64,000 bases of DNA from Ramlibacter paludis (GTDB taxonomy: Bacteria; Pseudomonadota; Gammaproteobacteria; Burkholderiales; Burkholderiaceae_C), in contig NZ_JAKLTM010000009.1 of the NCBI RefSeq assembly GCF_022012305.1, positions 62,001 to 126,000 of the forward strand, in the 5' to 3' direction. The position numbers were made by a program, and so were the translations under genes. This document shows, one piece after another, positions 1 through 64,000 of the stretch (positions within the stretch are counted from its first letter, which is position 1; each line of letters opens with the position of its first letter). The notes under the pieces are model-generated. The model was not told the DNA's origin and did not search any database. It worked only from the letters and a program-made list of their open reading frames with translations.

Positions 1-78
1 GCAGTGCTTGTGGTCCAAACCGCTCTTGCTGCGGACGAACACTTCCCACAAGGGCCATTCCTTTTTGGGATCGCTCAT
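1..78 (-). CDS. paaB: Phenylacetyl-CoA epoxidase subunit PaaB (5' end only)
   Basis: Only the first 26 codons lie in the window; the rest is beyond the left edge. The peptide begins [20 protein letters not shown], which matches the start of PaaB, the small structural subunit of the multicomponent phenylacetyl-CoA 1,2-epoxidase. Its ATG overlaps the TGA of paaA as ATGA, so the two are translationally coupled, as in known paaABCDE operons. The remaining subunits would be expected to the left. Identification rests on the short N-terminus plus its place directly behind paaA. Confidence 0.85.
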
Positions 79-1085
79 GCCGCCACCTTCTCTTGTTGGT
101 CTTGCTTCGCCGCATAGGCGAGGGCCGCTTCGCGCACCCAGGCGCCGTCGTCCCAGGCCTTCACGCGGGCCGCGAGGCGTTCGCGGTTGCACGGGCCGTT
201 GCCGCCCACCACGTTCCAGAATTCGGTCCAGTCGATGGCGCCGAAGTCGTTGTGCTGGCGCTCCTCGTTCCACTTCAGCTCGGGGTCGGGCAGGGTGACG
301 CCCAGCACCTTGGCCTGTTCGACGGTGGCGTCGATGAACTTCTGCCGCAGTTCGTCGTTGGACACGCGCTTGATGCCCCAGCGCATCGACTGCGCCGAGT
401 TGGGCGACTGGTCGTCCGGCGGGCCGAACATCATGATCGAGGGCCACCACCAGCGGTTCACGGCGTCCTGCACCATGGCCTTCTGCGCCTCGGTGCCCTG
501 CGTCATCATGGTCAGCAGGCTCTCGTAGCCCTGGCGCTGGTGGAAGCTTTCCTCGCGGCAGATGCGGATCATCGCGCGCGCATAGGGGCCGTAGCTGCAG
601 CGGCAGATCGGCACCTGGTTCATGATGGCCGCGCCGTCGACCAGCCAGCCGATCACGCCGACGTCGGCCCAGGTGAGCGTCGGGTAGTTGAAGATGGAGC
701 TGTACTTGGCCTTGCCGGTGTGCAGCGCCTCCAGCATCTCGTCGCGCGAAGTGCCCAGCGTCTCCGCCGCCGAATAGAGATAGAGGCCGTGGCCGCCCTC
801 GTCCTGCACCTTGGCGATCAGGATGGCCTTGCGCTTGAGCGTGGGCGCGCGGGTGATCCAGTTGCCTTCCGGCAGCATGCCGACGATCTCGGAATGCGCG
901 TGCTGGCTGATCTGCCGCACCAGTGTCTTGCGGTAGTGCTCCGGCATCCAGTCCTTGCCTTCGATGAAGTCGCCCTCGGCGATGCGCGCCTCGAAGCGTT
1001 CTTCCAGCTGCAGCTCGTCGGCCGAGCGCACGGCCTTGCGCGCGTCGCCGTCCTTGCCCATGGTGTCCATGGCTTGCGTGTACAT
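75..1085 (-). CDS. paaA: Phenylacetyl-CoA epoxidase catalytic subunit PaaA
   Basis: This 336-residue protein is the diiron oxygenase subunit that epoxidises the ring of phenylacetyl-CoA, the committing step of aerobic phenylacetate breakdown in the cytosol. The ferritin-like metal ligands are visible as DEGGH (about residues 95-99) and REESFH (177-182). The open frame runs 65 codons further upstream. The ATG at 1085 was chosen because AGGAG sits just before it and the family begins here. The gene overlaps paaB by four bases and opens the operon. A promoter with a palindrome lies directly upstream (1103-1145). Family length is about 310-335 residues, so the protein looks complete. Confidence 0.97.
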
Positions 1086-1102
1086 GCGGGTCTCCTGATT
1101 TC

Positions 1103-1145
1103 CGACCGAGTGGTCGATAATAGCGCCACCTATGATCCGGCGCAA
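1103..1145 (-). promoter_or_regulatory. Predicted paaA promoter with operator-like palindrome
   Basis: Reading toward paaA, TTGCGC (1145-1140), a 17-base spacer and TATTAT (1122-1117) fit a sigma-70 promoter. Just downstream lies CGACC-GAGT-GGTCG (1103-1116), where a repressor would cover the transcription start. Phenylacetate operons of related bacteria are controlled by the TetR-type PaaR, which binds CGACC/GGTCG-type palindromes and is released by phenylacetyl-CoA. Assigning this site to PaaR is inference; no paaR gene is in the window. Confidence 0.5.
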
Positions 1146-1164
1146 GAACAAGCCCGGAGACACC

Positions 1165-2124
1165 ATGCGACTCATCCTTGCCGCGACCCTGTCCGCCTTG
1201 CTGGCCGCCTGTGCCTCGTCTCCCGTGCCCGACCCGTCCTTGAGCAGCGGCTCCGTGCTGTCGCAGGTGCCGCCCGCCATCGCGGCGGAACTCGTGAAGA
1301 TCGGCCGCGTCGTCGCCCCGCCGCCGACCGCCGCCCTGTATGCGCCGCTGCAGCAGCGCGAGCCGTATGCCGGCGTGCGGGTGGAGCGCGATGCGCGCTA
1401 TGGCGCGGACGCGCAGCGCAACCTGCTCGACGTGTTCACGCCCGCGGCGCCGGGCGCGGCGCGGCCGGTGCTGGTGTTCGTGCACGGCGGCGCCTTCATG
1501 GGCGGCAACAAGCGCACCGGCGACAGCCCCTTCTACGACAACATCCTGGTCTGGGCGGTGAACAACGGCATGGTCGGCGTCAACATGACCTACCGCCTCG
1601 CGCCGCAGCACGCCTGGCCGGCCGCGCAGGAAGACATCGCGGCTGTCTTGCGCTGGGTGCGCGCGAACATCGCGGCGCGCGGCGGCGATCCGTCGCGGAT
1701 CTACCTGATGGGCCACTCGGCCGGCGCCGCCCACGTCGCGCAGTACGTCGGGCATCCGCGCTTCCACGTCGCGCCCGGCGGCGGCATTGCCGGCGCGATC
1801 ATGGTGTCGGGGCTGTTCGATCCGTCGACGGCCGAGGCGAACGCGCCGCTGCAAGCCTATTTCGGCAAGGATCCTTCGGTGTATGAAGCGCGCTCGGCCT
1901 TGCCGGGGATGGTGGCGTCAAGGCTGCCGATGCTGTTCGCCTACGCGGAACTCGATCCTTCGGACTTCCACCGGCAGGCGAGCCAGGCCAATGCGGCGCT
2001 GTGCGAGGCGAAGCGCTGCGCGCCCATGCTGCTGCTGCAGGGGCACAGCCACATGTCGGAGGTGTATTCGATCAACACGGCGGATCACGCGTTGACGGAT
2101 GCGATCCGGGCGTTCGTGCGCTGA
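1165..2124 (+). CDS. Lipoprotein alpha/beta hydrolase (carboxylesterase/BD-FAE-like)
   Basis: A 319-residue predicted lipoprotein. The N-terminus [16 protein letters not shown] is a signal peptide with a lipobox ending at Cys16, so the enzyme should be anchored in the envelope. The alpha/beta hydrolase fold shows the oxyanion motif HGGAFMGG (107-114) and the nucleophile elbow GHSAG with Ser185. A later Asp (AELDPSD) and His (QGHSHMSEV) complete the triad. Such enzymes cleave esters; the substrate is unknown. The ATG at 1165 has GGAGA before it; an upstream ATG at 1132 would spoil the signal peptide. The gene diverges from paaA and converges on mnmA with a one-base gap. Confidence 0.85.
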
Positions 2125-2125
2125 T

Positions 2126-3244
2126 TCAGGCCGCGGTCGCGCCGGCGATCACGCCGCCACCCAGGCACACCTCGCCGTCGTACAACACCGCCGATTGCCC
2201 CGGCGTCACCGCCCACTGCGGGTCGCCGAACTCCAGCGCGAAGCCGTCGTCCGCGTCCTCCAGCGTGCAAGGCGCATCCGCCTGCCGGTAGCGCGTCTTG
2301 GCGGCATAGCTGCCCGGCGCGGGCGCCTCGCCCGAGGTCCAGCTCACGTCGTCCGCTTCCAGGGCCGACGACAGCAGCCACGGGTGGTCATGCCCTTGCA
2401 CGACCCACAGCGTGTTGTTCTCGATGTCCTTGCGCGCGACGAACCACGGCGCATGCTCGCCGCCGCCGCGCTGCGCGCCCTTTTCCTTCACGCCGCCGAT
2501 GCCCAGCCCCTGGCGCTGGCCCAGCGTGTAGAAGCTCAGGCCCTGGTGCTTGCCGATCACGCGGCCGCGCTCGTCCTTGATCGGGCCCGGCTCTTTCTGG
2601 ATATAGCGGTTCAGGAACTCGCGAAACGGCCGCTCGCCGATGAAGCAGATGCCGGTCGAGTCCTTCTTCTTCGCGTTGGGCAGGCCGATCTCCTCGGCGA
2701 TGCGCCGCACCTCGGTCTTGCGCAGTTCGCCCACCGGGAACAGCGTCTTCGCCAGCTGCGCCTGGTTGAGGCGGTGCAGGAAGTAGCTCTGGTCCTTGCT
2801 CTCGTCCAGGCCCTTCAGCAGCTCGAACCTGCCGTCGCGCTCGCGCACCCGCGCGTAGTGGCCGGTCGCGATCTTCTCCGCGCCCAGGCGCATGGCGTGG
2901 TCGAGGAAGGCCTTGAACTTGATCTCGGCGTTGCACAGCACATCCGGATTGGGCGTGCGGCCGGCCTGGTACTCGCGCAGGAACTCGGCGAAGACGCGGT
3001 CCTTGTATTCGGCCGCGAAGTTCACGTGCTCGATCGGAATGCCGATGACGTCGGCCACGCTCGCCGCATCGACGAAGTCGACGTTCGACGAGCAGTATTC
3101 GCTGTCGTCGTCGTCTTCCCAGTTCTTCATGAAGATGGCGACCACGTCGTAGCCCTGCTGCTTGAGCAGGTACGCCGTGACCGCGGAGTCCACGCCCCCG
3201 CTCAAGCCGACGACCACGCGGGGCCGGGATTCCTTCGTTGCCAT
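2126..3244 (-). CDS. mnmA: tRNA-specific 2-thiouridylase MnmA
   Basis: MnmA (372 residues) adds sulfur to C2 of the wobble uridine (U34) of tRNA-Lys, -Glu and -Gln, using ATP and a sulfur relay. The PP-loop GLSGGVDSA starts at about residue 13. The two reactive cysteines are seen in [10 protein letters not shown] (Cys104) and STGICFIG (Cys200). Length matches the family. The promoter-like GATAAT lies only 7 bases before the ATG and there is no Shine-Dalgarno sequence, so a leaderless mRNA is possible. The Nudix gene nudJ is close by at 4651-5133; these two genes are also neighbours in E. coli. Confidence 0.98.
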
Positions 3245-3251
3245 GTATGCG

Positions 3252-3257
3252 ATTATC
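3252..3257 (-). promoter_or_regulatory. -10 box (GATAAT) of mnmA
   Basis: On the minus strand GATAAT is followed by 7 bases and then the mnmA ATG. Transcription would begin at or next to the start codon. The same arrangement recurs at nudJ, the amidotransferase gene and others in this window. Confidence 0.5.
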
Positions 3258-3276
3258 CCGGCGCGACCATATCCCC

Positions 3277-4614
3277 ATGCTGGACCGGCCCAACATCCTC
3301 GCCCTGCCGCGGCAGAAGCCTTCGCCCGCGGCCCTGGCCGCCTCGGGGGCGCTGCACGTGGCGCTGGCCTGGCTGCTGCTGCAGTACACGCCGGTGCAGC
3401 AGGCGGTGCGCTACGTGGTGACGCAGGTGGTGCGGCCGCAAAGCGCGAACCCGCCGGCGACGAGTCCGGCGGCCGCCTCCAGTCCGCCGCCCAGCCGCGC
3501 GATCACGCTGCCCGGCCCGCGCGGCAGCAGCGCCGAATCGCCCGACCTGTTTTCGAACACGCCGCAGTCCAGCGTGCCGATGCAGGTGACCGACCAGTTG
3601 CCCGACACGCTCAAGCCCGCGCGCAAGAAGCGCCGCCGCGCGCAGCCGGCGCCGGAGCCGGCGCGCGAGGAAGCCCCGGCGGCCGTGCCATCGCCCGCGC
3701 TGAAGTCCGAAACGCAGCTGAGGCTGCCGGAGCCCGTGCAGGAAGTAGCGCCTGCCCCGCCGCCGGAGCCCGCGCCGCCGCCGCCTTTGCCCGTGCCCGA
3801 ACCGGTGCCTGTTCCTGCACCGGCGCCGGTGCCCGTCCCGGCGCCGGCTCCTGTGCCGGTTCCCGCGCCCGCGCCGGTTCCCGCACCGGCCCCCGTACCC
3901 GCGCCGGCGCCTGTGCCTGTGCCGGCACCCGCTCCCGCACCGGTGCCGGCCCCGGCACCGGTCCCGGCGCCTCCCGCACCGGCGCCCGTCCCGGCACCGC
4001 CCGCGCCGGCCCCGGTTCCCGCGCCCCCAGCCCCCGCGCCGGTTCCCGCGCCGCCCGCACCGGCTGCGGTCCCGGCGCCGCCGGCGCCCGCCCCGGTACC
4101 GGCACCCCCTGCACCCGCGGCTCCTCCGGCGCCGGCCGCTCCGGTGGCGGCGCCGGCGGCGCCTTCCCCCGCGCCCGCTGCTCCCGCGCCCTCGGCTCCG
4201 GCCCCGGCCGCGCCCGGACCTGCGATCAGCGCGCCCCCTGGCCCCGCAACGAGCGGGCCGTCCACCGGTCCGGGCACGGCGGCGCCACCACCGTCCGCGC
4301 CTGGCCCCGGCTGGGGCACGCCCGGCGTGGCGTCGCCGGCCGCGCCCCGCGCCTTGCCGCCCGCGCCCGTGATCCTGCCGCCGGCGCCGCCCTTGCTGCG
4401 CGGCCCTTACGCCACGCCGCAGCGCCGCAGCCTCGCCGACATGGCCAACGAGCAGCTGCGGCGCGGCAAGCCCAAGGATGCGTTGCAGGAAGGGATGGAG
4501 GGCGCAGGGCGCGACGACTGCCTGCATGCGCCGGAGAAGGAGGGGTCGGTGGGCGGCCTGCTGGCGCTGCCGCAGACCATCGAGCGGGCGATGACGGGCA
4601 AGTGCGCGAAGTGA
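3277..4614 (+). CDS. Pro/Ala-repeat single-pass envelope protein of unknown function
   Basis: A 445-residue protein. Residues about 20-50 form one membrane-spanning helix ([14 protein letters not shown]). A long spacer rich in VPAPAP and PPAPA units follows (about residues 165-320). The C-terminal part of about 70 residues carries two cysteines (DDC and KCAK at the end). The layout of cytoplasmic start, one helix and a Pro-rich periplasmic rod recalls TonB or TolA, and ExbB/ExbD genes lie 0.6 kb downstream. I cannot see the usual TonB C-terminal fold, so it should not be called TonB. The start at 3277 gives the shortest N-terminus before the helix; no clear Shine-Dalgarno sequence. Divergent from mnmA, 32 bases apart. 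Confidence 0.7.
3775..4245 (+). repeat. In-frame Pro-Ala-Pro-Val coding repeat
   Basis: A low-complexity tract of short units close to GTPCCGGCGCCG encodes tandem VPAPAP and later PVPAPPAPA motifs. Unit boundaries vary, so the tract is likely to change length by slippage. It forms the rigid spacer of the surrounding gene and also creates long false ORFs in the other frames. Confidence 0.85.
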
Positions 4615-4650
4615 TGGCCTGCGGTGGGGTCGCGCCAGCGATCCCGCCCA

Positions 4651-5133
4651 TCACGACACGTTGTAGACGCTCGGGTCGGTATGCACGCTGTCCAGCGGCA
4701 ACCTGATCCCCGCCAGGTAGTCGTCGATGCACCGCAACACCATCGGGCTCCGATGCCGGTCCGCGCTGGCCCGCAGCTCATCGAGCGTCATCCACAAGGT
4801 GCGCACGATGCCTTCGTCCAGCGGCCGCCCGGGTTCCTGCTCGCCGAGCTCGCCGCAGAAGGCAAAGCGCAGGTAGGTGATGTCCTCGCCGTCGGCCTGC
4901 TTCACGAAGCGCGCCATGTAGACGCCCACCAGCGCCGTCGGCTTGAAGTGCCAGGCGGTCTCTTCCAGCGCTTCGCGCGCGCACGCCTGCGGCAAGGACT
5001 CGCCGGGGTCCAGGTGCCCGGCCGGCGTGTTGAGGCGCAGGCCGCCGGAGGTTTCTTCTTCGATGATGAGGAAGCGGCCATCGCGTTCGATGATCGCGGC
5101 CACGGTGACACTGGGTCGCCAACGATTGCTCAT
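4651..5133 (-). CDS. nudJ: Nudix hydrolase, NudJ-like phosphatase
   Basis: A 160-residue Nudix hydrolase. The Nudix box runs from Gly39 (GHLDPGESLPQ...) through REALEE at residues 53-58; the usual final Gly is Ala60. In E. coli NudJ removes phosphate from nucleoside di/triphosphates and from the thiamine precursor HMP-PP, and its gene adjoins mnmA. Here mnmA is 1.4 kb away on the same strand with one divergent gene between, which supports the NudJ assignment. CATAAT stands 6 bases before the ATG. The exact substrate is inferred from the family. Confidence 0.85.
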   Translation of the reverse strand: MSNRWRPSVTVAAIIERDGRFLIIEEETSGGLRLNTPAGHLDPGESLPQACAREALEETAWHFKPTALVGVYMARFVKQADGEDITYLRFAFCGELGEQEPGRPLDEGIVRTLWMTLDELRASADRHRSPMVLRCIDDYLAGIRLPLDSVHTDPSVYNVS

Positions 5134-5139
5134 TGGCGG

Positions 5140-5145
5140 ATTATG
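5140..5145 (-). promoter_or_regulatory. -10 box (CATAAT) of nudJ
   Basis: CATAAT on the minus strand ends 6 bases before the nudJ ATG, with no Shine-Dalgarno sequence between. This is another candidate for leaderless transcription. Confidence 0.5.
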
Positions 5146-5190
5146 GTCGTGTAGTCCAGAATGCGGGCGTCCTGCGCTCCCTCCAAATCC

Positions 5191-5940
5191 ATGCATCGCT
5201 TCCTGCTCGCCCTCGCCCTCCTTGCCTCCAGCTTCGCCGCCACGGCGCAGGCGGCCCTTCCGGCCATCCAGGCGCCGGCGGCGGCGGCCAACCCCTATGG
5301 CCTGGGCGCGCTCTGGGCGCAGGGCGATCCGGTCGCGCGGGGCACCATCCTCGTGCTGGCCATCATGTCGCTGGCCAGCTGGTACGTGCTGATCACCAAG
5401 CTGCTGGCGCAGTCGCGCATGGGCGGCCAGGGCCGCGCCGCCAACCAGAGCTTCTGGAAGGCCGACAGCGTGCAGAAGGGCGCCCAGCAGCTGCAGGCGG
5501 GCAGCCCCTACCGCTTCATCGCCGAGTCGGCGCTGGAAGCGGCGCGCAAGCACGACGGCCTGATCGGCAAGGTGGACATCAACACCTGGATCGCGCAGAG
5601 CATCGAGCGTGCCGTGGGCACCGTGCACAGCCGCACGCAGGAAGGCCTCGCGGTGCTGGCCACCGTGGGCTCCACCGCCCCCTTCGTCGGCCTGTTCGGC
5701 ACGGTCTGGGGCATCTACAACGCGCTGGTGCGCATCGGCGCCTCGGGCTCGGCCTCGATCGACAAGGTGGCCGGCCCCGTCGGCGAGGCGCTGATCATGA
5801 CGGCCATCGGCCTCGCGGTCGCGGTGCCGGCCGTGCTGGGCTACAACTGGCTGGTGCGCCGCAACAAGGTGGCGATGGACACGGTACGCGCCTTCGGCTC
5901 CGACCTGCACACGGTGCTGCTGGCGGCGGGCACGCGCTGA
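5191..5940 (+). CDS. exbB: MotA/TolQ/ExbB proton channel family protein (ExbB)
   Basis: A 249-residue inner-membrane protein of the ExbB/TolQ family. It starts with a signal-like sequence (MHRFLLALALLASSFAATAQA). Three membrane helices follow, including the conserved stretch [19 protein letters not shown] and a last helix near EALIMTAIGLAVAVPA. With ExbD it forms the proton channel that energises TonB-type partners. The frame could open 10 codons earlier, but the ATG at 5191 gives the cleaner signal sequence. Its TGA overlaps the ATG of the first exbD. The Pro-rich protein at 3277 may be the periplasmic partner (inference). Confidence 0.9.
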   Translation: MHRFLLALALLASSFAATAQAALPAIQAPAAAANPYGLGALWAQGDPVARGTILVLAIMSLASWYVLITKLLAQSRMGGQGRAANQSFWKADSVQKGAQQLQAGSPYRFIAESALEAARKHDGLIGKVDINTWIAQSIERAVGTVHSRTQEGLAVLATVGSTAPFVGLFGTVWGIYNALVRIGASGSASIDKVAGPVGEALIMTAIGLAVAVPAVLGYNWLVRRNKVAMDTVRAFGSDLHTVLLAAGTR

Positions 5941-6362
5941 TGGGGATCCGCTACGACACCGGGGAGGGCGAGGACGGCCTGATCGCGACGATCAACACCA
6001 CGCCGCTGGTCGACGTGATGCTGGTGCTGCTGATCATCTTCCTGATCACCATCCCGGTGGTGAACAGCTCGATCGCGGTCAACCTGCCGGTGGAGACCAA
6101 CCAGCAGAAGGACCCGAACCGCGAGAACGTGATCATCACGGTGGACGCGCAGGGTTCCATCTACTGGTTCGAGACGAAGCTGCCCGATGCCAGCGGCCTG
6201 CCCGAGCTGCTCGGCAAGATCGCCGGCATGCAGCCGCAGCCGGAGCTGCACATCCGCGGCGATGCGCGCGCCGACTACGCTTCCATCGGCAAGGTGGTCG
6301 AGGCCGCGCAGCAGGCCGGCATCGCCCGCATCGGCTTCCTGACCGAGCCGCCTTCGCGCTGA
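5940..6362 (+). CDS. exbD: ExbD/TolR family biopolymer transport protein (first copy)
   Basis: A 140-residue single-pass protein. The N-terminal membrane helix contains TTPLVDVMLVLLIIFLITIP with the conserved proton-carrying Asp25, followed by a periplasmic ExbD domain ending GIARIGFLTEPPSR. It works with ExbB to convert proton flow into movement of a TonB-like protein. Its ATG shares two bases with the stop of exbB (TGATG). A second, different ExbD follows six bases later. This gene is not a separate open frame from its own ATG in a simple scan, because the frame stays open from 5133. Confidence 0.92.
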   Translation: MGIRYDTGEGEDGLIATINTTPLVDVMLVLLIIFLITIPVVNSSIAVNLPVETNQQKDPNRENVIITVDAQGSIYWFETKLPDASGLPELLGKIAGMQPQPELHIRGDARADYASIGKVVEAAQQAGIARIGFLTEPPSR

Positions 6363-6368
6363 GCCGCC

Positions 6369-6785
6369 ATGCACATCCGCGCCGGCACCGAGTCCGATCC
6401 CGACCCGATCGTCGACATCAACACCACGCCGCTGGTGGACGTGCTGCTGGTCCTGCTGGTGATGCTGATCATCACCATCCCGATCCAGCTGCATGCGGTG
6501 GATGTCGAGATGCCCGGCAAGAACGCGCCGCCGCCCCAGGCGCCGCCGGTGGTGGTGCAATTGGAAGTGCAGCCCGCCGGGCGCTATGCGTGGAACGGCG
6601 AAGTGCTGGCCGACCGCGCGGCCCTGGAGGCCAAGCTGCGCGACGTTGCGCAGCAGCCCGAGCAACCGGAGATCCACTTGCAGCCGCATCCGCAATCCAA
6701 GTACGACAGCGTGGCCGCCGCCTTGTCGAGCGCGCAGCGGCTGGGCCTGCAGAAGATCGGCGTGGTGAGCACGGCGCCGCGGTGA
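6369..6785 (+). CDS. exbD: ExbD/TolR family biopolymer transport protein (second copy)
   Basis: This 138-residue ExbD has the helix motif TTPLVDVLLVLLVMLIITIP with Asp24, and a periplasmic part ending LGLQKIGVVSTAPR. It is clearly different in sequence from the preceding ExbD, so the pair is not a recent duplication. ExbB-ExbD-ExbD operons are known in bacteria whose TonB systems use a heteromeric ExbD pair. It follows the first exbD by six bases and precedes a small membrane protein by four, so all four genes look co-transcribed. Confidence 0.92.
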   Translation: MHIRAGTESDPDPIVDINTTPLVDVLLVLLVMLIITIPIQLHAVDVEMPGKNAPPPQAPPVVVQLEVQPAGRYAWNGEVLADRAALEAKLRDVAQQPEQPEIHLQPHPQSKYDSVAAALSSAQRLGLQKIGVVSTAPR

Positions 6786-6789
6786 CGCC

Positions 6790-7362
6790 ATGGAAGACGC
6801 GCCGCGCCTGCTGCTGATGTATGTGGTTTATCCGGTGTGGGTGGCCTGCGGCCTGGCGGACTGGGCCTGCCACCGCCGCACCCGCATCGAGGCCACCAGC
6901 GGCATCCGGGAGAACCTCTTCCACTGGCTGCTGATGGCCGAGATCGGCGTGGCGATGCTGGCGGTGGCCTTGCTCGAGGTGAATGCGGCGATCCTGCTGC
7001 TGGTGTTCGCCTGCTTCCTCGCGCACGAACTCACGGTGTGGATCGAACTGCAGTTCGTCGCGCCGCTGCGCGAGGTGACGCCCACCGAGCAGATGATCCA
7101 CAGCTTCCTGGAGTTGCTGCCGCTGCTGTCGTTGGCGCTGCTGGCTGTGCAGCATTGGGGGCAGGTGATGTCGCTGCTCGATGAATCCATGCCGGACTTC
7201 GGGCTGCGGCTGAAGGACGAGCCTTGGCCGAGCGGGTACTTGTGGGCGGCGTTCGGGGCGGCTGCGGTGTTCAACGGGTTGCCGTTGGCGGAGGAGTTAT
7301 GGCGGTGCTGGCGCAGCCGCGGTTCGGCTGCGCGCTCACCACGGCCTACGGGAACGGCGTGA
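6790..7362 (+). CDS. Small multi-pass membrane protein, unknown function
   Basis: A 190-residue protein with about four predicted membrane helices (near residues 8-25, 45-62, 66-82 and 115-132). I do not recognise the family. It begins four bases after the second exbD and is probably the last gene of that operon, but a role in energy transduction is not shown. The final 15 or so codons (SRGSAARSPRPTGTA) are written by a 33-base repeat that also occurs at 56286-56318. The original stop codon was therefore probably further upstream and the tail is added sequence. Confidence 0.75.
   Translation: MEDAPRLLLMYVVYPVWVACGLADWACHRRTRIEATSGIRENLFHWLLMAEIGVAMLAVALLEVNAAILLLVFACFLAHELTVWIELQFVAPLREVTPTEQMIHSFLELLPLLSLALLAVQHWGQVMSLLDESMPDFGLRLKDEPWPSGYLWAAFGAAAVFNGLPLAEELWRCWRSRGSAARSPRPTGTA
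7319..7351 (+). repeat. 33-base interspersed repeat, copy 1
   Basis: These 33 bases are identical to the reverse complement of 56286-56318. The core is CACCACGGCCTACGG. Here the unit lies at the very end of the 6790-7362 frame, between two convergent genes. The distant copy is likewise between convergent genes, paired with a related arm to make a hairpin. It looks like a short palindromic or REP-type family. Confidence 0.85.
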
Positions 7363-7363
7363 G

Positions 7364-8086
7364 TCAGGTCTCGTACTCCGGCGCCCCCTGCACCCACATG
7401 AACGACTGCAGGTCGATCATGTCCTTCGCCTTGAACCCGGGCTTGCGGTCCAGGTCGCGGCGCAACACGCTGGCGAAGGTCAGCAGGTCCTGGTACTGCG
7501 ACCAGCTCGGCTTGCTGTGGTGGCCGAGCGCGTAGCCATAGAGCTGCGCCGCCTTGCGCGTCGCGCGCGGCTTGAAGAACATGTGGCGATCCGGCCGCGC
7601 GATGAAGCCGAACACCGTCGCCACCGGCCAGGTCAGCACCGGGCTGCGCGGCTGCGGGAGGTCGGCCAGTGCTTCCAGCCAGTCGTTGAAGCGCCGCTGC
7701 GGAGAGCCATGCCCGTAGAGGAAAGCATGCAGTTCGGTGGCGAACAGCCGGGCGCCGGCGGGCGTCTTCACGGCGTCGCGCAGCGCCATGCGCTCGAAGG
7801 AGAACAGCAGGTTCGCGCGCGCCTCGATGCGCACGGCGGCATCGGCGATGTCGCGGAACTCGCCGCGCGCCAGCAGCTTGCGGAAACCGGCCGGGCTCAG
7901 CTCGATGTTCCATTCCATGTGGGCGCGCTCCTTGTGCGAGCGCTCGGCCACCAGGTAGGTCTCGTCCTCGAAACCAGCCGGGTAGAACAGTTCGAACTTG
8001 CGGCGGCAAAGAGCCGCGCCGAGGTAGACGACGTTGGCGCCGGCAGCGCCGGAAGGGGGATACGGTAGGGATGCGGTGCGGGCCAT
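7364..8086 (-). CDS. Conserved hypothetical protein
   Basis: A 240-residue soluble-looking protein that I cannot assign. It has no signal peptide, no membrane helix and no motif I recognise. It is rich in aromatic residues and Arg/Lys, and ends LQSFMWVQGAPEYET. The start ATG at 8086 is preceded by a weak GGAC. It ends one base after the convergent membrane-protein gene and is separated from the phosphoesterase gene upstream by 65 bases on the same strand. The real-gene call rests on length, frame and absence of a better frame in this stretch. Confidence 0.75.
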   Translation of the reverse strand: MARTASLPYPPSGAAGANVVYLGAALCRRKFELFYPAGFEDETYLVAERSHKERAHMEWNIELSPAGFRKLLARGEFRDIADAAVRIEARANLLFSFERMALRDAVKTPAGARLFATELHAFLYGHGSPQRRFNDWLEALADLPQPRSPVLTWPVATVFGFIARPDRHMFFKPRATRKAAQLYGYALGHHSKPSWSQYQDLLTFASVLRRDLDRKPGFKAKDMIDLQSFMWVQGAPEYET

Positions 8087-8151
8087 GAGTCCAGTGTCCG
8101 CAGGGCGTCTAGCTCAGCCGCGTCAGACAATCCGCCACAGGCCTGTAGGAC

Positions 8152-9282
<1,131 letters not shown>

Positions 9283-9390
9283 GGTTGGTTGAAAGACTAG
9301 TGCGCCTGGGTTACGGCAGAGTGAGCGGTTTCTTCATGTAAGCTTGGGTTCAGGATAGCCACAGACCAAGAACCGCAGAGGAGAGCCTCC

Positions 9391-10506
9391 ATGCAGATAG
9401 GCGTCCCCGCCGAGACCACGGCGGGAGAATCCCGTGTCGCCGTCACGCCCGAGACGGCCAAGAAACTCAAGGCGCAGGGCCACACCGTGCGGGTCGCCTC
9501 CGGCGCCGGCCTCGCGGCCAGCGTCACCGACGAGGCCTACCGGGCCGCCGGCTGCGAGATCACCGACCAGTCGGGCGCCCTCGGCTGCGAACTCGTGCTG
9601 AAAGTGCGGCCGCCGCAGGAACAGGAGTTGGTGGCATTCAAGCCCGGTTCAACCCTGGTCGGCGTGCTCAACGTGTTCGACCCCGCCGGGCTGCAGCGCC
9701 TGGCCGCCACCGGCATCACCGGTTTCGCACTCGAAGCCGCGCCGCGCACCACGCGCGCGCAGAGCATGGACGTGCTGAGCTCGCAGGCCAACATCGCCGG
9801 CTACAAGGCCGTGATGATCGCGGCCAACACCTACCAGCGCTTCTTTCCGATGCTGATGACCGCCGCGGGCACCGTGAAGGCGGCGCGCGTGGTGATCCTG
9901 GGCGTCGGCGTGGCCGGCTTGCAGGCGATCGCGACGGCCAAGCGCCTGGGCGCGGTGATCGAAGCTTCGGACGTGCGGCCTTCCGTGAAGGAGCAGGTCG
10001 AGTCGCTGGGCGCCAAGTTCATCGACGTGCCTTACGAGACGCAGGAAGAAAAGGAAGCGGCCGAGGGCGTGGGCGGCTACGCGCGGCCCATGCCGCAAAG
10101 CTGGCTCGACCGGCAGAAGGCCGAAGTGGCCAAGCGCGTGGCGCAGGCCGACGTGGTCATCACCACCGCCTTGATCCCCGGCCGCCCGGCACCGGTGCTG
10201 GTGACCGAGGACATGGTCAAGTCGATGAAGCCGGGCTCGGTGATCGTCGACCTGGCGGCGCCGAACGGCGGCAACTGCCCGCTGACCGAAGCCGGCAAGA
10301 CGGTGGTCAAGCACGGCGTGACGCTGGTCGGCGAGACCAACCTGGCGGCGATGGTGGCGGCGGACGCGTCCGCGCTCTACGCCCGCAACGTGCTGGACTT
10401 CCTCAAGCTCATCCTGCCCAAGGACGGCGGGCTGAAGATCGACATGGAAGACGACATCGTGGCCGCGTGCCTCGTGACCCGTGATGGACAAGTGACCAGG
10501 AAATAA
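9391..10506 (+). CDS. pntAA: NAD(P) transhydrogenase subunit alpha part 1 (PntAA)
   Basis: A 371-residue soluble NAD(H)-binding component (domain I) of proton-translocating transhydrogenase, which makes NADPH from NADH at the cost of the proton gradient. The start [20 protein letters not shown] and the Rossmann motif [18 protein letters not shown] (about residues 170-187) are typical of the AlaDH/PNT family. GAGGAGA precedes the ATG. The alpha subunit is split here, with the membrane part in the next gene, as in many alpha- and betaproteobacteria. pntAB follows after four bases. Confidence 0.97.
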
Positions 10507-10510
10507 CACC

Positions 10511-10822
10511 ATGGAAGTCAGCCACACCGTCATCAACCTGATCATCTTCGTGCTGGCGATCTACGTCGGCTACCACGTGGTCTGGACCGTCACGCCCGCG
10601 CTGCACACGCCGCTGATGGCCGTGACCAACGCCATCTCCGCCATCGTCATCGTCGGCGCCATGCTGGCCGCCGCGCAGACCGAGACCTGGGGCGGCCGGA
10701 CGATGGGCATCCTGGCCGTCGCGCTGGCGGCGGTCAACATCTTCGGCGGCTTCCTCGTCACGCGGCGGATGCTGGAGATGTTCAAGAAGAAGGACAAGAA
10801 GCCGGTGGAGGTCAAGCAATGA
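10511..10822 (+). CDS. pntAB: NAD(P) transhydrogenase subunit alpha part 2 (PntAB)
   Basis: A 103-residue membrane protein with three predicted helices, corresponding to the C-terminal membrane part of E. coli PntA. It begins [20 protein letters not shown] and ends in a Lys-rich tail ([12 protein letters not shown]). It forms part of the proton path with PntB. Its TGA overlaps the ATG of pntB (ATGA), so the two membrane subunits are translationally coupled. Confidence 0.95.
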
Positions 10823-12246
10823 GCATGAACCTCGTCACGCTGCTGTACCTGGCGGCGTCGGTCTGCTTCATCCAGGCGCTCAAGGGCCTGTCGCATCCCA
10901 CCACGTCGATCCGCGGCAACGTCTTCGGCATGGTCGGCATGGCCATTGCCGCCCTGACCACCGCCGCGCTGATCGTCGAACTCTCCGGAGGCCACGGCCG
11001 CGGCCTGGTGTGGGTGCTGCTGGGCCTGGTGGTCGGCGGCGGCTACGGCGCCTACCGCGCCAAGACCGTCGAGATGACCAAGATGCCGGAGCTGGTGGCT
11101 TTCTTCCACAGCATGATCGGCCTGGCCGCGGTGTTCATCGCCATCGCCGCCGTGCTGGAACCGTCCGCGCTGATGCAGGAATTGCAGCCGAGCGCGCCTA
11201 TCCCCCGCGGCAACCGGCTCGAGCTGTTCCTCGGCGCGGCCATCGGCGCCATCACCTTCAGCGGCTCGGTCATCGCCTTCGGCAAGCTTTCGGGCACCTA
11301 CAAGTTCCGGCTGTTCAAGGGCGCCCCGGTGGTGTTTGCCGGCCAGCACATGCTGAACCTGGTGCTGGGCCTGGTGACGATCGGCCTCGGGCTGGTGTTC
11401 GTGTACAACGAAAGCCACGCGGCCTTCTACGCGATGCTGGCGCTGGCCTTCGTGATGGGCGTGCTGATCATCATCCCCATCGGCGGCGCCGACATGCCTG
11501 TGGTGGTGTCCATGCTCAATAGCTATTCGGGCTGGGCGGCGGCGGGCATCGGCTTCTCGCTGAACAACCAGATGCTGATCATCGCCGGCTCGCTGGTGGG
11601 CAGCTCGGGCGCGATCCTGAGCTACATCATGTGCAAGGCGATGAACCGCTCGTTCTTCAACGTGATCCTCGGCGGCTTCGGCGGCGAGGCCGGCACGGCC
11701 GCCGCGGGAACGACGGAGCAACGTCCGGTCAAGAGCGGCAGCGCCGACGACGCGGCCTTCATCCTGGGCAACGCCGAAACCGTCGTCATCGTGCCGGGCT
11801 ACGGCCTGGCGGTGGCGCGCGCGCAGCACGCGGTGAAGGAGCTGGCCGAGAAGCTCACGCACAAGGGCATCACGGTGAAGTACGCGATCCACCCGGTGGC
11901 CGGCCGCATGCCGGGCCACATGAACGTGCTGCTGGCCGAGGCCGAAGTGCCTTACGACCAGGTGTTCGAGATGGAAGACATCAACGGCGAGTTCGGGCAG
12001 GCCGACGTCGCGATCATCCTGGGCGCGAACGACGTGGTGAACCCGGCCGCGCTCACCAAGGGCTCGCCAATCTACGGCATGCCGATCCTGGAAGCCTACA
12101 AGGCCAAGACCGTGATCGTGAACAAGCGCTCCATGGCCGCGGGCTACGCCGGCCTGGACAACGAGCTGTTCTACATGGACAAGACCATGATGGTGTTCGG
12201 CGACGCCAAGAAGGTCGTCGAGGACATGGTCAAGGCCGTGGAGTAG
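10819..12246 (+). CDS. pntB: NAD(P) transhydrogenase subunit beta (PntB)
   Basis: A 475-residue protein. The N-terminal 270 residues hold about nine membrane helices (domain II) and the C-terminal part is the NADP(H)-binding domain III. Domain III shows [37 protein letters not shown] and the loop NDVVNPAA. With PntAA and PntAB it completes the transhydrogenase. Length agrees with E. coli PntB (462). The ATG overlaps the end of pntAB. Confidence 0.97.
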
Positions 12247-12337
12247 AGGCCTCTCCCTCGGAGCCTTAGGGAAAACCGGGGGAAACCCGCATACTCGGGC
12301 GGCGACAATCGCGCCCAAGGATTCGGAGCAAACAAGA

Positions 12338-14023
12338 ATGACCAATCGCCCCTGGCTGAGCGCCTATCCCCCCGGCGTGCCGGCGGACATCGACGCCTCG
12401 CAGTACGCCTCGCTGGTGCAGCTGATGGAAGAAAGCTTCCAGAAGTTCGCCGCGCGCACCGCCTATTCCTTCATGGGCAAGGACGTGAGCTTCGGCGAAA
12501 CCGATTCGCTCAGCCGCGCCTTCGCCGCCTACCTGCAGGGCCTGGGCCTGCAGAAGGGCGACCGCGTCGCCATCATGATGCCCAACGTGCCACAGTACCC
12601 GGTGGCCGTCGCCGCCATCCTGCGCGCCGGCTTCGTGGTGGTGAACGTCAACCCGCTGTACACGCCGCGCGAGCTGGAGCACCAGCTGAAGGACTCCGGC
12701 TCCAAGGCCATCGTCATCATCGAGAACTTCGCCAACACGCTGCAGCAGTGCATCGCCCACACGCCGGTGCAGCACGTGGTGCTGGCCACCATGGGCGACA
12801 TGCTCGGCGGCCTGAAGGGCGGCCTCGTCAACTACGTGGTGCGCAAGGTCAAGAAGATGGTGCCGGCCTACAGCCTGCCCAACGCGGTGAAGTTCAAGGA
12901 AGCGATCGCCCGCGGCCAGCGCGGCACGCTGCGCAAGCCCGAGATCAAGCCCGACGACGTGGCGGTGCTGCAGTACACGGGCGGCACCACCGGCGTCTCC
13001 AAGGGCGCGGTGCTGCTGCACCGGAACGTGATCGCCAACGTGCTGCAGTCCGAGGCGTGGAACGCGCCGGTGATGGACAAGGTGCCGAAGAACGAGCAGT
13101 CCACCGGCGTCTGCGCGCTGCCGCTCTACCACATCTTCGCCTTCACGGTCGGCATGATGCTGTCGCTGCGCACCGGCGCCAAGCTCATTCTCATCCCGAA
13201 CCCGCGCGACCTGCCGGCGGTGCTGAAGGAACTGGCCAAGCACAAGTTCCACAGCTTCCCCGCGGTGAACACGCTGTTCAACGGCCTGGCCAACCATCCG
13301 GACTTCAACAAGGTCGACTGGAGCAACCTCAAGGTCTCCGTCGGCGGCGGCATGGCCGTGCAGGGCGCGGTGGCCAAGCTCTGGCTGGACAAGACCGGCT
13401 GCCCGATCTGCGAGGGCTACGGCCTGTCGGAGACCTCGCCTTCGGCCAGCTGCAATCCGGTGACCAGCACGACCTTCACCGGCACCATCGGCGTGCCGCT
13501 GCCCTCGACCGAGATGAAGTGCGTGGACGACGACGGCAACGACGTCGCCCTTGGCCAGCCCGGCGAGATTGCGATCAAGGGCCCGCAGGTGATGGCGGGC
13601 TACTGGCAGCGCCCGGACGAGACGGCCAAGGTCATGACGGCCGACGGCTTCTTCAAGAGCGGCGACATCGGCGTGATGGACGAGCGCGGCTACTTCAAGA
13701 TCGTCGACCGCAAGAAGGACATGGTGCTGGTCTCCGGCTTCAACGTGTACCCGAACGAAGTCGAGGACGTCGTGATGCTGCTGCCGGGCGTGGGCGAATG
13801 CGCGGTGGTGGGCGTGCCCGACGACAAGACCGGCGAGGCCGTGAAGCTGGTGATCGTGAAGAAGGACCCGGCGCTCACCGAGGAGAAGGTGCGCGAATAC
13901 TGCGCCGCCAACCTCACCGGCTACAAGCGCCCGCGCGTCATCGAGTTCCGCACCGACCTGCCGAAGACGCCGGTCGGGAAGATCCTGCGGCGTGAGCTGC
14001 GGGACAAGAAGATAGCCGCCTGA
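12338..14023 (+). CDS. fadD: Long-chain fatty-acid-CoA ligase FadD
   Basis: A 561-residue acyl-CoA synthetase of the ANL superfamily. It activates fatty acids to acyl-CoA via acyl-adenylate at the inner membrane, which starts beta-oxidation. The AMP-binding motif YTGGTTGVSKGA lies near residue 213, with GYGLSETSP, and near the end KTPVGKILRRELR with the catalytic Lys. Length equals E. coli FadD (561). A GGAG site lies 11 bases before the ATG. The 91 bases upstream hold CATACT and GACAAT, possible -10 boxes. The gene stands alone between pnt and dpp operons. Confidence 0.95.
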   Translation: MTNRPWLSAYPPGVPADIDASQYASLVQLMEESFQKFAARTAYSFMGKDVSFGETDSLSRAFAAYLQGLGLQKGDRVAIMMPNVPQYPVAVAAILRAGFVVVNVNPLYTPRELEHQLKDSGSKAIVIIENFANTLQQCIAHTPVQHVVLATMGDMLGGLKGGLVNYVVRKVKKMVPAYSLPNAVKFKEAIARGQRGTLRKPEIKPDDVAVLQYTGGTTGVSKGAVLLHRNVIANVLQSEAWNAPVMDKVPKNEQSTGVCALPLYHIFAFTVGMMLSLRTGAKLILIPNPRDLPAVLKELAKHKFHSFPAVNTLFNGLANHPDFNKVDWSNLKVSVGGGMAVQGAVAKLWLDKTGCPICEGYGLSETSPSASCNPVTSTTFTGTIGVPLPSTEMKCVDDDGNDVALGQPGEIAIKGPQVMAGYWQRPDETAKVMTADGFFKSGDIGVMDERGYFKIVDRKKDMVLVSGFNVYPNEVEDVVMLLPGVGECAVVGVPDDKTGEAVKLVIVKKDPALTEEKVREYCAANLTGYKRPRVIEFRTDLPKTPVGKILRRELRDKKIAA

Positions 14024-14038
14024 TTCCAACACGAGGCA

Positions 14039-14130
14039 TGTCATCCCGGGCTTGACCCGGGATCCATGCCTTTCACACTGGCGCGCTCCTTGCGTTCGCT
14101 CCTGGACCCCGGGTCAAGCCCGGGGTGACA
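14039..14130. repeat. Long inverted repeat of the CCCGGGCTTGACCCGGG type
   Basis: Two 28-base arms (14039-14066 and 14103-14130) are reverse complements with two mismatches, separated by 36 bases. Each arm contains CCCGGGCTTGACCCGGG. Units of this kind are widespread as REP-like intergenic elements in alpha- and betaproteobacteria. It lies between fadD and the dpp operon and could fold as a long hairpin that stops fadD transcription. Confidence 0.85.
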
Positions 14131-14158
14131 AACGTGTTCGTGCGACCACAATAATTAA

Positions 14159-15172
<1,014 letters not shown>

Positions 15173-15173
15173 A

Positions 15174-16079
15174 ATGGCCGTCGTTTCCCCTCCCGTCATC
15201 GTGAAGACCGCGCCCACGCCTCCGGGGCCGTGGCGCGAATTCTGGATGTCGTTCTCGCAGAACCACGGCGCCGTCGGCGGCCTGGTGATCGTCGGCATCC
15301 TGCTGCTGCTGGCGGTGTTCGCGCCGTGGATCGCCCCACATGCGCCCGACGCGACCAACAGCGCCGCCTTCCTGCGGCCGCCGGCCTGGCAGGCGGGCGG
15401 CTCCACGGAGTTCCTGTTCGGCACCGACGCCATCGGCCGCGACATCCTGTCGCGCCTGATCCACGGCGCGCGCCTGTCGCTGTCGATCGGCATCGCGGTC
15501 GTCGCGCTGTCGGTGGCGGTCGGCATCGCGCTGGGCCTGGTCGCCGGCTTCGCGCGTGGCCTGACCGAGATCTTCATCATGCGGCTGATGGACATCATCC
15601 TCACGCTGCCCAGCCTGCTGCTGGCGATCGTGATCGTGGCCATCCTCGGCCCCGGCCTGGTGAACGCGATGCTGGCCGTGGCGGTCGTCGTGCTGCCGCA
15701 TTACGTGCGCATCACGCGCGCCGCGGTGATCGCCGAGGTCGCGCGCGACTACGTGACGGCCGCGCGCGTCAGCGGCGCCGGCACCTTGCGCCTGATGTTC
15801 AGCGAGGTGCTGCCCAACTGCGCGGCGCCGCTGATCGTGCAGGCCTCGCTGGGCGTGTCCACCGCCATCCTCGACGCGGCGGCGCTGGGCTTCCTGGGCC
15901 TGGGCGCGCAGCCGCCCTCGCCCGAGTGGGGAACCATGCTGGCCGATGCCCGCGAATTCGTGCTGCGCGCCTGGTGGGTCGTGACCTTCCCCGGCCTGAT
16001 GATCCTGGCCGCCGTGCTGGCCTTCAACCTGCTGGGCGACGGCCTCCGTGACGCCCTGGACCCGAAGCTGAAGCGATGA
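15174..16079 (+). CDS. dppC: Dipeptide-type ABC transporter permease (DppC-like)
   Basis: A 301-residue permease with an N-terminal OppC-type segment, then five to six helices. The conserved loop is [22 protein letters not shown], and [19 protein letters not shown] precedes the transport domain. It is the partner of DppB. The end overlaps the next gene by four bases (ATGA), so the importer subunits are coupled at translation. Confidence 0.94.
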
Positions 16080-17101
16080 GCGAACCCCTTCTCGTGATCG
16101 AAGACCTGCACGTCGAATTCCCGACGCAGGGCAGCGTCATGCACGCGGTGGAAGGCGTGAGCCTGACGCTGGAGCAGGGCGAGGTGCTGGGCATCGTCGG
16201 CGAGTCCGGCTCCGGCAAGAGCGTCACCATGATGGCGCTCATGGGCCTCATCGCCTACCCGGGTCGCGTGCGCGCCAAGACCTTGCGCTTTGCCGGCAAC
16301 GACCTGCTGGGCATCTCCGACAAGGAGCGCCGCCGGCTCGTGGGCAAGGACATGGCGATGATCTTCCAGGAGCCCACCACCAGCCTGAATCCCTGCTTCA
16401 CCATCGGCTACCAGCTGGTGGAGGCGCTGCTGCTGCACTCGCCCCTGGACAAGAAGAGCGCGCACCGGCAGGCCATCGCCTTGCTCGAGCAGGTCGGCAT
16501 CCCCGCCGCCGCCTCGCGCATGAACGACTACCCGCACCAGCTCTCGGGCGGCATGAACCAGCGCGTGATGATCGCGATGGCGATCTCCTGCAACCCGCGC
16601 CTGCTGATCGCCGACGAGCCGACCACCGCGCTCGACGTCACCATCCAGGCCCAGATCCTGGACCTGCTGCGCAACCTGCAGAAGGAGCGCGGCATGGCGC
16701 TGGTGCTGATCACGCACAACATGGGCGTGGTGAGCGAGATGGCGCAGCGCATCGCGGTGATGTACGCCGGCCAGGTGATGGAGCAGCAGGCGGTCGACAA
16801 GCTCTTCGCCAGTCCGCAGCATCCGTACACCGAGGCCTTGCTGTCCGCGCTGCCGGAGCAGGGTGAGGCGGGCCATCGCCTGGCGACCATTCCCGGCGTG
16901 GTGCCGGGCGTGTTCGACCGGCCCACCGGCTGCCTGTTCTCGCCGCGCTGCGCCTATGCCACCGAGCATTCGCGCACTGTGCGGCCCGAGCTGCGCGACT
17001 GGCAGGGCGGCCAGGTGCGCTGCCACTATCCGCTGGGCGACCCGTCGCGCGCGCAACGCATCGAGCAGGACGTCCCGGTGCGCATCGAGGTGCTGGCATG
17101 A
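16076..17101 (+). CDS. dppD: Dipeptide-type ABC transporter ATPase (DppD-like)
   Basis: A 341-residue cytosolic ATPase. Walker A is GESGSGKS (about residues 42-49), the ABC signature LSGGMNQR and Walker B LLIADEP. The C-terminal oligopeptide-transporter extension contains [11 protein letters not shown], with cysteines that in some DppD proteins bind an iron-sulfur cluster. It powers uptake with DppF. Both ends overlap neighbours by four bases. Confidence 0.95.
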
Positions 17102-18117
17102 GCCGTGTGGTCGTCGAAGCGAAGGACCTGCGCAAGGTCTACCCGATCCGCCGCGGCATGTTCAAGGAGCCGGCGCAGCTGCAGGCCGTGGGCGGCGTGT
17201 CGTTCACGCTGGAAGAAGGCAAGACGCTGGCGGTGGTCGGCGAGTCCGGCTGCGGCAAGTCCACGCTGGCGCGCATGGTGGCGCTGATCGAGAAGCCGAC
17301 GCAAGGCACGCTGCAGCTCGATGGCACCGATGCGGTCGACACGCCGGCCAGCGAGAAGCGCCGGCTGCGGCAGGCCGTGCAGCTGGTGTTCCAGAACCCG
17401 TACGGCTCGCTGAACCCGCGCAAGAAGATCAGCGCCGTGCTGGAAGCGCCGCTGGCCATCAACACCGACCTGCCGGCGGCCGAACGCGCCGAGCGCGCGC
17501 GCAAGATGCTGGCGCAGGTGGGCCTGCGGCCCGAGTACGCGAACCGCTATCCGCACATGTTCTCCGGCGGCCAGCGCCAGCGCATCGCGATCGCGCGCGC
17601 GCTGATGCCGGGGCCCAAGCTGGTGGTCGCCGACGAGCCGGTGTCGGCGCTGGACGTCTCGATCCAGGCGCAGGTGCTCAACCTGCTGTCCGACCTGCAG
17701 CAGGAGCTGCAGCTCGCGTATCTCTTCATCTCGCATGACCTGGCCGTGGTGCGCCATATCGCGCACGACGTGCTGGTGATGTACCTGGGGCACGTGATGG
17801 AGCAAGGGCCCAAGCAGCGCATCTTCGCGCAGCCGCTGCACCCTTACACCAACGCCTTGCTTGCCTCCACCCCGGGGATCGGGCCGCGCTCCAGGCAGCG
17901 CATCGTGCTGCAGGGGGAGCTGCCTTCGCCCCTGCATCCGCCCGCGGGCTGCGTCTTTTCCAGCCGCTGCCCGTACGCGGTCGACCTGTGCCGCGCCGAA
18001 CGTCCGCTGCCGCGGCCGGTCGACGCTCGCCTGGTCGCCTGCCATTTCGCCGAGGACTTCCTGGCCAAGGGTTTCCCCGAGGCCACGGTTGCCCATAATG
18101 CATCCCTCTCCGGTTGA
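17098..18117 (+). CDS. dppF: Dipeptide-type ABC transporter ATPase (DppF-like)
   Basis: A 339-residue ATPase, second of the pair. Walker A GESGCGKS is near residue 43, the signature is FSGGQRQR, and Walker B is LVVADEP. The C-terminal extension has [11 protein letters not shown]. It starts inside the end of dppD. A CATAAT box at 18094-18099 in the last codons could start a separate transcript for the highly needed binding protein dppA that follows 31 bases later (inference). Confidence 0.95.
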
Positions 18118-18148
18118 AGCCGGGATTCCAACGAAGGAAGGTAGCTCC

Positions 18149-19750
18149 ATGAAACGCAATACGTACCGCAAGCAAGTCGCCATCGCGGTCCTGGCCCTCG
18201 CGGCCGCGGCCGGCGCCGGCGCCAAGACGCTGGTGTTCTGCTCGGAAGGCAGCCCGGAAAACTTCTACCCCGGCGTCAACACCACCGGCACCTCGTTCGA
18301 TGGCAACGAGCCGATCTACAACCGCATCGTCGAATTCGAGCGCGGCGGCACCAAGGTCGTGCCGGGCCTGGCCGAGAAGTGGGACATTTCCGCCGACGGC
18401 ACCGAGTACACCTTCCACCTGCGCAAGGGCGTGAAGTGGCACAACCACCGCGGCTGGAAGCCCACGCGCGACATGAACGCCGACGACGTGATCTTCGGCT
18501 TCGAGCGCCAGTGGAAGGAAGACAACCCGTACTTCAAGGTCACGAGCTCCAACCATTCGTACTTCAACGACATGGGCCTGCCGAAGACCATCAAGTCGGT
18601 GACCAAGTCGGACGACTACACCGTCAAGATCGTGCTGAACAAGCCGGAAGCGCCTTTCCTGGCCAACCTGGCGATGCCCTACGCGGCGATCCAGTCGAAG
18701 GAATACGCCGACGCCATGCTGAAGGCCGGCACCCCCGAGAAGATCGACCAGGAGCCGGTCGGCACCGGCCCGTTCTACCTGGTGCAGTACCAGAAGGACG
18801 CCGTCATCCGCTACAAGGCCTTCCCGCAGTACTGGGGCGGCAAGGCGAAGATCGACGACCTCGTCTACGCGATCACGCCGGACGCCTCGGTGCGCTGGGC
18901 CAAGCTGCAGAAGGGTGAGTGCCATGTCATGCCTTACCCGAACCCGGCCGACCTGGAAGCGATCAAGAAGGACCCCAACGTCCAGATCCTGGAGCAGCCG
19001 GGCCTGAACGTCGGCTACCTGGCCTACAACGTCACCAAGAAGCCCTTCGACGACGTGCGCGTGCGCAAGGCCGTCAGCATGGCGATCAACAAGAAGGCGA
19101 TCCTGGACGGCGTGTACCTCGGCACCGGCGTCGCGGCGAAGAACCCGCTGCCGCCGTCCATGTCCGCCTACAACACGGCGACCAAGGACGACGTCTACGA
19201 TCCGGAAGGCGCGAAGAAGCTGCTGGCCGCGGCCGGCCTGAAGGACGGCTTCACCACCGACCTGTGGGCCATGCCGGTGCAGCGTCCTTACAACCCGAAC
19301 GCCAAGCGCATCGCCGAACTGATGCAGGCCGACCTGGCCAAGGTCGGCATCAAGGCCGAGATCAAGACTTTCGAGTGGGGCGAGTACCGCAAGCGCATGC
19401 AGGCCGGCGAGCACCAGATGGGCATGCTGGGCTGGACCGGCGACAACGGCGACCCGGACAACTTCCTGGCCGTGCTGCTCGGCTGCGAAGCCGCGCGCAC
19501 CAACGGCTCCAACGTCGCCAAGTTCTGCCACCAGCCCTTCGAGGACCTGATCCAGAAGGCCAAGACCATCACCAAGCCGGCCGACCGCGACGCGCTGTAC
19601 AAGCAGGCCCAGGTGATCTTCAAGCAGCAGGAGCCCTGGTTCACCATGGCCCACGCGGTGCAGCTGAAGCCGGTGCGCAAGGAAGTCATCGACTTCAAGC
19701 TGTCGCCCTTCGGCCGCCACAACTTCTACGGCGTGGACATCAAGGAATAA
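18149..19750 (+). CDS. dppA: Dipeptide-type ABC transporter substrate-binding protein (DppA-like)
   Basis: A 533-residue periplasmic binding protein of the SBP_bac_5 family. Residues 1-25 are a Sec signal peptide ([20 protein letters not shown]). The mature part has the family features [20 protein letters not shown] and [11 protein letters not shown]. It captures peptides and delivers them to DppBC. GGAAGGT precedes the ATG at 18149. The binding-protein gene is last in the operon, whereas E. coli has dppA first. A strong terminator follows. Confidence 0.95.
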
Positions 19751-19771
19751 GCCCTCCTCCGGGCTTCCCGA

Positions 19772-19796
19772 AAAGCGGCGCACTGCGCCGCTTTTT
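19772..19796 (+). terminator. Rho-independent terminator after dppA
   Basis: AAAGCGGCG and CGCCGCTTT form a nine-pair stem around a CACTG-type loop and end in a T-rich run. It sits 21 bases after the dppA stop and closes the dpp operon before the nucleosidase gene. Confidence 0.9.
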
Positions 19797-19812
19797 CTTT
19801 GACAATGCTCCC

Positions 19813-20514
19813 ATGCGCACCGCCATCGTCTCCGCGATGCACCAGGAGCTCGCCGCCGTGCTGGCCTTGCTGCCCGACGAGCAGAAGCAGCGGGTCGCGG
19901 GCCGCGACTTCTGGGTCGGCCACCTGCACGGACAGGAAGTCGTGGCCGTGCTGTCGCGCATCGGCAAGGTGGCCGCGGCCACCACGGCCACCGTCCTCAT
20001 CGAACGCTTCCGCGTCGATCGCATTCTCTTCACCGGCGTCGCCGGCGGCATCGCACCGGGCGTGAACCGCGGCGAGGTGGTCGTCGCCGACGCCTTCCTG
20101 CAGCACGACCTCGATGCGTCCCCGCTCTTCCCGCGCTACGAGGTGCCGCTCTACGGGCGCGACCGCTTCCCCACCGATCCCGCGCTGACCGAGCGGCTCG
20201 CCGCCGCCGCGGCGCGCAGCTTGCACGGCGCGCGAGTCCACCGCGGCCTGGTAGTCAGCGGCGACCGCTTCGTCTCCAGTGCCTCCGAATGCCGCGCGCT
20301 GCAAACGGCCTTGCCCGATGCGCTGGCGGTGGAGATGGAAGGCGCGGCTTTCGCCCAGGTGTGCCACGACTATGGCGTGCCCTTCGCCGCGGTGCGCACC
20401 ATCAGCGACCGGGCCGACGATGATGCGCACGGCGACTTCCTGAGTTTCATCGACCAGGTGGCGAGCCGGCATTCGGCGGCCATCGTCGAGGCCTTCCTCG
20501 CGGCCAGGCCCTAG
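19813..20514 (+). CDS. mtnN: 5'-methylthioadenosine/S-adenosylhomocysteine nucleosidase
   Basis: A 233-residue nucleosidase that cleaves adenine from methylthioadenosine and S-adenosylhomocysteine, which recycles by-products of SAM-dependent reactions. The start MRTAIVSAMHQELAAVLALL, the middle LFTGVAGGIAP and the active-site region AVEMEGAAFAQVC followed by VRTISDRADD are family hallmarks. The ATG at 19813 lies only about 15 bases after the dpp terminator, with GACAAT just before it. It converges on the beta-barrel gene with a four-base overlap. Confidence 0.94.
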   Translation: MRTAIVSAMHQELAAVLALLPDEQKQRVAGRDFWVGHLHGQEVVAVLSRIGKVAAATTATVLIERFRVDRILFTGVAGGIAPGVNRGEVVVADAFLQHDLDASPLFPRYEVPLYGRDRFPTDPALTERLAAAAARSLHGARVHRGLVVSGDRFVSSASECRALQTALPDALAVEMEGAAFAQVCHDYGVPFAAVRTISDRADDDAHGDFLSFIDQVASRHSAAIVEAFLAARP

Positions 20515-21194
20515 TCGTCGTCCAGGTCGAACGCCACCCCGATCGTCCAGTTCGATCCCTGCGGGCCCGCGATCTTCTGCGCCCGGCTCAGGTCGATCGT
20601 CCAGTTGCGGCCCGCCGCCCAGCGCGCGCCGGCGCGCACGAAGTGGCCGCCCTGCTCGCGATAGCGCTCCAGCACGAAGGACCAGCGCGGCACCGGGCTC
20701 CACTCCAGGGCCAGGCCGCCGCGCGGCTCGTCGGCCGCGCCATGCTCGAAGTCGCGCCCGTAGTTGGCGTGCAGCGCCAGGTCCGCCCGCGGCTGCCAGG
20801 TCGCGATGGCATAGGCGCTGGTGCCGGCGTAGCGGGGATGCGCGTTCGACTGGGCCACCGGCGAGAGGTCGAAGCCGATGCTGAAGCCCTCGGCGAGCTC
20901 GCGCGCCCACTTGACTTCGACGCCCCAGAAAGTGCGCGAGGGCTCGCCGCCCAGGCGCCCGTGCTCGCCGGCGAGGCCCAGTTCCACCGGCCCCACCCGG
21001 CAATTCACGCCGGCATGCAGGCGCTGCCGGCCGCCGTCGATGCGGGTGAACCAGCTTTCCTGCTCGCACTCGCCGCGCGGCAGGATGGCGGCATCGTCGA
21101 CGTTGTGGTGCCCGCCCGCGGCCTGCGCCGTGCCGGCCACGAGCGCCGCTGCCAGCGCCAGCAATGCCAGCCTGATCCCTTTCCCTCGCTCCAT
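20511..21194 (-). CDS. Periplasmic/outer-membrane beta-rich protein of metal cluster, unknown function
   Basis: A 227-residue protein with a signal peptide (MERGKGIRLALLALAAALVA..., cleaved after TAQA) and a mature start GGHHNVDDAAILPRGECEQE. The rest alternates polar and aromatic residues like an outer-membrane beta-barrel. The exact family is not recognised. It follows the ABC permease by seven bases on the same strand and is the last gene of the znu-like cluster. The His-rich mature start fits metal contact, which is inference. Confidence 0.75.
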   Translation of the reverse strand: MERGKGIRLALLALAAALVAGTAQAAGGHHNVDDAAILPRGECEQESWFTRIDGGRQRLHAGVNCRVGPVELGLAGEHGRLGGEPSRTFWGVEVKWARELAEGFSIGFDLSPVAQSNAHPRYAGTSAYAIATWQPRADLALHANYGRDFEHGAADEPRGGLALEWSPVPRWSFVLERYREQGGHFVRAGARWAAGRNWTIDLSRAQKIAGPQGSNWTIGVAFDLDDD

Positions 21195-21201
21195 CCGCGC
21201 A

Positions 21202-21975
21202 TCATGCAGGATCGCGCGCGGTCCCCGGCAACAAAAGCGACAGGAGCAGCGCGATGCTGCTCAATGACCACACGATGACCGCGCCCGAGGGCAGGTCGAA
21301 CAGCGCCGACAGCAGCAATCCGGTCACGTAGCCCGCGGTGCCGAGGGCGTAGCCGATCGCGATGCGCCCGCGGCCGCGCCGCTTCACGGTGGCCAGCGCC
21401 GGCACGATCAGGCTGGTGAACACCAGGTAGACGCCCACCAGCTGCACCGAAGCCGTGACCGCCACCGCGAACGCCGCATAGAAGCCGAAGCGCCCGAGCC
21501 GCTGCACCCAGCCCAGGGCAAGCGCCACCAGCAGCACCGCGGTCACGGCGGCCAGCGACAGCAGCTGCGGCGTGCCGACCCAGAGGATCTGGCCCACCAG
21601 CAGGTCCTTGAGGTGTTCGCCGCCGCGCGGATTGCCAGCCAGCAGCAGGATGCCGCCCGAGGCCGCCAGCACGAACAGCACGCCGATCAGCGCTTCCTGG
21701 TGGCGCTCGGCGCGCCGCTCGGTCCACGTCAGCAAGGCCGCGCCCAACAGGGCCGCGCACACCGCGGCGGCCTGCACCGCCAGCCCGTGTTCCGGCAGGC
21801 CGAGCGCATCGGCCGCGATCACGCCCAGTCCCGCGATCTGCGCGATGGCCAGGTCGATGAAGACGATGCCGCGATCCAGCACCTGCATGCCCAGCGGCAC
21901 GTGCGTGGCCAGCACCAGCAGGCCGGCGACCAGCGCCGGCAGCAGGATGCCGAGGTCGATGGCGCTCCAGTTCAT
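21202..21975 (-). CDS. znuB: Metal (zinc/manganese-type) ABC transporter permease, ZnuB-like
   Basis: A 257-residue ABC-3 family permease with about eight membrane helices. It begins MNWSAIDLGILLPALVAGLL, includes VFIDLAIAQIAGLGVIAADA and VYLVFTSLIVPALAT. Members import Zn or Mn with a ZnuA-type binding protein and a ZnuC-type ATPase. The ATG overlaps the znuA stop as ATGA. No ATPase gene is found beside it, which is unusual. The metal is not fixed by sequence. Confidence 0.87.
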   Translation of the reverse strand: MNWSAIDLGILLPALVAGLLVLATHVPLGMQVLDRGIVFIDLAIAQIAGLGVIAADALGLPEHGLAVQAAAVCAALLGAALLTWTERRAERHQEALIGVLFVLAASGGILLLAGNPRGGEHLKDLLVGQILWVGTPQLLSLAAVTAVLLVALALGWVQRLGRFGFYAAFAVAVTASVQLVGVYLVFTSLIVPALATVKRRGRGRIAIGYALGTAGYVTGLLLSALFDLPSGAVIVWSLSSIALLLSLLLPGTARDPA

Positions 21976-22892
21976 TTGGCGCCGGCGGCGGCCAGCAGGC
22001 GCGCCACCGTGTCGTCGAAGAGGCCCGTGAGGTCCTTGGCCGCATCGCTGCCGCCCACCGTGAACGGCACCTTCACCACCGGGATGCTCGCGTTCTTGCC
22101 CAGCCACTCGGCCGGCCGGCCATCCTGGTAGGCCGCATGCAGCACCATCCGCGCGGGTGTCGCCTTCAGCGTTGCCAGCACCGACTGCAGGTGCGCCGCG
22201 CTCGGCTCGACGCCGGGTTTCGGCTCCAGCACCGCCACTTCCTTCAGCCCGAGCCAGTCGTACAGGTAGACGAAGCCCTTGTGCTGCGACACCACCGGCA
22301 GGCCGCGCAGCGGAGCCGCCTGCGCGTTCCAGCGCGCCAGCGAGGCCTGCCACTTCTGCTGGAAGGCGGCGCCGCGCTGCGCGTAGTCGGCGGCATGCGC
22401 GGCGTCCACCTGCTGCAGGCGCGTCGTCAGCGCGCGCGCGACGGCGGCGATGTTGCGCGGATCGGTCTGGATGTGCGGGTTGCCCGCGGCGTGCACGTCG
22501 CCTTGCGAGCGGTCCACGCTGGCCGGGACCTCCAGCTTGCGCACGAAGTCCGCGGCGGCGAAGTTGCCCGGCTGGCCCGCCTGCACCTTGTCGTTGCCGG
22601 ACTGCTGCAGCAGCACCGGCAGCCAGCCGATCTCCAGCTCGGCGCCGGTGCAGGCCAGCAGGTCGGCGTTGCGCATGCGCGCGATCAGGCTGGGGCGGGC
22701 CTGCACCTGGTGCGGGTCCTGCAGCGCGGTGGTCGCGGCGCTGACGTCGACCAGCGGACCGCCCAGTTCCTGCGCGAGCGCCGCCCACTCGGGTTCGCAG
22801 GCCAGTACGCGCAACGCGGCTTGCGCCGGCATCGCCACCAGGGAGGCGAAGGCGAGCAGGGCGCTGCCGACGAACTTGAGGTTGTTGATCAC
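21972..22892 (-). CDS. znuA: Metal ABC transporter substrate-binding protein, ZnuA-like
   Basis: A 306-residue periplasmic receptor of the cluster A-I family, with a signal peptide of about 25 residues (MINNLKFVGSALLAFASLVA). Three His residues sit at the canonical metal-ligand positions: His61 (QDPH), His140 (GNPH) and His204 (SQHKG), with an acidic fourth ligand likely near the end. The start is GTG at 22892, chosen because AAGGAGAG precedes it; no ATG fits. It lies 11 bases after the outer-membrane protein gene and overlaps znuB by four. The His-rich loop of classical ZnuA is absent. Confidence 0.9.
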   Translation of the reverse strand: MINNLKFVGSALLAFASLVAMPAQAALRVLACEPEWAALAQELGGPLVDVSAATTALQDPHQVQARPSLIARMRNADLLACTGAELEIGWLPVLLQQSGNDKVQAGQPGNFAAADFVRKLEVPASVDRSQGDVHAAGNPHIQTDPRNIAAVARALTTRLQQVDAAHAADYAQRGAAFQQKWQASLARWNAQAAPLRGLPVVSQHKGFVYLYDWLGLKEVAVLEPKPGVEPSAAHLQSVLATLKATPARMVLHAAYQDGRPAEWLGKNASIPVVKVPFTVGGSDAAKDLTGLFDDTVARLLAAAGAK

Positions 22893-22903
22893 GAGGCTCT
22901 CCT

Positions 22904-24244
22904 TCAATAGCTGTGCGCGCCGTGCGCGCCGAGGCTCATCTGGTACTGCAGCAGCCACTGGAAGTCGCTGGCGCCGGGGCGCGCACGGTCCTGCGCGAGT
23001 TGCAGGCGGATGCGCGAGAACTCGCTGGGGTTGTGTTCCAGCATCAGGCTGGCCTTGCGCGGATTGCCCTCGCCCGTGCCGGGGTCCAGCTGCTCCGCGC
23101 GCAGGCCGACGCGCCAGCGCGGCATGAACTGGTAGACGCCTTGCAGGTACCAGCCGGATTGCGTCACGCGGTAGTCGCCGGGCGTGGCGGCGCCGCCGAC
23201 ATCGGTGACCAGCGTGCCTTCGCGCGTGCTGCGCAGGTACTCGCCCTGCAGCTTGAAGTTGGTGCGCGTCGCATTCCCGTTCGGTGCCCACTTCCAGACG
23301 GCATCGGCAATCCACACGCGGCTGCGCCCGGTGAACGCATTCAGCAGGTCGCCATCGGCCAGCAGCTGGTCGGTCGCTTTCGCCTGCAAATAGGAAACGC
23401 CCGCGCGCCAGCTGTGGCTGTCGCCGATGTCGTCGCCCAGGTGCGCGGAGAGCGCCGCCATGCCCGCGCCGTTGGCGTTGTTGTCGCTGCCCGGGAAGGA
23501 GCGGCCGCGGCCGACTTCGGCCTTGAATTCCAGCAGGCGGTCGGTCGGCGCGAGCCACCTCACCTGCAGGCCGTCGTCGCCGTATTGCGTGCCCAACATC
23601 GCCTGGTAGGCGAGCGGCGCGTCCGCGAAGTCCCAGGTGTGGGCATGCTGCTCGTTCAGGTAGCCGATGCCGGAGAAGAAGCGGCCCGCCTTTACCGTCA
23701 GCCCGTGGCCGAGCGCCGTCGTCTGCACGTTGGCCTCTTCCACCGACACCGAGTTGTCCGGCCCGAAGGCGATGTTGGCCACGCCGCGGAACCACGGGTC
23801 GATGCTGGCCGAGAGCCCGAGCTCGGTTTCATTCAGGCTGAAGCCGCGCGTGCCGGGTCCGATCTCGGCGTCGGGCGGCAGGGGAAAGCCGCGGATGCGG
23901 TAGGTGGCGGGATCCTGGCGCGTGTTGCCGTACTGGCCGCTCAGGATCAGCGAGACGGCGGGCTGGAAGCCGCCGCCGCCGCGAGCAGGCACTGCTGCCA
24001 CCGTGGCTGGTGCGGTGGGCGCCGTTGCCGTGGCCGGCGCAGGTTCCGGCGGCTTCGCGGCAAGCGCCGCTTCGGCCGCCTGCAGCCGCTGCTCCAGCGC
24101 CTGCATCTTCCTTTCGTACTCGGCGCGCAGCGCATCGAGCTCGCGCCGCAGCGCCTGGGTGTCGGGGGCCGGCTGCGCCTGCGCGGCGCCGGCAACGGCG
24201 GTGAAGGCGAGCGCCATGCCGGCTCGCATCCATCCATGTTCCAT
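22904..24244 (-). CDS. Outer-membrane porin-like protein linked to zinc-type importer
   Basis: A 446-residue secreted protein. After the signal peptide (about 1-23) comes a coiled-coil of heptads (residues about 27-60, RRELDALRAEYERKMQALEQ), then a Pro/Ala linker, then a long domain of alternating strands ending in QWLLQYQMSLGAHGAHSY, as in a 16-18-stranded porin. Proteins of this layout are found next to znuA-like genes. I infer that it lets metal or chelated metal through the outer membrane. The ATG at 24244 has AAGGAG before it; the frame starting at 24280 is less likely. znuA follows within 11 bases. Confidence 0.8.
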   Translation of the reverse strand: MEHGWMRAGMALAFTAVAGAAQAQPAPDTQALRRELDALRAEYERKMQALEQRLQAAEAALAAKPPEPAPATATAPTAPATVAAVPARGGGGFQPAVSLILSGQYGNTRQDPATYRIRGFPLPPDAEIGPGTRGFSLNETELGLSASIDPWFRGVANIAFGPDNSVSVEEANVQTTALGHGLTVKAGRFFSGIGYLNEQHAHTWDFADAPLAYQAMLGTQYGDDGLQVRWLAPTDRLLEFKAEVGRGRSFPGSDNNANGAGMAALSAHLGDDIGDSHSWRAGVSYLQAKATDQLLADGDLLNAFTGRSRVWIADAVWKWAPNGNATRTNFKLQGEYLRSTREGTLVTDVGGAATPGDYRVTQSGWYLQGVYQFMPRWRVGLRAEQLDPGTGEGNPRKASLMLEHNPSEFSRIRLQLAQDRARPGASDFQWLLQYQMSLGAHGAHSY

Positions 24245-24300
24245 GGGGTTCTCCTTGCACGATGACGAGGCCACGCGCACACGCGCGTGGACGGGAAACG

Positions 24301-24615
24301 TCAGGCGGGCAGGGAAGGCGGTGCGCGGCTTTGGTAAGGAGCGGCGGCGACAAGCGCCGGCGCCACGTGGGCGACGTCGCGCGGCGCGTCGTGTTCGACG
24401 GCGGGAAGCGGCAGCGCCGCATGCGTGGCGGCCGGCGCCGCGCCGGCGCCGATGACGGCGGCCGCGACGCAGACGTCGCAGGAGGCAAGCAGGTGCTTGT
24501 CGCTGCTGGACCGCGTGGGGTCCTGCAAGTGCGCGTAACCGTGCACCGCCGCGCCCAGCTGCGCCAGCGGCAGCAGCAGCGCCAGCCAGAACACCCAGGC
24601 GGAGACGCGCTTCAT
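24301..24615 (-). CDS. Small exported Cys/His protein (DUF2946-like)
   Basis: A 104-residue protein with an N-terminal hydrophobic export segment (MKRVSAWVFWLALLLPLAQL), a motif CDVC near residue 46 and several His residues (HGYAHLQ, KHLL, EHDAP). DUF2946-type proteins share a short CxxC region in a similar frame; the match is tentative. It starts one base after the corA stop and lies 56 bases before the porin gene, so corA and the znu-like genes may be one transcript. A metal chaperone role is inference only. Confidence 0.65.
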   Translation of the reverse strand: MKRVSAWVFWLALLLPLAQLGAAVHGYAHLQDPTRSSSDKHLLASCDVCVAAAVIGAGAAPAATHAALPLPAVEHDAPRDVAHVAPALVAAAPYQSRAPPSLPA

Positions 24616-24616
24616 G

Positions 24617-25609
24617 TCAGCTGCTCAGCCAGCCGCGCTTGCGGAAGTACCACATGGGCACCACGGCGCTGGCGATCATCAGCCCCAGCACATAGGGATA
24701 GGCGCCGCGGCCCAGGTATTGCAGCTCGGGGAACTGCAGGTTCATGCCGTACAGGCTGGCCACCAGGGTAGGTGGCAGCAGGGCCACGCTGGCCACCGAG
24801 AAGATCTTGATGATCTTGTTCTGGTTGATGTTGATGAAGCCGACGGTGGCGTCCATCAGGAAGTTGATCTTGTCGAACAGGAAGGCCGTGTGGTTGTCCA
24901 GCGACTCGATGTCGCGCAGGATCTGCCGCGCCTCCTCGAACTGGCCGGCGCTCAGCATGCGGCTGCGCATCATGAAGCTGACCGCGCGCCGGGTGTCCAT
25001 CACGTTGCGGCGGATGCGGCCGTTCAAGTCCTCCTGGCGGGCGATGGCGGACAGCACTTCGCCGGCCAGCGTGTCCGTCACTTCGCCCTTGAGCACCTGG
25101 TTGCTCACCTTCTCCAGCTCGTCGTAGATCCCTTCCAGCGTGTCGGCCGAGTATTCGGCGTCGGCGTCGAAGAGCTTGAGCAGCACCTCCTTCGCGTCCT
25201 CGATCAGGCCGGGGGCGCGGCGCGCGCGCAGGCGCAGCAGCCGGAACACCGGCACGTCCTCGTCGTGGATGGAGAACAGCACGCCATGGCTTTTCAGCGA
25301 GGCGTTCAGCAGGTTCAGGATGAAGGCCACGCGCACGGTGCGCGGCTCGTCGTCGCCGGCGATCAGGAAGTCGCTGCGGATATGCAGGTCGCCGTTGTCT
25401 TCCTCGTAGAAGCGGGCCGACTCCTCGATGTCCTCGTCCATCGCGTCTTCCGGGATGGACAGGCCGTAGTACTGCTTGACCCAGCGCTTCTCTTCCAGCG
25501 TGGGCGCTTCCAGGTCGACCCAGATCGGCTGGAAGCGCGACAGCTCCTCCAACGACTCGATTTCCTCCTGGAACAGGCGGCCGTTGGCGAGCGTGAAGAT
25601 GTTCAGCAT
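24617..25609 (-). CDS. corA: Magnesium/cobalt transporter CorA
   Basis: A 330-residue CorA channel. The long N-terminal cytosolic domain is rich in acidic residues. Two membrane helices at the C-terminus flank the invariant YGMN motif (SLYGMNLQFPE, about residue 290). It forms a pentamer that admits Mg and sometimes Co or Ni. CATAAT (minus strand, 25632-25627) lies 17 bases before the ATG. The small Cys/His gene follows one base after its stop. Confidence 0.97.
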   Translation of the reverse strand: MLNIFTLANGRLFQEEIESLEELSRFQPIWVDLEAPTLEEKRWVKQYYGLSIPEDAMDEDIEESARFYEEDNGDLHIRSDFLIAGDDEPRTVRVAFILNLLNASLKSHGVLFSIHDEDVPVFRLLRLRARRAPGLIEDAKEVLLKLFDADAEYSADTLEGIYDELEKVSNQVLKGEVTDTLAGEVLSAIARQEDLNGRIRRNVMDTRRAVSFMMRSRMLSAGQFEEARQILRDIESLDNHTAFLFDKINFLMDATVGFININQNKIIKIFSVASVALLPPTLVASLYGMNLQFPELQYLGRGAYPYVLGLMIASAVVPMWYFRKRGWLSS

Positions 25610-25626
25610 GGCAAAGAGTCGGCGCG

Positions 25627-25632
25627 ATTATG
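25627..25632 (-). promoter_or_regulatory. -10 box (CATAAT) of corA
   Basis: CATAAT on the minus strand lies 17 bases before the corA ATG, followed by CGC as at several other genes here. No matching -35 box was identified with confidence. Confidence 0.45.
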
Positions 25633-25650
25633 CCGCGCGACCGTGGCCCT

Positions 25651-26853
25651 TCAATCGCGCCGTTGGAAGAATGCAAGCAGTTCGTCTTTTCGCGCATACG
25701 CATCCTGTTCGCCCAGGGCGATCAGGGCCTGCACGAAGGCCGGCTCGAACAGCAGGTAGCTCGCGAGCGCGGCCCCGCCGTTGCGCAGCGCGCCCAGGCC
25801 GCCGAGCGCGCGCCGCACCGTCGGCGGCAGCAGGCGCACGTGGGTGCGGGCGATGGCGTCCAGCGACTGGGTGGGCTGGATCGCCAGCACTTCGATCGGC
25901 CGGTAGGGCAGCACCGCGGCGATCTCGCGCGGCAGCTGCTGCAGCGTGCGGGCCAGGCGCTGCGTCTGTTCGACGTCGCCCTGCAAGGTGTCGTGGAACA
26001 CGCTGGCCATGGCATGGGCCGCGATGCCGCCGAGACCGGGTTCGCGGTCCGAGGGCCCGGCACCCAGGCCGGAGCGTTCGGGCTGGCCCACGCCCACCAC
26101 CAGCACCTTGTGTGCGCCCAGGTGCACGGCCGGCGAGATCGGCGACACCTGCCGCATCGAGCCGTCGCCGAAGTATTCGCGCCGGCCGTCCACCCACAGC
26201 GGCGTGGCCGGGAACAGGAAGGGGATGGCGCTGGAGGCCATCAGGTGCTCGATGGTGAGCGGCTGGAATTCGGCGCGCCGGCCCGGCCGGTGCCAGGGCT
26301 CGTGCTTGCGGTCGGCTTCGGTATGGACGAAGGTCCAGTGCACCCCGCTGCTGTAGCTGGAGGCGGTGATGGCCACGGCGTCCAGCGCCTTGGCGCGCAG
26401 GGCGTCGTCGATGCCGGCCAGCGAGATCACCCGGTGCAGCGTGTCGACCAGCGGCATCGTGTCCAGGACGGCGCCTTGCTCCCGCGCCCGGCCCCACAGC
26501 TTGACGGCCGCCAGCAGCCGGCTGAAGCGCACCCAGGCCGGCGCGTCCAGGCGGTAGACGTCGTCGCAATGCAGCTCCAGCCAGAAGGAGCGCAATTCGT
26601 CGAAGGCGACCATCCCGCGGGCGGCGCCGCTGGCGAGGTAGGCGACGTTGAGGGCGCCGGCCGAGGTTCCGACCAGCACCTGGAAGGGGAACGAGCCTTC
26701 CGCATGGCCCGGCTGCAGCCGCAGCATGGCGCTCAGCGCGCCCAGCACGCCCACCTGGTAGGCCGTGCGGGCGCCGCCCCCCATCAGCACCAGGCCGTGG
26801 ACCAGGCGCGAGGGGCGGACGAGGCCGCTGTGGATGATGGTGCCGAGGCTCAT
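25651..26853 (-). CDS. Patatin-like phospholipase
   Basis: A 400-residue patatin-family lipid acyl hydrolase with a Ser-Asp dyad. The oxyanion glycine loop is GGGARTAYQ (about residues 25-33), the nucleophile lies in GTSAG (about 62-66), and the Asp is in DGSMR (DG[GA]-like, with Ser in the third place). Related bacterial proteins act on membrane phospholipids. No signal peptide is evident. It stands alone upstream of corA, 41 bases away on the same strand. Confidence 0.92.
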   Translation of the reverse strand: MSLGTIIHSGLVRPSRLVHGLVLMGGGARTAYQVGVLGALSAMLRLQPGHAEGSFPFQVLVGTSAGALNVAYLASGAARGMVAFDELRSFWLELHCDDVYRLDAPAWVRFSRLLAAVKLWGRAREQGAVLDTMPLVDTLHRVISLAGIDDALRAKALDAVAITASSYSSGVHWTFVHTEADRKHEPWHRPGRRAEFQPLTIEHLMASSAIPFLFPATPLWVDGRREYFGDGSMRQVSPISPAVHLGAHKVLVVGVGQPERSGLGAGPSDREPGLGGIAAHAMASVFHDTLQGDVEQTQRLARTLQQLPREIAAVLPYRPIEVLAIQPTQSLDAIARTHVRLLPPTVRRALGGLGALRNGGAALASYLLFEPAFVQALIALGEQDAYARKDELLAFFQRRD

Positions 26854-26886
26854 CGGTGGACGGTCCTACGCCGTACCGTTACTGCT

Positions 26887-26915
26887 GTGTAGGACGCGCA
26901 GGATTCATCCTACAC
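26887..26915. promoter_or_regulatory. Inverted repeat GTGTAGGA/TCCTACAC
   Basis: Eight-base arms (26887-26894 and 26908-26915) are perfect reverse complements with a 13-base spacer. The site lies between the divergent patatin gene and the first tiny gene, where a regulator could act on either. No known regulator is assigned. Confidence 0.4.
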
Positions 26916-27010
26916 GGCTGGGCCAGGAAGTCCGACACCACGGACGAGAAGAGCCCCCTACATTGACTCCATCCCCGGGTTGACGCCCGGCCCCTGCAAC
27001 AGGAGTCCAG

Positions 27011-27199
27011 ATGATCCAGCTCGCGACCGACCCGAACGCCAGCCGCCGCTCCAACTGGCGCCCTGAAGGTGACGCCAAGGAAAACTCCCTGGCTTCGAAT
27101 CGCCGCAGTGGCCATGCGTGGCCCTTCATCAGCCGCCACAGCGAGCGGCCGGTCCAGCAAGACAGCAAGCGCGCGCCCAGCACCGACAGCGGCAGCTGA
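27011..27199 (+). CDS. Small hydrophilic protein of 62 residues, unknown
   Basis: MIQLATDPNASRRSNWRPEG opens a very polar, Arg/Ser-rich peptide with no helix or signal, likely disordered. AGGAG stands seven bases before the ATG, which is the best evidence that it is translated. A second tiny gene follows 18 bases downstream with its own Shine-Dalgarno site, and a terminator closes the pair. No family recognised. Confidence 0.55.
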   Translation: MIQLATDPNASRRSNWRPEGDAKENSLASNRRSGHAWPFISRHSERPVQQDSKRAPSTDSGS

Positions 27200-27217
27200 G
27201 CGCGCCAGGAGAGACAA

Positions 27218-27388
27218 ATGCACAAAGAGCCGAAATCCGCGAACCGCTACAACGACACCCCGCGCGACAAGCCGCAGGCCGAGCGTGTCGAACACGCGAA
27301 CCTGGAGCGCCCGGGCGCGCAGGCGCATCCCAAGGCCGTGGGCTGGTCCCGCGTGCACGACCCCGTCGCTGCCTGGCGCCTTTACTGA
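27218..27388 (+). CDS. Small hydrophilic protein of 56 residues, unknown
   Basis: The peptide starts MHKEPKSANRYNDTPRDKPQ and ends VAAWRLY. It is charged and probably unstructured, with no membrane helix. AGGAG lies six bases before the ATG at 27218. It is too short for many gene finders. It sits 18 bases behind the 62-residue gene and 22 bases before a strong terminator, so the two form a compact transcription unit. Function unknown. Confidence 0.55.
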   Translation: MHKEPKSANRYNDTPRDKPQAERVEHANLERPGAQAHPKAVGWSRVHDPVAAWRLY

Positions 27389-27409
27389 ACCCACCCATCT
27401 GAGATGGTG

Positions 27410-27434
27410 AAGCCGGCCTCCAGGGCCGGCTTTT
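27410..27434 (+). terminator. Terminator after the tiny gene pair
   Basis: AGCCGGCC (27411-27418) pairs with GGCCGGCT (27424-27431) across a five-base loop and is followed by a short T run. It closes the 27011-27388 unit. Confidence 0.85.
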
Positions 27435-27457
27435 GCGCTTGTATGCGCCTGCTTCGC

Positions 27458-27492
27458 AATGCGGCCCCACCAGGGCCGCATTTGCTTTTCTT
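27458..27492 (+). terminator. Second hairpin with T-rich tail
   Basis: AATGCGGCCC (27458-27467) pairs perfectly with GGGCCGCATT (27473-27482) across CACCA, followed by TGCTTTTCTT. Together with the hairpin at 27410 it makes a tandem terminator before hpf. Apart from these hairpins and the promoter below, the 27389-27639 gap shows nothing else recognisable. Confidence 0.7.
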
Positions 27493-27530
27493 GCACTTCG
27501 AAATCACCTGCGGTCGAGGCGTGAAATGCA

Positions 27531-27559
27531 TTGCTTTTCGATGACACCGCGCGCATAGT
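27531..27559 (+). promoter_or_regulatory. Predicted sigma-70 promoter of hpf
   Basis: TTGCTT (27531-27536), a 17-base spacer and CATAGT (27554-27559) fit a sigma-70 promoter about 80 bases before the hpf ATG. No sigma-54 site (TGGCAC...TTGCA) was seen here. Confidence 0.5.
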
Positions 27560-27639
27560 GGATTCAAGCCAGAGACATTCACGTTCCTTCCCGCGCCGCA
27601 ACGGCGCGCGGCCTATCCGAAGTGCAACCAGGAGGCTCC

Positions 27640-27969
27640 ATGAACCTGACGATCAGCGGTCACCATCTCGAAGTAACCCCCGCTCTCCGCAACTACGTGA
27701 CCACCAAGCTTGATCGAATCACCCGCCACTTTGACCAGGTCGTCGACATCAAGGTCCTGTTGACCGTCGAGAAGCAGAAGGAGAAGGAACGAAGGCAGCG
27801 CGCCGAATGCAAGATCCACGTGAAGGGCAACGACATGTTCGCCGAAAGCTCGCACGAGGACCTCTATGCGGCCCTGGACGAACTGGTCGACAAGCTCGAT
27901 CGCCAGGTCGGCAAGCACAAGACCCGCCTGCAGGACCACCACTGCGACGCCCCCAAGCGCGTGATGTAG
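27640..27969 (+). CDS. hpf: Ribosome hibernation-promoting factor, short form (HPF)
   Basis: A 109-residue HPF of the short type, binding the 30S subunit and promoting 100S ribosome dimers when growth slows. It starts [20 protein letters not shown] and contains [12 protein letters not shown] and [24 protein letters not shown] precedes the ATG at 27640; an in-frame GTG at 27622 has no such site. In many proteobacteria hpf lies between rpoN and ptsN; here rpoN is not upstream. A terminator separates it from ptsN. Confidence 0.94.
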
Positions 27970-27987
27970 ACGCGCCAAGCGTGCAAA

Positions 27988-28010
27988 AAGGCCCGCTTCC
28001 GGCGGGCTTT
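27988..28010 (+). terminator. Terminator between hpf and ptsN
   Basis: GCCCGC (27991-27996) pairs with GCGGGC (28002-28007), extended by an A-rich left flank and a T run (28008-28010). It divides hpf from the ptsN-hprK unit, which has its own promoter. Confidence 0.85.
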
Positions 28011-28053
28011 GTTCATTAACGGGGTCGTCCGCAACACGGTTGTATCCGTTTTG

Positions 28054-28081
28054 TTGCAGTGCACCGCCCGAGGTGCATAAT
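28054..28081 (+). promoter_or_regulatory. Predicted sigma-70 promoter of ptsN
   Basis: TTGCAG (28054-28059), a 16-base spacer and CATAAT (28076-28081) lie directly after the hpf terminator. The ptsN ATG is 17 bases beyond the -10 box, giving a leader of about ten bases without a Shine-Dalgarno site. Confidence 0.65.
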
Positions 28082-28097
28082 CCGCCCCAGCCAAACC

Positions 28098-28565
28098 ATG
28101 AACCGCCTTGCGTCCATCCTGCCGCCCGCCCAGGTCCTGGTCGGCGTCGACGCCACCAGCAAGAAACGCGCGTTCGAGGAAGCCGGACTGCTGTTCGAGA
28201 ACCTCCACGGCCTTTCCCGCGCCCTGATCACCGACAGCCTGTTCGCGCGCGAGCGCCTGGGCTCCACCGGCCTGGGCCACGGTGTCGCCATCCCGCACGG
28301 CCGCATCAAGGGCCTGAAGGCGCCGATGGCGGCCTTGTTCCGCCTGGCCTTCCCGATCGGCTTCGACGCCCCCGACGAGCAGCCGGTCAACCTGCTGATC
28401 TTCCTGCTGGTGCCGGAAGCCGCGACCCAGAAGCACCTGGAGATCCTGTCCGAGATCGCCGAGCTGCTGAGCGACGCGGGCCTGCGCGAGAAGATCAAGT
28501 CCAGCGGCGACGCCGCCGAACTGCACCGGCTCATTGCCGCCTGGCAGTCGGCCCAGCCCCTGTAA
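28098..28565 (+). CDS. ptsN: PTS IIA-like nitrogen regulatory protein PtsN
   Basis: A 155-residue EIIA-Ntr domain protein. The phosphorylated His is in GVAIPHGRI (His67). It ends a phosphorelay (PtsP-Npr-PtsN) that reports nitrogen or carbon state and adjusts potassium transport and other targets. The start [18 protein letters not shown] was chosen because it follows the promoter closely; the frame opens 13 codons earlier. hprK follows after seven bases, the usual order in betaproteobacteria. Confidence 0.95.
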
Positions 28566-28572
28566 AGCGCGC

Positions 28573-29523
28573 TTGAAACCCACCGTCGTCAGCGCCGACG
28601 TCCTCTTCGAAGACCACCGTGCCTCGCTCAAGTGGGAGTGGGTGGCCGGCCTGGGCGCTTCGGAGCGCCGCTTCGACGAAGTGGCCGTGCGCCAGGCGCG
28701 CTCCGGCGCCGACCTGGTCGGCTACCTGAACTACATCCATCCCTACCGCGTGCAGATCCTGGGCGAGCGCGAGGTGGCCTACCTCACCAACGCCACGGCG
28801 GAGGACTGCGCGCGCCGCATCGCCCGCATCGTGACGCTGGAGCCGCCGGTGCTGGTGCTGACCGACGGCCAGCAGGCGCCGGAGGCGCTGCTGTCGATGT
28901 GCGAGCGGGCGCAGATCCCGATGTTCGCCACCCGCGAGCCCTCGGCCTTCGTCATCGACGTGATGCGGGCCTACCTGTCCAAGCACTTCGCCGAGCGCAC
29001 CTCGATGCACGGTGTGTTCATGGACATCCTGGGCCTGGGCGTGCTGATCACCGGCGAGTCCGGCCTGGGCAAGAGCGAGCTCGGCCTGGAGCTGATCACG
29101 CGCGGCAACGGGCTGGTGGCCGACGACGCGGTGGACCTGTACCGGGTCAACCAGACCACCATCGAGGGCCGCTGCCCCGAGCTGCTGCAGAACCTGCTGG
29201 AGGTGCGCGGCATCGGCCTGCTGGACATCCGCGCGATCTTCGGCGAGACGGCGGTGCGGCGGAAGATGCGGCTGCGCCTGATCGTCCACCTGGTGCGCCG
29301 CGAGACGATGGAGCGCGAGTACGAGCGGCTGCCCTACGAGCCCCTCACCCAGGACGTGCTGGGCGTGCCCATCCGCAAGGCCGTCATCCCCGTGGTCGCG
29401 GGCCGCAACATCGCCGTGCTGGTCGAGGCGGCCGTGCGCAACACCATCCTGCAGCTGCGGGGCGTGGACACCTACCAGGAGTTCGTCGAGCGGCACCGCC
29501 GCGCGATGGAGAACGGGGGTTAA
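28573..29523 (+). CDS. hprK: HPr kinase/phosphorylase HprK
   Basis: A 316-residue bifunctional enzyme that phosphorylates and dephosphorylates HPr on Ser46. The N-terminal domain is of MurF-like type, and the P-loop GESGLGKS lies at residues 161-168. [16 protein letters not shown] is the HprK signature. No ATG opens the frame. The TTG at 28573, seven bases after the ptsN stop, gives the family N-terminus ([20 protein letters not shown]). An earlier TTG at 28534 would lie inside ptsN. It ends at a large inverted repeat and converges on fur. Confidence 0.92.
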
Positions 29524-29528
29524 GAAAC

Positions 29529-29606
29529 AGGGGCTAGAGGCTGGAGGCTGGGGGCTAGGGCCACAGCCTGCATTCCCCAGCCTCTAGCCTCCAGCCTCTA
29601 GCCCCT
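29529..29606. repeat. GGCTAGAGGCTGGAGGCT-type inverted repeat, copy 1
   Basis: Arms 29529-29549 and 29586-29606 are perfect 21-base reverse complements, and the similarity extends inward. The arms themselves are built of GGCTAGAGGCTGGAG-like 7-base units. It lies between the convergent hprK and fur genes, and the right arm overlaps the last two codons and stop of fur. A related copy is at 32623-32705. Confidence 0.9.
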
Positions 29607-30032
29607 CGTGGGTCTATACGGACAGGGATTCTTGGTGCAGTGCGCGTACAGCGACAGCGCATGCTCGGCGATCTCGAAGCCCTTCACCTTGGCCACGTCG
29701 TTCTGCCGCTTCTCGATCTCGGGGTCGTAGAACTCCTCCACCCGCCCGCAATCCAGGCAGACCAGGTGGTCGTGGTGGGTGCCCTCGTTGAGCTCGTACA
29801 CCGCCTTGCCGCTCTCGAAATGGCTGCGCGTCAGGATGCCGGCCTGCTCGAACTGGGTCAGCACCCGGTAGACGGTGGCCAGCCCGATGTCGGTGCGCTC
29901 CTCGAGCAGGACGCGGAACACGTCTTCCGCGGTCATGTGGCGTTGCGCACCCTTCTGGAAAACCTCCAGGATCTTCAGGCGCGGCAGCGTGGCCTTCAGG
30001 CCGGTGCTCTTGAGGTCGTCGATGTTGGTCAT
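29598..30032 (-). CDS. fur: Ferric uptake regulator Fur
   Basis: A 144-residue metal-dependent repressor. The winged-helix DNA-binding half includes [20 protein letters not shown] and YRVL. The C-terminal half has the HHDHLV metal site, CLDCG and a final HCTKNPC zinc pair. With iron it represses uptake genes. The gene is back to back with bamE across 72 bases. Its last codons (Arg-Gly-stop) are encoded by the inverted repeat at 29529-29606, so its natural end may have been altered. Confidence 0.96.
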
Positions 30033-30104
30033 GGGTGCGGCTTTGCAGCCGGCCGCCCCGGGGCAGGCCGCTACAATGGCCCGATCATATCGCCAGCCTC
30101 TCCC

Positions 30105-30668
30105 ATGCCCGTCACGACCCCACGCCCGCTGCGCATCGTCCTGGCCGCGGCCGCACTGTCCGCGCTGCTGGCCGGCTGCAGCAGCTTCGGCTACTCGGCC
30201 GCGCGCTTCACCGGCATGCTTTCGCCCTACAAGATCGAAGTGGTGCAGGGCAACTTCATCTCGAAGGAACAGGTCGACGCCCTGCAGCCCGGCATGACAC
30301 GCCAGCAGGTGCGCGAGATCCTCGGCACACCGCTGGTGACCAGCGTGTTCCACGCCAGCCGCTGGGACTACGTCTTCACGCTCAAGCGCCAGGGCGTCGA
30401 TCCGCAGCAGCGCCGGCTGACCGTCTTCTTCGACGGCGACCGCCTGGCGCGGAGTGAGGGCGACACCATGCCGAGCGAGGCCGAATTCGTCACCACGCTC
30501 GACAAGCGCAGCACCGGCCGCGGCGTGCCGGTGCTGACCGCGACCGAAGAGCAGCTGCGCGCCGCCGCCACCAAGAACGCATCGCCCGCGCCGGCCCCGG
30601 CACCCGCCGCGCCCGCGCCCGGCACGGCCACCGTCAACTACCCGCCGCTCGAACCCGCGGTGCGCTGA
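30105..30668 (+). CDS. bamE: Outer-membrane assembly lipoprotein BamE
   Basis: A 187-residue lipoprotein of the SmpA/BamE family. The signal peptide ends in the lipobox LLAGC, and the BamE core is [20 protein letters not shown] followed by [16 protein letters not shown]. It is a part of the Bam machine that inserts beta-barrel proteins. It is longer than E. coli BamE (113) because of a Pro/Ala tail after about residue 155. TACAAT (30072-30077) is a possible -10 box. dapB follows after four bases. Confidence 0.95.
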
Positions 30669-30672
30669 TCCC

Positions 30673-31545
30673 ATGGCCCAGTCCCTCAAGAAGGTGGCCA
30701 TGACCGGCGCGGTGCAACCCCCGGCCGCCGATCCGGCGCAGCACCGCGTGGCGGTGGCCGGCGCCAGCGGCCGCATGGGCCACATGCTGATCGAGGCGAT
30801 CCGTGCCTCCGACGACTGCCTGCTGGCCGGCGCGCTCGACGTCGCCTCCAGCCCCGCGATCGGGAACGATGCCGCCGCCTTCCTCGGCCACGCCAGCGGC
30901 GTGCCGGTGACGGCCGACCTGCGTGCCGGGCTCGAGCGTGCGCAGGTGCTGATCGACTTCACCCGGCCCGAGGGCACCGTGGCGCACGTCAAGGCCTGCC
31001 GCGAGCTGGGCGTGAAGGCGGTGATCGGCACCACCGGCCTGACCGACGCGCACAAGCGCGAGATCGAGGCCGCCGCGCGCGACATCGCGATCATGCTGGC
31101 GCCCAACATGAGCGTGGGCGTCAACGTCACCATGAAGCTGCTGGAGATGGCGGCCAAGGCGCTGTCCACCGGCTACGACATCGAAATCATCGAGGCGCAC
31201 CACCGGCACAAGGTCGATGCGCCCTCGGGCACGGCGCTCAAGATGGGCGAGGTGATCGCCGAGGCGCTGGGCCGCGACCTGAAGAAGGTGGGCGTGTTCT
31301 CCCGCGAAGGCGTCACCGGCGAGCGCGACCCGTCGTCGATCGGTTTTTCCGCGATCCGCGGCGGCGACATCGTCGGCGACCACACCGTGCTGTTCGCCGG
31401 CACCGGCGAGCGCATCGAGATCACCCACAAGTCGGCCAGCCGCGCCACCTACGCCCAGGGCAGCCTGCGCGCGGTGCGCTTCCTCGCCGGACAGGAAAAG
31501 GGCCTGTTCGACATGTTCGACGTTCTGGGCTTGCGCGACGCATGA
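30673..31545 (+). CDS. dapB: 4-hydroxy-tetrahydrodipicolinate reductase DapB
   Basis: A 290-residue NAD(P)H-dependent reductase of the diaminopimelate/lysine pathway. The dinucleotide motif VAGASGRMG is near residue 28, and the active-site run [17 protein letters not shown] is clear. The usual family start is close to [11 protein letters not shown], so the first 20 or so residues are extra. A second ATG at 30700 with GAAGG before it is a possible alternative start. The TGA overlaps the ATG of the tolQ-like gene. Confidence 0.96.
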
Positions 31546-32201
31546 GCCTGCTGCAGCTGTTCCATCAGGGCGACGCCGTCACCCAGGTGGTGGCACTGTT
31601 GCTGCTGGCGATGTCGGTCTCCAGCTGGGTCGTGATCCTGTGGAAGGGCTGGCTGCTCAAGCGCGCCACGCTCGACGTCGCGCGCAGCACCGCCGCCTTC
31701 TGGCAGGCCGGCTCGCTGGCCGACGCGCAGCAGAAGGTCGGCGCCTTCGATCGCGAGGCGCTGGTGCTGCCGCTGATCACCGCCACCCAGCAGCAGCCCG
31801 CGGGTTCGCTCGCCGCCGCCGCTGACAAGTCGCAACAACTCACGCGCGTCCTGCGCGACGCGCTCCATGCCGTGCTGGCCAAGCTGCAGTTCGGCCAGGT
31901 GCTGCTGGCGACCGTGGGCTCGACAGCGCCTTTCGTCGGCCTGCTCGGCACGGTCTGGGGCATCTACCACGCGCTGACCGGCATTGCCGGCTCCGGCCAG
32001 ATCAGCATCGACAAGGTGTCCGGCCCGGTGGGCGAAGCGCTGATCATGACGGCGGCCGGCTTGGCCGTCGCCATCCCGGCCGTGCTCGGCTACAACATCT
32101 ACGGCCGCCTGATCGGCCGCATCGAGGCCGACCTCGAAGGCTTCGCCCGCGACCTGCGCGAGCTGCTGACGCATTCCGCCCCGCCGGTGGTGGGCAGCTG
32201 A
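31542..32201 (+). CDS. tolQ: MotA/TolQ/ExbB proton channel family protein (second system)
   Basis: A 219-residue three-helix proton-channel protein with [19 protein letters not shown] and [20 protein letters not shown]. It resembles TolQ or ExbB about equally, and no tolA, tolB or pal is nearby, so the symbol is tentative. It overlaps dapB by four bases and is one base from the ExbD/TolR partner. Unlike the copy at 5191 it lacks an N-terminal signal-like extension. Confidence 0.88.
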
Positions 32202-32202
32202 C

Positions 32203-32622
32203 ATGGCTTTCGGCCGGCTCGAGCGCACCGTCGGCGAGCCGCCGATGAGCGAGATCAACGTCACGCCGCTGGTGGACGTGATGCTGGTGCTGGTGGTCAT
32301 CTTCATCATCACCGCGCCGCTGCTGGCCAGCTCGATCCGGCTCGACCTGCCCAAGGCCGAGGGGACCCAGTCGTCGGAGGCGCCGCGCTTCGTCACCGTT
32401 GTGGTCGACGCCCAGGGCGCCCTGTTCCTGAACGACCAGCCGGTCACGTCCGCCCAGCTGGCCGAGCAGCTCGCCGCCACCGGGAAGAAGAACCCCGACA
32501 CCGAAATCCAGCTGCGCGCCGACCAGGGCGTGCCCTACGGCAAGGTGGTGGAAGTGATGGGCGCCGCGCAGAAGGCCGGCCTGTCGCGGATCGGGTTCGT
32601 GGCGGAGCCGGCGAAGCAATAA
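32203..32622 (+). CDS. tolR: ExbD/TolR family protein (second system)
   Basis: A 139-residue single-pass protein. NVTPLVDVMLVLVVIFIITA carries the proton-path Asp25, followed by a periplasmic domain ending GLSRIGFVAEPAKQ. It is the partner of the preceding TolQ/ExbB-type channel. It ends at the second copy of the GGCTAGAGG repeat, 94 bases before leuS. Confidence 0.9.
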   Translation: MAFGRLERTVGEPPMSEINVTPLVDVMLVLVVIFIITAPLLASSIRLDLPKAEGTQSSEAPRFVTVVVDAQGALFLNDQPVTSAQLAEQLAATGKKNPDTEIQLRADQGVPYGKVVEVMGAAQKAGLSRIGFVAEPAKQ

Positions 32623-32705
32623 GGGGCTGGAGGCTGGAGGCTAGGGAATGGCCGTAATGGCTGAATCTTCACCCTAGCCTCTAGCCTCCAGCCTCTAGCA
32701 CCTAG
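32623..32705. repeat. GGCTAGAGGCTGGAGGCT-type inverted repeat, copy 2
   Basis: Left arm 32623-32646 and right arm 32672-32705 are imperfect reverse complements built of the same GGCTGGAG and CCTCTAGC units as the copy at 29529. It starts on the base after the tolR stop and ends in CTAGAAT, where TAGAAT (32703-32708) could be the -10 box of leuS. Confidence 0.85.
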
Positions 32706-32716
32706 AATTTCCCACC

Positions 32717-35332
32717 ATGGACGACAAGTACAACCACCTCGCGGTGGAAAAGGCCGCGCAGGCCGAATGGACTGCGCGCGATGCCTATCGCGTGACCGAG
32801 GACGCGCGCAAGAAGAAGTTCTACGCCTGCTCCATGCTGCCTTACCCCTCGGGCAAGCTGCACATGGGCCACGTGCGCAACTACACGATCAACGACATGC
32901 TCACGCGCTACCTGCGCATGAACGGCTACAACGTGCTGATGCCCATGGGCTGGGACGCCTTCGGCCTGCCGGCGGAGAACGCGGCGATGAAGAACGGCGT
33001 GCCGCCGGCCAAGTGGACCTACGACAACATCGCGTACATGAAGCGCCAGATGCAGTCCATCGGCCTGGCCTTCGACTGGTCGCGCGAGATCGCCACCTGC
33101 GACCCCAGCTACTACAAGTGGAACCAGTGGATGTTCCTGAAGATGCTGGAGAAGGGCATCGCCTACCGCAAGACCCAGGTCGTGAACTGGGACCCGGTGG
33201 ACATGACCGTGCTGGCCAACGAGCAGGTGATCGACGGCAAGGGCTGGCGCACGGGCGCCGTCGTCGAGAAGCGCGAGATCCCCGGCTACTACCTGAAGAT
33301 CACCGACTACGCCGAAGAACTGCTGGACCACGTGCAGCACAAGCTCTCCGGCTGGCCGGAGCGCGTGAAGCTGATGCAGGAGAACTGGATCGGCCGCAGC
33401 GAAGGCGTGCGCTTCGCCTTCACGCACGACATCCAGGGCGAGGACGGCAAGTTGATCGGCGACGGCCGCATGTACGTCTTCACGACGCGCGCCGACACCA
33501 TCATGGGCGTCACCTTCTGCGCGGTGGCCCCGGAGCACCCGCTGGCGACGCACGCGGCGAAAAGCAATCCCAAGCTCGCGGCCTTCATCGAGGACTGCAA
33601 GAAGGGCGGCACCACCGAAGCAGAACTGGCCTTGCGCGAGAAGGAAGGCATGCCCACCGGCCTGAAGGTGACGCATCCGCTCACGCACGAGCCGGTCGAC
33701 CTGTGGGTGGGCAACTACGTGCTGATGTCGTACGGCGACGGCGCCGTGATGGGCGTGCCCGGCCACGACGAGCGCGACTTCGCGTTCGCGCTGAAGTACG
33801 GCCTGCCGATCGTGCAGGTGATCGACGTCGACGGCCAGCACTACGACTACCACCGCTGGCAGGAGTGGTATGCCGACAAGGAAAGCGGCGTCACCATCAA
33901 CTCCGACATCTTCAGCGGCTTCAACCACAAGGACGCCGTCAACGCGGTGGCGCACCAGCTGCAGCTGAAGGGCCTGGGCGAGAAGAAGACCACCTGGCGC
34001 CTGCGCGACTGGGGCGTGAGCCGCCAGCGCTACTGGGGCACGCCGATCCCGATCATCCACTGCGACGTGCACGGCGCGGTGCCAGTGCCGGAGAAGGACC
34101 TCCCGGTGGTGCTGCCGCAGGACTGCGTGCCCGACGGCAGCGGCAACCCGCTGAACAAGCGCGAGGACTTCCTCGCCTGCAAGTGCCCGGTGTGCGGCAA
34201 GGACGCGCGGCGCGAGACCGACACCATGGACACCTTCGTGGATTCGTCCTGGTACTTCATGCGCTACTGCGACCCGAAGAACGAGCAGGCCATGGTGGCC
34301 GGCGGCACGCAGTACTGGATGCCGATGGACCAGTACATCGGCGGCATCGAGCACGCGATCCTGCACCTGCTGTACGCGCGCTTCTGGACCAAGGTGATGC
34401 GCGACCTCGGGCTGGTGAAGATCGACGAGCCCTTCACCAAGCTGCTGACGCAGGGCATGGTGCTGAACGAGGCCTTCTCGCGCACCACCACCGGCAAGCA
34501 GTACTTCTGGGCGCACGAACTGGACATCCAGCGCGACGAGCACTCCAAGGTGATCTCGGCCACCGCCAAGTCCGACGGGCAGCCGGTCACCTACGAGGGC
34601 TGGACCACGATGTCCAAGTCCAAGAACAACGGCGTCGACCCGCAGGACCTGATCGAGAAGTACGGCGCCGACACGGCTCGCCTGTACACGATGTTCACCG
34701 CGCCGCCGGAAGCGACGCTGGAGTGGAACGACGCCGCGCTGGAAGGCAGCTACCGCTTCCTGCGCCGCGTGTGGAACTTCGGCCACAAGCTGTCGACGGC
34801 CAGCACCGCGCCGGCGAAGGCCTACGGCAAGAACGCGCAGGCGCTGCGCCGCGAGATCCACACGGTGCTGCGGCAGGTGGACTACGACTACCAGCGCATG
34901 CAGTACAACACCGTGGTCTCGGGCGCGATGAAGATGCTCAACGCGCTGGAGGACTTCAAGGCGGCGGAGGAAGAGGGCGCCGCCGCCGCGCAGCGCGAGG
35001 GCTTCGGCATCCTGCTGCGGGCGCTGTACCCGGCCACGCCGCACATCGCGCACACGCTGTGGCAGCAACTGGGCTACGCGCAGGCGCACGGCGACCTGCT
35101 CGACGCGCCCTGGCCGAAGGTCGACGAAGGCGCCCTGAAGCAGGACGAGATCGAGCTGGTGCTGCAGGTGAACGGCAAGCACCGCGGCTCGATCCTGGTT
35201 CCCGCCGGCGCCGACAAGGCGGCGATCGAGAAGATCGCGCTGGCCAGCGAGGAATACGCCAAGTTCTCCGCCGGCGCCGCGCCGAAGAAAGTCATCATCG
35301 TGCCGGGCCGCCTGGTCAACGTGGTCGTATGA
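32717..35332 (+). CDS. leuS: Leucyl-tRNA synthetase
   Basis: An 871-residue class I synthetase that charges tRNA-Leu. The HIGH-type motif is in [15 protein letters not shown] (about residues 40-54) and the KMSKS motif is TMSKSKNNG (near 640). The editing domain between them includes TTRADTIMG and [10 protein letters not shown]. Length is near E. coli LeuS (860). TAGAAT ends nine bases before the ATG and no Shine-Dalgarno site is seen. lptE overlaps its end by four bases. Confidence 0.98.
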
Positions 35333-35889
35333 AGCGTCGCTCCCTGTTCGCCTTCGCCGCCACCGCGGCCCTTGCCGGCTGCGGCTTCAAGCTGCGGCAG
35401 GCCCCGGACTTCGCGTTCGATGCGATCCAGATCAACGGCACGCCCTCGGCGCTGGTCAACGAGCTGCGCCGCAACCTGATCGCCAGCGGCAAGGTGCAGG
35501 TGCTGGCGGCCTTGCCGGCCCCGACGACCCTGCCGGCGCCGACCACGATCGCGGCGCCCGAAGCGCCCGCCAGCGCACCGGTGCCGACCGCGGCCGGAGC
35601 CGTGGTGCTCGACATGCTCCTGGAGCAGCGCGAGAAGGTGGTGGTGAGCCTGAACGCGTCCGGCCAGGTGCGCGAATTCCAGCTGCGCACGCGCATCAAG
35701 TTCAAGCTGCGCACGCCGGGCGGCAAGGAACTGATCCCCGAGACCGAGCTGCTGCAGCACCGTGACATCAGCTTCAACGAATCGGCGGTGCTGTCGAAGG
35801 AGTCGGAAGAGTCGCTGCTGTACCGCGACATGCAGACCGACCTGGTGCAGCAGCTCATGCGGCGGCTGGCGGCGATCAAGACGATCTGA
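35329..35889 (+). CDS. lptE: LPS-assembly lipoprotein LptE
   Basis: A 186-residue outer-membrane lipoprotein. The signal peptide [18 protein letters not shown] ends in a lipobox at Cys18, and the mature start [19 protein letters not shown] is typical of LptE/RlpB. It plugs LptD and helps place lipopolysaccharide on the cell surface. It contains a Pro/Ala-rich insert near residues 63-85. Its ATG overlaps the leuS TGA. In relatives holA follows directly; here rocD intervenes. Confidence 0.92.
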
Positions 35890-36050
35890 TCCGGCCTGTC
35901 GGACGGCGGGCGCGTGCCGCCTGTCGGCCTGCTGGCACCTTCTGGCTTGGCTGTCCTACGTCCTATGGACGAGCCTGCTGGCAAGCTGCAACCTCCTGTT
36001 GCCGCCCCGGTCAAAAGCTGAGGCAGTGCAACGCCGTGATGGGAGCCGCC

Positions 36051-37334
36051 ATGGACGCCAGCAGCAGCAACAAGAACCCCGTTATCGACCATGTCGCGCA
36101 GGAGGCACGCTTCGGCGCGCGCAACTACGCACCGGTGCCGGTGGTGGTGGACCACGCGAAGGACTGCCTGGTGTGGGACGTCGACGGGCGCGAATACATC
36201 GACATGATGAGCGCGTATTCCGCGGTGAGCCACGGCCACCTGCACCCGCGCATCGTCGCCGCCGCCGAGGCCCAGCTGAAGAAGGTGGCGGTGATGTCCC
36301 GCGCCTACTACAGCACCACGCTGGGCCCCTTCGTGCAGAAGCTGAGCGAGGTCACGGGCTTCGAGCGCGTGTTGCCGATGAACACCGGCGCCGAAGCGGT
36401 GGAGACGGCGATCAAGTGCGCGCGCCGCTGGGGCCACCGCATCAAGGGCATTCCCGACGGCCAGCAGAAGATCCTGGTGGCGCGCGGCAATTTCCACGGG
36501 CGCACCAGCACCATCATCGGCTTCTCCAGCGAGCAGGAATACCGCACCGGCTTCGGCCCTTTCGACGGCGGCTTCCAGCACTTCGACTACGGCGACATGG
36601 CCAGCGTGAAGGCCGCCGCCACCGCGAACACCTGCGCCGTGCTGATCGAGCCGATCCAGGGCGAGGCCGGCGTGCTGGTGCCGCCGCCCGGTTTCTTCCA
36701 GGAACTGCGCGCCTGGTGCACCGAGAACAACGTGCTGTTGATCGACGATGAAGTCCAGGCCGGCCTGGGCCGCACCGGCAAGTGGTTCGCCTTCCAGCAC
36801 GAGGGCATCCGGCCCGACGCGCTGATCCTCGGCAAGGCGCTGGGGGCAGGGCTGCTGCCGGTCAGCGCTTTCTGCGCCGACGACAAGGTCATGCAGGTCT
36901 TCACGCCCAACAGCCATGGCTCCACCTTCGGCGGCAACGCGCTGGCGGCGGCGGTGGCGCTGGAAGGCCTGAAGGTGCTGGAGGAAGAGAAGCTGATAGA
37001 GCAGTGCGCCGAGAAGGGCGAGTACCTGTTCAAGCGGCTGCGCGAGATCCAGTCCGAAGTGGCGCCGCTTATCCGCGGTGTGCGCGGCCGGGGTTTGTGG
37101 GTGGGTGTCGACATCGAGCCGTCGTGCACCACGGCGCGCGACCTGGTGGAGCGCCTGGCCAAGGGCGGTGTCCTGTCGAAGGAAACGCACGAGACCGTGA
37201 TCCGCTTCGCACCGCCGCTGACCATCACCTACGAGTTGATCGACAAGGCCGTCGACATCTTCCGCGGGGTCTGCCAGCAGAAGTACCGCGAGCTGGACCT
37301 GGGGCGGAAAACGAACACCGTCCTCCCGGCTTAG
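36051..37334 (+). CDS. rocD: Ornithine aminotransferase (RocD-type)
   Basis: A 427-residue class III PLP aminotransferase that converts ornithine and 2-oxoglutarate to glutamate semialdehyde and glutamate. DDEVQAGLGRTG and the PLP-lysine region LILGKALGAGLLPVSAF are clear, with YSAVSHGHLHPRI near the start. The ATG at 36051 has GGGAG before it; the frame opens five codons earlier. It sits between lptE and holA with a 161-base upstream gap that holds no clear promoter beyond weak boxes, and a weak GGCGG/CCGCC hairpin. Its product is also the product of ProA downstream. Confidence 0.93.
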   Translation: MDASSSNKNPVIDHVAQEARFGARNYAPVPVVVDHAKDCLVWDVDGREYIDMMSAYSAVSHGHLHPRIVAAAEAQLKKVAVMSRAYYSTTLGPFVQKLSEVTGFERVLPMNTGAEAVETAIKCARRWGHRIKGIPDGQQKILVARGNFHGRTSTIIGFSSEQEYRTGFGPFDGGFQHFDYGDMASVKAAATANTCAVLIEPIQGEAGVLVPPPGFFQELRAWCTENNVLLIDDEVQAGLGRTGKWFAFQHEGIRPDALILGKALGAGLLPVSAFCADDKVMQVFTPNSHGSTFGGNALAAAVALEGLKVLEEEKLIEQCAEKGEYLFKRLREIQSEVAPLIRGVRGRGLWVGVDIEPSCTTARDLVERLAKGGVLSKETHETVIRFAPPLTITYELIDKAVDIFRGVCQQKYRELDLGRKTNTVLPA

Positions 37335-37357
37335 GCCGTAACCCGGGGGCGCGGTGG

Positions 37358-37377
37358 ATTCCCGCCGGCGCGGGAAT
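37358..37377. repeat. REP-like palindrome ATTCCCGC-CGGC-GCGGGAAT
   Basis: Perfect 8-base arms with a 4-base centre, between rocD and holA. The same GTCATTCCCGC...GCGGGAA type of unit is seen at 55859-55888, and is common between genes in Comamonadaceae. It may stop rocD transcription, though no T run follows. Confidence 0.75.
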
Positions 37378-37391
37378 GCCAGAATAGGGCC

Positions 37392-38462
37392 ATGCAGCTC
37401 GCGCCCGCCCAGCTTGCCGCCCACCTGCAGCGCGGCCTGAAACCGCTCTACACCTTGCATGGGGACGAGCCGCTCCTGCAGCAGGAAGCGGCCGACGCCA
37501 TCCGCGCGCTCGCGCGCCAGCAGGGCTACACCGAACGCACCGTGCATACCGTGGCCGGCGCGCACTTCGACTGGAGTGCGGTGCTGGCGGCCGGCGGCTC
37601 GCTCTCGCTCTTTGCCGACAAGCAGATCGTCGAAGTGCGCATCCCTTCGGGCAAGCCGGGCAAGGACGGTAGCGCCGCCCTGCAGCAACTGGCCGAACAG
37701 GCCGCCGGCAACGATTCGACGCTGACGCTGGTCCTGCTGCCGCGCCTGGATTTCCAGACGAAGAAGTCCGCCTGGTTCGCGGCGCTGGACGGCAACGGCG
37801 TGGCGATCGAGCTGCAGCCGGTCGAACGCGGCGCGCTGCCGCAATGGATCGCGCAACGCCTCGCGCAGCAGAACCAGCGCGTCGTCGGCGGCGACGAAGG
37901 GCAGCGCACGCTGCAGTTCTTCGCCGATCGGGTCGAAGGCAACCTGCTGGCCGCGCACCAGGAGATCCAGAAGCTGGCGCTGCTGCATCCGGCGGGCGAA
38001 CTGAATTTCGAGCAGGTCGAAAGCGCGGTGCTGAACGTGGCGCGCTACGACGTCTTCAAGCTGTCGGAAGCGGTGCTGGGCGGGCAGGTGGCGCGGGTGC
38101 AGCGCATGCTCGATGGCCTGCAGGCCGAGGGCGAGGCGGAGGTGCTGGTGCACTACACCTTGTCCGAGGACATCCGGGCGCTCAAGCGCGTGAAGGATGC
38201 GATGGCTGCCGGCCGCCCGCTGCCCATGGCCTTGCGCGAGCAGCGGGTGTGGGGCGTGAAGGAAAAGCTGTTCGAGCGCGTGCTCCCGCGCCTGACGCCC
38301 ATCATGCTGGACAACCTGCTGCACGGCGCGCACCTGGTCGACGGCATCGTCAAGGGCCTGAAGGCGCCCGGCTGGCCGGCGGACGGCTGGCAGGCGCTGC
38401 ACAAGCTGGCCATGGGGTTGTGCCTGGAGTGCGCGGGCAAGCCGGCGGCGGCCCGGGGATAA
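37392..38462 (+). CDS. holA: DNA polymerase III subunit delta
   Basis: A 356-residue clamp-loader subunit that opens the beta sliding clamp. It begins [20 protein letters not shown] with the typical [20 protein letters not shown], and ends with the helical collar region. AGAAT lies shortly before the ATG without a clear Shine-Dalgarno site. Order leuS-lptE-holA-proA is the normal betaproteobacterial block; here holA has been parted from lptE by rocD. proA follows after eight bases. Confidence 0.94.
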
Positions 38463-38470
38463 TTGCGCTG

Positions 38471-39751
38471 ATGAACGCGCTGAACATCGCCGAAACCATG
38501 CATTCCCTGGGCTTGCAGGCCCGGGAGGCATCGGCGCGGATGGCGGCGGCGCCGGCGGCGCAGAAGGCGCAGGCGCTGCGCGAACTGGCGGCGCTGCTGC
38601 GCGCCGGCGGCGAACAGCTGCAGGCCGACAACCGGAAGGACCTGGACCGGGCCACGGCCGCCGGCCTCTCGGCCCCCATGGTCGATCGCCTGAAACTCAC
38701 GCCCAGGATCCTCGAGACCCTGGCCGTCGGCTGCGAGCAGCTCGCCACCATGCCCGACATCATCGGCGAGGTGATCGGCATGAAGCAGCAGCCCAGCGGC
38801 ATCCGCGTGGGCCAGATGCGCGTGCCGCTCGGCGTGTTCGGCATGATCTTCGAGAGCCGGCCCAACGTGACCATCGAGGCCGCCAGCCTGTCGATCAAGA
38901 GCGGCAATGCCTGCATCCTGCGCGGCGGCTCGGAAGCGATCGAATCCAACAAGGCGCTGGCGCGCCTGGTGCAGCAGGCGCTGCAGCGCGCCGGCCTGCC
39001 GCCCGAGGCGGTGCAGCTGGTGCAGACCACCGACCGCGAAGCCGTCGGCCACCTGATCACCATGCCCGAGTACGTCGACGTGGTCATCCCGCGCGGCGGC
39101 AAGGGCCTGATCGAGCGCATCAGCCGCGATGCGAAGGTGCCGGTGATCAAGCACCTGGATGGCAACTGCCACACTTACGTCGACGATCCTTGCGACATCG
39201 CGATGGCGGTGAAGGTCGCCGACAACGCCAAGACCCAGAAGTACAGCCCTTGCAATGCCAGCGAGGGCCTGCTGGTCGCGCGCGGCGTCGCGCGCGAATT
39301 CCTGCCGAAGATCGGCGCGGTGTTCGCGGCCAAGGGCGTGGAGATGCGCTGCGACCCCGAGGCCCGCGCCCTCCTGGCCGAAGTGCCGGGCGCCGACCTG
39401 AAGGACGCGACGGAGCAGGATTGGTCCGAGGAATACCTGGCGCCGATCATCAGCGTGAAGGTCGTGGCCGGGGTCGATGAAGCCATCGCCCACATCAACC
39501 GCTATTCCTCGCACCACACCGACGCCATCCTCACGCGCGACCACCAGCATGCGCAGCGCTTCCTGCGCGAAGTCGACTCGGCCAGCGTGATGGTGAATGC
39601 CAGCACCCGCTTCGCCGACGGCTTCGAATACGGGCTGGGCGCGGAAATCGGCATCAGCACGGACAAGTTCCATGCGCGCGGCCCGGTGGGGCTGGAAGGC
39701 CTGACTTCGCTCAAGTGGATCGTTCTGGGCGACGGAGAAATCCGCGGCTGA
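38471..39751 (+). CDS. proA: Glutamate-5-semialdehyde dehydrogenase ProA
   Basis: A 426-residue NADPH-dependent reductase of the proline pathway, reducing gamma-glutamyl phosphate to glutamate semialdehyde. [20 protein letters not shown] and the catalytic Cys in [10 protein letters not shown] (near residue 260) are diagnostic; the last part [10 protein letters not shown]-type motif reads [17 protein letters not shown] (38458-38463) overlaps the holA stop and lies seven bases before the ATG, so proA may have its own leaderless start. Confidence 0.97.
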
Positions 39752-39777
39752 GCTGTCTTGCAAGCTGCCGGGTTGCC

Positions 39778-39801
39778 CTCAACTCCTAGAATCGAGTTGA
39801 G
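39778..39801. promoter_or_regulatory. Palindrome around the -10 box of gshA
   Basis: CTCAACTC-CTAGAATC-GAGTTGAG is a perfect 8-8-8 inverted repeat. Its centre holds TAGAAT (39787-39792), which is a plausible -10 box 30 bases before the gshA ATG. A regulator bound here would block the promoter. No match to a named operator is known to me. Confidence 0.5.
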
Positions 39802-39822
39802 ACCCATAACAACGAGGACCGC

Positions 39823-41118
39823 ATGGTTCCGCACCTCATCACGGCCTTGACCGGCCCCATCAACGAGCTCGAGCAGCGTGTGCTGGACTCGATGCCCGCC
39901 ATCGAGCGCTGGTTCCGCCTGGAGTGGATGGAGCACACGCCGCCCTTCTACAGCTCGGTCGACATCCGCAATGCCGGCTTCAAGCTGGCCCCGGTGGACA
40001 CCAACCTGTATCCCGGCGGCTGGAACAACCTCACGCCCGAGATGCTGCCGCTGGCGGTGCAGGCGGCCATGGCGGCGATCGAGAAGATCTGCCCCGAGGC
40101 CAAGAACCTGCTGGTCATCCCGGAGAACAACGCCCGCAACACCTTCTACCTGAGCAACGTCGCGCAGCTGCAGCGGATCTTCCAGGCCGCGGGCCTGAAC
40201 GTGCGGGTGGGTTCCATCGACCCGGCGATCAAGAAGCCGACCAAGGTGGAGCTGCCGACCGGCGAGACCGTGACCGTGGAGCCGGTGGTGCGCAGCAAGC
40301 GGCGCCTGGGGCTGAAGAACTTCGACCCCTGCACCATCCTGCTGAACAACGACCTGTCGCTGGGCGCGCCGGGCATCCTGGAGGACCTGCACGAGCAGTA
40401 CCTGCTGCCGCCGCTGCACGCCGGCTGGTCGGTGCGGCGCAAGAGCCGCCACTTCCAGAGCTACGAGGAAGTGGCCAAGCGTCTGGGCAAGCTGCTGGGC
40501 ATCGACCCGTGGCTGATCAACCCCATGTTCAACAAGTGTGGCGAGGTCGACTTCTCGCAGGAGCAGGGCCTGGACTGCCTGCGCACCAACGTCGACGCGC
40601 TGCTGGCGAAGATCCGCAAGAAGTACAAGGAATACGGCATCAACGAGAAGCCCTTCGTGATCGTCAAGGCCGACAACGGCACCTACGGCATGGGCATCAT
40701 GACCGTGCGCGACACCAAGGACCTCGACCAGCTGAGCGAGCGGACCAAGGCCAAGATGGGCGCGTCCAAGGACGGCCGCCAGGTGCACGACCTGATCATC
40801 CAGGAAGGCGTGCTGACGGCCGAGCGGATCAACGAGGCCGTGGCCGAACCCGTGGTCTACATGATGGACCGCTATGTGGTTGGCGGCTTCTACCGCGTCC
40901 ATGCCGAGCGCGGCGACGACGAAAACCTGAACATCCCGGGCGCCAGCTACGTGCCATTGGCTTTCGCGGAGAGTACGCGCTTACCGCAACCGGGCCAGAA
41001 GCCGGGCGCCAGCGCCCCGAACCGCTTCTACATGTACGGCGTGATCGGCCGGCTGGCCATGCTGGCGGCCAGCTACGAGCTGGAAGCGACGGACCCGGAA
41101 GCCGAGGTCTACGAATAG
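39823..41118 (+). CDS. gshA: Glutamate-cysteine ligase (PF08886 GshA type)
   Basis: A 431-residue enzyme joining glutamate and cysteine, the first step of glutathione synthesis. It is the proteobacterial GshA family distinct from the E. coli type. Conserved stretches include PPFYSSVDIRNAGFKLAPVD, TNLYPGGWNNL and IVKADNGTYGMGIM, an ATP-grasp-like phosphate region. GAGGA precedes the ATG. gshB, the second enzyme, is 4.4 kb downstream, with kup and an SDR/BVMO pair between. Confidence 0.93.
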   Translation: MVPHLITALTGPINELEQRVLDSMPAIERWFRLEWMEHTPPFYSSVDIRNAGFKLAPVDTNLYPGGWNNLTPEMLPLAVQAAMAAIEKICPEAKNLLVIPENNARNTFYLSNVAQLQRIFQAAGLNVRVGSIDPAIKKPTKVELPTGETVTVEPVVRSKRRLGLKNFDPCTILLNNDLSLGAPGILEDLHEQYLLPPLHAGWSVRRKSRHFQSYEEVAKRLGKLLGIDPWLINPMFNKCGEVDFSQEQGLDCLRTNVDALLAKIRKKYKEYGINEKPFVIVKADNGTYGMGIMTVRDTKDLDQLSERTKAKMGASKDGRQVHDLIIQEGVLTAERINEAVAEPVVYMMDRYVVGGFYRVHAERGDDENLNIPGASYVPLAFAESTRLPQPGQKPGASAPNRFYMYGVIGRLAMLAASYELEATDPEAEVYE

Positions 41119-41201
41119 GGGCGCCAGCCCAGTTGCTGCGCTGCAACAAGTCGTTTCCGGCGAGCCCGGCAGGCGCACAATAGCCCTCCCAAAGTTCAAG
41201 A

Positions 41202-41231
41202 CCCCGCCGGCCGCAGCAGGCCGGGACGGGG
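41202..41231 (+). promoter_or_regulatory. Leader hairpin covering the kup ribosome site
   Basis: CCCCG (41202-41206) pairs with CGGGG (41227-41231) and CCGGCC (41207-41212) with GGCCGG (41219-41224), leaving a GCAGCA loop and a GA bulge. The right arm contains the only G-rich ribosome-binding candidate, seven bases before the GTG start. The stem would hide it. CACAAT at 41176-41181 is a possible -10 box. Confidence 0.5.
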
Positions 41232-41237
41232 CTGTTC

Positions 41238-43106
<1,869 letters not shown>

Positions 43107-43138
43107 CGCAGCCGGGCAATTGCCGGTACGCTGGCCGG

Positions 43139-44008
43139 ATGAACACATTCGACGGCAAGGTGGCGGCCATCACCGGCGCCGGCTCGGGCATCGGCCGCGC
43201 GCTGGCCATCGCGCTGGCCCAACGCGGCGCCGCGCTGGCCTTGTCCGATGTCGATGCGGCCGGCCTGCAGGAAACCGTGGCCCTGCTGCCCGCCGGCGCC
43301 CGGCGCTGCACCACCGCGATCGTCGACGTTGCCAACCGCGACGCCGTCTTCGCCTGGGCCGAGGCCTGCCGGACCGAGCATGGCCAGGTCAACCTGCTGT
43401 TCAACAACGCCGGCGTGGCGCTCGCGGCGATGGCCGAGACCGCGCGGCTGGCCGACGTCGAATGGCTGATGAACATCAACTTCTGGGGCGTGGTCCACGG
43501 CACCCAGGCCTTCCTGCCGCACCTTCGCTCCAGCGGTGACGGCCACATCGTCAACATCTCCAGCGCCTTCGGCCTGCTCGCCATGCCGACCCAGTCGGCC
43601 TACAACGCGGCGAAGTTCGCGGTGCGTGGCTACACCGAGGCGCTGCGCATGGAACTGGAGCTGCAGCGCGCGCCGGTCAGCGCCACCTGCGTGATGCCGG
43701 GCGGCATCGCCACGCGCATCGTTGGCAAGCAGCGCATCGCGCCCGACGTCGAAGGCTTCAGCGGACTCGACCTCGCCAGCTTCCGCGCCCGCGGTGAGCA
43801 CATGATCCAGCGCACGCCGCCGCCGGAAGCGGCCCGGCAGATCCTGGCGGGCGTGCAGCGCAACGCGCGGCGCGTGCTGGTCGGGCGCGATGCCCGCATG
43901 GCCGACCTGCTGGTGCGGCTGCTCGGCCCCGCCTACCAGGCATTGGTGATCGGCGGCGCCCGCCAGGCCCGTCGCCGCGCGGAACAGCGGCGCCAAGCGC
44001 AGGCGTGA
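43139..44008 (+). CDS. Short-chain dehydrogenase/reductase
   Basis: A 289-residue classical SDR. The cofactor motif is TGAGSGIG (about residues 12-19), with NNAG near 90, catalytic Ser in NISSAFG and YNAAK (YxxxK). It oxidises or reduces an alcohol/ketone with NAD(P)H; substrate unknown. It overlaps the Baeyer-Villiger monooxygenase gene that follows, so the two probably act in series (alcohol to ketone to ester). An Arg-rich tail (RQARRRAEQRRQAQA) ends the protein. Confidence 0.92.
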   Translation: MNTFDGKVAAITGAGSGIGRALAIALAQRGAALALSDVDAAGLQETVALLPAGARRCTTAIVDVANRDAVFAWAEACRTEHGQVNLLFNNAGVALAAMAETARLADVEWLMNINFWGVVHGTQAFLPHLRSSGDGHIVNISSAFGLLAMPTQSAYNAAKFAVRGYTEALRMELELQRAPVSATCVMPGGIATRIVGKQRIAPDVEGFSGLDLASFRARGEHMIQRTPPPEAARQILAGVQRNARRVLVGRDARMADLLVRLLGPAYQALVIGGARQARRRAEQRRQAQA

Positions 44009-45513
44009 ACGCGATGGGGGAACTCGACGTCCTCATCGTCGGCGCCGGGCTCTCGGGCATCGCGGCGGCCTGGCACCTGCAGGCGAAGTGCCCCGATCGC
44101 AGCTTCGCCCTGCTGGAAGCGCGCGACGCGATCGGCGGCACCTGGGACCTGTTCCGCTATCCCGGCATCCGCTCGGATTCCGACATGTTCACGCTCGGCT
44201 ACGGCTTCCGCCCGTGGATCAGCGAGCGCGCGATCGCACCCGGCCCGGCGATCCGCGAGTACGTGCGCGAGACGGCGCGCGTGCATGGCATCGACAGGCA
44301 CATCCGCTTCGGCCACCGGGTGACGGCGGCTGCGTGGAACACGCAGGAGGCGCGCTGGACGGTCACCGTCGCCACCGCCGCCGGCGAGCAGCAGCTGCGC
44401 TGCCGCTTCCTGTTCTTCTGCAGCGGCTACTACGACTACGCGCAAGGCCATGCGCCGGCCTTTCCGGGGCAGGAGGCCTTCGGCGGCACCATCGTCCATC
44501 CACAGCACTGGCCCGAAGACCTGGACTACGCGGGCAAGCGCGTGGTGGTGATCGGCAGCGGCGCCACCGCGGTGACGCTGGTGCCCGAGATGGCCGCGCG
44601 CACCGCGCACATCACCATGCTGCAACGTTCGCCGAGCTGGGTGGTCGCCTTGCCGGCGCGCGACCGGCTCGGCGCCGCCGTGCAGCGGGTGCTGCCGCGG
44701 CGCGCGGCGCACACGCTGATCCGCTGGAAGAACATCCTGATCGCGATGGCGCTGTTCCAGTTCGCGCGGCGGCGGCCGCAGTCTTTCCAGCGCCTGCTGC
44801 TCGGTGACGCGCGCCGGCGCCTGCCGCAGGGCTTCGACGTCGAGCGCCACCTGCTGCCCCGCTACGCCCCCTGGGACCAGCGCCTGTGCATCATCCCGGA
44901 CGCCGACCTGTACAAGGCGATCGCGAGCGGAAAGGCCTCCATCGTCACCGACACCATCGAGCGCTTCACCGCCGGCGGTATCCGGCTGGCCAGCGGCGCG
45001 GAGCTGCCGGCCGACATCATCGTCAGTGCCACCGGCCTGAAGCTGCAGATGCTGGGCGGCGCGCGCCTCACCGTCGATGGCGAGCCGGTCGACCTGGCGC
45101 AGCGCGTGGCCTACCGCGGCGCGATGTGCGAGGGCGTGCCCAACCTGGCGCTGGCGATGGGCTACACCAATGCGTCGTGGACGCTGAAGGCCGAACTGAT
45201 CGCGCGCTACGTCTGCCGGCTGCTGAACCACATGCGCGCGCACGGCGAGGACTTCTGCGTGCCGGTTCGCAGCGAGGGCGGCGAGGCGACGCGGCCGGCG
45301 CTGGACCTGAACTCCGGCTACATCCAGCGCGCGGCGGGCGTGCTGCCGCGGCAGGGGGAGCGCAAGCCGTGGCGGATGCTGCAGAACTACCTGCAGGACA
45401 TCGTGTCGCTGCGGTTTTCGCGGCTGCGGGATGGGGCGCTGCGGTTCGGGCGGGCGGTCGGTCCGCGGAGCGACCCCACCAATCACGCCGGAACCCGTTT
45501 TGTGCAACAGTAG
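44005..45513 (+). CDS. Baeyer-Villiger-type flavin monooxygenase
   Basis: A 502-residue FAD/NADPH monooxygenase. The FAD motif is VGAGLSGIAA, the Baeyer-Villiger fingerprint FGGTIVHPQHWP matches FxGxxxHxxxWP exactly (about residues 155-166), and the second nucleotide fold is VIGSGATAV. It inserts oxygen next to a ketone. The frame opens with GTG at 44005 overlapping the SDR stop; an ATG at 44014 is the alternative start. With the SDR it forms an inserted pair between kup and gshB. Confidence 0.92.
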   Translation: MNAMGELDVLIVGAGLSGIAAAWHLQAKCPDRSFALLEARDAIGGTWDLFRYPGIRSDSDMFTLGYGFRPWISERAIAPGPAIREYVRETARVHGIDRHIRFGHRVTAAAWNTQEARWTVTVATAAGEQQLRCRFLFFCSGYYDYAQGHAPAFPGQEAFGGTIVHPQHWPEDLDYAGKRVVVIGSGATAVTLVPEMAARTAHITMLQRSPSWVVALPARDRLGAAVQRVLPRRAAHTLIRWKNILIAMALFQFARRRPQSFQRLLLGDARRRLPQGFDVERHLLPRYAPWDQRLCIIPDADLYKAIASGKASIVTDTIERFTAGGIRLASGAELPADIIVSATGLKLQMLGGARLTVDGEPVDLAQRVAYRGAMCEGVPNLALAMGYTNASWTLKAELIARYVCRLLNHMRAHGEDFCVPVRSEGGEATRPALDLNSGYIQRAAGVLPRQGERKPWRMLQNYLQDIVSLRFSRLRDGALRFGRAVGPRSDPTNHAGTRFVQQ

Positions 45514-45519
45514 ACCGCG

Positions 45520-46470
45520 ATGAACATCCTTTTCGTTGCCGATCCCCTCGAAGCCTTCAAGACCTACAAGGACACCACCTTCTCGATGATGCGGGAGGCG
45601 CAGCGCCGCGGCCACCGCATCGCCGCCTGCGAGCCGCGGCACCTGACCTGGAAGTCGGGCGACCTGGTGCATGCCAAGGTGCGCGACATCACGCTGACGG
45701 GCAGCGAGGACGACTGGTTCCGCGAGGACCGCAGCGAGGTGCGGCCACTGAAGGACTTCGACGCGGTCCTGATGCGCAAGGACCCGCCCTTCGACAGCGA
45801 GTACTTCTACGCCACCCACCTGCTGGAGCAGGCCGAGCGCGAAGGCGCGCGCGTCTTCAACAAGCCGGCGGCGCTGCGCGACCATCCGGAGAAGCTGGCG
45901 ATCATGGAGTTCCCGCAGTTCGTCAGCCCCACGCTGGTGACGCGGCAGGCCGACGAGGTCAAGCGCTTTCACCAGGAGCACGGCGAGATCATCCTCAAGC
46001 CGCTCGACGGCATGGGCGGGATGGGCATCTTCCGCGTCGGCCCCGACGGCCTGAACCTGGGCGCCATCATCGAGACGCTGAACCAGGAAGGCGCGACGAC
46101 CATCATGGTGCAGAAGTTCGTGAAGGAGATCGCGGCGGGCGACAAGCGCGTGCTGGTGATCGGCGGCAAGGCCGTGCCCTTCAGCCTGGCGCGCATCCCG
46201 CAAGGCAGCGAGATCCGCGGCAACCTCGCGGCGGGCGGCAAGGGCGTGGCGCAGCCGCTGTCGGACCGCGACTTCGAGATCGCCGAAGCAATCGGCCCGC
46301 GCCTCGCGCAGCGCGGCCTGCTGCTGATCGGCCTGGACGTGATCGGCTCCTGCCTGACCGAGATCAACGTCACCAGCCCCACCTGCTTCCAGGAGATCAC
46401 GCAGCAGACCGGGTTCGACGTGCCGAAGATGTTCGTGGATGCACTGGAGGCGGCCGTCGCCGCGCGTTGA
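45520..46470 (+). CDS. gshB: Glutathione synthetase GshB
   Basis: A 316-residue ATP-grasp enzyme that adds glycine to gamma-glutamylcysteine. The start MNILFVADPLEAFKTYKDTT, the ATP-grasp region ILKPLDGMGGMGIFRV and the end NVTSPTCFQEI are typical of bacterial GshB. It begins six bases after the monooxygenase gene, which suggests it is read from the same transcript now. It converges on the S9 peptidase gene within three bases. Confidence 0.97.
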   Translation: MNILFVADPLEAFKTYKDTTFSMMREAQRRGHRIAACEPRHLTWKSGDLVHAKVRDITLTGSEDDWFREDRSEVRPLKDFDAVLMRKDPPFDSEYFYATHLLEQAEREGARVFNKPAALRDHPEKLAIMEFPQFVSPTLVTRQADEVKRFHQEHGEIILKPLDGMGGMGIFRVGPDGLNLGAIIETLNQEGATTIMVQKFVKEIAAGDKRVLVIGGKAVPFSLARIPQGSEIRGNLAAGGKGVAQPLSDRDFEIAEAIGPRLAQRGLLLIGLDVIGSCLTEINVTSPTCFQEITQQTGFDVPKMFVDALEAAVAAR

Positions 46471-46473
46471 CGC

Positions 46474-48312
46474 CTAGGGCTTCTCGCCGATGTTCTTCTG
46501 CAGGAAGTTCTCCACGCGGGTCCAGAAGTCGACGCGGGTCGACACCAGCCACCAGCCGTGGCCTTCTTCCAGGTATTCCACCCACTCCACGTTGGGGTTG
46601 GTCTTCTTCACGGCGTCGCGGATGCGCGTTCCGTGGATGATGGGCACGCGCCGGTCCGCGCCACCATGCGCGAGCAGCAGGGGCTGCTTGATGCTTGCCG
46701 CCTGCACCAGGGGCGACGTCGTCTTCAGCTGTTCCGCGTCCTTGGTCTGGTCGCCGACCAGCTCGGGCATGCCGAACAGCATGTAGTTGTTCGACATGTC
46801 GCTCCAGATCACGTCGTACATCAGGTTGATGTCGCTGACGCCGGCCCAGGCCACGCCGCACTTGAACAGTTCCGGGTTCTTGACCAGGCCCATCAAGGTT
46901 GCATAGCCGCCGTAGCTGGCGCCGGCGATGCAGATGCGATCCGGGTCGGCGAGGCCTTGCGCGACGGCCCACCTGGCGCCGTCCGCGACGTCGTCCTGCA
47001 TGGCCAGGCCCCATTGCTTGAAGCCCTTGCGGGCATGCGCGAACCCGTAGCCGGTGCTGCCGCGGAATTCCGGTTCGAGCACGAGGTAGCCGCGCGACGC
47101 GAGGAATTGCGCGTCGGCGCGCCACTCCCACTCCTCGCGCAGCCAGGGTCCCCCGTGCACCAGCACCACCATCGGCAGCTTGCGGCCCTTGCTGCCCTGC
47201 GGGCGGGTCAGCCAGGCTGGAATGGACAGGCCGTCGCGGGCGGCGTAGCGGACCAGGTCCATCGCGGCCATCTGCTTGGGGTCGATCCCGCGCTGGACCG
47301 GGCCGATCTCCGTCAGCTTGCCGGTCTCGGTGTTGAACAGCAGGCTGCGGCCGGGGTCCACGTCCGAATAGGCGTAGACGAGCACGACGGGCACTTCGCC
47401 GCGCACCGGTGGCGTCAGGAGGTTCACCGTCGCCGGAAGCAGCTTGTCGATCCGCGCCTGCATTGCCTTCATGCGGTCGTCGAACCAGAGGGTCGAGCGT
47501 GCATCGCTCAGGTAGCGCACGCCCAGCAGGTGATCCGCGTCCTTGACCAGGTAGCCGTCGAAGTCGAAGTCCTTCATGGTCACCAGCGGCTCGTCGTCCA
47601 GCTTGCGCTGCGCCAGGTCGTAGCGGTAGAGGGCCTGCTTGTCGCCCTTGCGCACGGAGACGAACAGCGTGCCGTCCGGCGCGAAGCCCACCGGGTTGAT
47701 GAATTCCCCGATGTAGAGGTTGGCCGTCTGCAGGACCTCCCATTCCTTCTTCTTCGGGTCCAGGTACTGGAGCGCCCCCTTGTCCTTCTCCGCCGTGAAC
47801 GCCACGCGCGGGTTGTCGTCGGCATCGATCAGCCAGCTCATCGCGCGGCCCGGGCCGATGATGCCGGTGCCGCGCGCTGTCCGCGTATTGAGGCGCTCGA
47901 CCCGCACGTTCCAGAACTCGCCGCGCGCGCCCCATTCGCCGTAGCGGACGAAGACGTCGTCGGAGTCCATCCGGCGGGTCGGGGAGTGGTAGCTGCCCCC
48001 GTTCAGTTCGCGGTGATCCGTTCCATCGCGTTGAACCGCGCCGTAAAGGCCGCCCGGAACGTAGAACCCATTCCCCGCCGTTTGCGTGTCGGTCAGGTTG
48101 TAGACCAGGCGGTCGTCATTCACCCAGGCGAAGAAATTGATGTCGACCTTGGGGTGCCACGCCGCCACCTTGGCCTGCAAGGTGTCCGTCTCCAGCACCA
48201 CCAGGCGGCGGCGCCCTCCGGGGGGCGTCACGCCGACGGCGACATGGCGGCCGGTCGGCGACAGCTTGGCGCCCGTGAAGGCCCGGTTCTCGAAGAACTT
48301 TTCCAGGGGCAC
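46474..48312 (-). CDS. S9 family peptidase, second of a tandem pair, leader frame-shifted
   Basis: A prolyl-oligopeptidase-family serine peptidase of 612 in-frame residues: a beta-propeller-like first part and an alpha/beta hydrolase end with Ser in GASYGGYA, Asp in GGADRRVP and His in EEGHGW. It is a paralogue of the 48416-50392 gene. The frame can only start with GTG at 48312, leaving no signal peptide. Upstream in the same frame, the codons read RSLALAAIGLLGGFVHA, a good export sequence. A well-placed AGGAG and an ATG (48398) open a different frame, MKFAFIAPG. One lost or gained base would join them, so this gene may be damaged. Confidence 0.85.
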   Translation of the reverse strand: MPLEKFFENRAFTGAKLSPTGRHVAVGVTPPGGRRRLVVLETDTLQAKVAAWHPKVDINFFAWVNDDRLVYNLTDTQTAGNGFYVPGGLYGAVQRDGTDHRELNGGSYHSPTRRMDSDDVFVRYGEWGARGEFWNVRVERLNTRTARGTGIIGPGRAMSWLIDADDNPRVAFTAEKDKGALQYLDPKKKEWEVLQTANLYIGEFINPVGFAPDGTLFVSVRKGDKQALYRYDLAQRKLDDEPLVTMKDFDFDGYLVKDADHLLGVRYLSDARSTLWFDDRMKAMQARIDKLLPATVNLLTPPVRGEVPVVLVYAYSDVDPGRSLLFNTETGKLTEIGPVQRGIDPKQMAAMDLVRYAARDGLSIPAWLTRPQGSKGRKLPMVVLVHGGPWLREEWEWRADAQFLASRGYLVLEPEFRGSTGYGFAHARKGFKQWGLAMQDDVADGARWAVAQGLADPDRICIAGASYGGYATLMGLVKNPELFKCGVAWAGVSDINLMYDVIWSDMSNNYMLFGMPELVGDQTKDAEQLKTTSPLVQAASIKQPLLLAHGGADRRVPIIHGTRIRDAVKKTNPNVEWVEYLEEGHGWWLVSTRVDFWTRVENFLQKNIGEKP

Positions 48313-48415
48313 CGGAGGCGCGGCGTGGACGAAGCCTCCCAGGAGGCCGATGGCTGCAAGGGCAAGGCTGCGCCCGGCGCGATGAACGCGAACTTCATGG
48401 ACTGCTCCTGGCGCG

Positions 48416-50392
48416 CTATTGGCCGATGTTCTTCTGCAGGAACTTCTCGACGCGGGTCCACCAGTCGATGCGATTGGGGACCAGCTTCCAGCCGTGCCCT
48501 TCGTCGGCGTATTCGACCCACTCCACTTGCGGGTTGGTCTTGGCCAGGGCGTCGCGCAGTTTCACGCTGTGGATGATGGGCACGCGGCGGTCCGCGTTGC
48601 CGTGCGCCAGCAGCAGGGGTTGCTTGACGCGCGCCGCCTGCTCGATGGGCGAGGTCGCCTTGAATTGCGCGGCGTCCTTGTCCTTGTCACCCACGAGCAC
48701 CGGCATGCCATAGAGCTTGTAGGCCTCCGGCGAATCGCTCCAGGTCACCTCGTACTTCAAGGTGAGGTCGCTCACGCCGGCCCACGAGATGCCGCACTTG
48801 TACAGGTCCGGGTCGTTCACCAGGCCCATGAGCGTCGCGTAGCCCCCGTAGCTCGCACCGGCGATGCAGATGCGCGCCGGATCCGCGATGCCCTGCGCGA
48901 TGGCCCAGCGGGTGGCGTCGGCCACGTCGTTCTGCATCGCCAGTCCCCATTGCTTGAAGCCGCGCCGCAGGTGATCGAAGCCGAAGCCGTCGCTGCCGCG
49001 GAACTCCGGCTCCAGCACGACGTAGCCGCGCGAAGCCAGGAACTGCGAGTCCGCCTTCCATTCCCATTCCTCGCGCACCCAGGGACCGCCGTGCACCAGC
49101 ACGACCATCGGCATCTTCTTTCCCTTCGGCGTCCCCTTCGGCACGGTCAGCCAGGCGGGAATCTGCAGTCCGTCGCGGGCCGCGAAGCGCACCAGGTCCA
49201 TGGGCGACATCTGTTTCGCATCGATGTCACGCTGCGACTTGCCCAGCTCGGTCAACTTGCCGGCCTTGGCATCGAACAGCAGGTAGCGGCCAGGGTCCAC
49301 GTCGGAATAGGCGTAGACCAGCATGTACTGCGCCTCCGGCCGCAGGGCGGGTTCCAGCACGTTGACCGTTCCCGGCAACAAGCGATCCACCTGCGCCTGG
49401 ACGCCCTTCATCCGGGCGTCGAACCACACCGTCGAACGCGCATCGCTCAGGAAGCGTACTCCCAGCACCTGCTTGGTGTCCTGGACCAGCGAGCCGTGGA
49501 AGTCGTAGTCCGGCATGTTGACCAGCGGCTCGGCATCGAGCTTCCGGGCCCGCAGGTCGTAGCGATAGAGCGCCCGCTTGTCCTTGCCGCGGCGCGCCGC
49601 CACGAACAAGGTGCCATCCGGTGCGAAGCCCACCGGGACCATGCTGCCGTCGATATAGCGGTCATATTCCACCAGCGGCGTCCAGCGCTCGGACGGGCTG
49701 TCGAATACCTGCAAGGCTCCTTTGGCGTTCTCGCCCGTGATCGCGATGCGGGGAACGTCGTTTTCGTCGGTCAACCACGCAAAGGCGGACCCTGGTCCGC
49801 GGACGGGGACCGCGCGGCCGGTACGCGTGTTCAGGCGCAGCAGCTGGAGGTTGTTGACGTCCCAGTTCCGGTCCACCTGGACGTTGACGACGAAGATGTC
49901 GTCCGAATCCTTCTTGGCCGTGGTGCTCTGGAAGTAGTGAAAGTAGTTCAGCATGCGCGACACCACATTCGTGTTTTCGCGCTCGTACGGATTTTCGCGA
50001 TCGACCAGCTGGCGGAAGTCGGAGCCATCACGCTGCACGGCGTAGAGGCCGGGGCCGAGCCGGTTCTCGCCTTGCGGCGTTTCCTTGGACCAGACGCTGA
50101 ACACCAGCCGGTCGTCATTGACCCACTCGATGTTGAACACGTCCGCGTCCTTGGGCGAGGCGACGGCCTTGGCCTTCATCGTCTCGGTCTCCAGCACCAC
50201 CAGCTGCGTGTGGCCGCCCTTGGGCGTCACGCCGACGGCCACGTAGCGCCCGCTCGGAGACAGCTGGGCGTCCTGGAATGCCGGGTTCTGGAAGAAGGCT
50301 TCCACAGGCACCGCCGCTTTCGCAGCAACAGCCAGGACAAGCCCCAGCCCGAAAAAAGCAGCGCGAACTGCCCGCAGTTTGATGTGTGACAT
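48416..50392 (-). CDS. S9 family peptidase (prolyl oligopeptidase), first of a tandem pair
   Basis: A 658-residue secreted serine peptidase. The signal peptide spans about residues 1-26 (MSHIKLRAVRAAFFGLGLVL). The N-terminal half has propeller-like repeats (DGTLFVAARRG, DFHGSLVQD). The C-terminal hydrolase holds the triad in GASYGGYA, HGNADRRVP and ADEGHGW. Members of family S9 cut peptides near Pro or act as acylaminoacyl peptidases. It lies 17 bases before its paralogue on the same strand, so the pair is one operon that arose by tandem duplication. Confidence 0.93.
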   Translation of the reverse strand: MSHIKLRAVRAAFFGLGLVLAVAAKAAVPVEAFFQNPAFQDAQLSPSGRYVAVGVTPKGGHTQLVVLETETMKAKAVASPKDADVFNIEWVNDDRLVFSVWSKETPQGENRLGPGLYAVQRDGSDFRQLVDRENPYERENTNVVSRMLNYFHYFQSTTAKKDSDDIFVVNVQVDRNWDVNNLQLLRLNTRTGRAVPVRGPGSAFAWLTDENDVPRIAITGENAKGALQVFDSPSERWTPLVEYDRYIDGSMVPVGFAPDGTLFVAARRGKDKRALYRYDLRARKLDAEPLVNMPDYDFHGSLVQDTKQVLGVRFLSDARSTVWFDARMKGVQAQVDRLLPGTVNVLEPALRPEAQYMLVYAYSDVDPGRYLLFDAKAGKLTELGKSQRDIDAKQMSPMDLVRFAARDGLQIPAWLTVPKGTPKGKKMPMVVLVHGGPWVREEWEWKADSQFLASRGYVVLEPEFRGSDGFGFDHLRRGFKQWGLAMQNDVADATRWAIAQGIADPARICIAGASYGGYATLMGLVNDPDLYKCGISWAGVSDLTLKYEVTWSDSPEAYKLYGMPVLVGDKDKDAAQFKATSPIEQAARVKQPLLLAHGNADRRVPIIHSVKLRDALAKTNPQVEWVEYADEGHGWKLVPNRIDWWTRVEKFLQKNIGQ

Positions 50393-50424
50393 AGCGCGGC
50401 TTTATACCTGCGCCACGGCCGGGC

Positions 50425-51189
50425 TCACCCCCGGATTTGCCCGTCCACGAACACTTTCAGTTCACCCGGCGCGAACTGCGTCCACGTTTCGTTGACGGTC
50501 AGTGGCGCCGTCACCACGACCGCCACCCTGTCGTCGGGTGTCGTGTTGCGGGCGAAGTCCACGCTCAGGTCCTCGTCGGCGAGCTGCGCGTGGGCAAAAG
50601 GATGCTTGCGCTCCACGTACCAGAGGTTGGTGGAGCAGTGCGCCCACAGCGCATCCCCATTGGAGAGGAGGAAGTTGAAGCGCCCATGCTTGGCAATGGC
50701 CGGCACCAGTTCGCGCAGCGTCAGCGTGAGCTCCTCGACGCTGGGCACGCCGGCGTGCGACTTCGACATCTCCTGCATCAGCCAGCAGAAGGCGCGCTCG
50801 CTGTCGGTGTTGCCCACCGGCTTGAAGCTGGCGTGCAGCCGCGGCTGGAAGTCCTGCAGGTCGCCGTTGTGCGCGAACACCCAGTAGCGGCCCCACAGCT
50901 CGCGCACGAAGGGATGGCAGTTCTGCAGCGCCACCTCGCCCTGCGTCGCCTTGCGGATGTGCGCCACGACGTTGCGGCTCTTGATCGGGTAGCGGCGGAT
51001 CAGCTCCGCCACCGGCGACTCGCAGGCCGGCTGGTGGTCGACGAAGTGCCGCAGGCCCAGGCCCTCGAAGAAGGCGATGCCCCAGCCGTCCGAATGGTGG
51101 TCGGTGCGGCCGCCGCGCTGCGCGAAGCCGGCGAAGCTGAAGGTCACGTCGGTCGGCGTGTTGCAGTTCATCCCGAGCAGCTGGCACAT
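50425..51189 (-). CDS. Class II glutamine amidotransferase (YafJ-like)
   Basis: A 254-residue N-terminal-nucleophile amidotransferase. Cys2, exposed after removal of Met1, is the nucleophile in MCQLLGMN, followed by RGGRTDHHSDGWG. The protein has only the glutaminase domain, like E. coli YafJ, so the acceptor is unknown. AATAAT stands six bases before the ATG, with no Shine-Dalgarno site. The MFS gene ends seven bases upstream on the same strand. Confidence 0.92.
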   Translation of the reverse strand: MCQLLGMNCNTPTDVTFSFAGFAQRGGRTDHHSDGWGIAFFEGLGLRHFVDHQPACESPVAELIRRYPIKSRNVVAHIRKATQGEVALQNCHPFVRELWGRYWVFAHNGDLQDFQPRLHASFKPVGNTDSERAFCWLMQEMSKSHAGVPSVEELTLTLRELVPAIAKHGRFNFLLSNGDALWAHCSTNLWYVERKHPFAHAQLADEDLSVDFARNTTPDDRVAVVVTAPLTVNETWTQFAPGELKVFVDGQIRG

Positions 51190-51195
51190 GGGGCG

Positions 51196-51201
51196 ATTAT
51201 T
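51196..51201 (-). promoter_or_regulatory. -10 box (AATAAT) before the amidotransferase
   Basis: AATAAT on the minus strand ends six bases before the ATG at 51189 and overlaps the stop codon of the MFS gene. It would let the amidotransferase be transcribed separately as a leaderless mRNA. Confidence 0.45.
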
Positions 51202-52663
51202 GTTCGGGCGGGTCGCCTTGGGGGCCGCCTTTGAGTTGCCAGGCGGCCAGCATCGCCAGCGCGCAGATCGCCGCCAGCATCAGGAACGATTCGTCGAAGG
51301 CCGCCAGCCGCGCGTCGCTGGTCGGCCCGCGCAGGTTGGTGCCGTGCACTTCCAGCCGCCACTCCAGCACGATCGCGCACAGGCTCACGCCGGCGGCGCC
51401 GCCGAGCATGCGCAGGAAGTTGATGACGCTGGCGCCTTGCGGGATCAGCTCCTTGGCCAGCGGCCGCATGGAACCGAGGTTGAGCGAGGGCAGCACGAAA
51501 CCCAGGCCGATGCGGCCCAGGATCGCCCAGGCCACCAGCAAGGCGAGCGGCGTGCCCAGGTTGACGGTGGGCATCAACGCGAACGAAGCGGCCAGGAGCA
51601 GGAGGCCGCCGCCGACCATCACGTTGGTGGGCAAGCGGCGCGTGAGCCGCCCGGCCAGGCCGATGGTGATCGCCAGCACGATGCCCGAAGGCAGCAGGAT
51701 GGTGCCGACGTGCGAGGCCGCGAGTCCCAGGCCCAGTTGCATGAAGACCGGCAGCAGGTAGGTCGAGCCGAACAGCGCGATGCCGTAGATGAAGGCGACC
51801 AGGCTGCCGAACGCATAGCTGCGGTAACCGAAGACGGCCAGGTTCAGCAAGGCTTCGCGGCCGGTGCGCTGCGCGCGGCGCAGCCAGGCGACCAGCCCCC
51901 CGAACAAGGCCAGTGCGAGTCCCAACAGGCCGAAGGCCAGCAGGCGGCTGCCGCCGCGCACTTCGAGCAGTCCGTTCAACAGCGCGAGGGTGCCGCCGGC
52001 GCCCAGCAGCAGGCCGATCCAATCGAGCCGCGTGCCTTCGCGCTGGGCCGCCGCGCCGCCGGGCGCGCTGACGGGGACGAAGCGGTAGGCGAGCCAGATC
52101 GCCAGCACGCAGAACGGCACGACCATGAAGAAGATCGAACGCCAGCCGAACAGGTCGACCAGCACGCCGCCTATGCTGGGGCCGAGCGCCGGCGCCAGCA
52201 CCACGCCCATGCCGAACATGCCGCTGGCGCGGCCCTGCTCGTGCGGCTGGAAGGCGCGCATCATGATGATCGCCGGGATCGGCTGCACGATGCCCGCGGC
52301 CAGGCCCTCGGCCACGCGCGCCGCCAGCACCAGCGGGTAGTACGAAGCCAGGCCGCCGCCGATGCCGCCGGCCATCAGCAGCAGCATCGTGCCGGTGTAG
52401 GTGCGGCGGTAGCCATAGCGCGACAGCAGCCAGGGCGTGGTCAGCATCGACACGGTCATCGCCACCATGAAGCCCGAGGACACCCACTGCGCCTGTTCCT
52501 GGTTCAGCGTGAAGTAGTGCGCCATGTCGGGAATGGCGACGTTGACCACCGTCGACGACATGATGGAGGCCATCGTGCCCACCATCACCGACAGCATCAA
52601 CAGCCAGCGGTAGCGCGGGCCGTAGCGCTCGCTCAGCGCGGCGATCGAGCTGGCTTCGCTCAC
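51197..52663 (-). CDS. MFS multidrug efflux transporter, DHA2 (EmrB) type
   Basis: A 488-residue transporter with about fourteen membrane helices. WVSSGFMVAMTVSMLTTPWL and GPSIGGVLVDLFGWRSIFF (motif C and its partner) are typical of the EmrB/QacA drug/H+ antiporters. The start is GTG at 52663, overlapping the TGA of the CWC gene as GTGA; the frame upstream reads through the CWC gene. No periplasmic EmrA partner is nearby. Substrate unknown. Confidence 0.9.
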   Translation of the reverse strand: MSEASSIAALSERYGPRYRWLLMLSVMVGTMASIMSSTVVNVAIPDMAHYFTLNQEQAQWVSSGFMVAMTVSMLTTPWLLSRYGYRRTYTGTMLLLMAGGIGGGLASYYPLVLAARVAEGLAAGIVQPIPAIIMMRAFQPHEQGRASGMFGMGVVLAPALGPSIGGVLVDLFGWRSIFFMVVPFCVLAIWLAYRFVPVSAPGGAAAQREGTRLDWIGLLLGAGGTLALLNGLLEVRGGSRLLAFGLLGLALALFGGLVAWLRRAQRTGREALLNLAVFGYRSYAFGSLVAFIYGIALFGSTYLLPVFMQLGLGLAASHVGTILLPSGIVLAITIGLAGRLTRRLPTNVMVGGGLLLLAASFALMPTVNLGTPLALLVAWAILGRIGLGFVLPSLNLGSMRPLAKELIPQGASVINFLRMLGGAAGVSLCAIVLEWRLEVHGTNLRGPTSDARLAAFDESFLMLAAICALAMLAAWQLKGGPQGDPPEQ

Positions 52664-52893
52664 GCCTCTGAGGCGCGGCGCGCGCAGGTTTCGCAGATGC
52701 AGGCCAGGCCGCGGGCCTGCTCGGGCACGCGCGCCAGCAGGTCGGCGCCGAAGTCGACCTGGGTGCACCAGCAGGCCTCGGGGGCGCGGCCGGTTTCGCG
52801 CGCGACTTCCATGGCGCAGCGATTCAGCCCGCCGCAGAGCGGGCAGGCGGATGCGTCAATGGACGGCGGCGACGGCCGGGGCGGCGACTGCAT
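52660..52893 (-). CDS. Cysteine-rich CWC family small protein
   Basis: A 77-residue protein with CPLCGGLNRC, CWC and CICETC, the pattern of the Cys_rich_CWC family, probably a small zinc-binding fold. Function unknown. Its start lies 38 bases inside the end of the DUF1631 gene and its stop overlaps the MFS start, so the three genes are tightly coupled. It may be overlooked because both ends overlap. Confidence 0.8.
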   Translation of the reverse strand: MQSPPRPSPPSIDASACPLCGGLNRCAMEVARETGRAPEACWCTQVDFGADLLARVPEQARGLACICETCARRASEA

Positions 52894-55309
52894 GCCCGAA
52901 TGGTAGCCGCTGGCTGGCGATCGTCTCGAGCGCGCGCGGCACCACGGCGTCCGACTCCACCGGCCGCAGCAGGCGCGAGCGCAGCAGCCGCTGCAGGCTG
53001 CGCCGCGTCATCGAGTGCGGGCGGTTGCCCTGGCTCGTGAACATGTAGAAGGCGCCGTTGCCGGAAGTCCAGACCAGGCGGGCGCGGTGCCACTGCTGGT
53101 GCGAGTGCAGGTCGACCCAGCTGTCGACGGCCAGCGCCGCCATCTGCTGCTCGGCCTCGGCTTCTCCCAGCGGTTCGTCCGGCAGGATCACCTCGCCGTG
53201 GTGGGCGGTGAGTTCGCCGTGGCCGGAGGGCCGGGTGTCCTCGAAGCCGGCCGCCTGCAGTTCCGCCTCGCCCATCCAGAGCTGGTCGGGGCCGCGCGAA
53301 GGCGGCTGCGGCGCGGGCGGCGCAGCGTGGCGATCGGACGCCGGCATCTCGCCCTGGCGTTGCTTGGCGCGCAGCTTGAGCACCGGCCTGTGCAGGCGTT
53401 CGAGGTGCTGGAAGAAGGCCTCGCTGTCGGCGGGCGATTCGCCCAGCATGGCCAGGCCCGCGCGCAGCTTCATCAGCACCTGCGGGATCAGCGCGAAGGC
53501 GCGGGCGGGCTCGTGCAGCGCACGATCGGGGTTCACGCTGAACAGCAGGTCGGCCAGCAGCGCCACGTAGCCGCCGGGATCGATCCCGTGCTGCGGATCC
53601 GACAGGCGCGCATGCGCGACCACCAGGCTCCAGCGGCGCAGCACGAAGTCGCGCATCGTCTCGGTCGCTTCGGCGAGGTCGCTGCGCTGCGCGAATTCGC
53701 CGGCGATGCGGTCGGCTTCCTGCTGGCGCTTCTGGGCGAACTCCACCGCGCGCAGCACCTTCTTCTGCGCTTCGGCGTCCAGCGTGTCCTGCGCGGCCCA
53801 GCTGGCTTCCAGGGTGGCCAGCGCCAGCCGGAACGGCCCGACGCCGTCGAAGGAGTCGAAGTCGTTGAGCCGGCGGAAGTTCTGCACCACCGGGCCGAGG
53901 AAGGCGCGGAAGGCGACGCTGAATTCGTCGTTGAAGGCGAAGCTGCGCTCGGCCACCCGCTCGATCAGGCGGCGGCCCGGATGCTCCTCGTCGCTGAAGA
54001 AGCGCGGCGCCACCAGCGACAGCCGCAGCAGCGAAGGCTCGAGGCCGACGATGGCTTCGCGCACCGGCGCGAGCAGGCGCGGGTCCTGCGCCACTTCGTC
54101 GACCAGCTTGCGCACGACTTCCAGCGCGTAGACCTGGCCCAGTTCGCGCGCCTGCTGCTTGAGGCGGCCGCGCACCAGCGCGCGCTCGCGCGGCTGCGCC
54201 AGGTTGCCCCAGGTCTCCTGCGGCAAGGGGCTGTTGGTGCCGACCTGCCGCGGCGGCCGCTCCACCGGCGGCAGGTGCACGTATTGCTGCGCCTGCGCGC
54301 TGTCGTAGCTGACGTGCTGCGTCTCGGCTTCGATGGCGGCGATCTCGGCTTCGATCGCGGCGTAGTAGGAGGGCTGCAGTTCCTGCTCGCCCTGCGGCAG
54401 GCCGCGGCGGAGGAATTCACCCAGCTGCATGCCTTCGTGCGATGCGGACTGAAGCGGCGCGTGGCCGCTGTGGCCATGGCTGCCGCCTGCGGCCTGCGGC
54501 ACCCCACCGGCGCCCGATCCGCCGCCGCCGCCGCCGGCCGGCGCACTGCCGCCCGCAGGTCCCAGCCCCTGGAAGCCCGAAGGCGCGCCCCCGCGTTGCT
54601 GCGCGGGCATGCCGCCGTCGGCGGGCAGCAGCGGCGCCGCGCGCGAAGGCGTGCCGCGCAGCCGGTAGCCGGCCGCCTGCACGCGCGCCAGCGTCAACAG
54701 GTGCGACTGGTCGCCATAGAGCTCTTCGAGTTCCTTGGCCAGCGGGCTCACCATGTGGCGCAGCCAGAGCGCCGGCCAGGCCGGTTCGACCTTGGTCTCG
54801 CCCATCAGCTTGCGCAAGGTGCGGGCGTAGACCTCGGGGCGCAGCGGGTTGCGTTCGGGCTGCACCACGTCGAGCCCGAGCGCGCTGCTCATGAGCGCGT
54901 CCAGCTCCGCCAGCGGCCGCTCCAGCATGGCATTGAGCTGCTGCGCGAGGCGCGAGGATTCGATCGCTTCGTCGATCTCGTTCTCGCCCACCAGCGTGAG
55001 CGACGAGGGGCGCAGCGCCGGCGCCGGCTTGTCGGCGCTTTCGCCGCTGGCGTCGGCGTGGAAGGCGGCCTGCAGCAGCTGCGGGAAGCGCACGGCCCAG
55101 CGCGCGCGCCGGGCCAGCAGCTCGCGCCAGGCGTCGGCGCAGTCGCGGCGCTCGTCGTTCTTGTGCGCCTGCATCTCCGCGGCCTGCAATTCGGCCACGG
55201 CGTGGTCGACGCAGCGCTCCAGGAGATGGGTGGCGGCGCGGGCGGCTTCGCCCATGCTGCGGGTGACGGTGGCGGTGGTCATGACGTCTGCGGGCCGGGA
55301 TGCAGTCAT
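52856..55309 (-). CDS. DUF1631 family protein
   Basis: A protein of about 817 residues of the DUF1631 family, conserved in beta- and gammaproteobacteria and of unknown biochemistry. It is mostly helical, with a Gly/Ala-rich linker (near residue 250, GGGGGGSGAGG) between an N-terminal part and the larger conserved region. The end holds a beta-rich module near SWVDLHSHQQWHRARLVW and GAFYMFTSQGNRPHSMTRRS. Three starts (55360, 55309, 55282) are possible; 55309 is a middle choice and none has a good Shine-Dalgarno site. Confidence 0.82.
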   Translation of the reverse strand: MTASRPADVMTTATVTRSMGEAARAATHLLERCVDHAVAELQAAEMQAHKNDERRDCADAWRELLARRARWAVRFPQLLQAAFHADASGESADKPAPALRPSSLTLVGENEIDEAIESSRLAQQLNAMLERPLAELDALMSSALGLDVVQPERNPLRPEVYARTLRKLMGETKVEPAWPALWLRHMVSPLAKELEELYGDQSHLLTLARVQAAGYRLRGTPSRAAPLLPADGGMPAQQRGGAPSGFQGLGPAGGSAPAGGGGGGSGAGGVPQAAGGSHGHSGHAPLQSASHEGMQLGEFLRRGLPQGEQELQPSYYAAIEAEIAAIEAETQHVSYDSAQAQQYVHLPPVERPPRQVGTNSPLPQETWGNLAQPRERALVRGRLKQQARELGQVYALEVVRKLVDEVAQDPRLLAPVREAIVGLEPSLLRLSLVAPRFFSDEEHPGRRLIERVAERSFAFNDEFSVAFRAFLGPVVQNFRRLNDFDSFDGVGPFRLALATLEASWAAQDTLDAEAQKKVLRAVEFAQKRQQEADRIAGEFAQRSDLAEATETMRDFVLRRWSLVVAHARLSDPQHGIDPGGYVALLADLLFSVNPDRALHEPARAFALIPQVLMKLRAGLAMLGESPADSEAFFQHLERLHRPVLKLRAKQRQGEMPASDRHAAPPAPQPPSRGPDQLWMGEAELQAAGFEDTRPSGHGELTAHHGEVILPDEPLGEAEAEQQMAALAVDSWVDLHSHQQWHRARLVWTSGNGAFYMFTSQGNRPHSMTRRSLQRLLRSRLLRPVESDAVVPRALETIASQRLPFGHAVAAPAVAAVH

Positions 55310-55425
55310 TAGAGCTACAGCATGCCGCAGCCGCAGGGTCGGCCAAAGGGCTCCGGCCAAGTGGTGCGTCCGGTGCGCCGGATGGCGGCCAAAGCGTAAG
55401 TGAGTGTTTCGCCCATACTGGATGG

Positions 55426-56235
55426 ATGGCTGAATTCCATCTCGTTCCCGCGGACCGGGTCGATCCGCAGCGCCTGCACGCGGCCTTCGGCGCCGCCTTC
55501 GCCGATTACCTGATCGGGCCCTTCCAGCTGGCGCCCTCGCAGTGGCCGCAGTTCCTCGGGCGGCAGGCGGTCGACCTGGGCTTGAGCCGCGTCGCGGTGG
55601 AAGGCGACGCGGTGCTGGCCTTCTGCTTCGTGGCGCCGCGGCCCGCGTGGCGGCGCTGGCGGCTGGCGACGATGGGCGCGGTGCCGCAGGCGCGCGGCAC
55701 GGGCGTGGCTCCGGCCCTGCTGGACGAATTCATCGCGCGGGCGCCGGGTGGCGTAGAGCTGGAGTGCTTCGCGCAGAACACGCGGGCGCTGCGGCTGTAC
55801 GAGGGCCGGGGCTTCGCCGTCCGGGACGCCTTGTACGGCTACACGTTCACGGCCACGGCGTCATCCCCGCGCAGGCGGGAACCCAGTGCGCCCGCATTGG
55901 AGGACGCATTCACGTGGCTGGACGGCCGCGACCTTCCGCTGCAGGTGACAGGCGCCGCGCTGCGCGCCTTGCCGGTGCCGCTGCAGGCGTGGCGGGAGGG
56001 GTCGGCGCAGCTGGTGTTTTCGGAAGCGGCCGAGCGCAAGGTCGTGATCCACAGCCTCGTCGACGGCGATGCGGGCCAGCGCGATGCGCAGGCGCTGGTG
56101 GAAGCGCTGCTGGGGCGCTATGCGGAATGGACGATCCATGTGCCGCAGTTGCAGCGGCGGGAGGTGGGCGGTGAGGCGCTGGAGAGACTGAGTTTCGAGC
56201 GGCTACCGTTGCATCAGGTTTGGATGATGCGGTGA
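55426..56235 (+). CDS. GNAT-type acetyltransferase with a REP unit inside the frame
   Basis: A 269-residue protein. The first 145 residues look like a GNAT acetyltransferase: ATMGAVPQARGTGVAPALLD is the acetyl-CoA-binding motif, followed by VELECFAQNTRALRLYEGRG. A short linker SSPRRREPS follows, written by a REP-like DNA unit. The remaining 110 residues may be a degenerate second GNAT half. CATACT lies just before the start. The ATG at 55426 is used; one at 55422 is out of frame. It diverges from the DUF1631 gene. Confidence 0.82.
   Translation: MAEFHLVPADRVDPQRLHAAFGAAFADYLIGPFQLAPSQWPQFLGRQAVDLGLSRVAVEGDAVLAFCFVAPRPAWRRWRLATMGAVPQARGTGVAPALLDEFIARAPGGVELECFAQNTRALRLYEGRGFAVRDALYGYTFTATASSPRRREPSAPALEDAFTWLDGRDLPLQVTGAALRALPVPLQAWREGSAQLVFSEAAERKVVIHSLVDGDAGQRDAQALVEALLGRYAEWTIHVPQLQRREVGGEALERLSFERLPLHQVWMMR
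55859..55888 (+). repeat. REP-like unit inside the GNAT gene
   Basis: The stretch begins CGTCATCCCCGCGCAGGCGG and continues GAACCCAGTG, the usual form of a common intergenic repeat. Here it is in frame and encodes the linker between the two halves of the acetyltransferase. A related palindrome is at 37358. Confidence 0.75.
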
Positions 56236-56248
56236 GGCGCCGGGAGCC

Positions 56249-56318
56249 GCGGTTCCTTCGTCACCACGGCCTACGGAGCAACCGTCCGTAGGCCGTGGTG
56301 AGCGCGCAGCCGAACCGC
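56249..56318. repeat. Interspersed repeat, copy 2, as a long hairpin
   Basis: CACCACGGCCTACGG (56262-56276) and its complement (56286-56300) form a perfect 15-pair stem, and GCGGTTC / GAACCGC pair again outside. The right arm, 56286-56318, matches 7319-7351 exactly over 33 bases in reverse complement. It lies between the convergent GNAT gene and glcB and ends two bases before the glcB stop, so it may terminate both. Confidence 0.9.
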
Positions 56319-56320
56319 TC

Positions 56321-58516
56321 TTACGCCCCCGTCTTCACCTTCAAGCGCCAAGCATGCAACAGCGGCTCGGTATAGCCGCTCGGCTGCTCTTCGCCCTTGA
56401 ACACCAGGTCCAGCGCCGCGCGATAGGCGTACGACTTCTCGAAGTTGCCGGCCATGTTCTTGTACGCCGGATCGCCCGCGTTCTGCTTGTCCACCACCGC
56501 GGCCATGCGCTCGAAGGTCTTCATGACCTGCTCCTTGCTCACCACCCCATGGCGCAGCCAGTTGGCGATGTGCTGGCTGGAGATGCGCAGCGTGGCGCGG
56601 TCTTCCATCAGGCCGACGTTGTGGATGTCCGGCACCTTGGAGCAGCCCACGCCCTGGTCGATCCAGCGCACCACGTAGCCCAGGATGCCCTGCACGTTGT
56701 TGTCCAGTTCCTGCTGGCGCTCTTCGGCCGTCCACTTCGCTTCGCGCACCACCGGCACCTGCAGCAGGCCCGCCAGCAGGTTGTCGCGCTCGGCGCCGGC
56801 GCTGGTCTTCTCCAGCTCCTTCTGCACGGCGGCCACGTCCACCTGCAGGTAGTGCAGCGCGTGCAGCGTCGCGGCGGTGGGCGAGGGCACCCACGCGGTG
56901 TTGGCGCCGGCCTTCGGGTGCGCGATCTTCTGCTCCAGCATCGCCGCCATCAGGTCCGGCATGGCCCACATGCCCTTGCCGATCTGCGCCCGGCCCCGCA
57001 GGCCGCACGACAGGCCGACCAGCACGTTGCTCTTCTCGTAGGCCTGGATCCAGGCGCTGGACTTCATGTCGCCCTTGCGCAGCATGGGCCCGGCCAGCAT
57101 CGCGGTGTGCATCTCGTCGCCGGTGCGATCGAGGAAGCCGGTGTTGATGAAGGCGACGCGCGGTGCCGCGGCGGCGATGCAGGCCTGCAGGTTGACCGAG
57201 GTGCGGCGCTCCTCGTCCATGATGCCCAGCTTCACCGTGTTGGGCGCCAGGCCCAGCAGCTGCTCGACACGGCCGAACAGCTCGGAGGCGAAGGCCACTT
57301 CCTGCGGCCCGTGCATCTTCGGCTTGACGATGTAGACCGAGCCGGTGCGCGAGTTGCGGATCCCGTTCTTGCCCTTGCCTTGCAGGTCGTGCAGCGCGAT
57401 CGCGGTGGTGATGACCGCGTCCATGATCCCTTCCGGAATCTCCTTGCCGCCGTTCCACAGGATCGCCGGATTGGTCATCAGGTGGCCGACGTTGCGCAGG
57501 AACAGCAGCGAGCGGCCATGCAGCCGCACTTCGCCGTTGCCTTGCGGATTCTTGTACACGCGGTCAGCGTTGAGGCCGCGGGTGAAGCTCTTGCCGCCCT
57601 TGCTGACCTGCTCGGTCAGCGTGCCTTCCAGGATGCCCAGCCAGTTGCGGTAGGCGAGCAGCTTGTCTTCGGCATCGACGGCGGCGATCGAATCTTCCAG
57701 GTCGAGGATGGTGGACAGCGCCGATTCCAGCACCACGTCGCTCACGCCCGCCGCGTCGGTGCGGCCGATCGTGTGCGCGCGGTCGATGCGGATGTCCAGG
57801 TGCAGGCCGTTGTGCACCAGCAGCACCGACGAGGGCGCACCGGCGTCGCCCTGGTAGCCGACGAATTGCGCGGGATCCTTCAGCCCGCTCGAGACGCCGC
57901 CCTTCAGCTGCACCACGAGCTTGCCGCCTTGCACCTGGTAGGCGGTGGCGTCGACATGCGAGCCCTTTTCCAGCGGGGCGGCCTGGTCCAGCACCTTGCG
58001 TGCATAGGCGATCACCTTGTCGCCGCGCACTTCGTTGTAGCCCGGGCCCTTGTCGGCGCCGCCGGTGGTGGGAATGGCGTCGGTGCCGTAGAGCGCGTCG
58101 TACAGCGAGCCCCAGCGCGCGTTGGCCGCGTTGAGCGCATAGCGTGCGTTGAGGATGGGCACCACCAGCTGCGGGCCGGCCTGCAAGGCGAGTTCGGCGT
58201 CGACGTTGGCCGTGGTCGCCTTCGCGCCCGCGGGCGGCGTGACCAGGTAGCCGATCTTCTCGAGGAAGCCGCGGTAGCCGGCCAGGTCGGTGATCGGGCC
58301 CGGGTTGTTGGCGTGCCAGGTGTTCAGCTCGTTTTGCAAGCGATCCCGTTCGGCCAGCAGTGCCGCGTTCTTCGGCGCCAGGTCGCGCACGATGGCGTCG
58401 AAGCCGGCCCAGAACCTGGCGACGTCGACGCCGGTGCCGGGCAGCACCTGGTCGTCGATGAAGCGCTTGAGGGCGCTGTCCACCTCGAGTCCGTGGACGG
58501 TGGTGCGGCTGGTCAT
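56321..58516 (-). CDS. glcB: Malate synthase G
   Basis: A 731-residue enzyme that condenses glyoxylate with acetyl-CoA to malate. This is the large G isoform, with [23 protein letters not shown]-like [15 protein letters not shown] and [10 protein letters not shown] regions. The ATG at 58516 follows AGGAG; the frame is open another 43 codons upstream. Length matches E. coli GlcB (723). A haloacid-dehalogenase gene lies 32 bases upstream on the same strand. The hairpin repeat follows the stop. Confidence 0.97.
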
Positions 58517-58548
58517 GGTGTTCTCCTGGGTAGTCAAGGGATTCGGGT

Positions 58549-59229
58549 TCATTCGAAGAAGGCCAGCACGTCGCGCAGGCTGCTGCCGCTGCGCGTGGGC
58601 TGCGTGCCCAGTTCCTCGAAAGGCAGTTGGTAGCGGTTGACCCACAGCGTGCGGTAGCCGAACCAGGTGGCGCCGAGCGCGTCCCAGCTGTTGCAGCTGA
58701 CGAACAGCACGTCGCGCGCGGCGAGGCCGGTGGCCTGCGTGCCGAGGCGATAGGCCTCGGGATGGGTCTTGTACTTGCGGATCGTGTCGACCGACAGCAC
58801 GTGATCGAGCAGGCCTTCGAGGCCGGCGCTGCGCACCGCCACGCCCAGCATGCCGGGGTCGCCGTTACTCAGGATGCCGGTCTGCACGCGCCGGCCCTTG
58901 AGGGCCTGCAGCACTTCGCGGACCTCGGGGAAGGCCGAGAGATGCCGGTACTGGTTCATCAGGCGGTCTTCCTGCTCCGGGCCGAGCGCGATGCCCAGGC
59001 GCTTGCAGGCGTAGCGCAGCCCGGCGCGCGTCAGCTCCCAGAACGGCTGGTAATGGGCGCCGTCGTTGCTGGTGGTGACCAGGCGCGTGTATTCGATCTG
59101 CTTGTCGCGCCAGAGCAGGCCCAGCGCCTGGCCCTGGCCGGGAAAGAGTTGTTCCGCGAGCAGGCCCACGCTGTACACGTCGAACAGCGTTCCATAGGCG
59201 TCGAACAGGACGGCGCGCGGCTTTTCCAT
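58549..59229 (-). CDS. Haloacid dehalogenase type II (HAD family)
   Basis: A 226-residue HAD hydrolase of the (S)-2-haloacid dehalogenase group. FDAYGTLFD holds the nucleophilic Asp, SNGDP and [10 protein letters not shown] follow, and the type II motif [12 protein letters not shown] closes the active site. It could turn halo-acids into hydroxy-acids such as glycolate. Its place before malate synthase G would fit use of C2 acids (inference). The ATG at 59229 gives the family start. A palindrome lies 32 bases upstream. Confidence 0.9.
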
Positions 59230-59260
59230 GCACCCGACTGTATTTGATACTTGCTCGACC

Positions 59261-59285
59261 ATTAATGACGGCAAATGTCATAAAT
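59261..59285. promoter_or_regulatory. Palindrome ATTAATGAC-N7-GTCATAAAT
   Basis: Nine-base arms (59261-59269 and 59277-59285) are reverse complements with one mismatch. The site lies in the 144-base gap between the divergent dehalogenase and aminotransferase genes. AT-rich content sets it apart from its surroundings. A GntR- or LysR-type operator is possible, but not known. Confidence 0.45.
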
Positions 59286-59373
59286 CCGGAACCTGCGCGA
59301 CGGTAATCCGGCGATTGCAAGGGTGTGCCCCGATATGGGGCGGAACCGGCGCCGGATAAATTTAAGTTGTTAA

Positions 59374-60366
59374 ATGATCCAGCTCGCCTCCAACGAAAAC
59401 CCCCTGGGCATGCCGGCCGCGGCGCGCCAGGCCGCCGCCGACGCCCTGGCCGGCGCCGCCCTCTACCCCGACGCCACCGGCCGCGCGCTGAAGGAGGCCC
59501 TGGCCGCCCGCCTGGGCGTCACGCCGGACTGGCTGGTGCTCGGCTCCGGCTCCAGCGAGATCCTCACGCTCACCGCGCAGGCCGTGGTGAAGCCGGGCGA
59601 GGGCGTGCTGTGGTCGCAGTACGGCTTCGTCGTCTACGCACAGGCTGCGGCGCTGGCGCGCGGCGAGGGCCGGGCCGTGCCGGCGCAACGCTTCGGCCAT
59701 GACCTGAAAGCCATGGCGGCGGCGATCACGCCGCAGACGCGCCTCGTGTTCGTCGCCAATCCGAACAACCCGACGGGCACCTTCCTCGAAGGCGCGCGGC
59801 TGCAGGAATTCCTGGCGCAGGTGCCGCGCGAAACGACCGTCCTGCTCGACGAGGCGTACACCGAATACCTGGCGCCGCGCCAGCGCTACGACGCCATCGG
59901 CTGGCTGCGCGCTTTTCCGAACCTGGTCGTCGCGCGCACCTTCTCCAAGGCGTACGGATTGGCGGGGCTGCGCGTGGGCTATGGCGTGGCGCAACCGGCG
60001 CTGGCGGCCAGGCTCAATGCGATCCGCCCCCGCTTCAACGTCACGACGCCCGCATTGGCGGCCGCAGTGGCTGCGCTTGCCGACAACGACTTCGTGCAAC
60101 GCACCTACGAGCTCAATCGCGTCGGCCGGGCGCAGCTTTCCGAAGGCCTGGGCCAACTGGGCGTGGAGACGCTGCCTTCGGCCGGCAATTTCGTGATGGC
60201 CTGCTTCGCCGACGCGCGCGGCGTGCATGCGGCGCTGCTGCGCGCCGGCATCGCCGTCTCCACGCTCGACAACTACGCGCTGCCCGACTGGCTGCGCATC
60301 ACCGTCGGCACGCAGGAACAGAACGCCGCCGTGCTCGAAGCCGTGGCCGACGCCGCGCGCGCCTGA
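59374..60366 (+). CDS. HisC-like class I/II aminotransferase
   Basis: A 330-residue PLP aminotransferase close to histidinol-phosphate aminotransferase. It has NPNNPTGTF, LLDEAYTEYL and the PLP-lysine motif RTFSKAYGLAGLRVGY. It begins IQLASNENPLG, so the usual 25-30 residue N-terminal arm of HisC is missing. The gene is not near other his genes. It may be a second HisC or a catabolic amine transaminase. The ATG follows TAAATTTAAGTTGTTAA, with no Shine-Dalgarno site. Confidence 0.85.
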   Translation: MIQLASNENPLGMPAAARQAAADALAGAALYPDATGRALKEALAARLGVTPDWLVLGSGSSEILTLTAQAVVKPGEGVLWSQYGFVVYAQAAALARGEGRAVPAQRFGHDLKAMAAAITPQTRLVFVANPNNPTGTFLEGARLQEFLAQVPRETTVLLDEAYTEYLAPRQRYDAIGWLRAFPNLVVARTFSKAYGLAGLRVGYGVAQPALAARLNAIRPRFNVTTPALAAAVAALADNDFVQRTYELNRVGRAQLSEGLGQLGVETLPSAGNFVMACFADARGVHAALLRAGIAVSTLDNYALPDWLRITVGTQEQNAAVLEAVADAARA

Positions 60367-60390
60367 ACCGCAATTCCCAAGGAGAAGTCC

Positions 60391-61344
60391 ATGCAACGCC
60401 GTACCTTCGCTGCCCTCGCCGCCGCCTCGCTTGCCGCGCCTTACGCGCTGGCGCAGGACCGCACCCTGCGCATCTGGGTGGGCTTTCCGCCCGGCGGTTC
60501 GGCCGACGTCATCGCGCGGCTGCTGGCGGAGAAGCTGCGCGCCTCGCTCGGCCAGAACGTGCTGGTGGAGAACAAGCCGGGCGCCGCCGGCCGCCTGGTG
60601 CTGGGCGAACTGAAACGCATGCCGCCGGACGGCCAGAACCTGGTGCTGTCGCCGAGCGGCGCGATGGTGATCGCGCCCTGGCTCTACAGCAACATCGGCT
60701 ACGACCCGGTGAAGGACTTCACGCCGGTCTCGCGCCTGGTCACCTTCGACTTCGCCGTCACGGCCGGTCCGGGCGCGCCGCAAGGCGACCTCAAGTCGGT
60801 GCTGGCCTGGATGAAGGCCAACCCCGGCAAGGCGAACTACGCCACCTCCGGTGCGGGTACGGTGCCGCACTTCGCGGGCCTGCTGCTGTCGCAGGCGGCC
60901 GGCGTGCAGCTCACGCACGTCGCCTACCGTGGCGGCGCGCCGGCGGCGCAGGACCTGATCGGCGGCCAGATCCCGCTGATGGTCGACACGGCTTCCGAAA
61001 CCATCGAGCACCACAAGGCCGGCAAGGTGCGCATCCTCGCGGTCACCGGCGACCAGCGCACGCGCGCGCTGCCCGACGTGCCCACGCTGAAGGAGCAGGG
61101 CATCGACATGGCCGCCGACGCTTTCTTCGGCCTCTATGGCCCGCCGGGCATGCCGGCCGACGTGGTGGCGCGGATCGACCGCGCCGTGGGCGACGCGCTG
61201 AAGGACCCCGCGATCCAGGAACGCATCTACGGCTTCGGCCTGGTGCCCAACCACGCGCCGGCGGCCGAACTCGCGGCGACGCAGGTGGCGCACCTCAAGC
61301 GCTGGGAAACGCCGATCAAGTCCTCGGGCTTCAAGGCCGAGTAA
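60391..61344 (+). CDS. Bug-family tripartite tricarboxylate transport receptor
   Basis: A 317-residue periplasmic receptor with a signal peptide ending in ALAQ (about residues 1-20). The mature start RTLRIWVGFPPGGSADVIAR and PHFAGLLLSQAAGVQLTHV are hallmarks of the Bug/TctC family, greatly expanded in Comamonadaceae. It binds organic acids. No TctAB membrane partners are nearby. AAGGAG precedes the ATG. It follows the aminotransferase by 24 bases and may share its transcript. Confidence 0.93.
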   Translation: MQRRTFAALAAASLAAPYALAQDRTLRIWVGFPPGGSADVIARLLAEKLRASLGQNVLVENKPGAAGRLVLGELKRMPPDGQNLVLSPSGAMVIAPWLYSNIGYDPVKDFTPVSRLVTFDFAVTAGPGAPQGDLKSVLAWMKANPGKANYATSGAGTVPHFAGLLLSQAAGVQLTHVAYRGGAPAAQDLIGGQIPLMVDTASETIEHHKAGKVRILAVTGDQRTRALPDVPTLKEQGIDMAADAFFGLYGPPGMPADVVARIDRAVGDALKDPAIQERIYGFGLVPNHAPAAELAATQVAHLKRWETPIKSSGFKAE

Positions 61345-61394
61345 CCGCACGGCGGAATGCCGCGCATAACTGCTTGATTTGAACCCGGAACGCG

Positions 61395-61400
61395 CATAAT
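61395..61400 (+). promoter_or_regulatory. -10 box (CATAAT) of the LysR gene
   Basis: CATAAT ends nine bases before the ATG at 61410. A similar CGCGCATAA word stands 30 bases earlier (61361-61369). TTGATT (61374-61379) is a poor -35 with only a 15-base spacer. Confidence 0.45.
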
Positions 61401-61409
61401 CCGCGCGGC

Positions 61410-62348
61410 ATGGACAAACTCAAGCAGCTGGAGTCCTTCGTCTCGGTGGCCACCAAAGGCAGCCTGACGGCCGCGGCGCGCGCCGAAGGGGTGGCGCCGG
61501 CCATCATGGGGCGGCGCCTCGATGCGCTCGAGGAGCGGCTGGGCGTGAAGCTGCTGGTGCGCACCACGCGCCGCATCACGCTCACGCACGAAGGCAGCGC
61601 CTTCCTGGAAGACTGCCAGCGGCTGCTGGCCGACCTGGGCAACGCCGAAGCAAGCGTCAGTGCCGGCGGCGTCAAGGCGAGCGGCCACCTGCGCATCACC
61701 GCGCCGGCCGGCTTCGGCCGCCGCCACGTCGCGCCGCTGGTGCCCCGCTTCCGCGAACTGCATGCCGACGTGACCATTTCGCTCAACCTGAGCGACCGCG
61801 TGGTCGACCTCGGCGGCGAGGGCTTCGACTGCGCGGTGCGCGTGGGCGACTTCCCCGATTCGTCTCTGGTGAGCGTGCGGCTGGCCGACAACCGCCGCAT
61901 GTGCGTGGCCGCGCCGACCTACCTGAAGCAGCATGGGACCCCCGAGCATCCCAACGACCTGCTCAAGTTCGACTGCCTCACCTTGTCCAGCGATGCCTCG
62001 CAGACGCGCGGCTGGGCCTTTTCGCTGCCGCGCGACGGCGCCGGCGCCGAGCCGGAGCTGGTGCACTTCAAGCCGGCCGGCCCGCTCGATTGCTCCGACG
62101 GCCAGGTGCTGCACGACTGGTGCGTGCAAGGCTACGGCATCGCCTGGCGCAGCACCTGGGAGGTGGAGCAGGAGATCGCCGACGGCCGCCTGCGCGAAAT
62201 CTTGGCCGCCTATGCCGCGCCCCCCAACGGCATCTACGCCGTCTTCCCGCAGCGCAAGCACCTGCCGCTGCGGGTGCGGCTGTGGATCGATTTCCTGAAG
62301 CATCACTACGCGCAGCCCCAGTTCTGGATGGCCGCCAACAACAAATGA
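61410..62348 (+). CDS. LysR family transcriptional regulator
   Basis: A 312-residue LysR regulator. The N-terminal helix-turn-helix is in QLESFVSVATKGSLTAAARA and IMGRRLDALEERLGVKLLVR. The effector domain starts near HLRITAPAGFGRRHVAPLV. It probably controls nearby catabolic genes such as the Bug receptor or the aminotransferase, but the target is not shown. Its stop overlaps the ATG of the following membrane-protein gene. Confidence 0.94.
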   Translation: MDKLKQLESFVSVATKGSLTAAARAEGVAPAIMGRRLDALEERLGVKLLVRTTRRITLTHEGSAFLEDCQRLLADLGNAEASVSAGGVKASGHLRITAPAGFGRRHVAPLVPRFRELHADVTISLNLSDRVVDLGGEGFDCAVRVGDFPDSSLVSVRLADNRRMCVAAPTYLKQHGTPEHPNDLLKFDCLTLSSDASQTRGWAFSLPRDGAGAEPELVHFKPAGPLDCSDGQVLHDWCVQGYGIAWRSTWEVEQEIADGRLREILAAYAAPPNGIYAVFPQRKHLPLRVRLWIDFLKHHYAQPQFWMAANNK

Positions 62349-62800
62349 CGCTCGAAGCCCTGCTTGCCTACTTCCACCTGCTGGCGATCCTCACGCTGGT
62401 GGTCTTCATCGCCAGCGAGGCCGCGCTGTGCCGGCCGGAGTGGATGAACGCCACCATCGTCAACCGGCTGGTGACCGTGGACCGCGTCTACGGCATCGCC
62501 GCCGGCGCGGTGCTGGTCACCGGGCTGCTGCGCATCTACCTGGGGATGAAAGGGTCTTCGTACTACTGGAGCAACTGGCTGCTGCACGTGAAGCTCACGC
62601 TGTTCGTCCTCACCGGCCTGATCTCGATCGCTCCGACCCTGCGCTTCGTCCGCTGGAAGAAGCAGCTGCAGGCGGGCGGCGCCTTGCCCGACGCCGAGGA
62701 AGTGCGCCGGACGCGCAAGCTGGTGATGCTGCAAGCCCACATCATTCCGCTGATCCCGCTGGCGGCGGTGTTCCTGGCACGCGGCTTCGGCGCGAAGTAG
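62345..62800 (+). CDS. DUF2214 family membrane protein
   Basis: A 151-residue protein with four membrane helices, beginning MTLEALLAYFHLLAILTLVV and ending AAVFLARGFGAK. It matches the pattern of the DUF2214 family of small inner-membrane proteins of unknown role. The start overlaps the LysR stop as ATGA, so the two are translated together. A shorter distance to other genes is absent; the next gene begins 96 bases on. Confidence 0.82.
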   Translation: MTLEALLAYFHLLAILTLVVFIASEAALCRPEWMNATIVNRLVTVDRVYGIAAGAVLVTGLLRIYLGMKGSSYYWSNWLLHVKLTLFVLTGLISIAPTLRFVRWKKQLQAGGALPDAEEVRRTRKLVMLQAHIIPLIPLAAVFLARGFGAK

Positions 62801-62896
62801 CCGCTGCACCGCAACCTTTCTTCGTAGGGGCAAGCGCAGCACCTCAGCCGCACGGCCTGTGGCAGGATGGCAACCCTTCGCCGTAAGCCGTACGAG

Positions 62897-64000
62897 ATGA
62901 AAAGCATTGGCAGTTCTGCATCGCCCGCGCGCGACGTGGGCGAAGTCACCGCCGCGCAGCGCATGCAGATCGCGCTGGAAGCCAGCGGCACCGGCACCTT
63001 CTTCTGGAACATCGTCACCGACGAGCTCTGGTGGGACCATCCCCTCGACAAGCTGTTCGGCCTGCTCCCCGGCGAAGCCGTGCGCTCGCTGGAGCAGTTC
63101 GTGGCCCTGGTGCATCCCGACGACCGCGCGGAAGTCATCGAGCGCTGCCAGCGCTGCAAGCACGAGGCGGCCGACTTCGAGATGGAATTCCGGGTGGTGT
63201 ATCCGGACGGCTCCGTGCACTGGCTGTACGACCGCGGCCGCACCTTCACCAATTCCGAGGGGCAGGCGCAGTACATGACCGGCGCCTGCGTCGACGTCAC
63301 CGAGCGCCGGCGCGCGCGCGAGGCCCTGCGCCGCAGTGAAGTCTTCTACCGCCGCACGCTGGAGTCGGTACCCGGCTTCACCTTCTCGACGACGGAGGAC
63401 GGCGACTGCGATTACCTGAGCTCGCAATGGTCGGCCTACACCGGCGTCGAGGTCACGGCGCATTTCGGCCGCGCCTGGATGGACGCGCTGCATCCCGACG
63501 ACCGGGCGCGCGCCCGCCTCGCGTGGGAGACGGCGGTGGCCGCGCGCCGGCCTTACCAGGTGGAATACCGGATCCGCCGGTACGACGGCCAGTACCAGTG
63601 GTTCAAGGCGAATGGCTGCCTGGTCGAAGCGGGGGACGGCCAGCCCTCGCGCTGGATCGGCACCATCCTCAACATCCAGGACCTGAAGCAGGCGCAGGCC
63701 AAGGTGCTGGCGCGCGAGCGCGAGCTGCAGAGCATCACCGACAACTCGCCGGACGTGATCGCCCGGTTCGACCGCGACTGCCGCCACGTCTTCGTCAGCG
63801 CCGCGGCCAGCCGGCTCACCGGCAAGCCCACCTCCGCGTTCATCGGCCGTACCAATCGCGAGCTGGGCATGCCGGATGCGCTGTGCACCTACTGGGAATC
63901 CAGCATCGGGCAAGTCTTCCTGGAGCGGCAGCCGCTCAACATGCAGTTCGAGCAGGACGTCGACGGCCAGCCCCGGCATTTCGCGACGCGGCTGGTGCCC
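62897..64000 (+). CDS. Multi-PAS sensor protein (C-terminus beyond window)
   Basis: The first 368 codons of an open frame with no stop before the right edge. It carries three PAS-type domains: residues about 25-135 (RMQIALEASGTGTFFWNIVT, ending GACVDVTERRRAREALR), about 145-260 (ending ILNIQDLKQAQAKV) and a third from about 270. No membrane helix is seen, so it senses in the cytosol. The output, histidine kinase or cyclic-di-GMP enzyme, lies beyond the window. The ATG at 62897 has GAG close before it. Confidence 0.88.
   Translation, partial: MKSIGSSASPARDVGEVTAAQRMQIALEASGTGTFFWNIVTDELWWDHPLDKLFGLLPGEAVRSLEQFVALVHPDDRAEVIERCQRCKHEAADFEMEFRVVYPDGSVHWLYDRGRTFTNSEGQAQYMTGACVDVTERRRAREALRRSEVFYRRTLESVPGFTFSTTEDGDCDYLSSQWSAYTGVEVTAHFGRAWMDALHPDDRARARLAWETAVAARRPYQVEYRIRRYDGQYQWFKANGCLVEAGDGQPSRWIGTILNIQDLKQAQAKVLARERELQSITDNSPDVIARFDRDCRHVFVSAAASRLTGKPTSAFIGRTNRELGMPDALCTYWESSIGQVFLERQPLNMQFEQDVDGQPRHFATRLVP

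Follow-up and report, generated by a model that had tools for sequence, protein, structure and literature searches.

A ZnuA/ZnuB-like gene cassette with a porin and no adjoining ABC ATPase in Ramlibacter paludis and other proteobacteria: a putative ATPase-independent route for metal uptake across the cell envelope

The window analysed was the whole 64,000-nt stretch of Ramlibacter paludis DNA (assembly GCF_022012305.1, contig NZ_JAKLTM010000009.1, positions 62,001–126,000, forward strand). An earlier note on this window had described a cluster of five ORFs at 20511–24615, and all five were present on the minus strand (Table 1). Only part of the cluster held together as a unit: the four genes at 21202–24615 were conserved, and the gene of the beta-rich protein at 20511–21194 was excluded. 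The ZnuA-like and ZnuB-like genes overlapped by 4 bases. The R. paludis genome contained one PF00950 permease gene (two matches in one frame).

Table 1. Features of the cassette and its neighbour in the window
Feature	Position	Strand	Description
Small exported protein	24301..24615	-	104 aa; one CxxC (CDVC); histidines; 'SRAPP'-type C-terminus
Porin	22904..24244	-	Exported; helix 28–63 (coiled-coil like), then barrel; aromatic C-terminus 'SLGAHGAHSY'
Porin H200-x-H202	23639..23647	-	Invariant in 70 aligned porins; candidate metal site
Porin H441-x-x-H444	22913..22924	-	Near C-terminus; invariant in 70 aligned porins; candidate metal site
ZnuA-like receptor	21972..22892	-	GTG start; DPH (H61), GNPH (H140), H204; conserved C32, C81
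ZnuB-like permease	21202..21975	-	257 aa; FIDLAIAQ type; no coupling loop
Permease D41-x4-Q46	21838..21855	-	Replaces canonical D-x3-H metal motif
Permease E94	21694..21696	-	Replaces canonical triad Asp
Permease residues 154–160	21496..21516	-	Sole remnant of the loop that holds the coupling segment in canonical ABC-3 permeases
Beta-rich exported protein	20511..21194	-	Separate neighbour, outside the conserved unit

The cassette of small protein, porin, receptor and permease was found in more than 100 fetched proteobacterial loci with varied neighbourhoods. These four genes recurred together in other genomes, the co-occurrence for which the earlier note had proposed a check, whereas the beta-rich gene did not. 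The receptor was found in 109 of 110 loci, with the sole miss (L167) at a contig end, and tblastn detected the porin in 103 of 110. In 55 of 127 loci, clustering (three clusters, two of them assigned by position and C-terminus) identified a gene like that of the small protein about −2.9 kb away from the permease; some loci end before that position. Among 35 genomes of the phylum with the porin, 34 had a cassette-type permease (at least 130 bits) within about 2.5 kb. In the exception, genome G285, znuA was followed by a small CxxC protein resembling that of the cassette and by the porin, with znuC, znuB and a FUR-family gene alongside. The close linkage of the porin and the occurrence of its family in the canonical znuABC locus of G285 supported the cross-envelope metal route that had been suggested for the cluster.

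The beta-rich protein had no Pfam match at E ≤ 1, and its top NCBIfam match reached 15.3 bits (cut-off 450). As parts of the cassette, the beta-rich gene and CorA were both rejected, since each occurred in just 4 of 110 loci; CorA, the beta-rich gene and an MTAN gene lay side by side in several genomes where the cassette was missing from this site. Spread by plasmids was also rejected. The plasmid collection gave a single weak match (36.5%), in a 2.06-Mb Vibrio campbellii record, where three of the genes were present with no ATPase match and for which the record lists no gene.

The AlphaFold2 model of the porin (pLDDT 89.8; residues 444–446 below 50) began with the N-terminal helix and continued into a barrel, in agreement with the coiled-coil start described earlier. 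The modelled barrel was 16-stranded by our own strand count, and the single-chain model had the barrel fold of the OprP/OprO-type 16-stranded trimeric porins. OprO/OprP were the closest structural matches (VIA Z 28.3, 311 residues). The small protein scored 14.8 bits against DUF2946 (PF11162), below the cut-off of 23.7, and is DUF2946-like by sequence at that sub-threshold level. The receptor scored 139.4 bits against PF01297 (cut-off 29), and 53 different ZnuA/PsaA-type sequences with solved structures matched its profile, zinc receptors ranking top among them. Across an alignment of 18 receptors, H140 and H204 were invariant and H61, C32 and C81 were present in at least 90%. The top NCBIfam match was the zinc-type AztC, with 75.1 bits against a cut-off of 350.

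The permease scored 81.1 bits against PF00950 (cut-off 20.1), and its top NCBIfam equivalog was AztB (59.3 bits, cut-off 280). The predicted structure matched PsaC with a Z score of 25.0 over 247 residues and a TM-score of 0.74–0.81 by query length. In the VIA structure lists for the permease and the porin, no other family stood above the ABC permeases and the porins, respectively; a family's absence from these lists carries no weight.

Alignment of 75 cassette permeases with 23 canonical ABC-3 permeases showed that about 19 residues present in 23/23 canonical sequences were deleted in 75/75 cassette sequences. The span from L131 to G181 measured 47–52 residues in all 75 family permeases versus 69 in all 23 canonical ones. 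The deleted segment included the canonical A-x3-G, whose A (0.96) and G (1.00) columns were gaps in every family row. In the permease model, helices 135–153 and 161–180 were separated by a 4-residue helix. The coupling helices are named, though not by residue, in the available part of PMC11779740, and that of PMC5136619 places the coupling helix of the type II importer BhuUV between TM6 and TM7 of BhuU. By homology, the deleted loop would correspond to the TM6–TM7 coupling-helix loop of BtuC/BhuU.

The metal triad was also changed. In MntC, Asp47/His51/Asp94, which define the triad, are given as essential in the available part of PMC8487065. The corresponding residues were Asp41/Gln46/Glu94 in 75/75 family permeases, with the Asp moved by one position, versus His in 23/23 and third-position Asp in 23/23 canonical permeases. 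A motif scan found Q at the place of the triad His in 123 of 125 family permeases. Many membrane positions of the permease were strictly conserved, the acidic D41 and E94 among them.

The cluster and its flanks contained no ABC ATPase, as the earlier note had stated for ZnuC: the nearest two ABC_tran genes, of oligopeptide type by our reading, were at 16076–18117 on the opposite strand. No transport ATPase was found next to the permease in 110 loci (12 of which stop less than 1 kb downstream of it), in 16 further loci, or in G244, L302 and L303; the single adjoining ABC gene, in locus L173, passed an ABC-F model. In 23 hand-chosen canonical ABC-3 controls, a same-strand ATPase was located within about 1.75 kb in 22, the exception being L295, which had no ATPase across its 9 kb. 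An ATPase gene adjacent in all relatives, the case set out as refuting an ATPase-free cluster, was looked for among the relatives' loci and did not occur. ATPase absence is thus a family trait and no accident of the R. paludis genome.

The note had left two explanations for the missing gene, namely an ATPase encoded elsewhere and a permease with a changed role. ATPases are shared among some sugar importers, and powering in trans would fit the permease fold and gene layout, which are those of an ABC importer, as well as the 105 ABC_tran domain matches (not classed individually) and one FecCD importer of the R. paludis genome. However, no match to the ZnuC model (NF007090) was obtained in R. paludis at E ≤ 1e-28, with 93 of 127 candidates scored, whereas the ZnuC of locus L293 scored 231 bits. 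Of the 15 genomes searched, two gave a match at this threshold (G028, 101.5 bits; G059, 102.6 bits), both far below the cut-off of 306, and controls were matched in 13 of 14 named genomes. The full ATPase inventory covered one genome, the single-contig G244, which had the cassette, no FecCD and no ABC-3-type match other than that of the cassette. Three further cassette genomes (G060, G173 and G413) likewise gave no FecCD match and no ABC-3 match beyond that of the cassette. Among the 30 ABC ATPase proteins of G244, many of which were classed by a best match that fell short of the curated cut-off, none had a ZnuC/FecE-type model (zinc/siderophore, type II importer) as best match; one (L278), which adjoins a SufBD-core protein, was below every cut-off and had no clear class. 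Because the loop homologous to the coupling segment was deleted in all 75 permeases, the triad was changed and no ATPase of G244 was best matched by an importer-class model, an ATPase encoded elsewhere is considered unlikely; that no adjoining ZnuC-type gene was found in the examined loci also argues against it. The changed role is favoured, as no adjoining transport ATPase was found in the relatives examined and the loop was gone in 75/75.

Such a changed role could also be one without transport, in which loaded ZnuA would dock on, or be sensed by, the permease, which would, for example, signal periplasmic metal or pass metal to another importer such as ZIP or CorA. Loss of the ATPase together with replacement of the essential His by Gln could mean that transport was lost. 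A ZIP transporter was present in 30 of 31 tested members of the genus, R. paludis included, whether the cassette was present or absent, and CorA was close to the cassette both in the window and in four of the fetched loci. The strict conservation of membrane positions, D41 and E94 included, argues against this explanation, and the CorA proximity was only local (4/110 loci). Moreover, G244 retained the cassette but had no FecCD and only the one ABC-3 match, and gene clustering of the loci showed no signalling family at a fixed place beside the cassette. A role without transport is therefore regarded as unlikely. A complementary distribution of cassette and ZIP was ruled out by the 30/31 count, which held either way. 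Since ZIP is this widespread in the genus, the cassette is not the sole zinc route.

The link of the cassette to zinc was indirect and came from the porin in the znuABC context of G285, a few Zur-like boxes and the ZnuA-type receptor. Boxes of the form GTTA-N5-TAAC with at most one mismatch numbered 17 in the 108 loci scanned, a weak excess over shuffled sequences (mean 10.2, maximum 16); the scan drew on 119 porin-match loci, 11 of which were omitted with less than 150 bases upstream. Clear boxes were located upstream of the porin in four loci (L147, L126, L132 and L139). The search for a Zur site, proposed in the earlier note, gave none close to the cassette in the window; the window's one motif match, at 37330, compared with 1.16 expected by chance. 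The cassette of G244 had a CobW-family GTPase and a DksA-type gene in its vicinity, and such genes are typical company in zinc-starvation regulons.

An ATPase-free uptake unit for another metal (Cu, Mn, Co or Fe) was also considered. The titles of solved structures with the receptor fold include Mn and Fe types, the triad differs from the canonical one, and the small protein resembles DUF2946, a family that PMC4176598 lists next to an RND efflux operon of Caulobacter. In contrast, zinc receptors were the top structure matches of the receptor and the zinc-type AztC its top, though sub-threshold, NCBIfam match. The porin family with a protein like the small one in the G285 znuABC locus, the Zur-like boxes in few loci and the company of the cassette in G244 likewise point to zinc, and another metal is judged quite unlikely.

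We propose that the four genes at 21202–24615 encode a cross-envelope uptake unit for a metal, most likely zinc, that works without an ABC ATPase (probability roughly 0.57). The dedicated porin would let the metal through the outer membrane, and its invariant HxH and HxxH are candidate metal-binding sites. The ZnuA-like receptor would ferry the metal over the periplasm and load the ZnuB-like permease, which is probably dimeric, and the small Cys/His protein may act as a periplasmic metal-handling accessory. The permease appears to be of ABC-3 (type II) descent, with the coupling loop gone and the metal triad retuned; given these two changes, it is proposed to act as a receptor-dependent secondary transporter or facilitator, for which membrane potential and/or a co-ion could be the drive. 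Judging from sequence, the permeases of the family thus probably import zinc by a non-ATP energy source. The wider claim is put forward tentatively, at somewhat less than even odds: a new class in which a type II ABC permease without coupling helix would be an ion-gradient-driven metal importer with its own metal-binding porin, forming an outer-to-inner-membrane zinc route widespread in proteobacteria.

If true, the family would show a route from primary pump to secondary transporter, and many environmental proteobacteria would have an added zinc route over both membranes with a dedicated porin. The family makes it testable which features of ABC permeases transport itself requires. Zinc-transport searches keyed on ZnuC miss an ATPase-free cassette, and its permeases are likely annotated as incomplete zinc ABC transporters. 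No account of an ATPase-free cassette was found among titles and abstract starts of the open-licence literature (PMC), with search terms that were perhaps too narrow, and the available portions of Cupriavidus metallidurans studies and of a Zur review did not describe the cassette.

An ATPase is what defines an ABC importer. Like ZnuABC, MntABC and PsaABC, the cassette had a PF01297 receptor, a PF00950 permease with a predicted PsaC-like fold, and adjoining receptor and permease genes; unlike these ABC-3 systems, it had no adjacent ATPase gene and no coupling loop, carried an Asp-Gln-Glu instead of an Asp-His-Asp triad, and included a porin gene. The AztABC zinc importers gave the highest equivalog scores (AztC and AztB), but these were far below the cut-offs, and the cassette lacked a gene for an ATPase. 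TRAP and TTT transporters are receptor-dependent, ATPase-free and driven by ion gradients; they offer a working analogy, although their membrane proteins are unrelated and the cassette permease appears to be of ABC descent. Solitary BioY and CbiMN (ECF-type) are reported to transport without their ATPases, but they are different proteins and have no periplasmic receptor. The porin shared its barrel with OprP/OprO and with DcaP (Z 23.4, 287 residues), but identity was about 10–15%, and the cassette porin differed from them in its invariant HxH and HxxH and in its linkage to ZnuA/ZnuB-like genes.

The window (G000:C21:62001-126000, in a genome of 4.99 Mb and 21 contigs) was found by gene reading and Pfam to hold ZnuA-like and ZnuB-like genes without an adjoining ABC ATPase, as the earlier note had proposed. 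The intergenic gaps from CorA to the beta-rich gene were 1, 56, 11, minus 4 and 7 bases, the negative value being the overlap of receptor and permease. Apart from the cassette permease, no PF00950 permease gene was found in the window's genome; judged by this permease, the genome's closest relatives in the named collection were from Burkholderiales and Comamonadaceae.

Coordinates of the cassette genes and their neighbours in the window, listed from the first transcribed to the last
Gene	Position	Strand	Pfam cut-off	Transcription order
Patatin-like gene	25651-26853	-		first
CorA	24617-25609	-		second
Small exported Cys/His protein	24301-24615	-	none passed	
Porin	22904-24244	-	none passed	
ZnuA-like receptor	21972-22892	-	passed, 139.4 bits	
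ZnuB-like permease	21202-21975	-	passed, 81.1 bits	
Beta-rich exported protein	20511-21194	-	none passed	

Permease matches came from 31 genomes, the window's included, among 61 searched in the genus and order. In 110 loci (30 fetched around these matches and the best 80 of at least 540 named candidates), tblastn detected the permease in 110, the receptor in 109, the porin in 103, the small protein in 20 and CorA in 4; L048 and L161 seem to be one contig, so the loci are partly non-independent. The receptor was missing only in L167, at a contig end, and five of the seven loci missing the porin were also at contig ends (L033, L059, L096, L157 and L167); L053 and L061 contained no porin recognisable by tblastn. 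Clustering of 127 loci brought the small protein count up to 55, two of the three underlying clusters having been placed on the basis of their position and C-terminus. The neighbourhoods differed beyond the cassette genes, the commonest extra neighbours being hslV (14/127) and hslU (11/127), both downstream and named by sequence reading. Since four genes recurred and the surroundings varied, the unit was considered to consist of the small protein, porin, receptor and permease. A test of co-occurrence had been suggested for five genes; co-occurrence held for these four and failed for the beta-rich gene (4 of 110 loci by tblastn).

Testing 19 genomes of the genus showed the beta-rich gene in 11, among them 9 of the 13 without a permease match. 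CorA, the beta-rich gene and a nucleosidase-like gene (presumably MTAN) were contiguous in four loci of genomes without a permease match (L336, L339, L340 and L342) and in L338, whose genome has the cassette at another place; CorA adjoined the beta-rich gene in L343, L344 and L345. In the window, the cassette was placed between CorA and the beta-rich gene. Both genes were ruled out as cassette parts, because the pair occurred in genus members without the cassette there. The beta-rich exported protein, which passed no Pfam cut-off, is kept between CorA and the nucleosidase-like gene in several genus members that lack the cassette at this position.

A metagenome-assembled contig titled Bordetella parapertussis (L166, CAMDSO010000001.1) had the cassette with 62% permease identity; the title seems doubtful for a metagenome bin. 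Divergent cassette permeases of 130-150 bits were present in one genome family, f64 (L205-L211; G077, G120, G085, G194, G065 and G108; 2-3 Mb), some genomes of which held two such permeases plus a canonical-scoring ABC-3. In L061 (G039:C4), another permease, of the FVDLTLAQ type and about 415 aa long (7262-8509), had a long C-terminal extension and a divergent receptor upstream. There was no porin match, a search of roughly 7.5 kb to each side showed no ATPase, and this permease lies outside the 75 that were aligned.

The earlier note's counter-case, an ATPase gene adjacent in all relatives, was checked and did not hold in the loci examined. No transporter-type ATPase adjoined the permease in the 110 loci, 16 more D-x4-Q loci, the cassette region of genome G244, L302 or L303, searched with a profile built from 29 ABC ATPases, mostly of the window's genome; 12 of the 110 loci stop less than 1 kb past the permease, which left their downstream side barely covered. 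The sole ABC gene found directly adjoining was in L173 (3936-6774), beginning 17 bases 3' of the cassette permease; it was an ABC-F gene (NF000355, 454.4 bits, passing the cut-off of 380; PRK10636, 782 bits, cut-off 917). Other nearby ABC genes were GldA/DrrA-like (L135) or LolD-like (L105), each under the cut-off, had no match at E <= 1e-60 (L053), or lay on the opposite strand (L162). For 23 canonical ABC-3 control loci hand-picked among lower-scoring permease matches (L212-L215 and L283-L301), a same-strand ATPase was present within about 1.75 kb in 22; the control L295 had two permeases and no ATPase in its 9 kb.

The suggested search for an orphan ZnuC in the window's genome gave no match to the ZnuC model at E <= 1e-28, with scores obtained for 93 of the 127 candidates; the model was positive in 13 of 14 named control genomes. 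FecCD permease was absent from 5 of 21 cassette genomes, and G060, G244, G173 and G413, which lack it, had one ABC-3-type match each at E <= 1e-10, the cassette's. In G244 (one contig, 2.72 Mb), every ABC_tran match at E <= 1e-8 (34 in total, corresponding to 30 proteins) was compared with NCBIfam; the class names are approximate, as many best matches fall under the curated cut-off. The best models were LolD/MacB-like (5), type I secretion (2), FtsE, PhnT2/PotA-like, cyanophycin-associated, MsbA and MsbA-like (3), LptB, MlaF or MlaF-like (3), Drr/Nod-like (2), LivG, LivF, NtrCD, WtpC/PhnT-like, PstB, oligopeptide double ATPase, Uup, EttA, one further ABC-F and CcmA, plus L278, whose best model was SufC (135.9 bits vs. 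cut-off 212.8), with a SufBD-core protein adjoining. For none of the 30 was the best model ZnuC, AztA, HmuV or another type II importer ATPase. A permease powered by a borrowed ABC ATPase was considered unlikely; because some loci stop a short way from the permease, this reading gained slightly in confidence and uptake without an ABC ATPase lost slightly.

An alignment was constructed of 75 permeases of the ATPase-less family (the window's and 74 picked for diversity out of 125) and 23 canonical ones. The distance from invariant L131 to G181 was 47-52 residues in 75/75 family permeases vs. 69 in 23/23 canonical permeases, and the absent piece, with gaps in every family row, was the stretch of the canonical permeases that closes with A-x3-G (A 0.96, G 1.00). 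Counted by eye, the final G of A-x3-G in canonical ABC-3 was residue 46 when counting began at the G in FG[DN], and in the window genome's FecCD permease 'GETAAASLG' ended at equal spacing from the LLGT motif; in our reading, the two motifs would correspond. In BhuUV, a type II importer, the ATPase-contacting coupling helix is in the cytoplasmic TM6-TM7 region (excerpt of PMC5136619), and the deleted loop was taken as the putative homologue of this region. In the window permease model (pLDDT 95.0), residues 154-160 alone, with a 4-residue helix, joined two long helices. The model matched PsaC with Z 25.0 across 247 residues, and BtuC and BhuU with Z 18-20 across 243-246 residues, and the permease profile scored 75.1 bits against solved ZnuB (9oko). 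The loss of the loop in the alignment, together with these model matches, suggested that the fold and membrane part were kept and the docking part was lost.

MntC transport requires Asp47, His51 and Asp94 (passages of PMC8487065), and Asp46 and His50 of PsaC were reported as manganese ligands (excerpt of PMC11779740). In the family, D41 (one position earlier than the canonical Asp), Q46 and E94 were each present in 75/75 permeases; the canonical counterparts of Q46 and E94 were His and Asp in 23/23. Further conserved polar positions specific to the family included H25, E120, Q129, Q178 and H117, the last of which is Arg in the window. A non-transport role for the permease is possible and was given low weight.

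The porin model was a barrel with an N-terminal helix and resembled OprO/OprP. E169, H200, H202, D272, E335, R382, H441 and H444 were among the positions invariant in 70 aligned porins. The porin profile (E <= 1e-20) matched 35 of 397 phylum genomes, and 34 of them were among the 37 chosen by a permease score of at least 130 bits (the D-x4-Q motif was read in part of these), with the porin within about 2.5 kb of the permease each time. In the same search, G081, G100 and G188 had the permease and no porin match; the profile did not find the porin in L208 and L211, and the G173 porin was fragmented into pieces.

The one porin genome outside the 37 was G285. In its locus (L293, 4060-8884), canonical znuA, a small CxxC protein and the porin shared a strand; transcribed divergently from these were znuC (231 bits, ZnuC model), znuB (248.5 bits) and a gene of the FUR family (45.1 bits). 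The small CxxC protein and porin were downstream of znuA, and the former resembled the cassette's small protein in place and make-up. Judged by gene order, this single case ties the porin to zinc import by a canonical pump, and it is perhaps an intermediate between canonical znuABC and cassette arrangements.

The Zur box motif GTTA-N5-TAAC (from a portion of PMC4176598) was searched with 40 shuffles as control. At no more than 1 mismatch it was present in 17/108 loci vs. a shuffled mean of 10.2 (maximum 16); perfect boxes occurred in two of 108 vs. 0.4 (maximum 3), and 9 of 108 had matrix scores above all 40 shuffles vs. 2.6 expected. In L126, L132, L139 and L147 the porin was closely preceded by a Zur-like box, a perfect one in L147. 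The motif scan revealed no such box near the cassette in the window, where a search for a Zur site had been suggested. Neighbours of the cassette in L281 (G244, 9182-12269) were a gene of DksA type and a GTPase of the CobW family. All but one of the 31 genus members tested had ZIP, which counts against a simple zinc story. A metal other than zinc is possible, with a low weight about equal to those of the non-transport role and the borrowed ATPase.

Overall, the cassette is best explained, at a probability of about 0.57, as a cross-envelope metal uptake unit working without an ABC ATPase. We infer that the porin would admit metal through the outer membrane and that the receptor, as the source of specificity and local metal supply, would catch it and hand it to the permease; the permease may then let it move inward through a putative transmembrane metal site of D41 and E94, driven by an electrical or another ion gradient. 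No description of such an ATPase-less cassette was found in the open-licence PMC literature searched. Receptor-dependent secondary transport may serve as a working analogy. Compared with the ABC-3 metal importers, three defining features were tested and found lacking in the cassette, and it was therefore classed as a variant of them.
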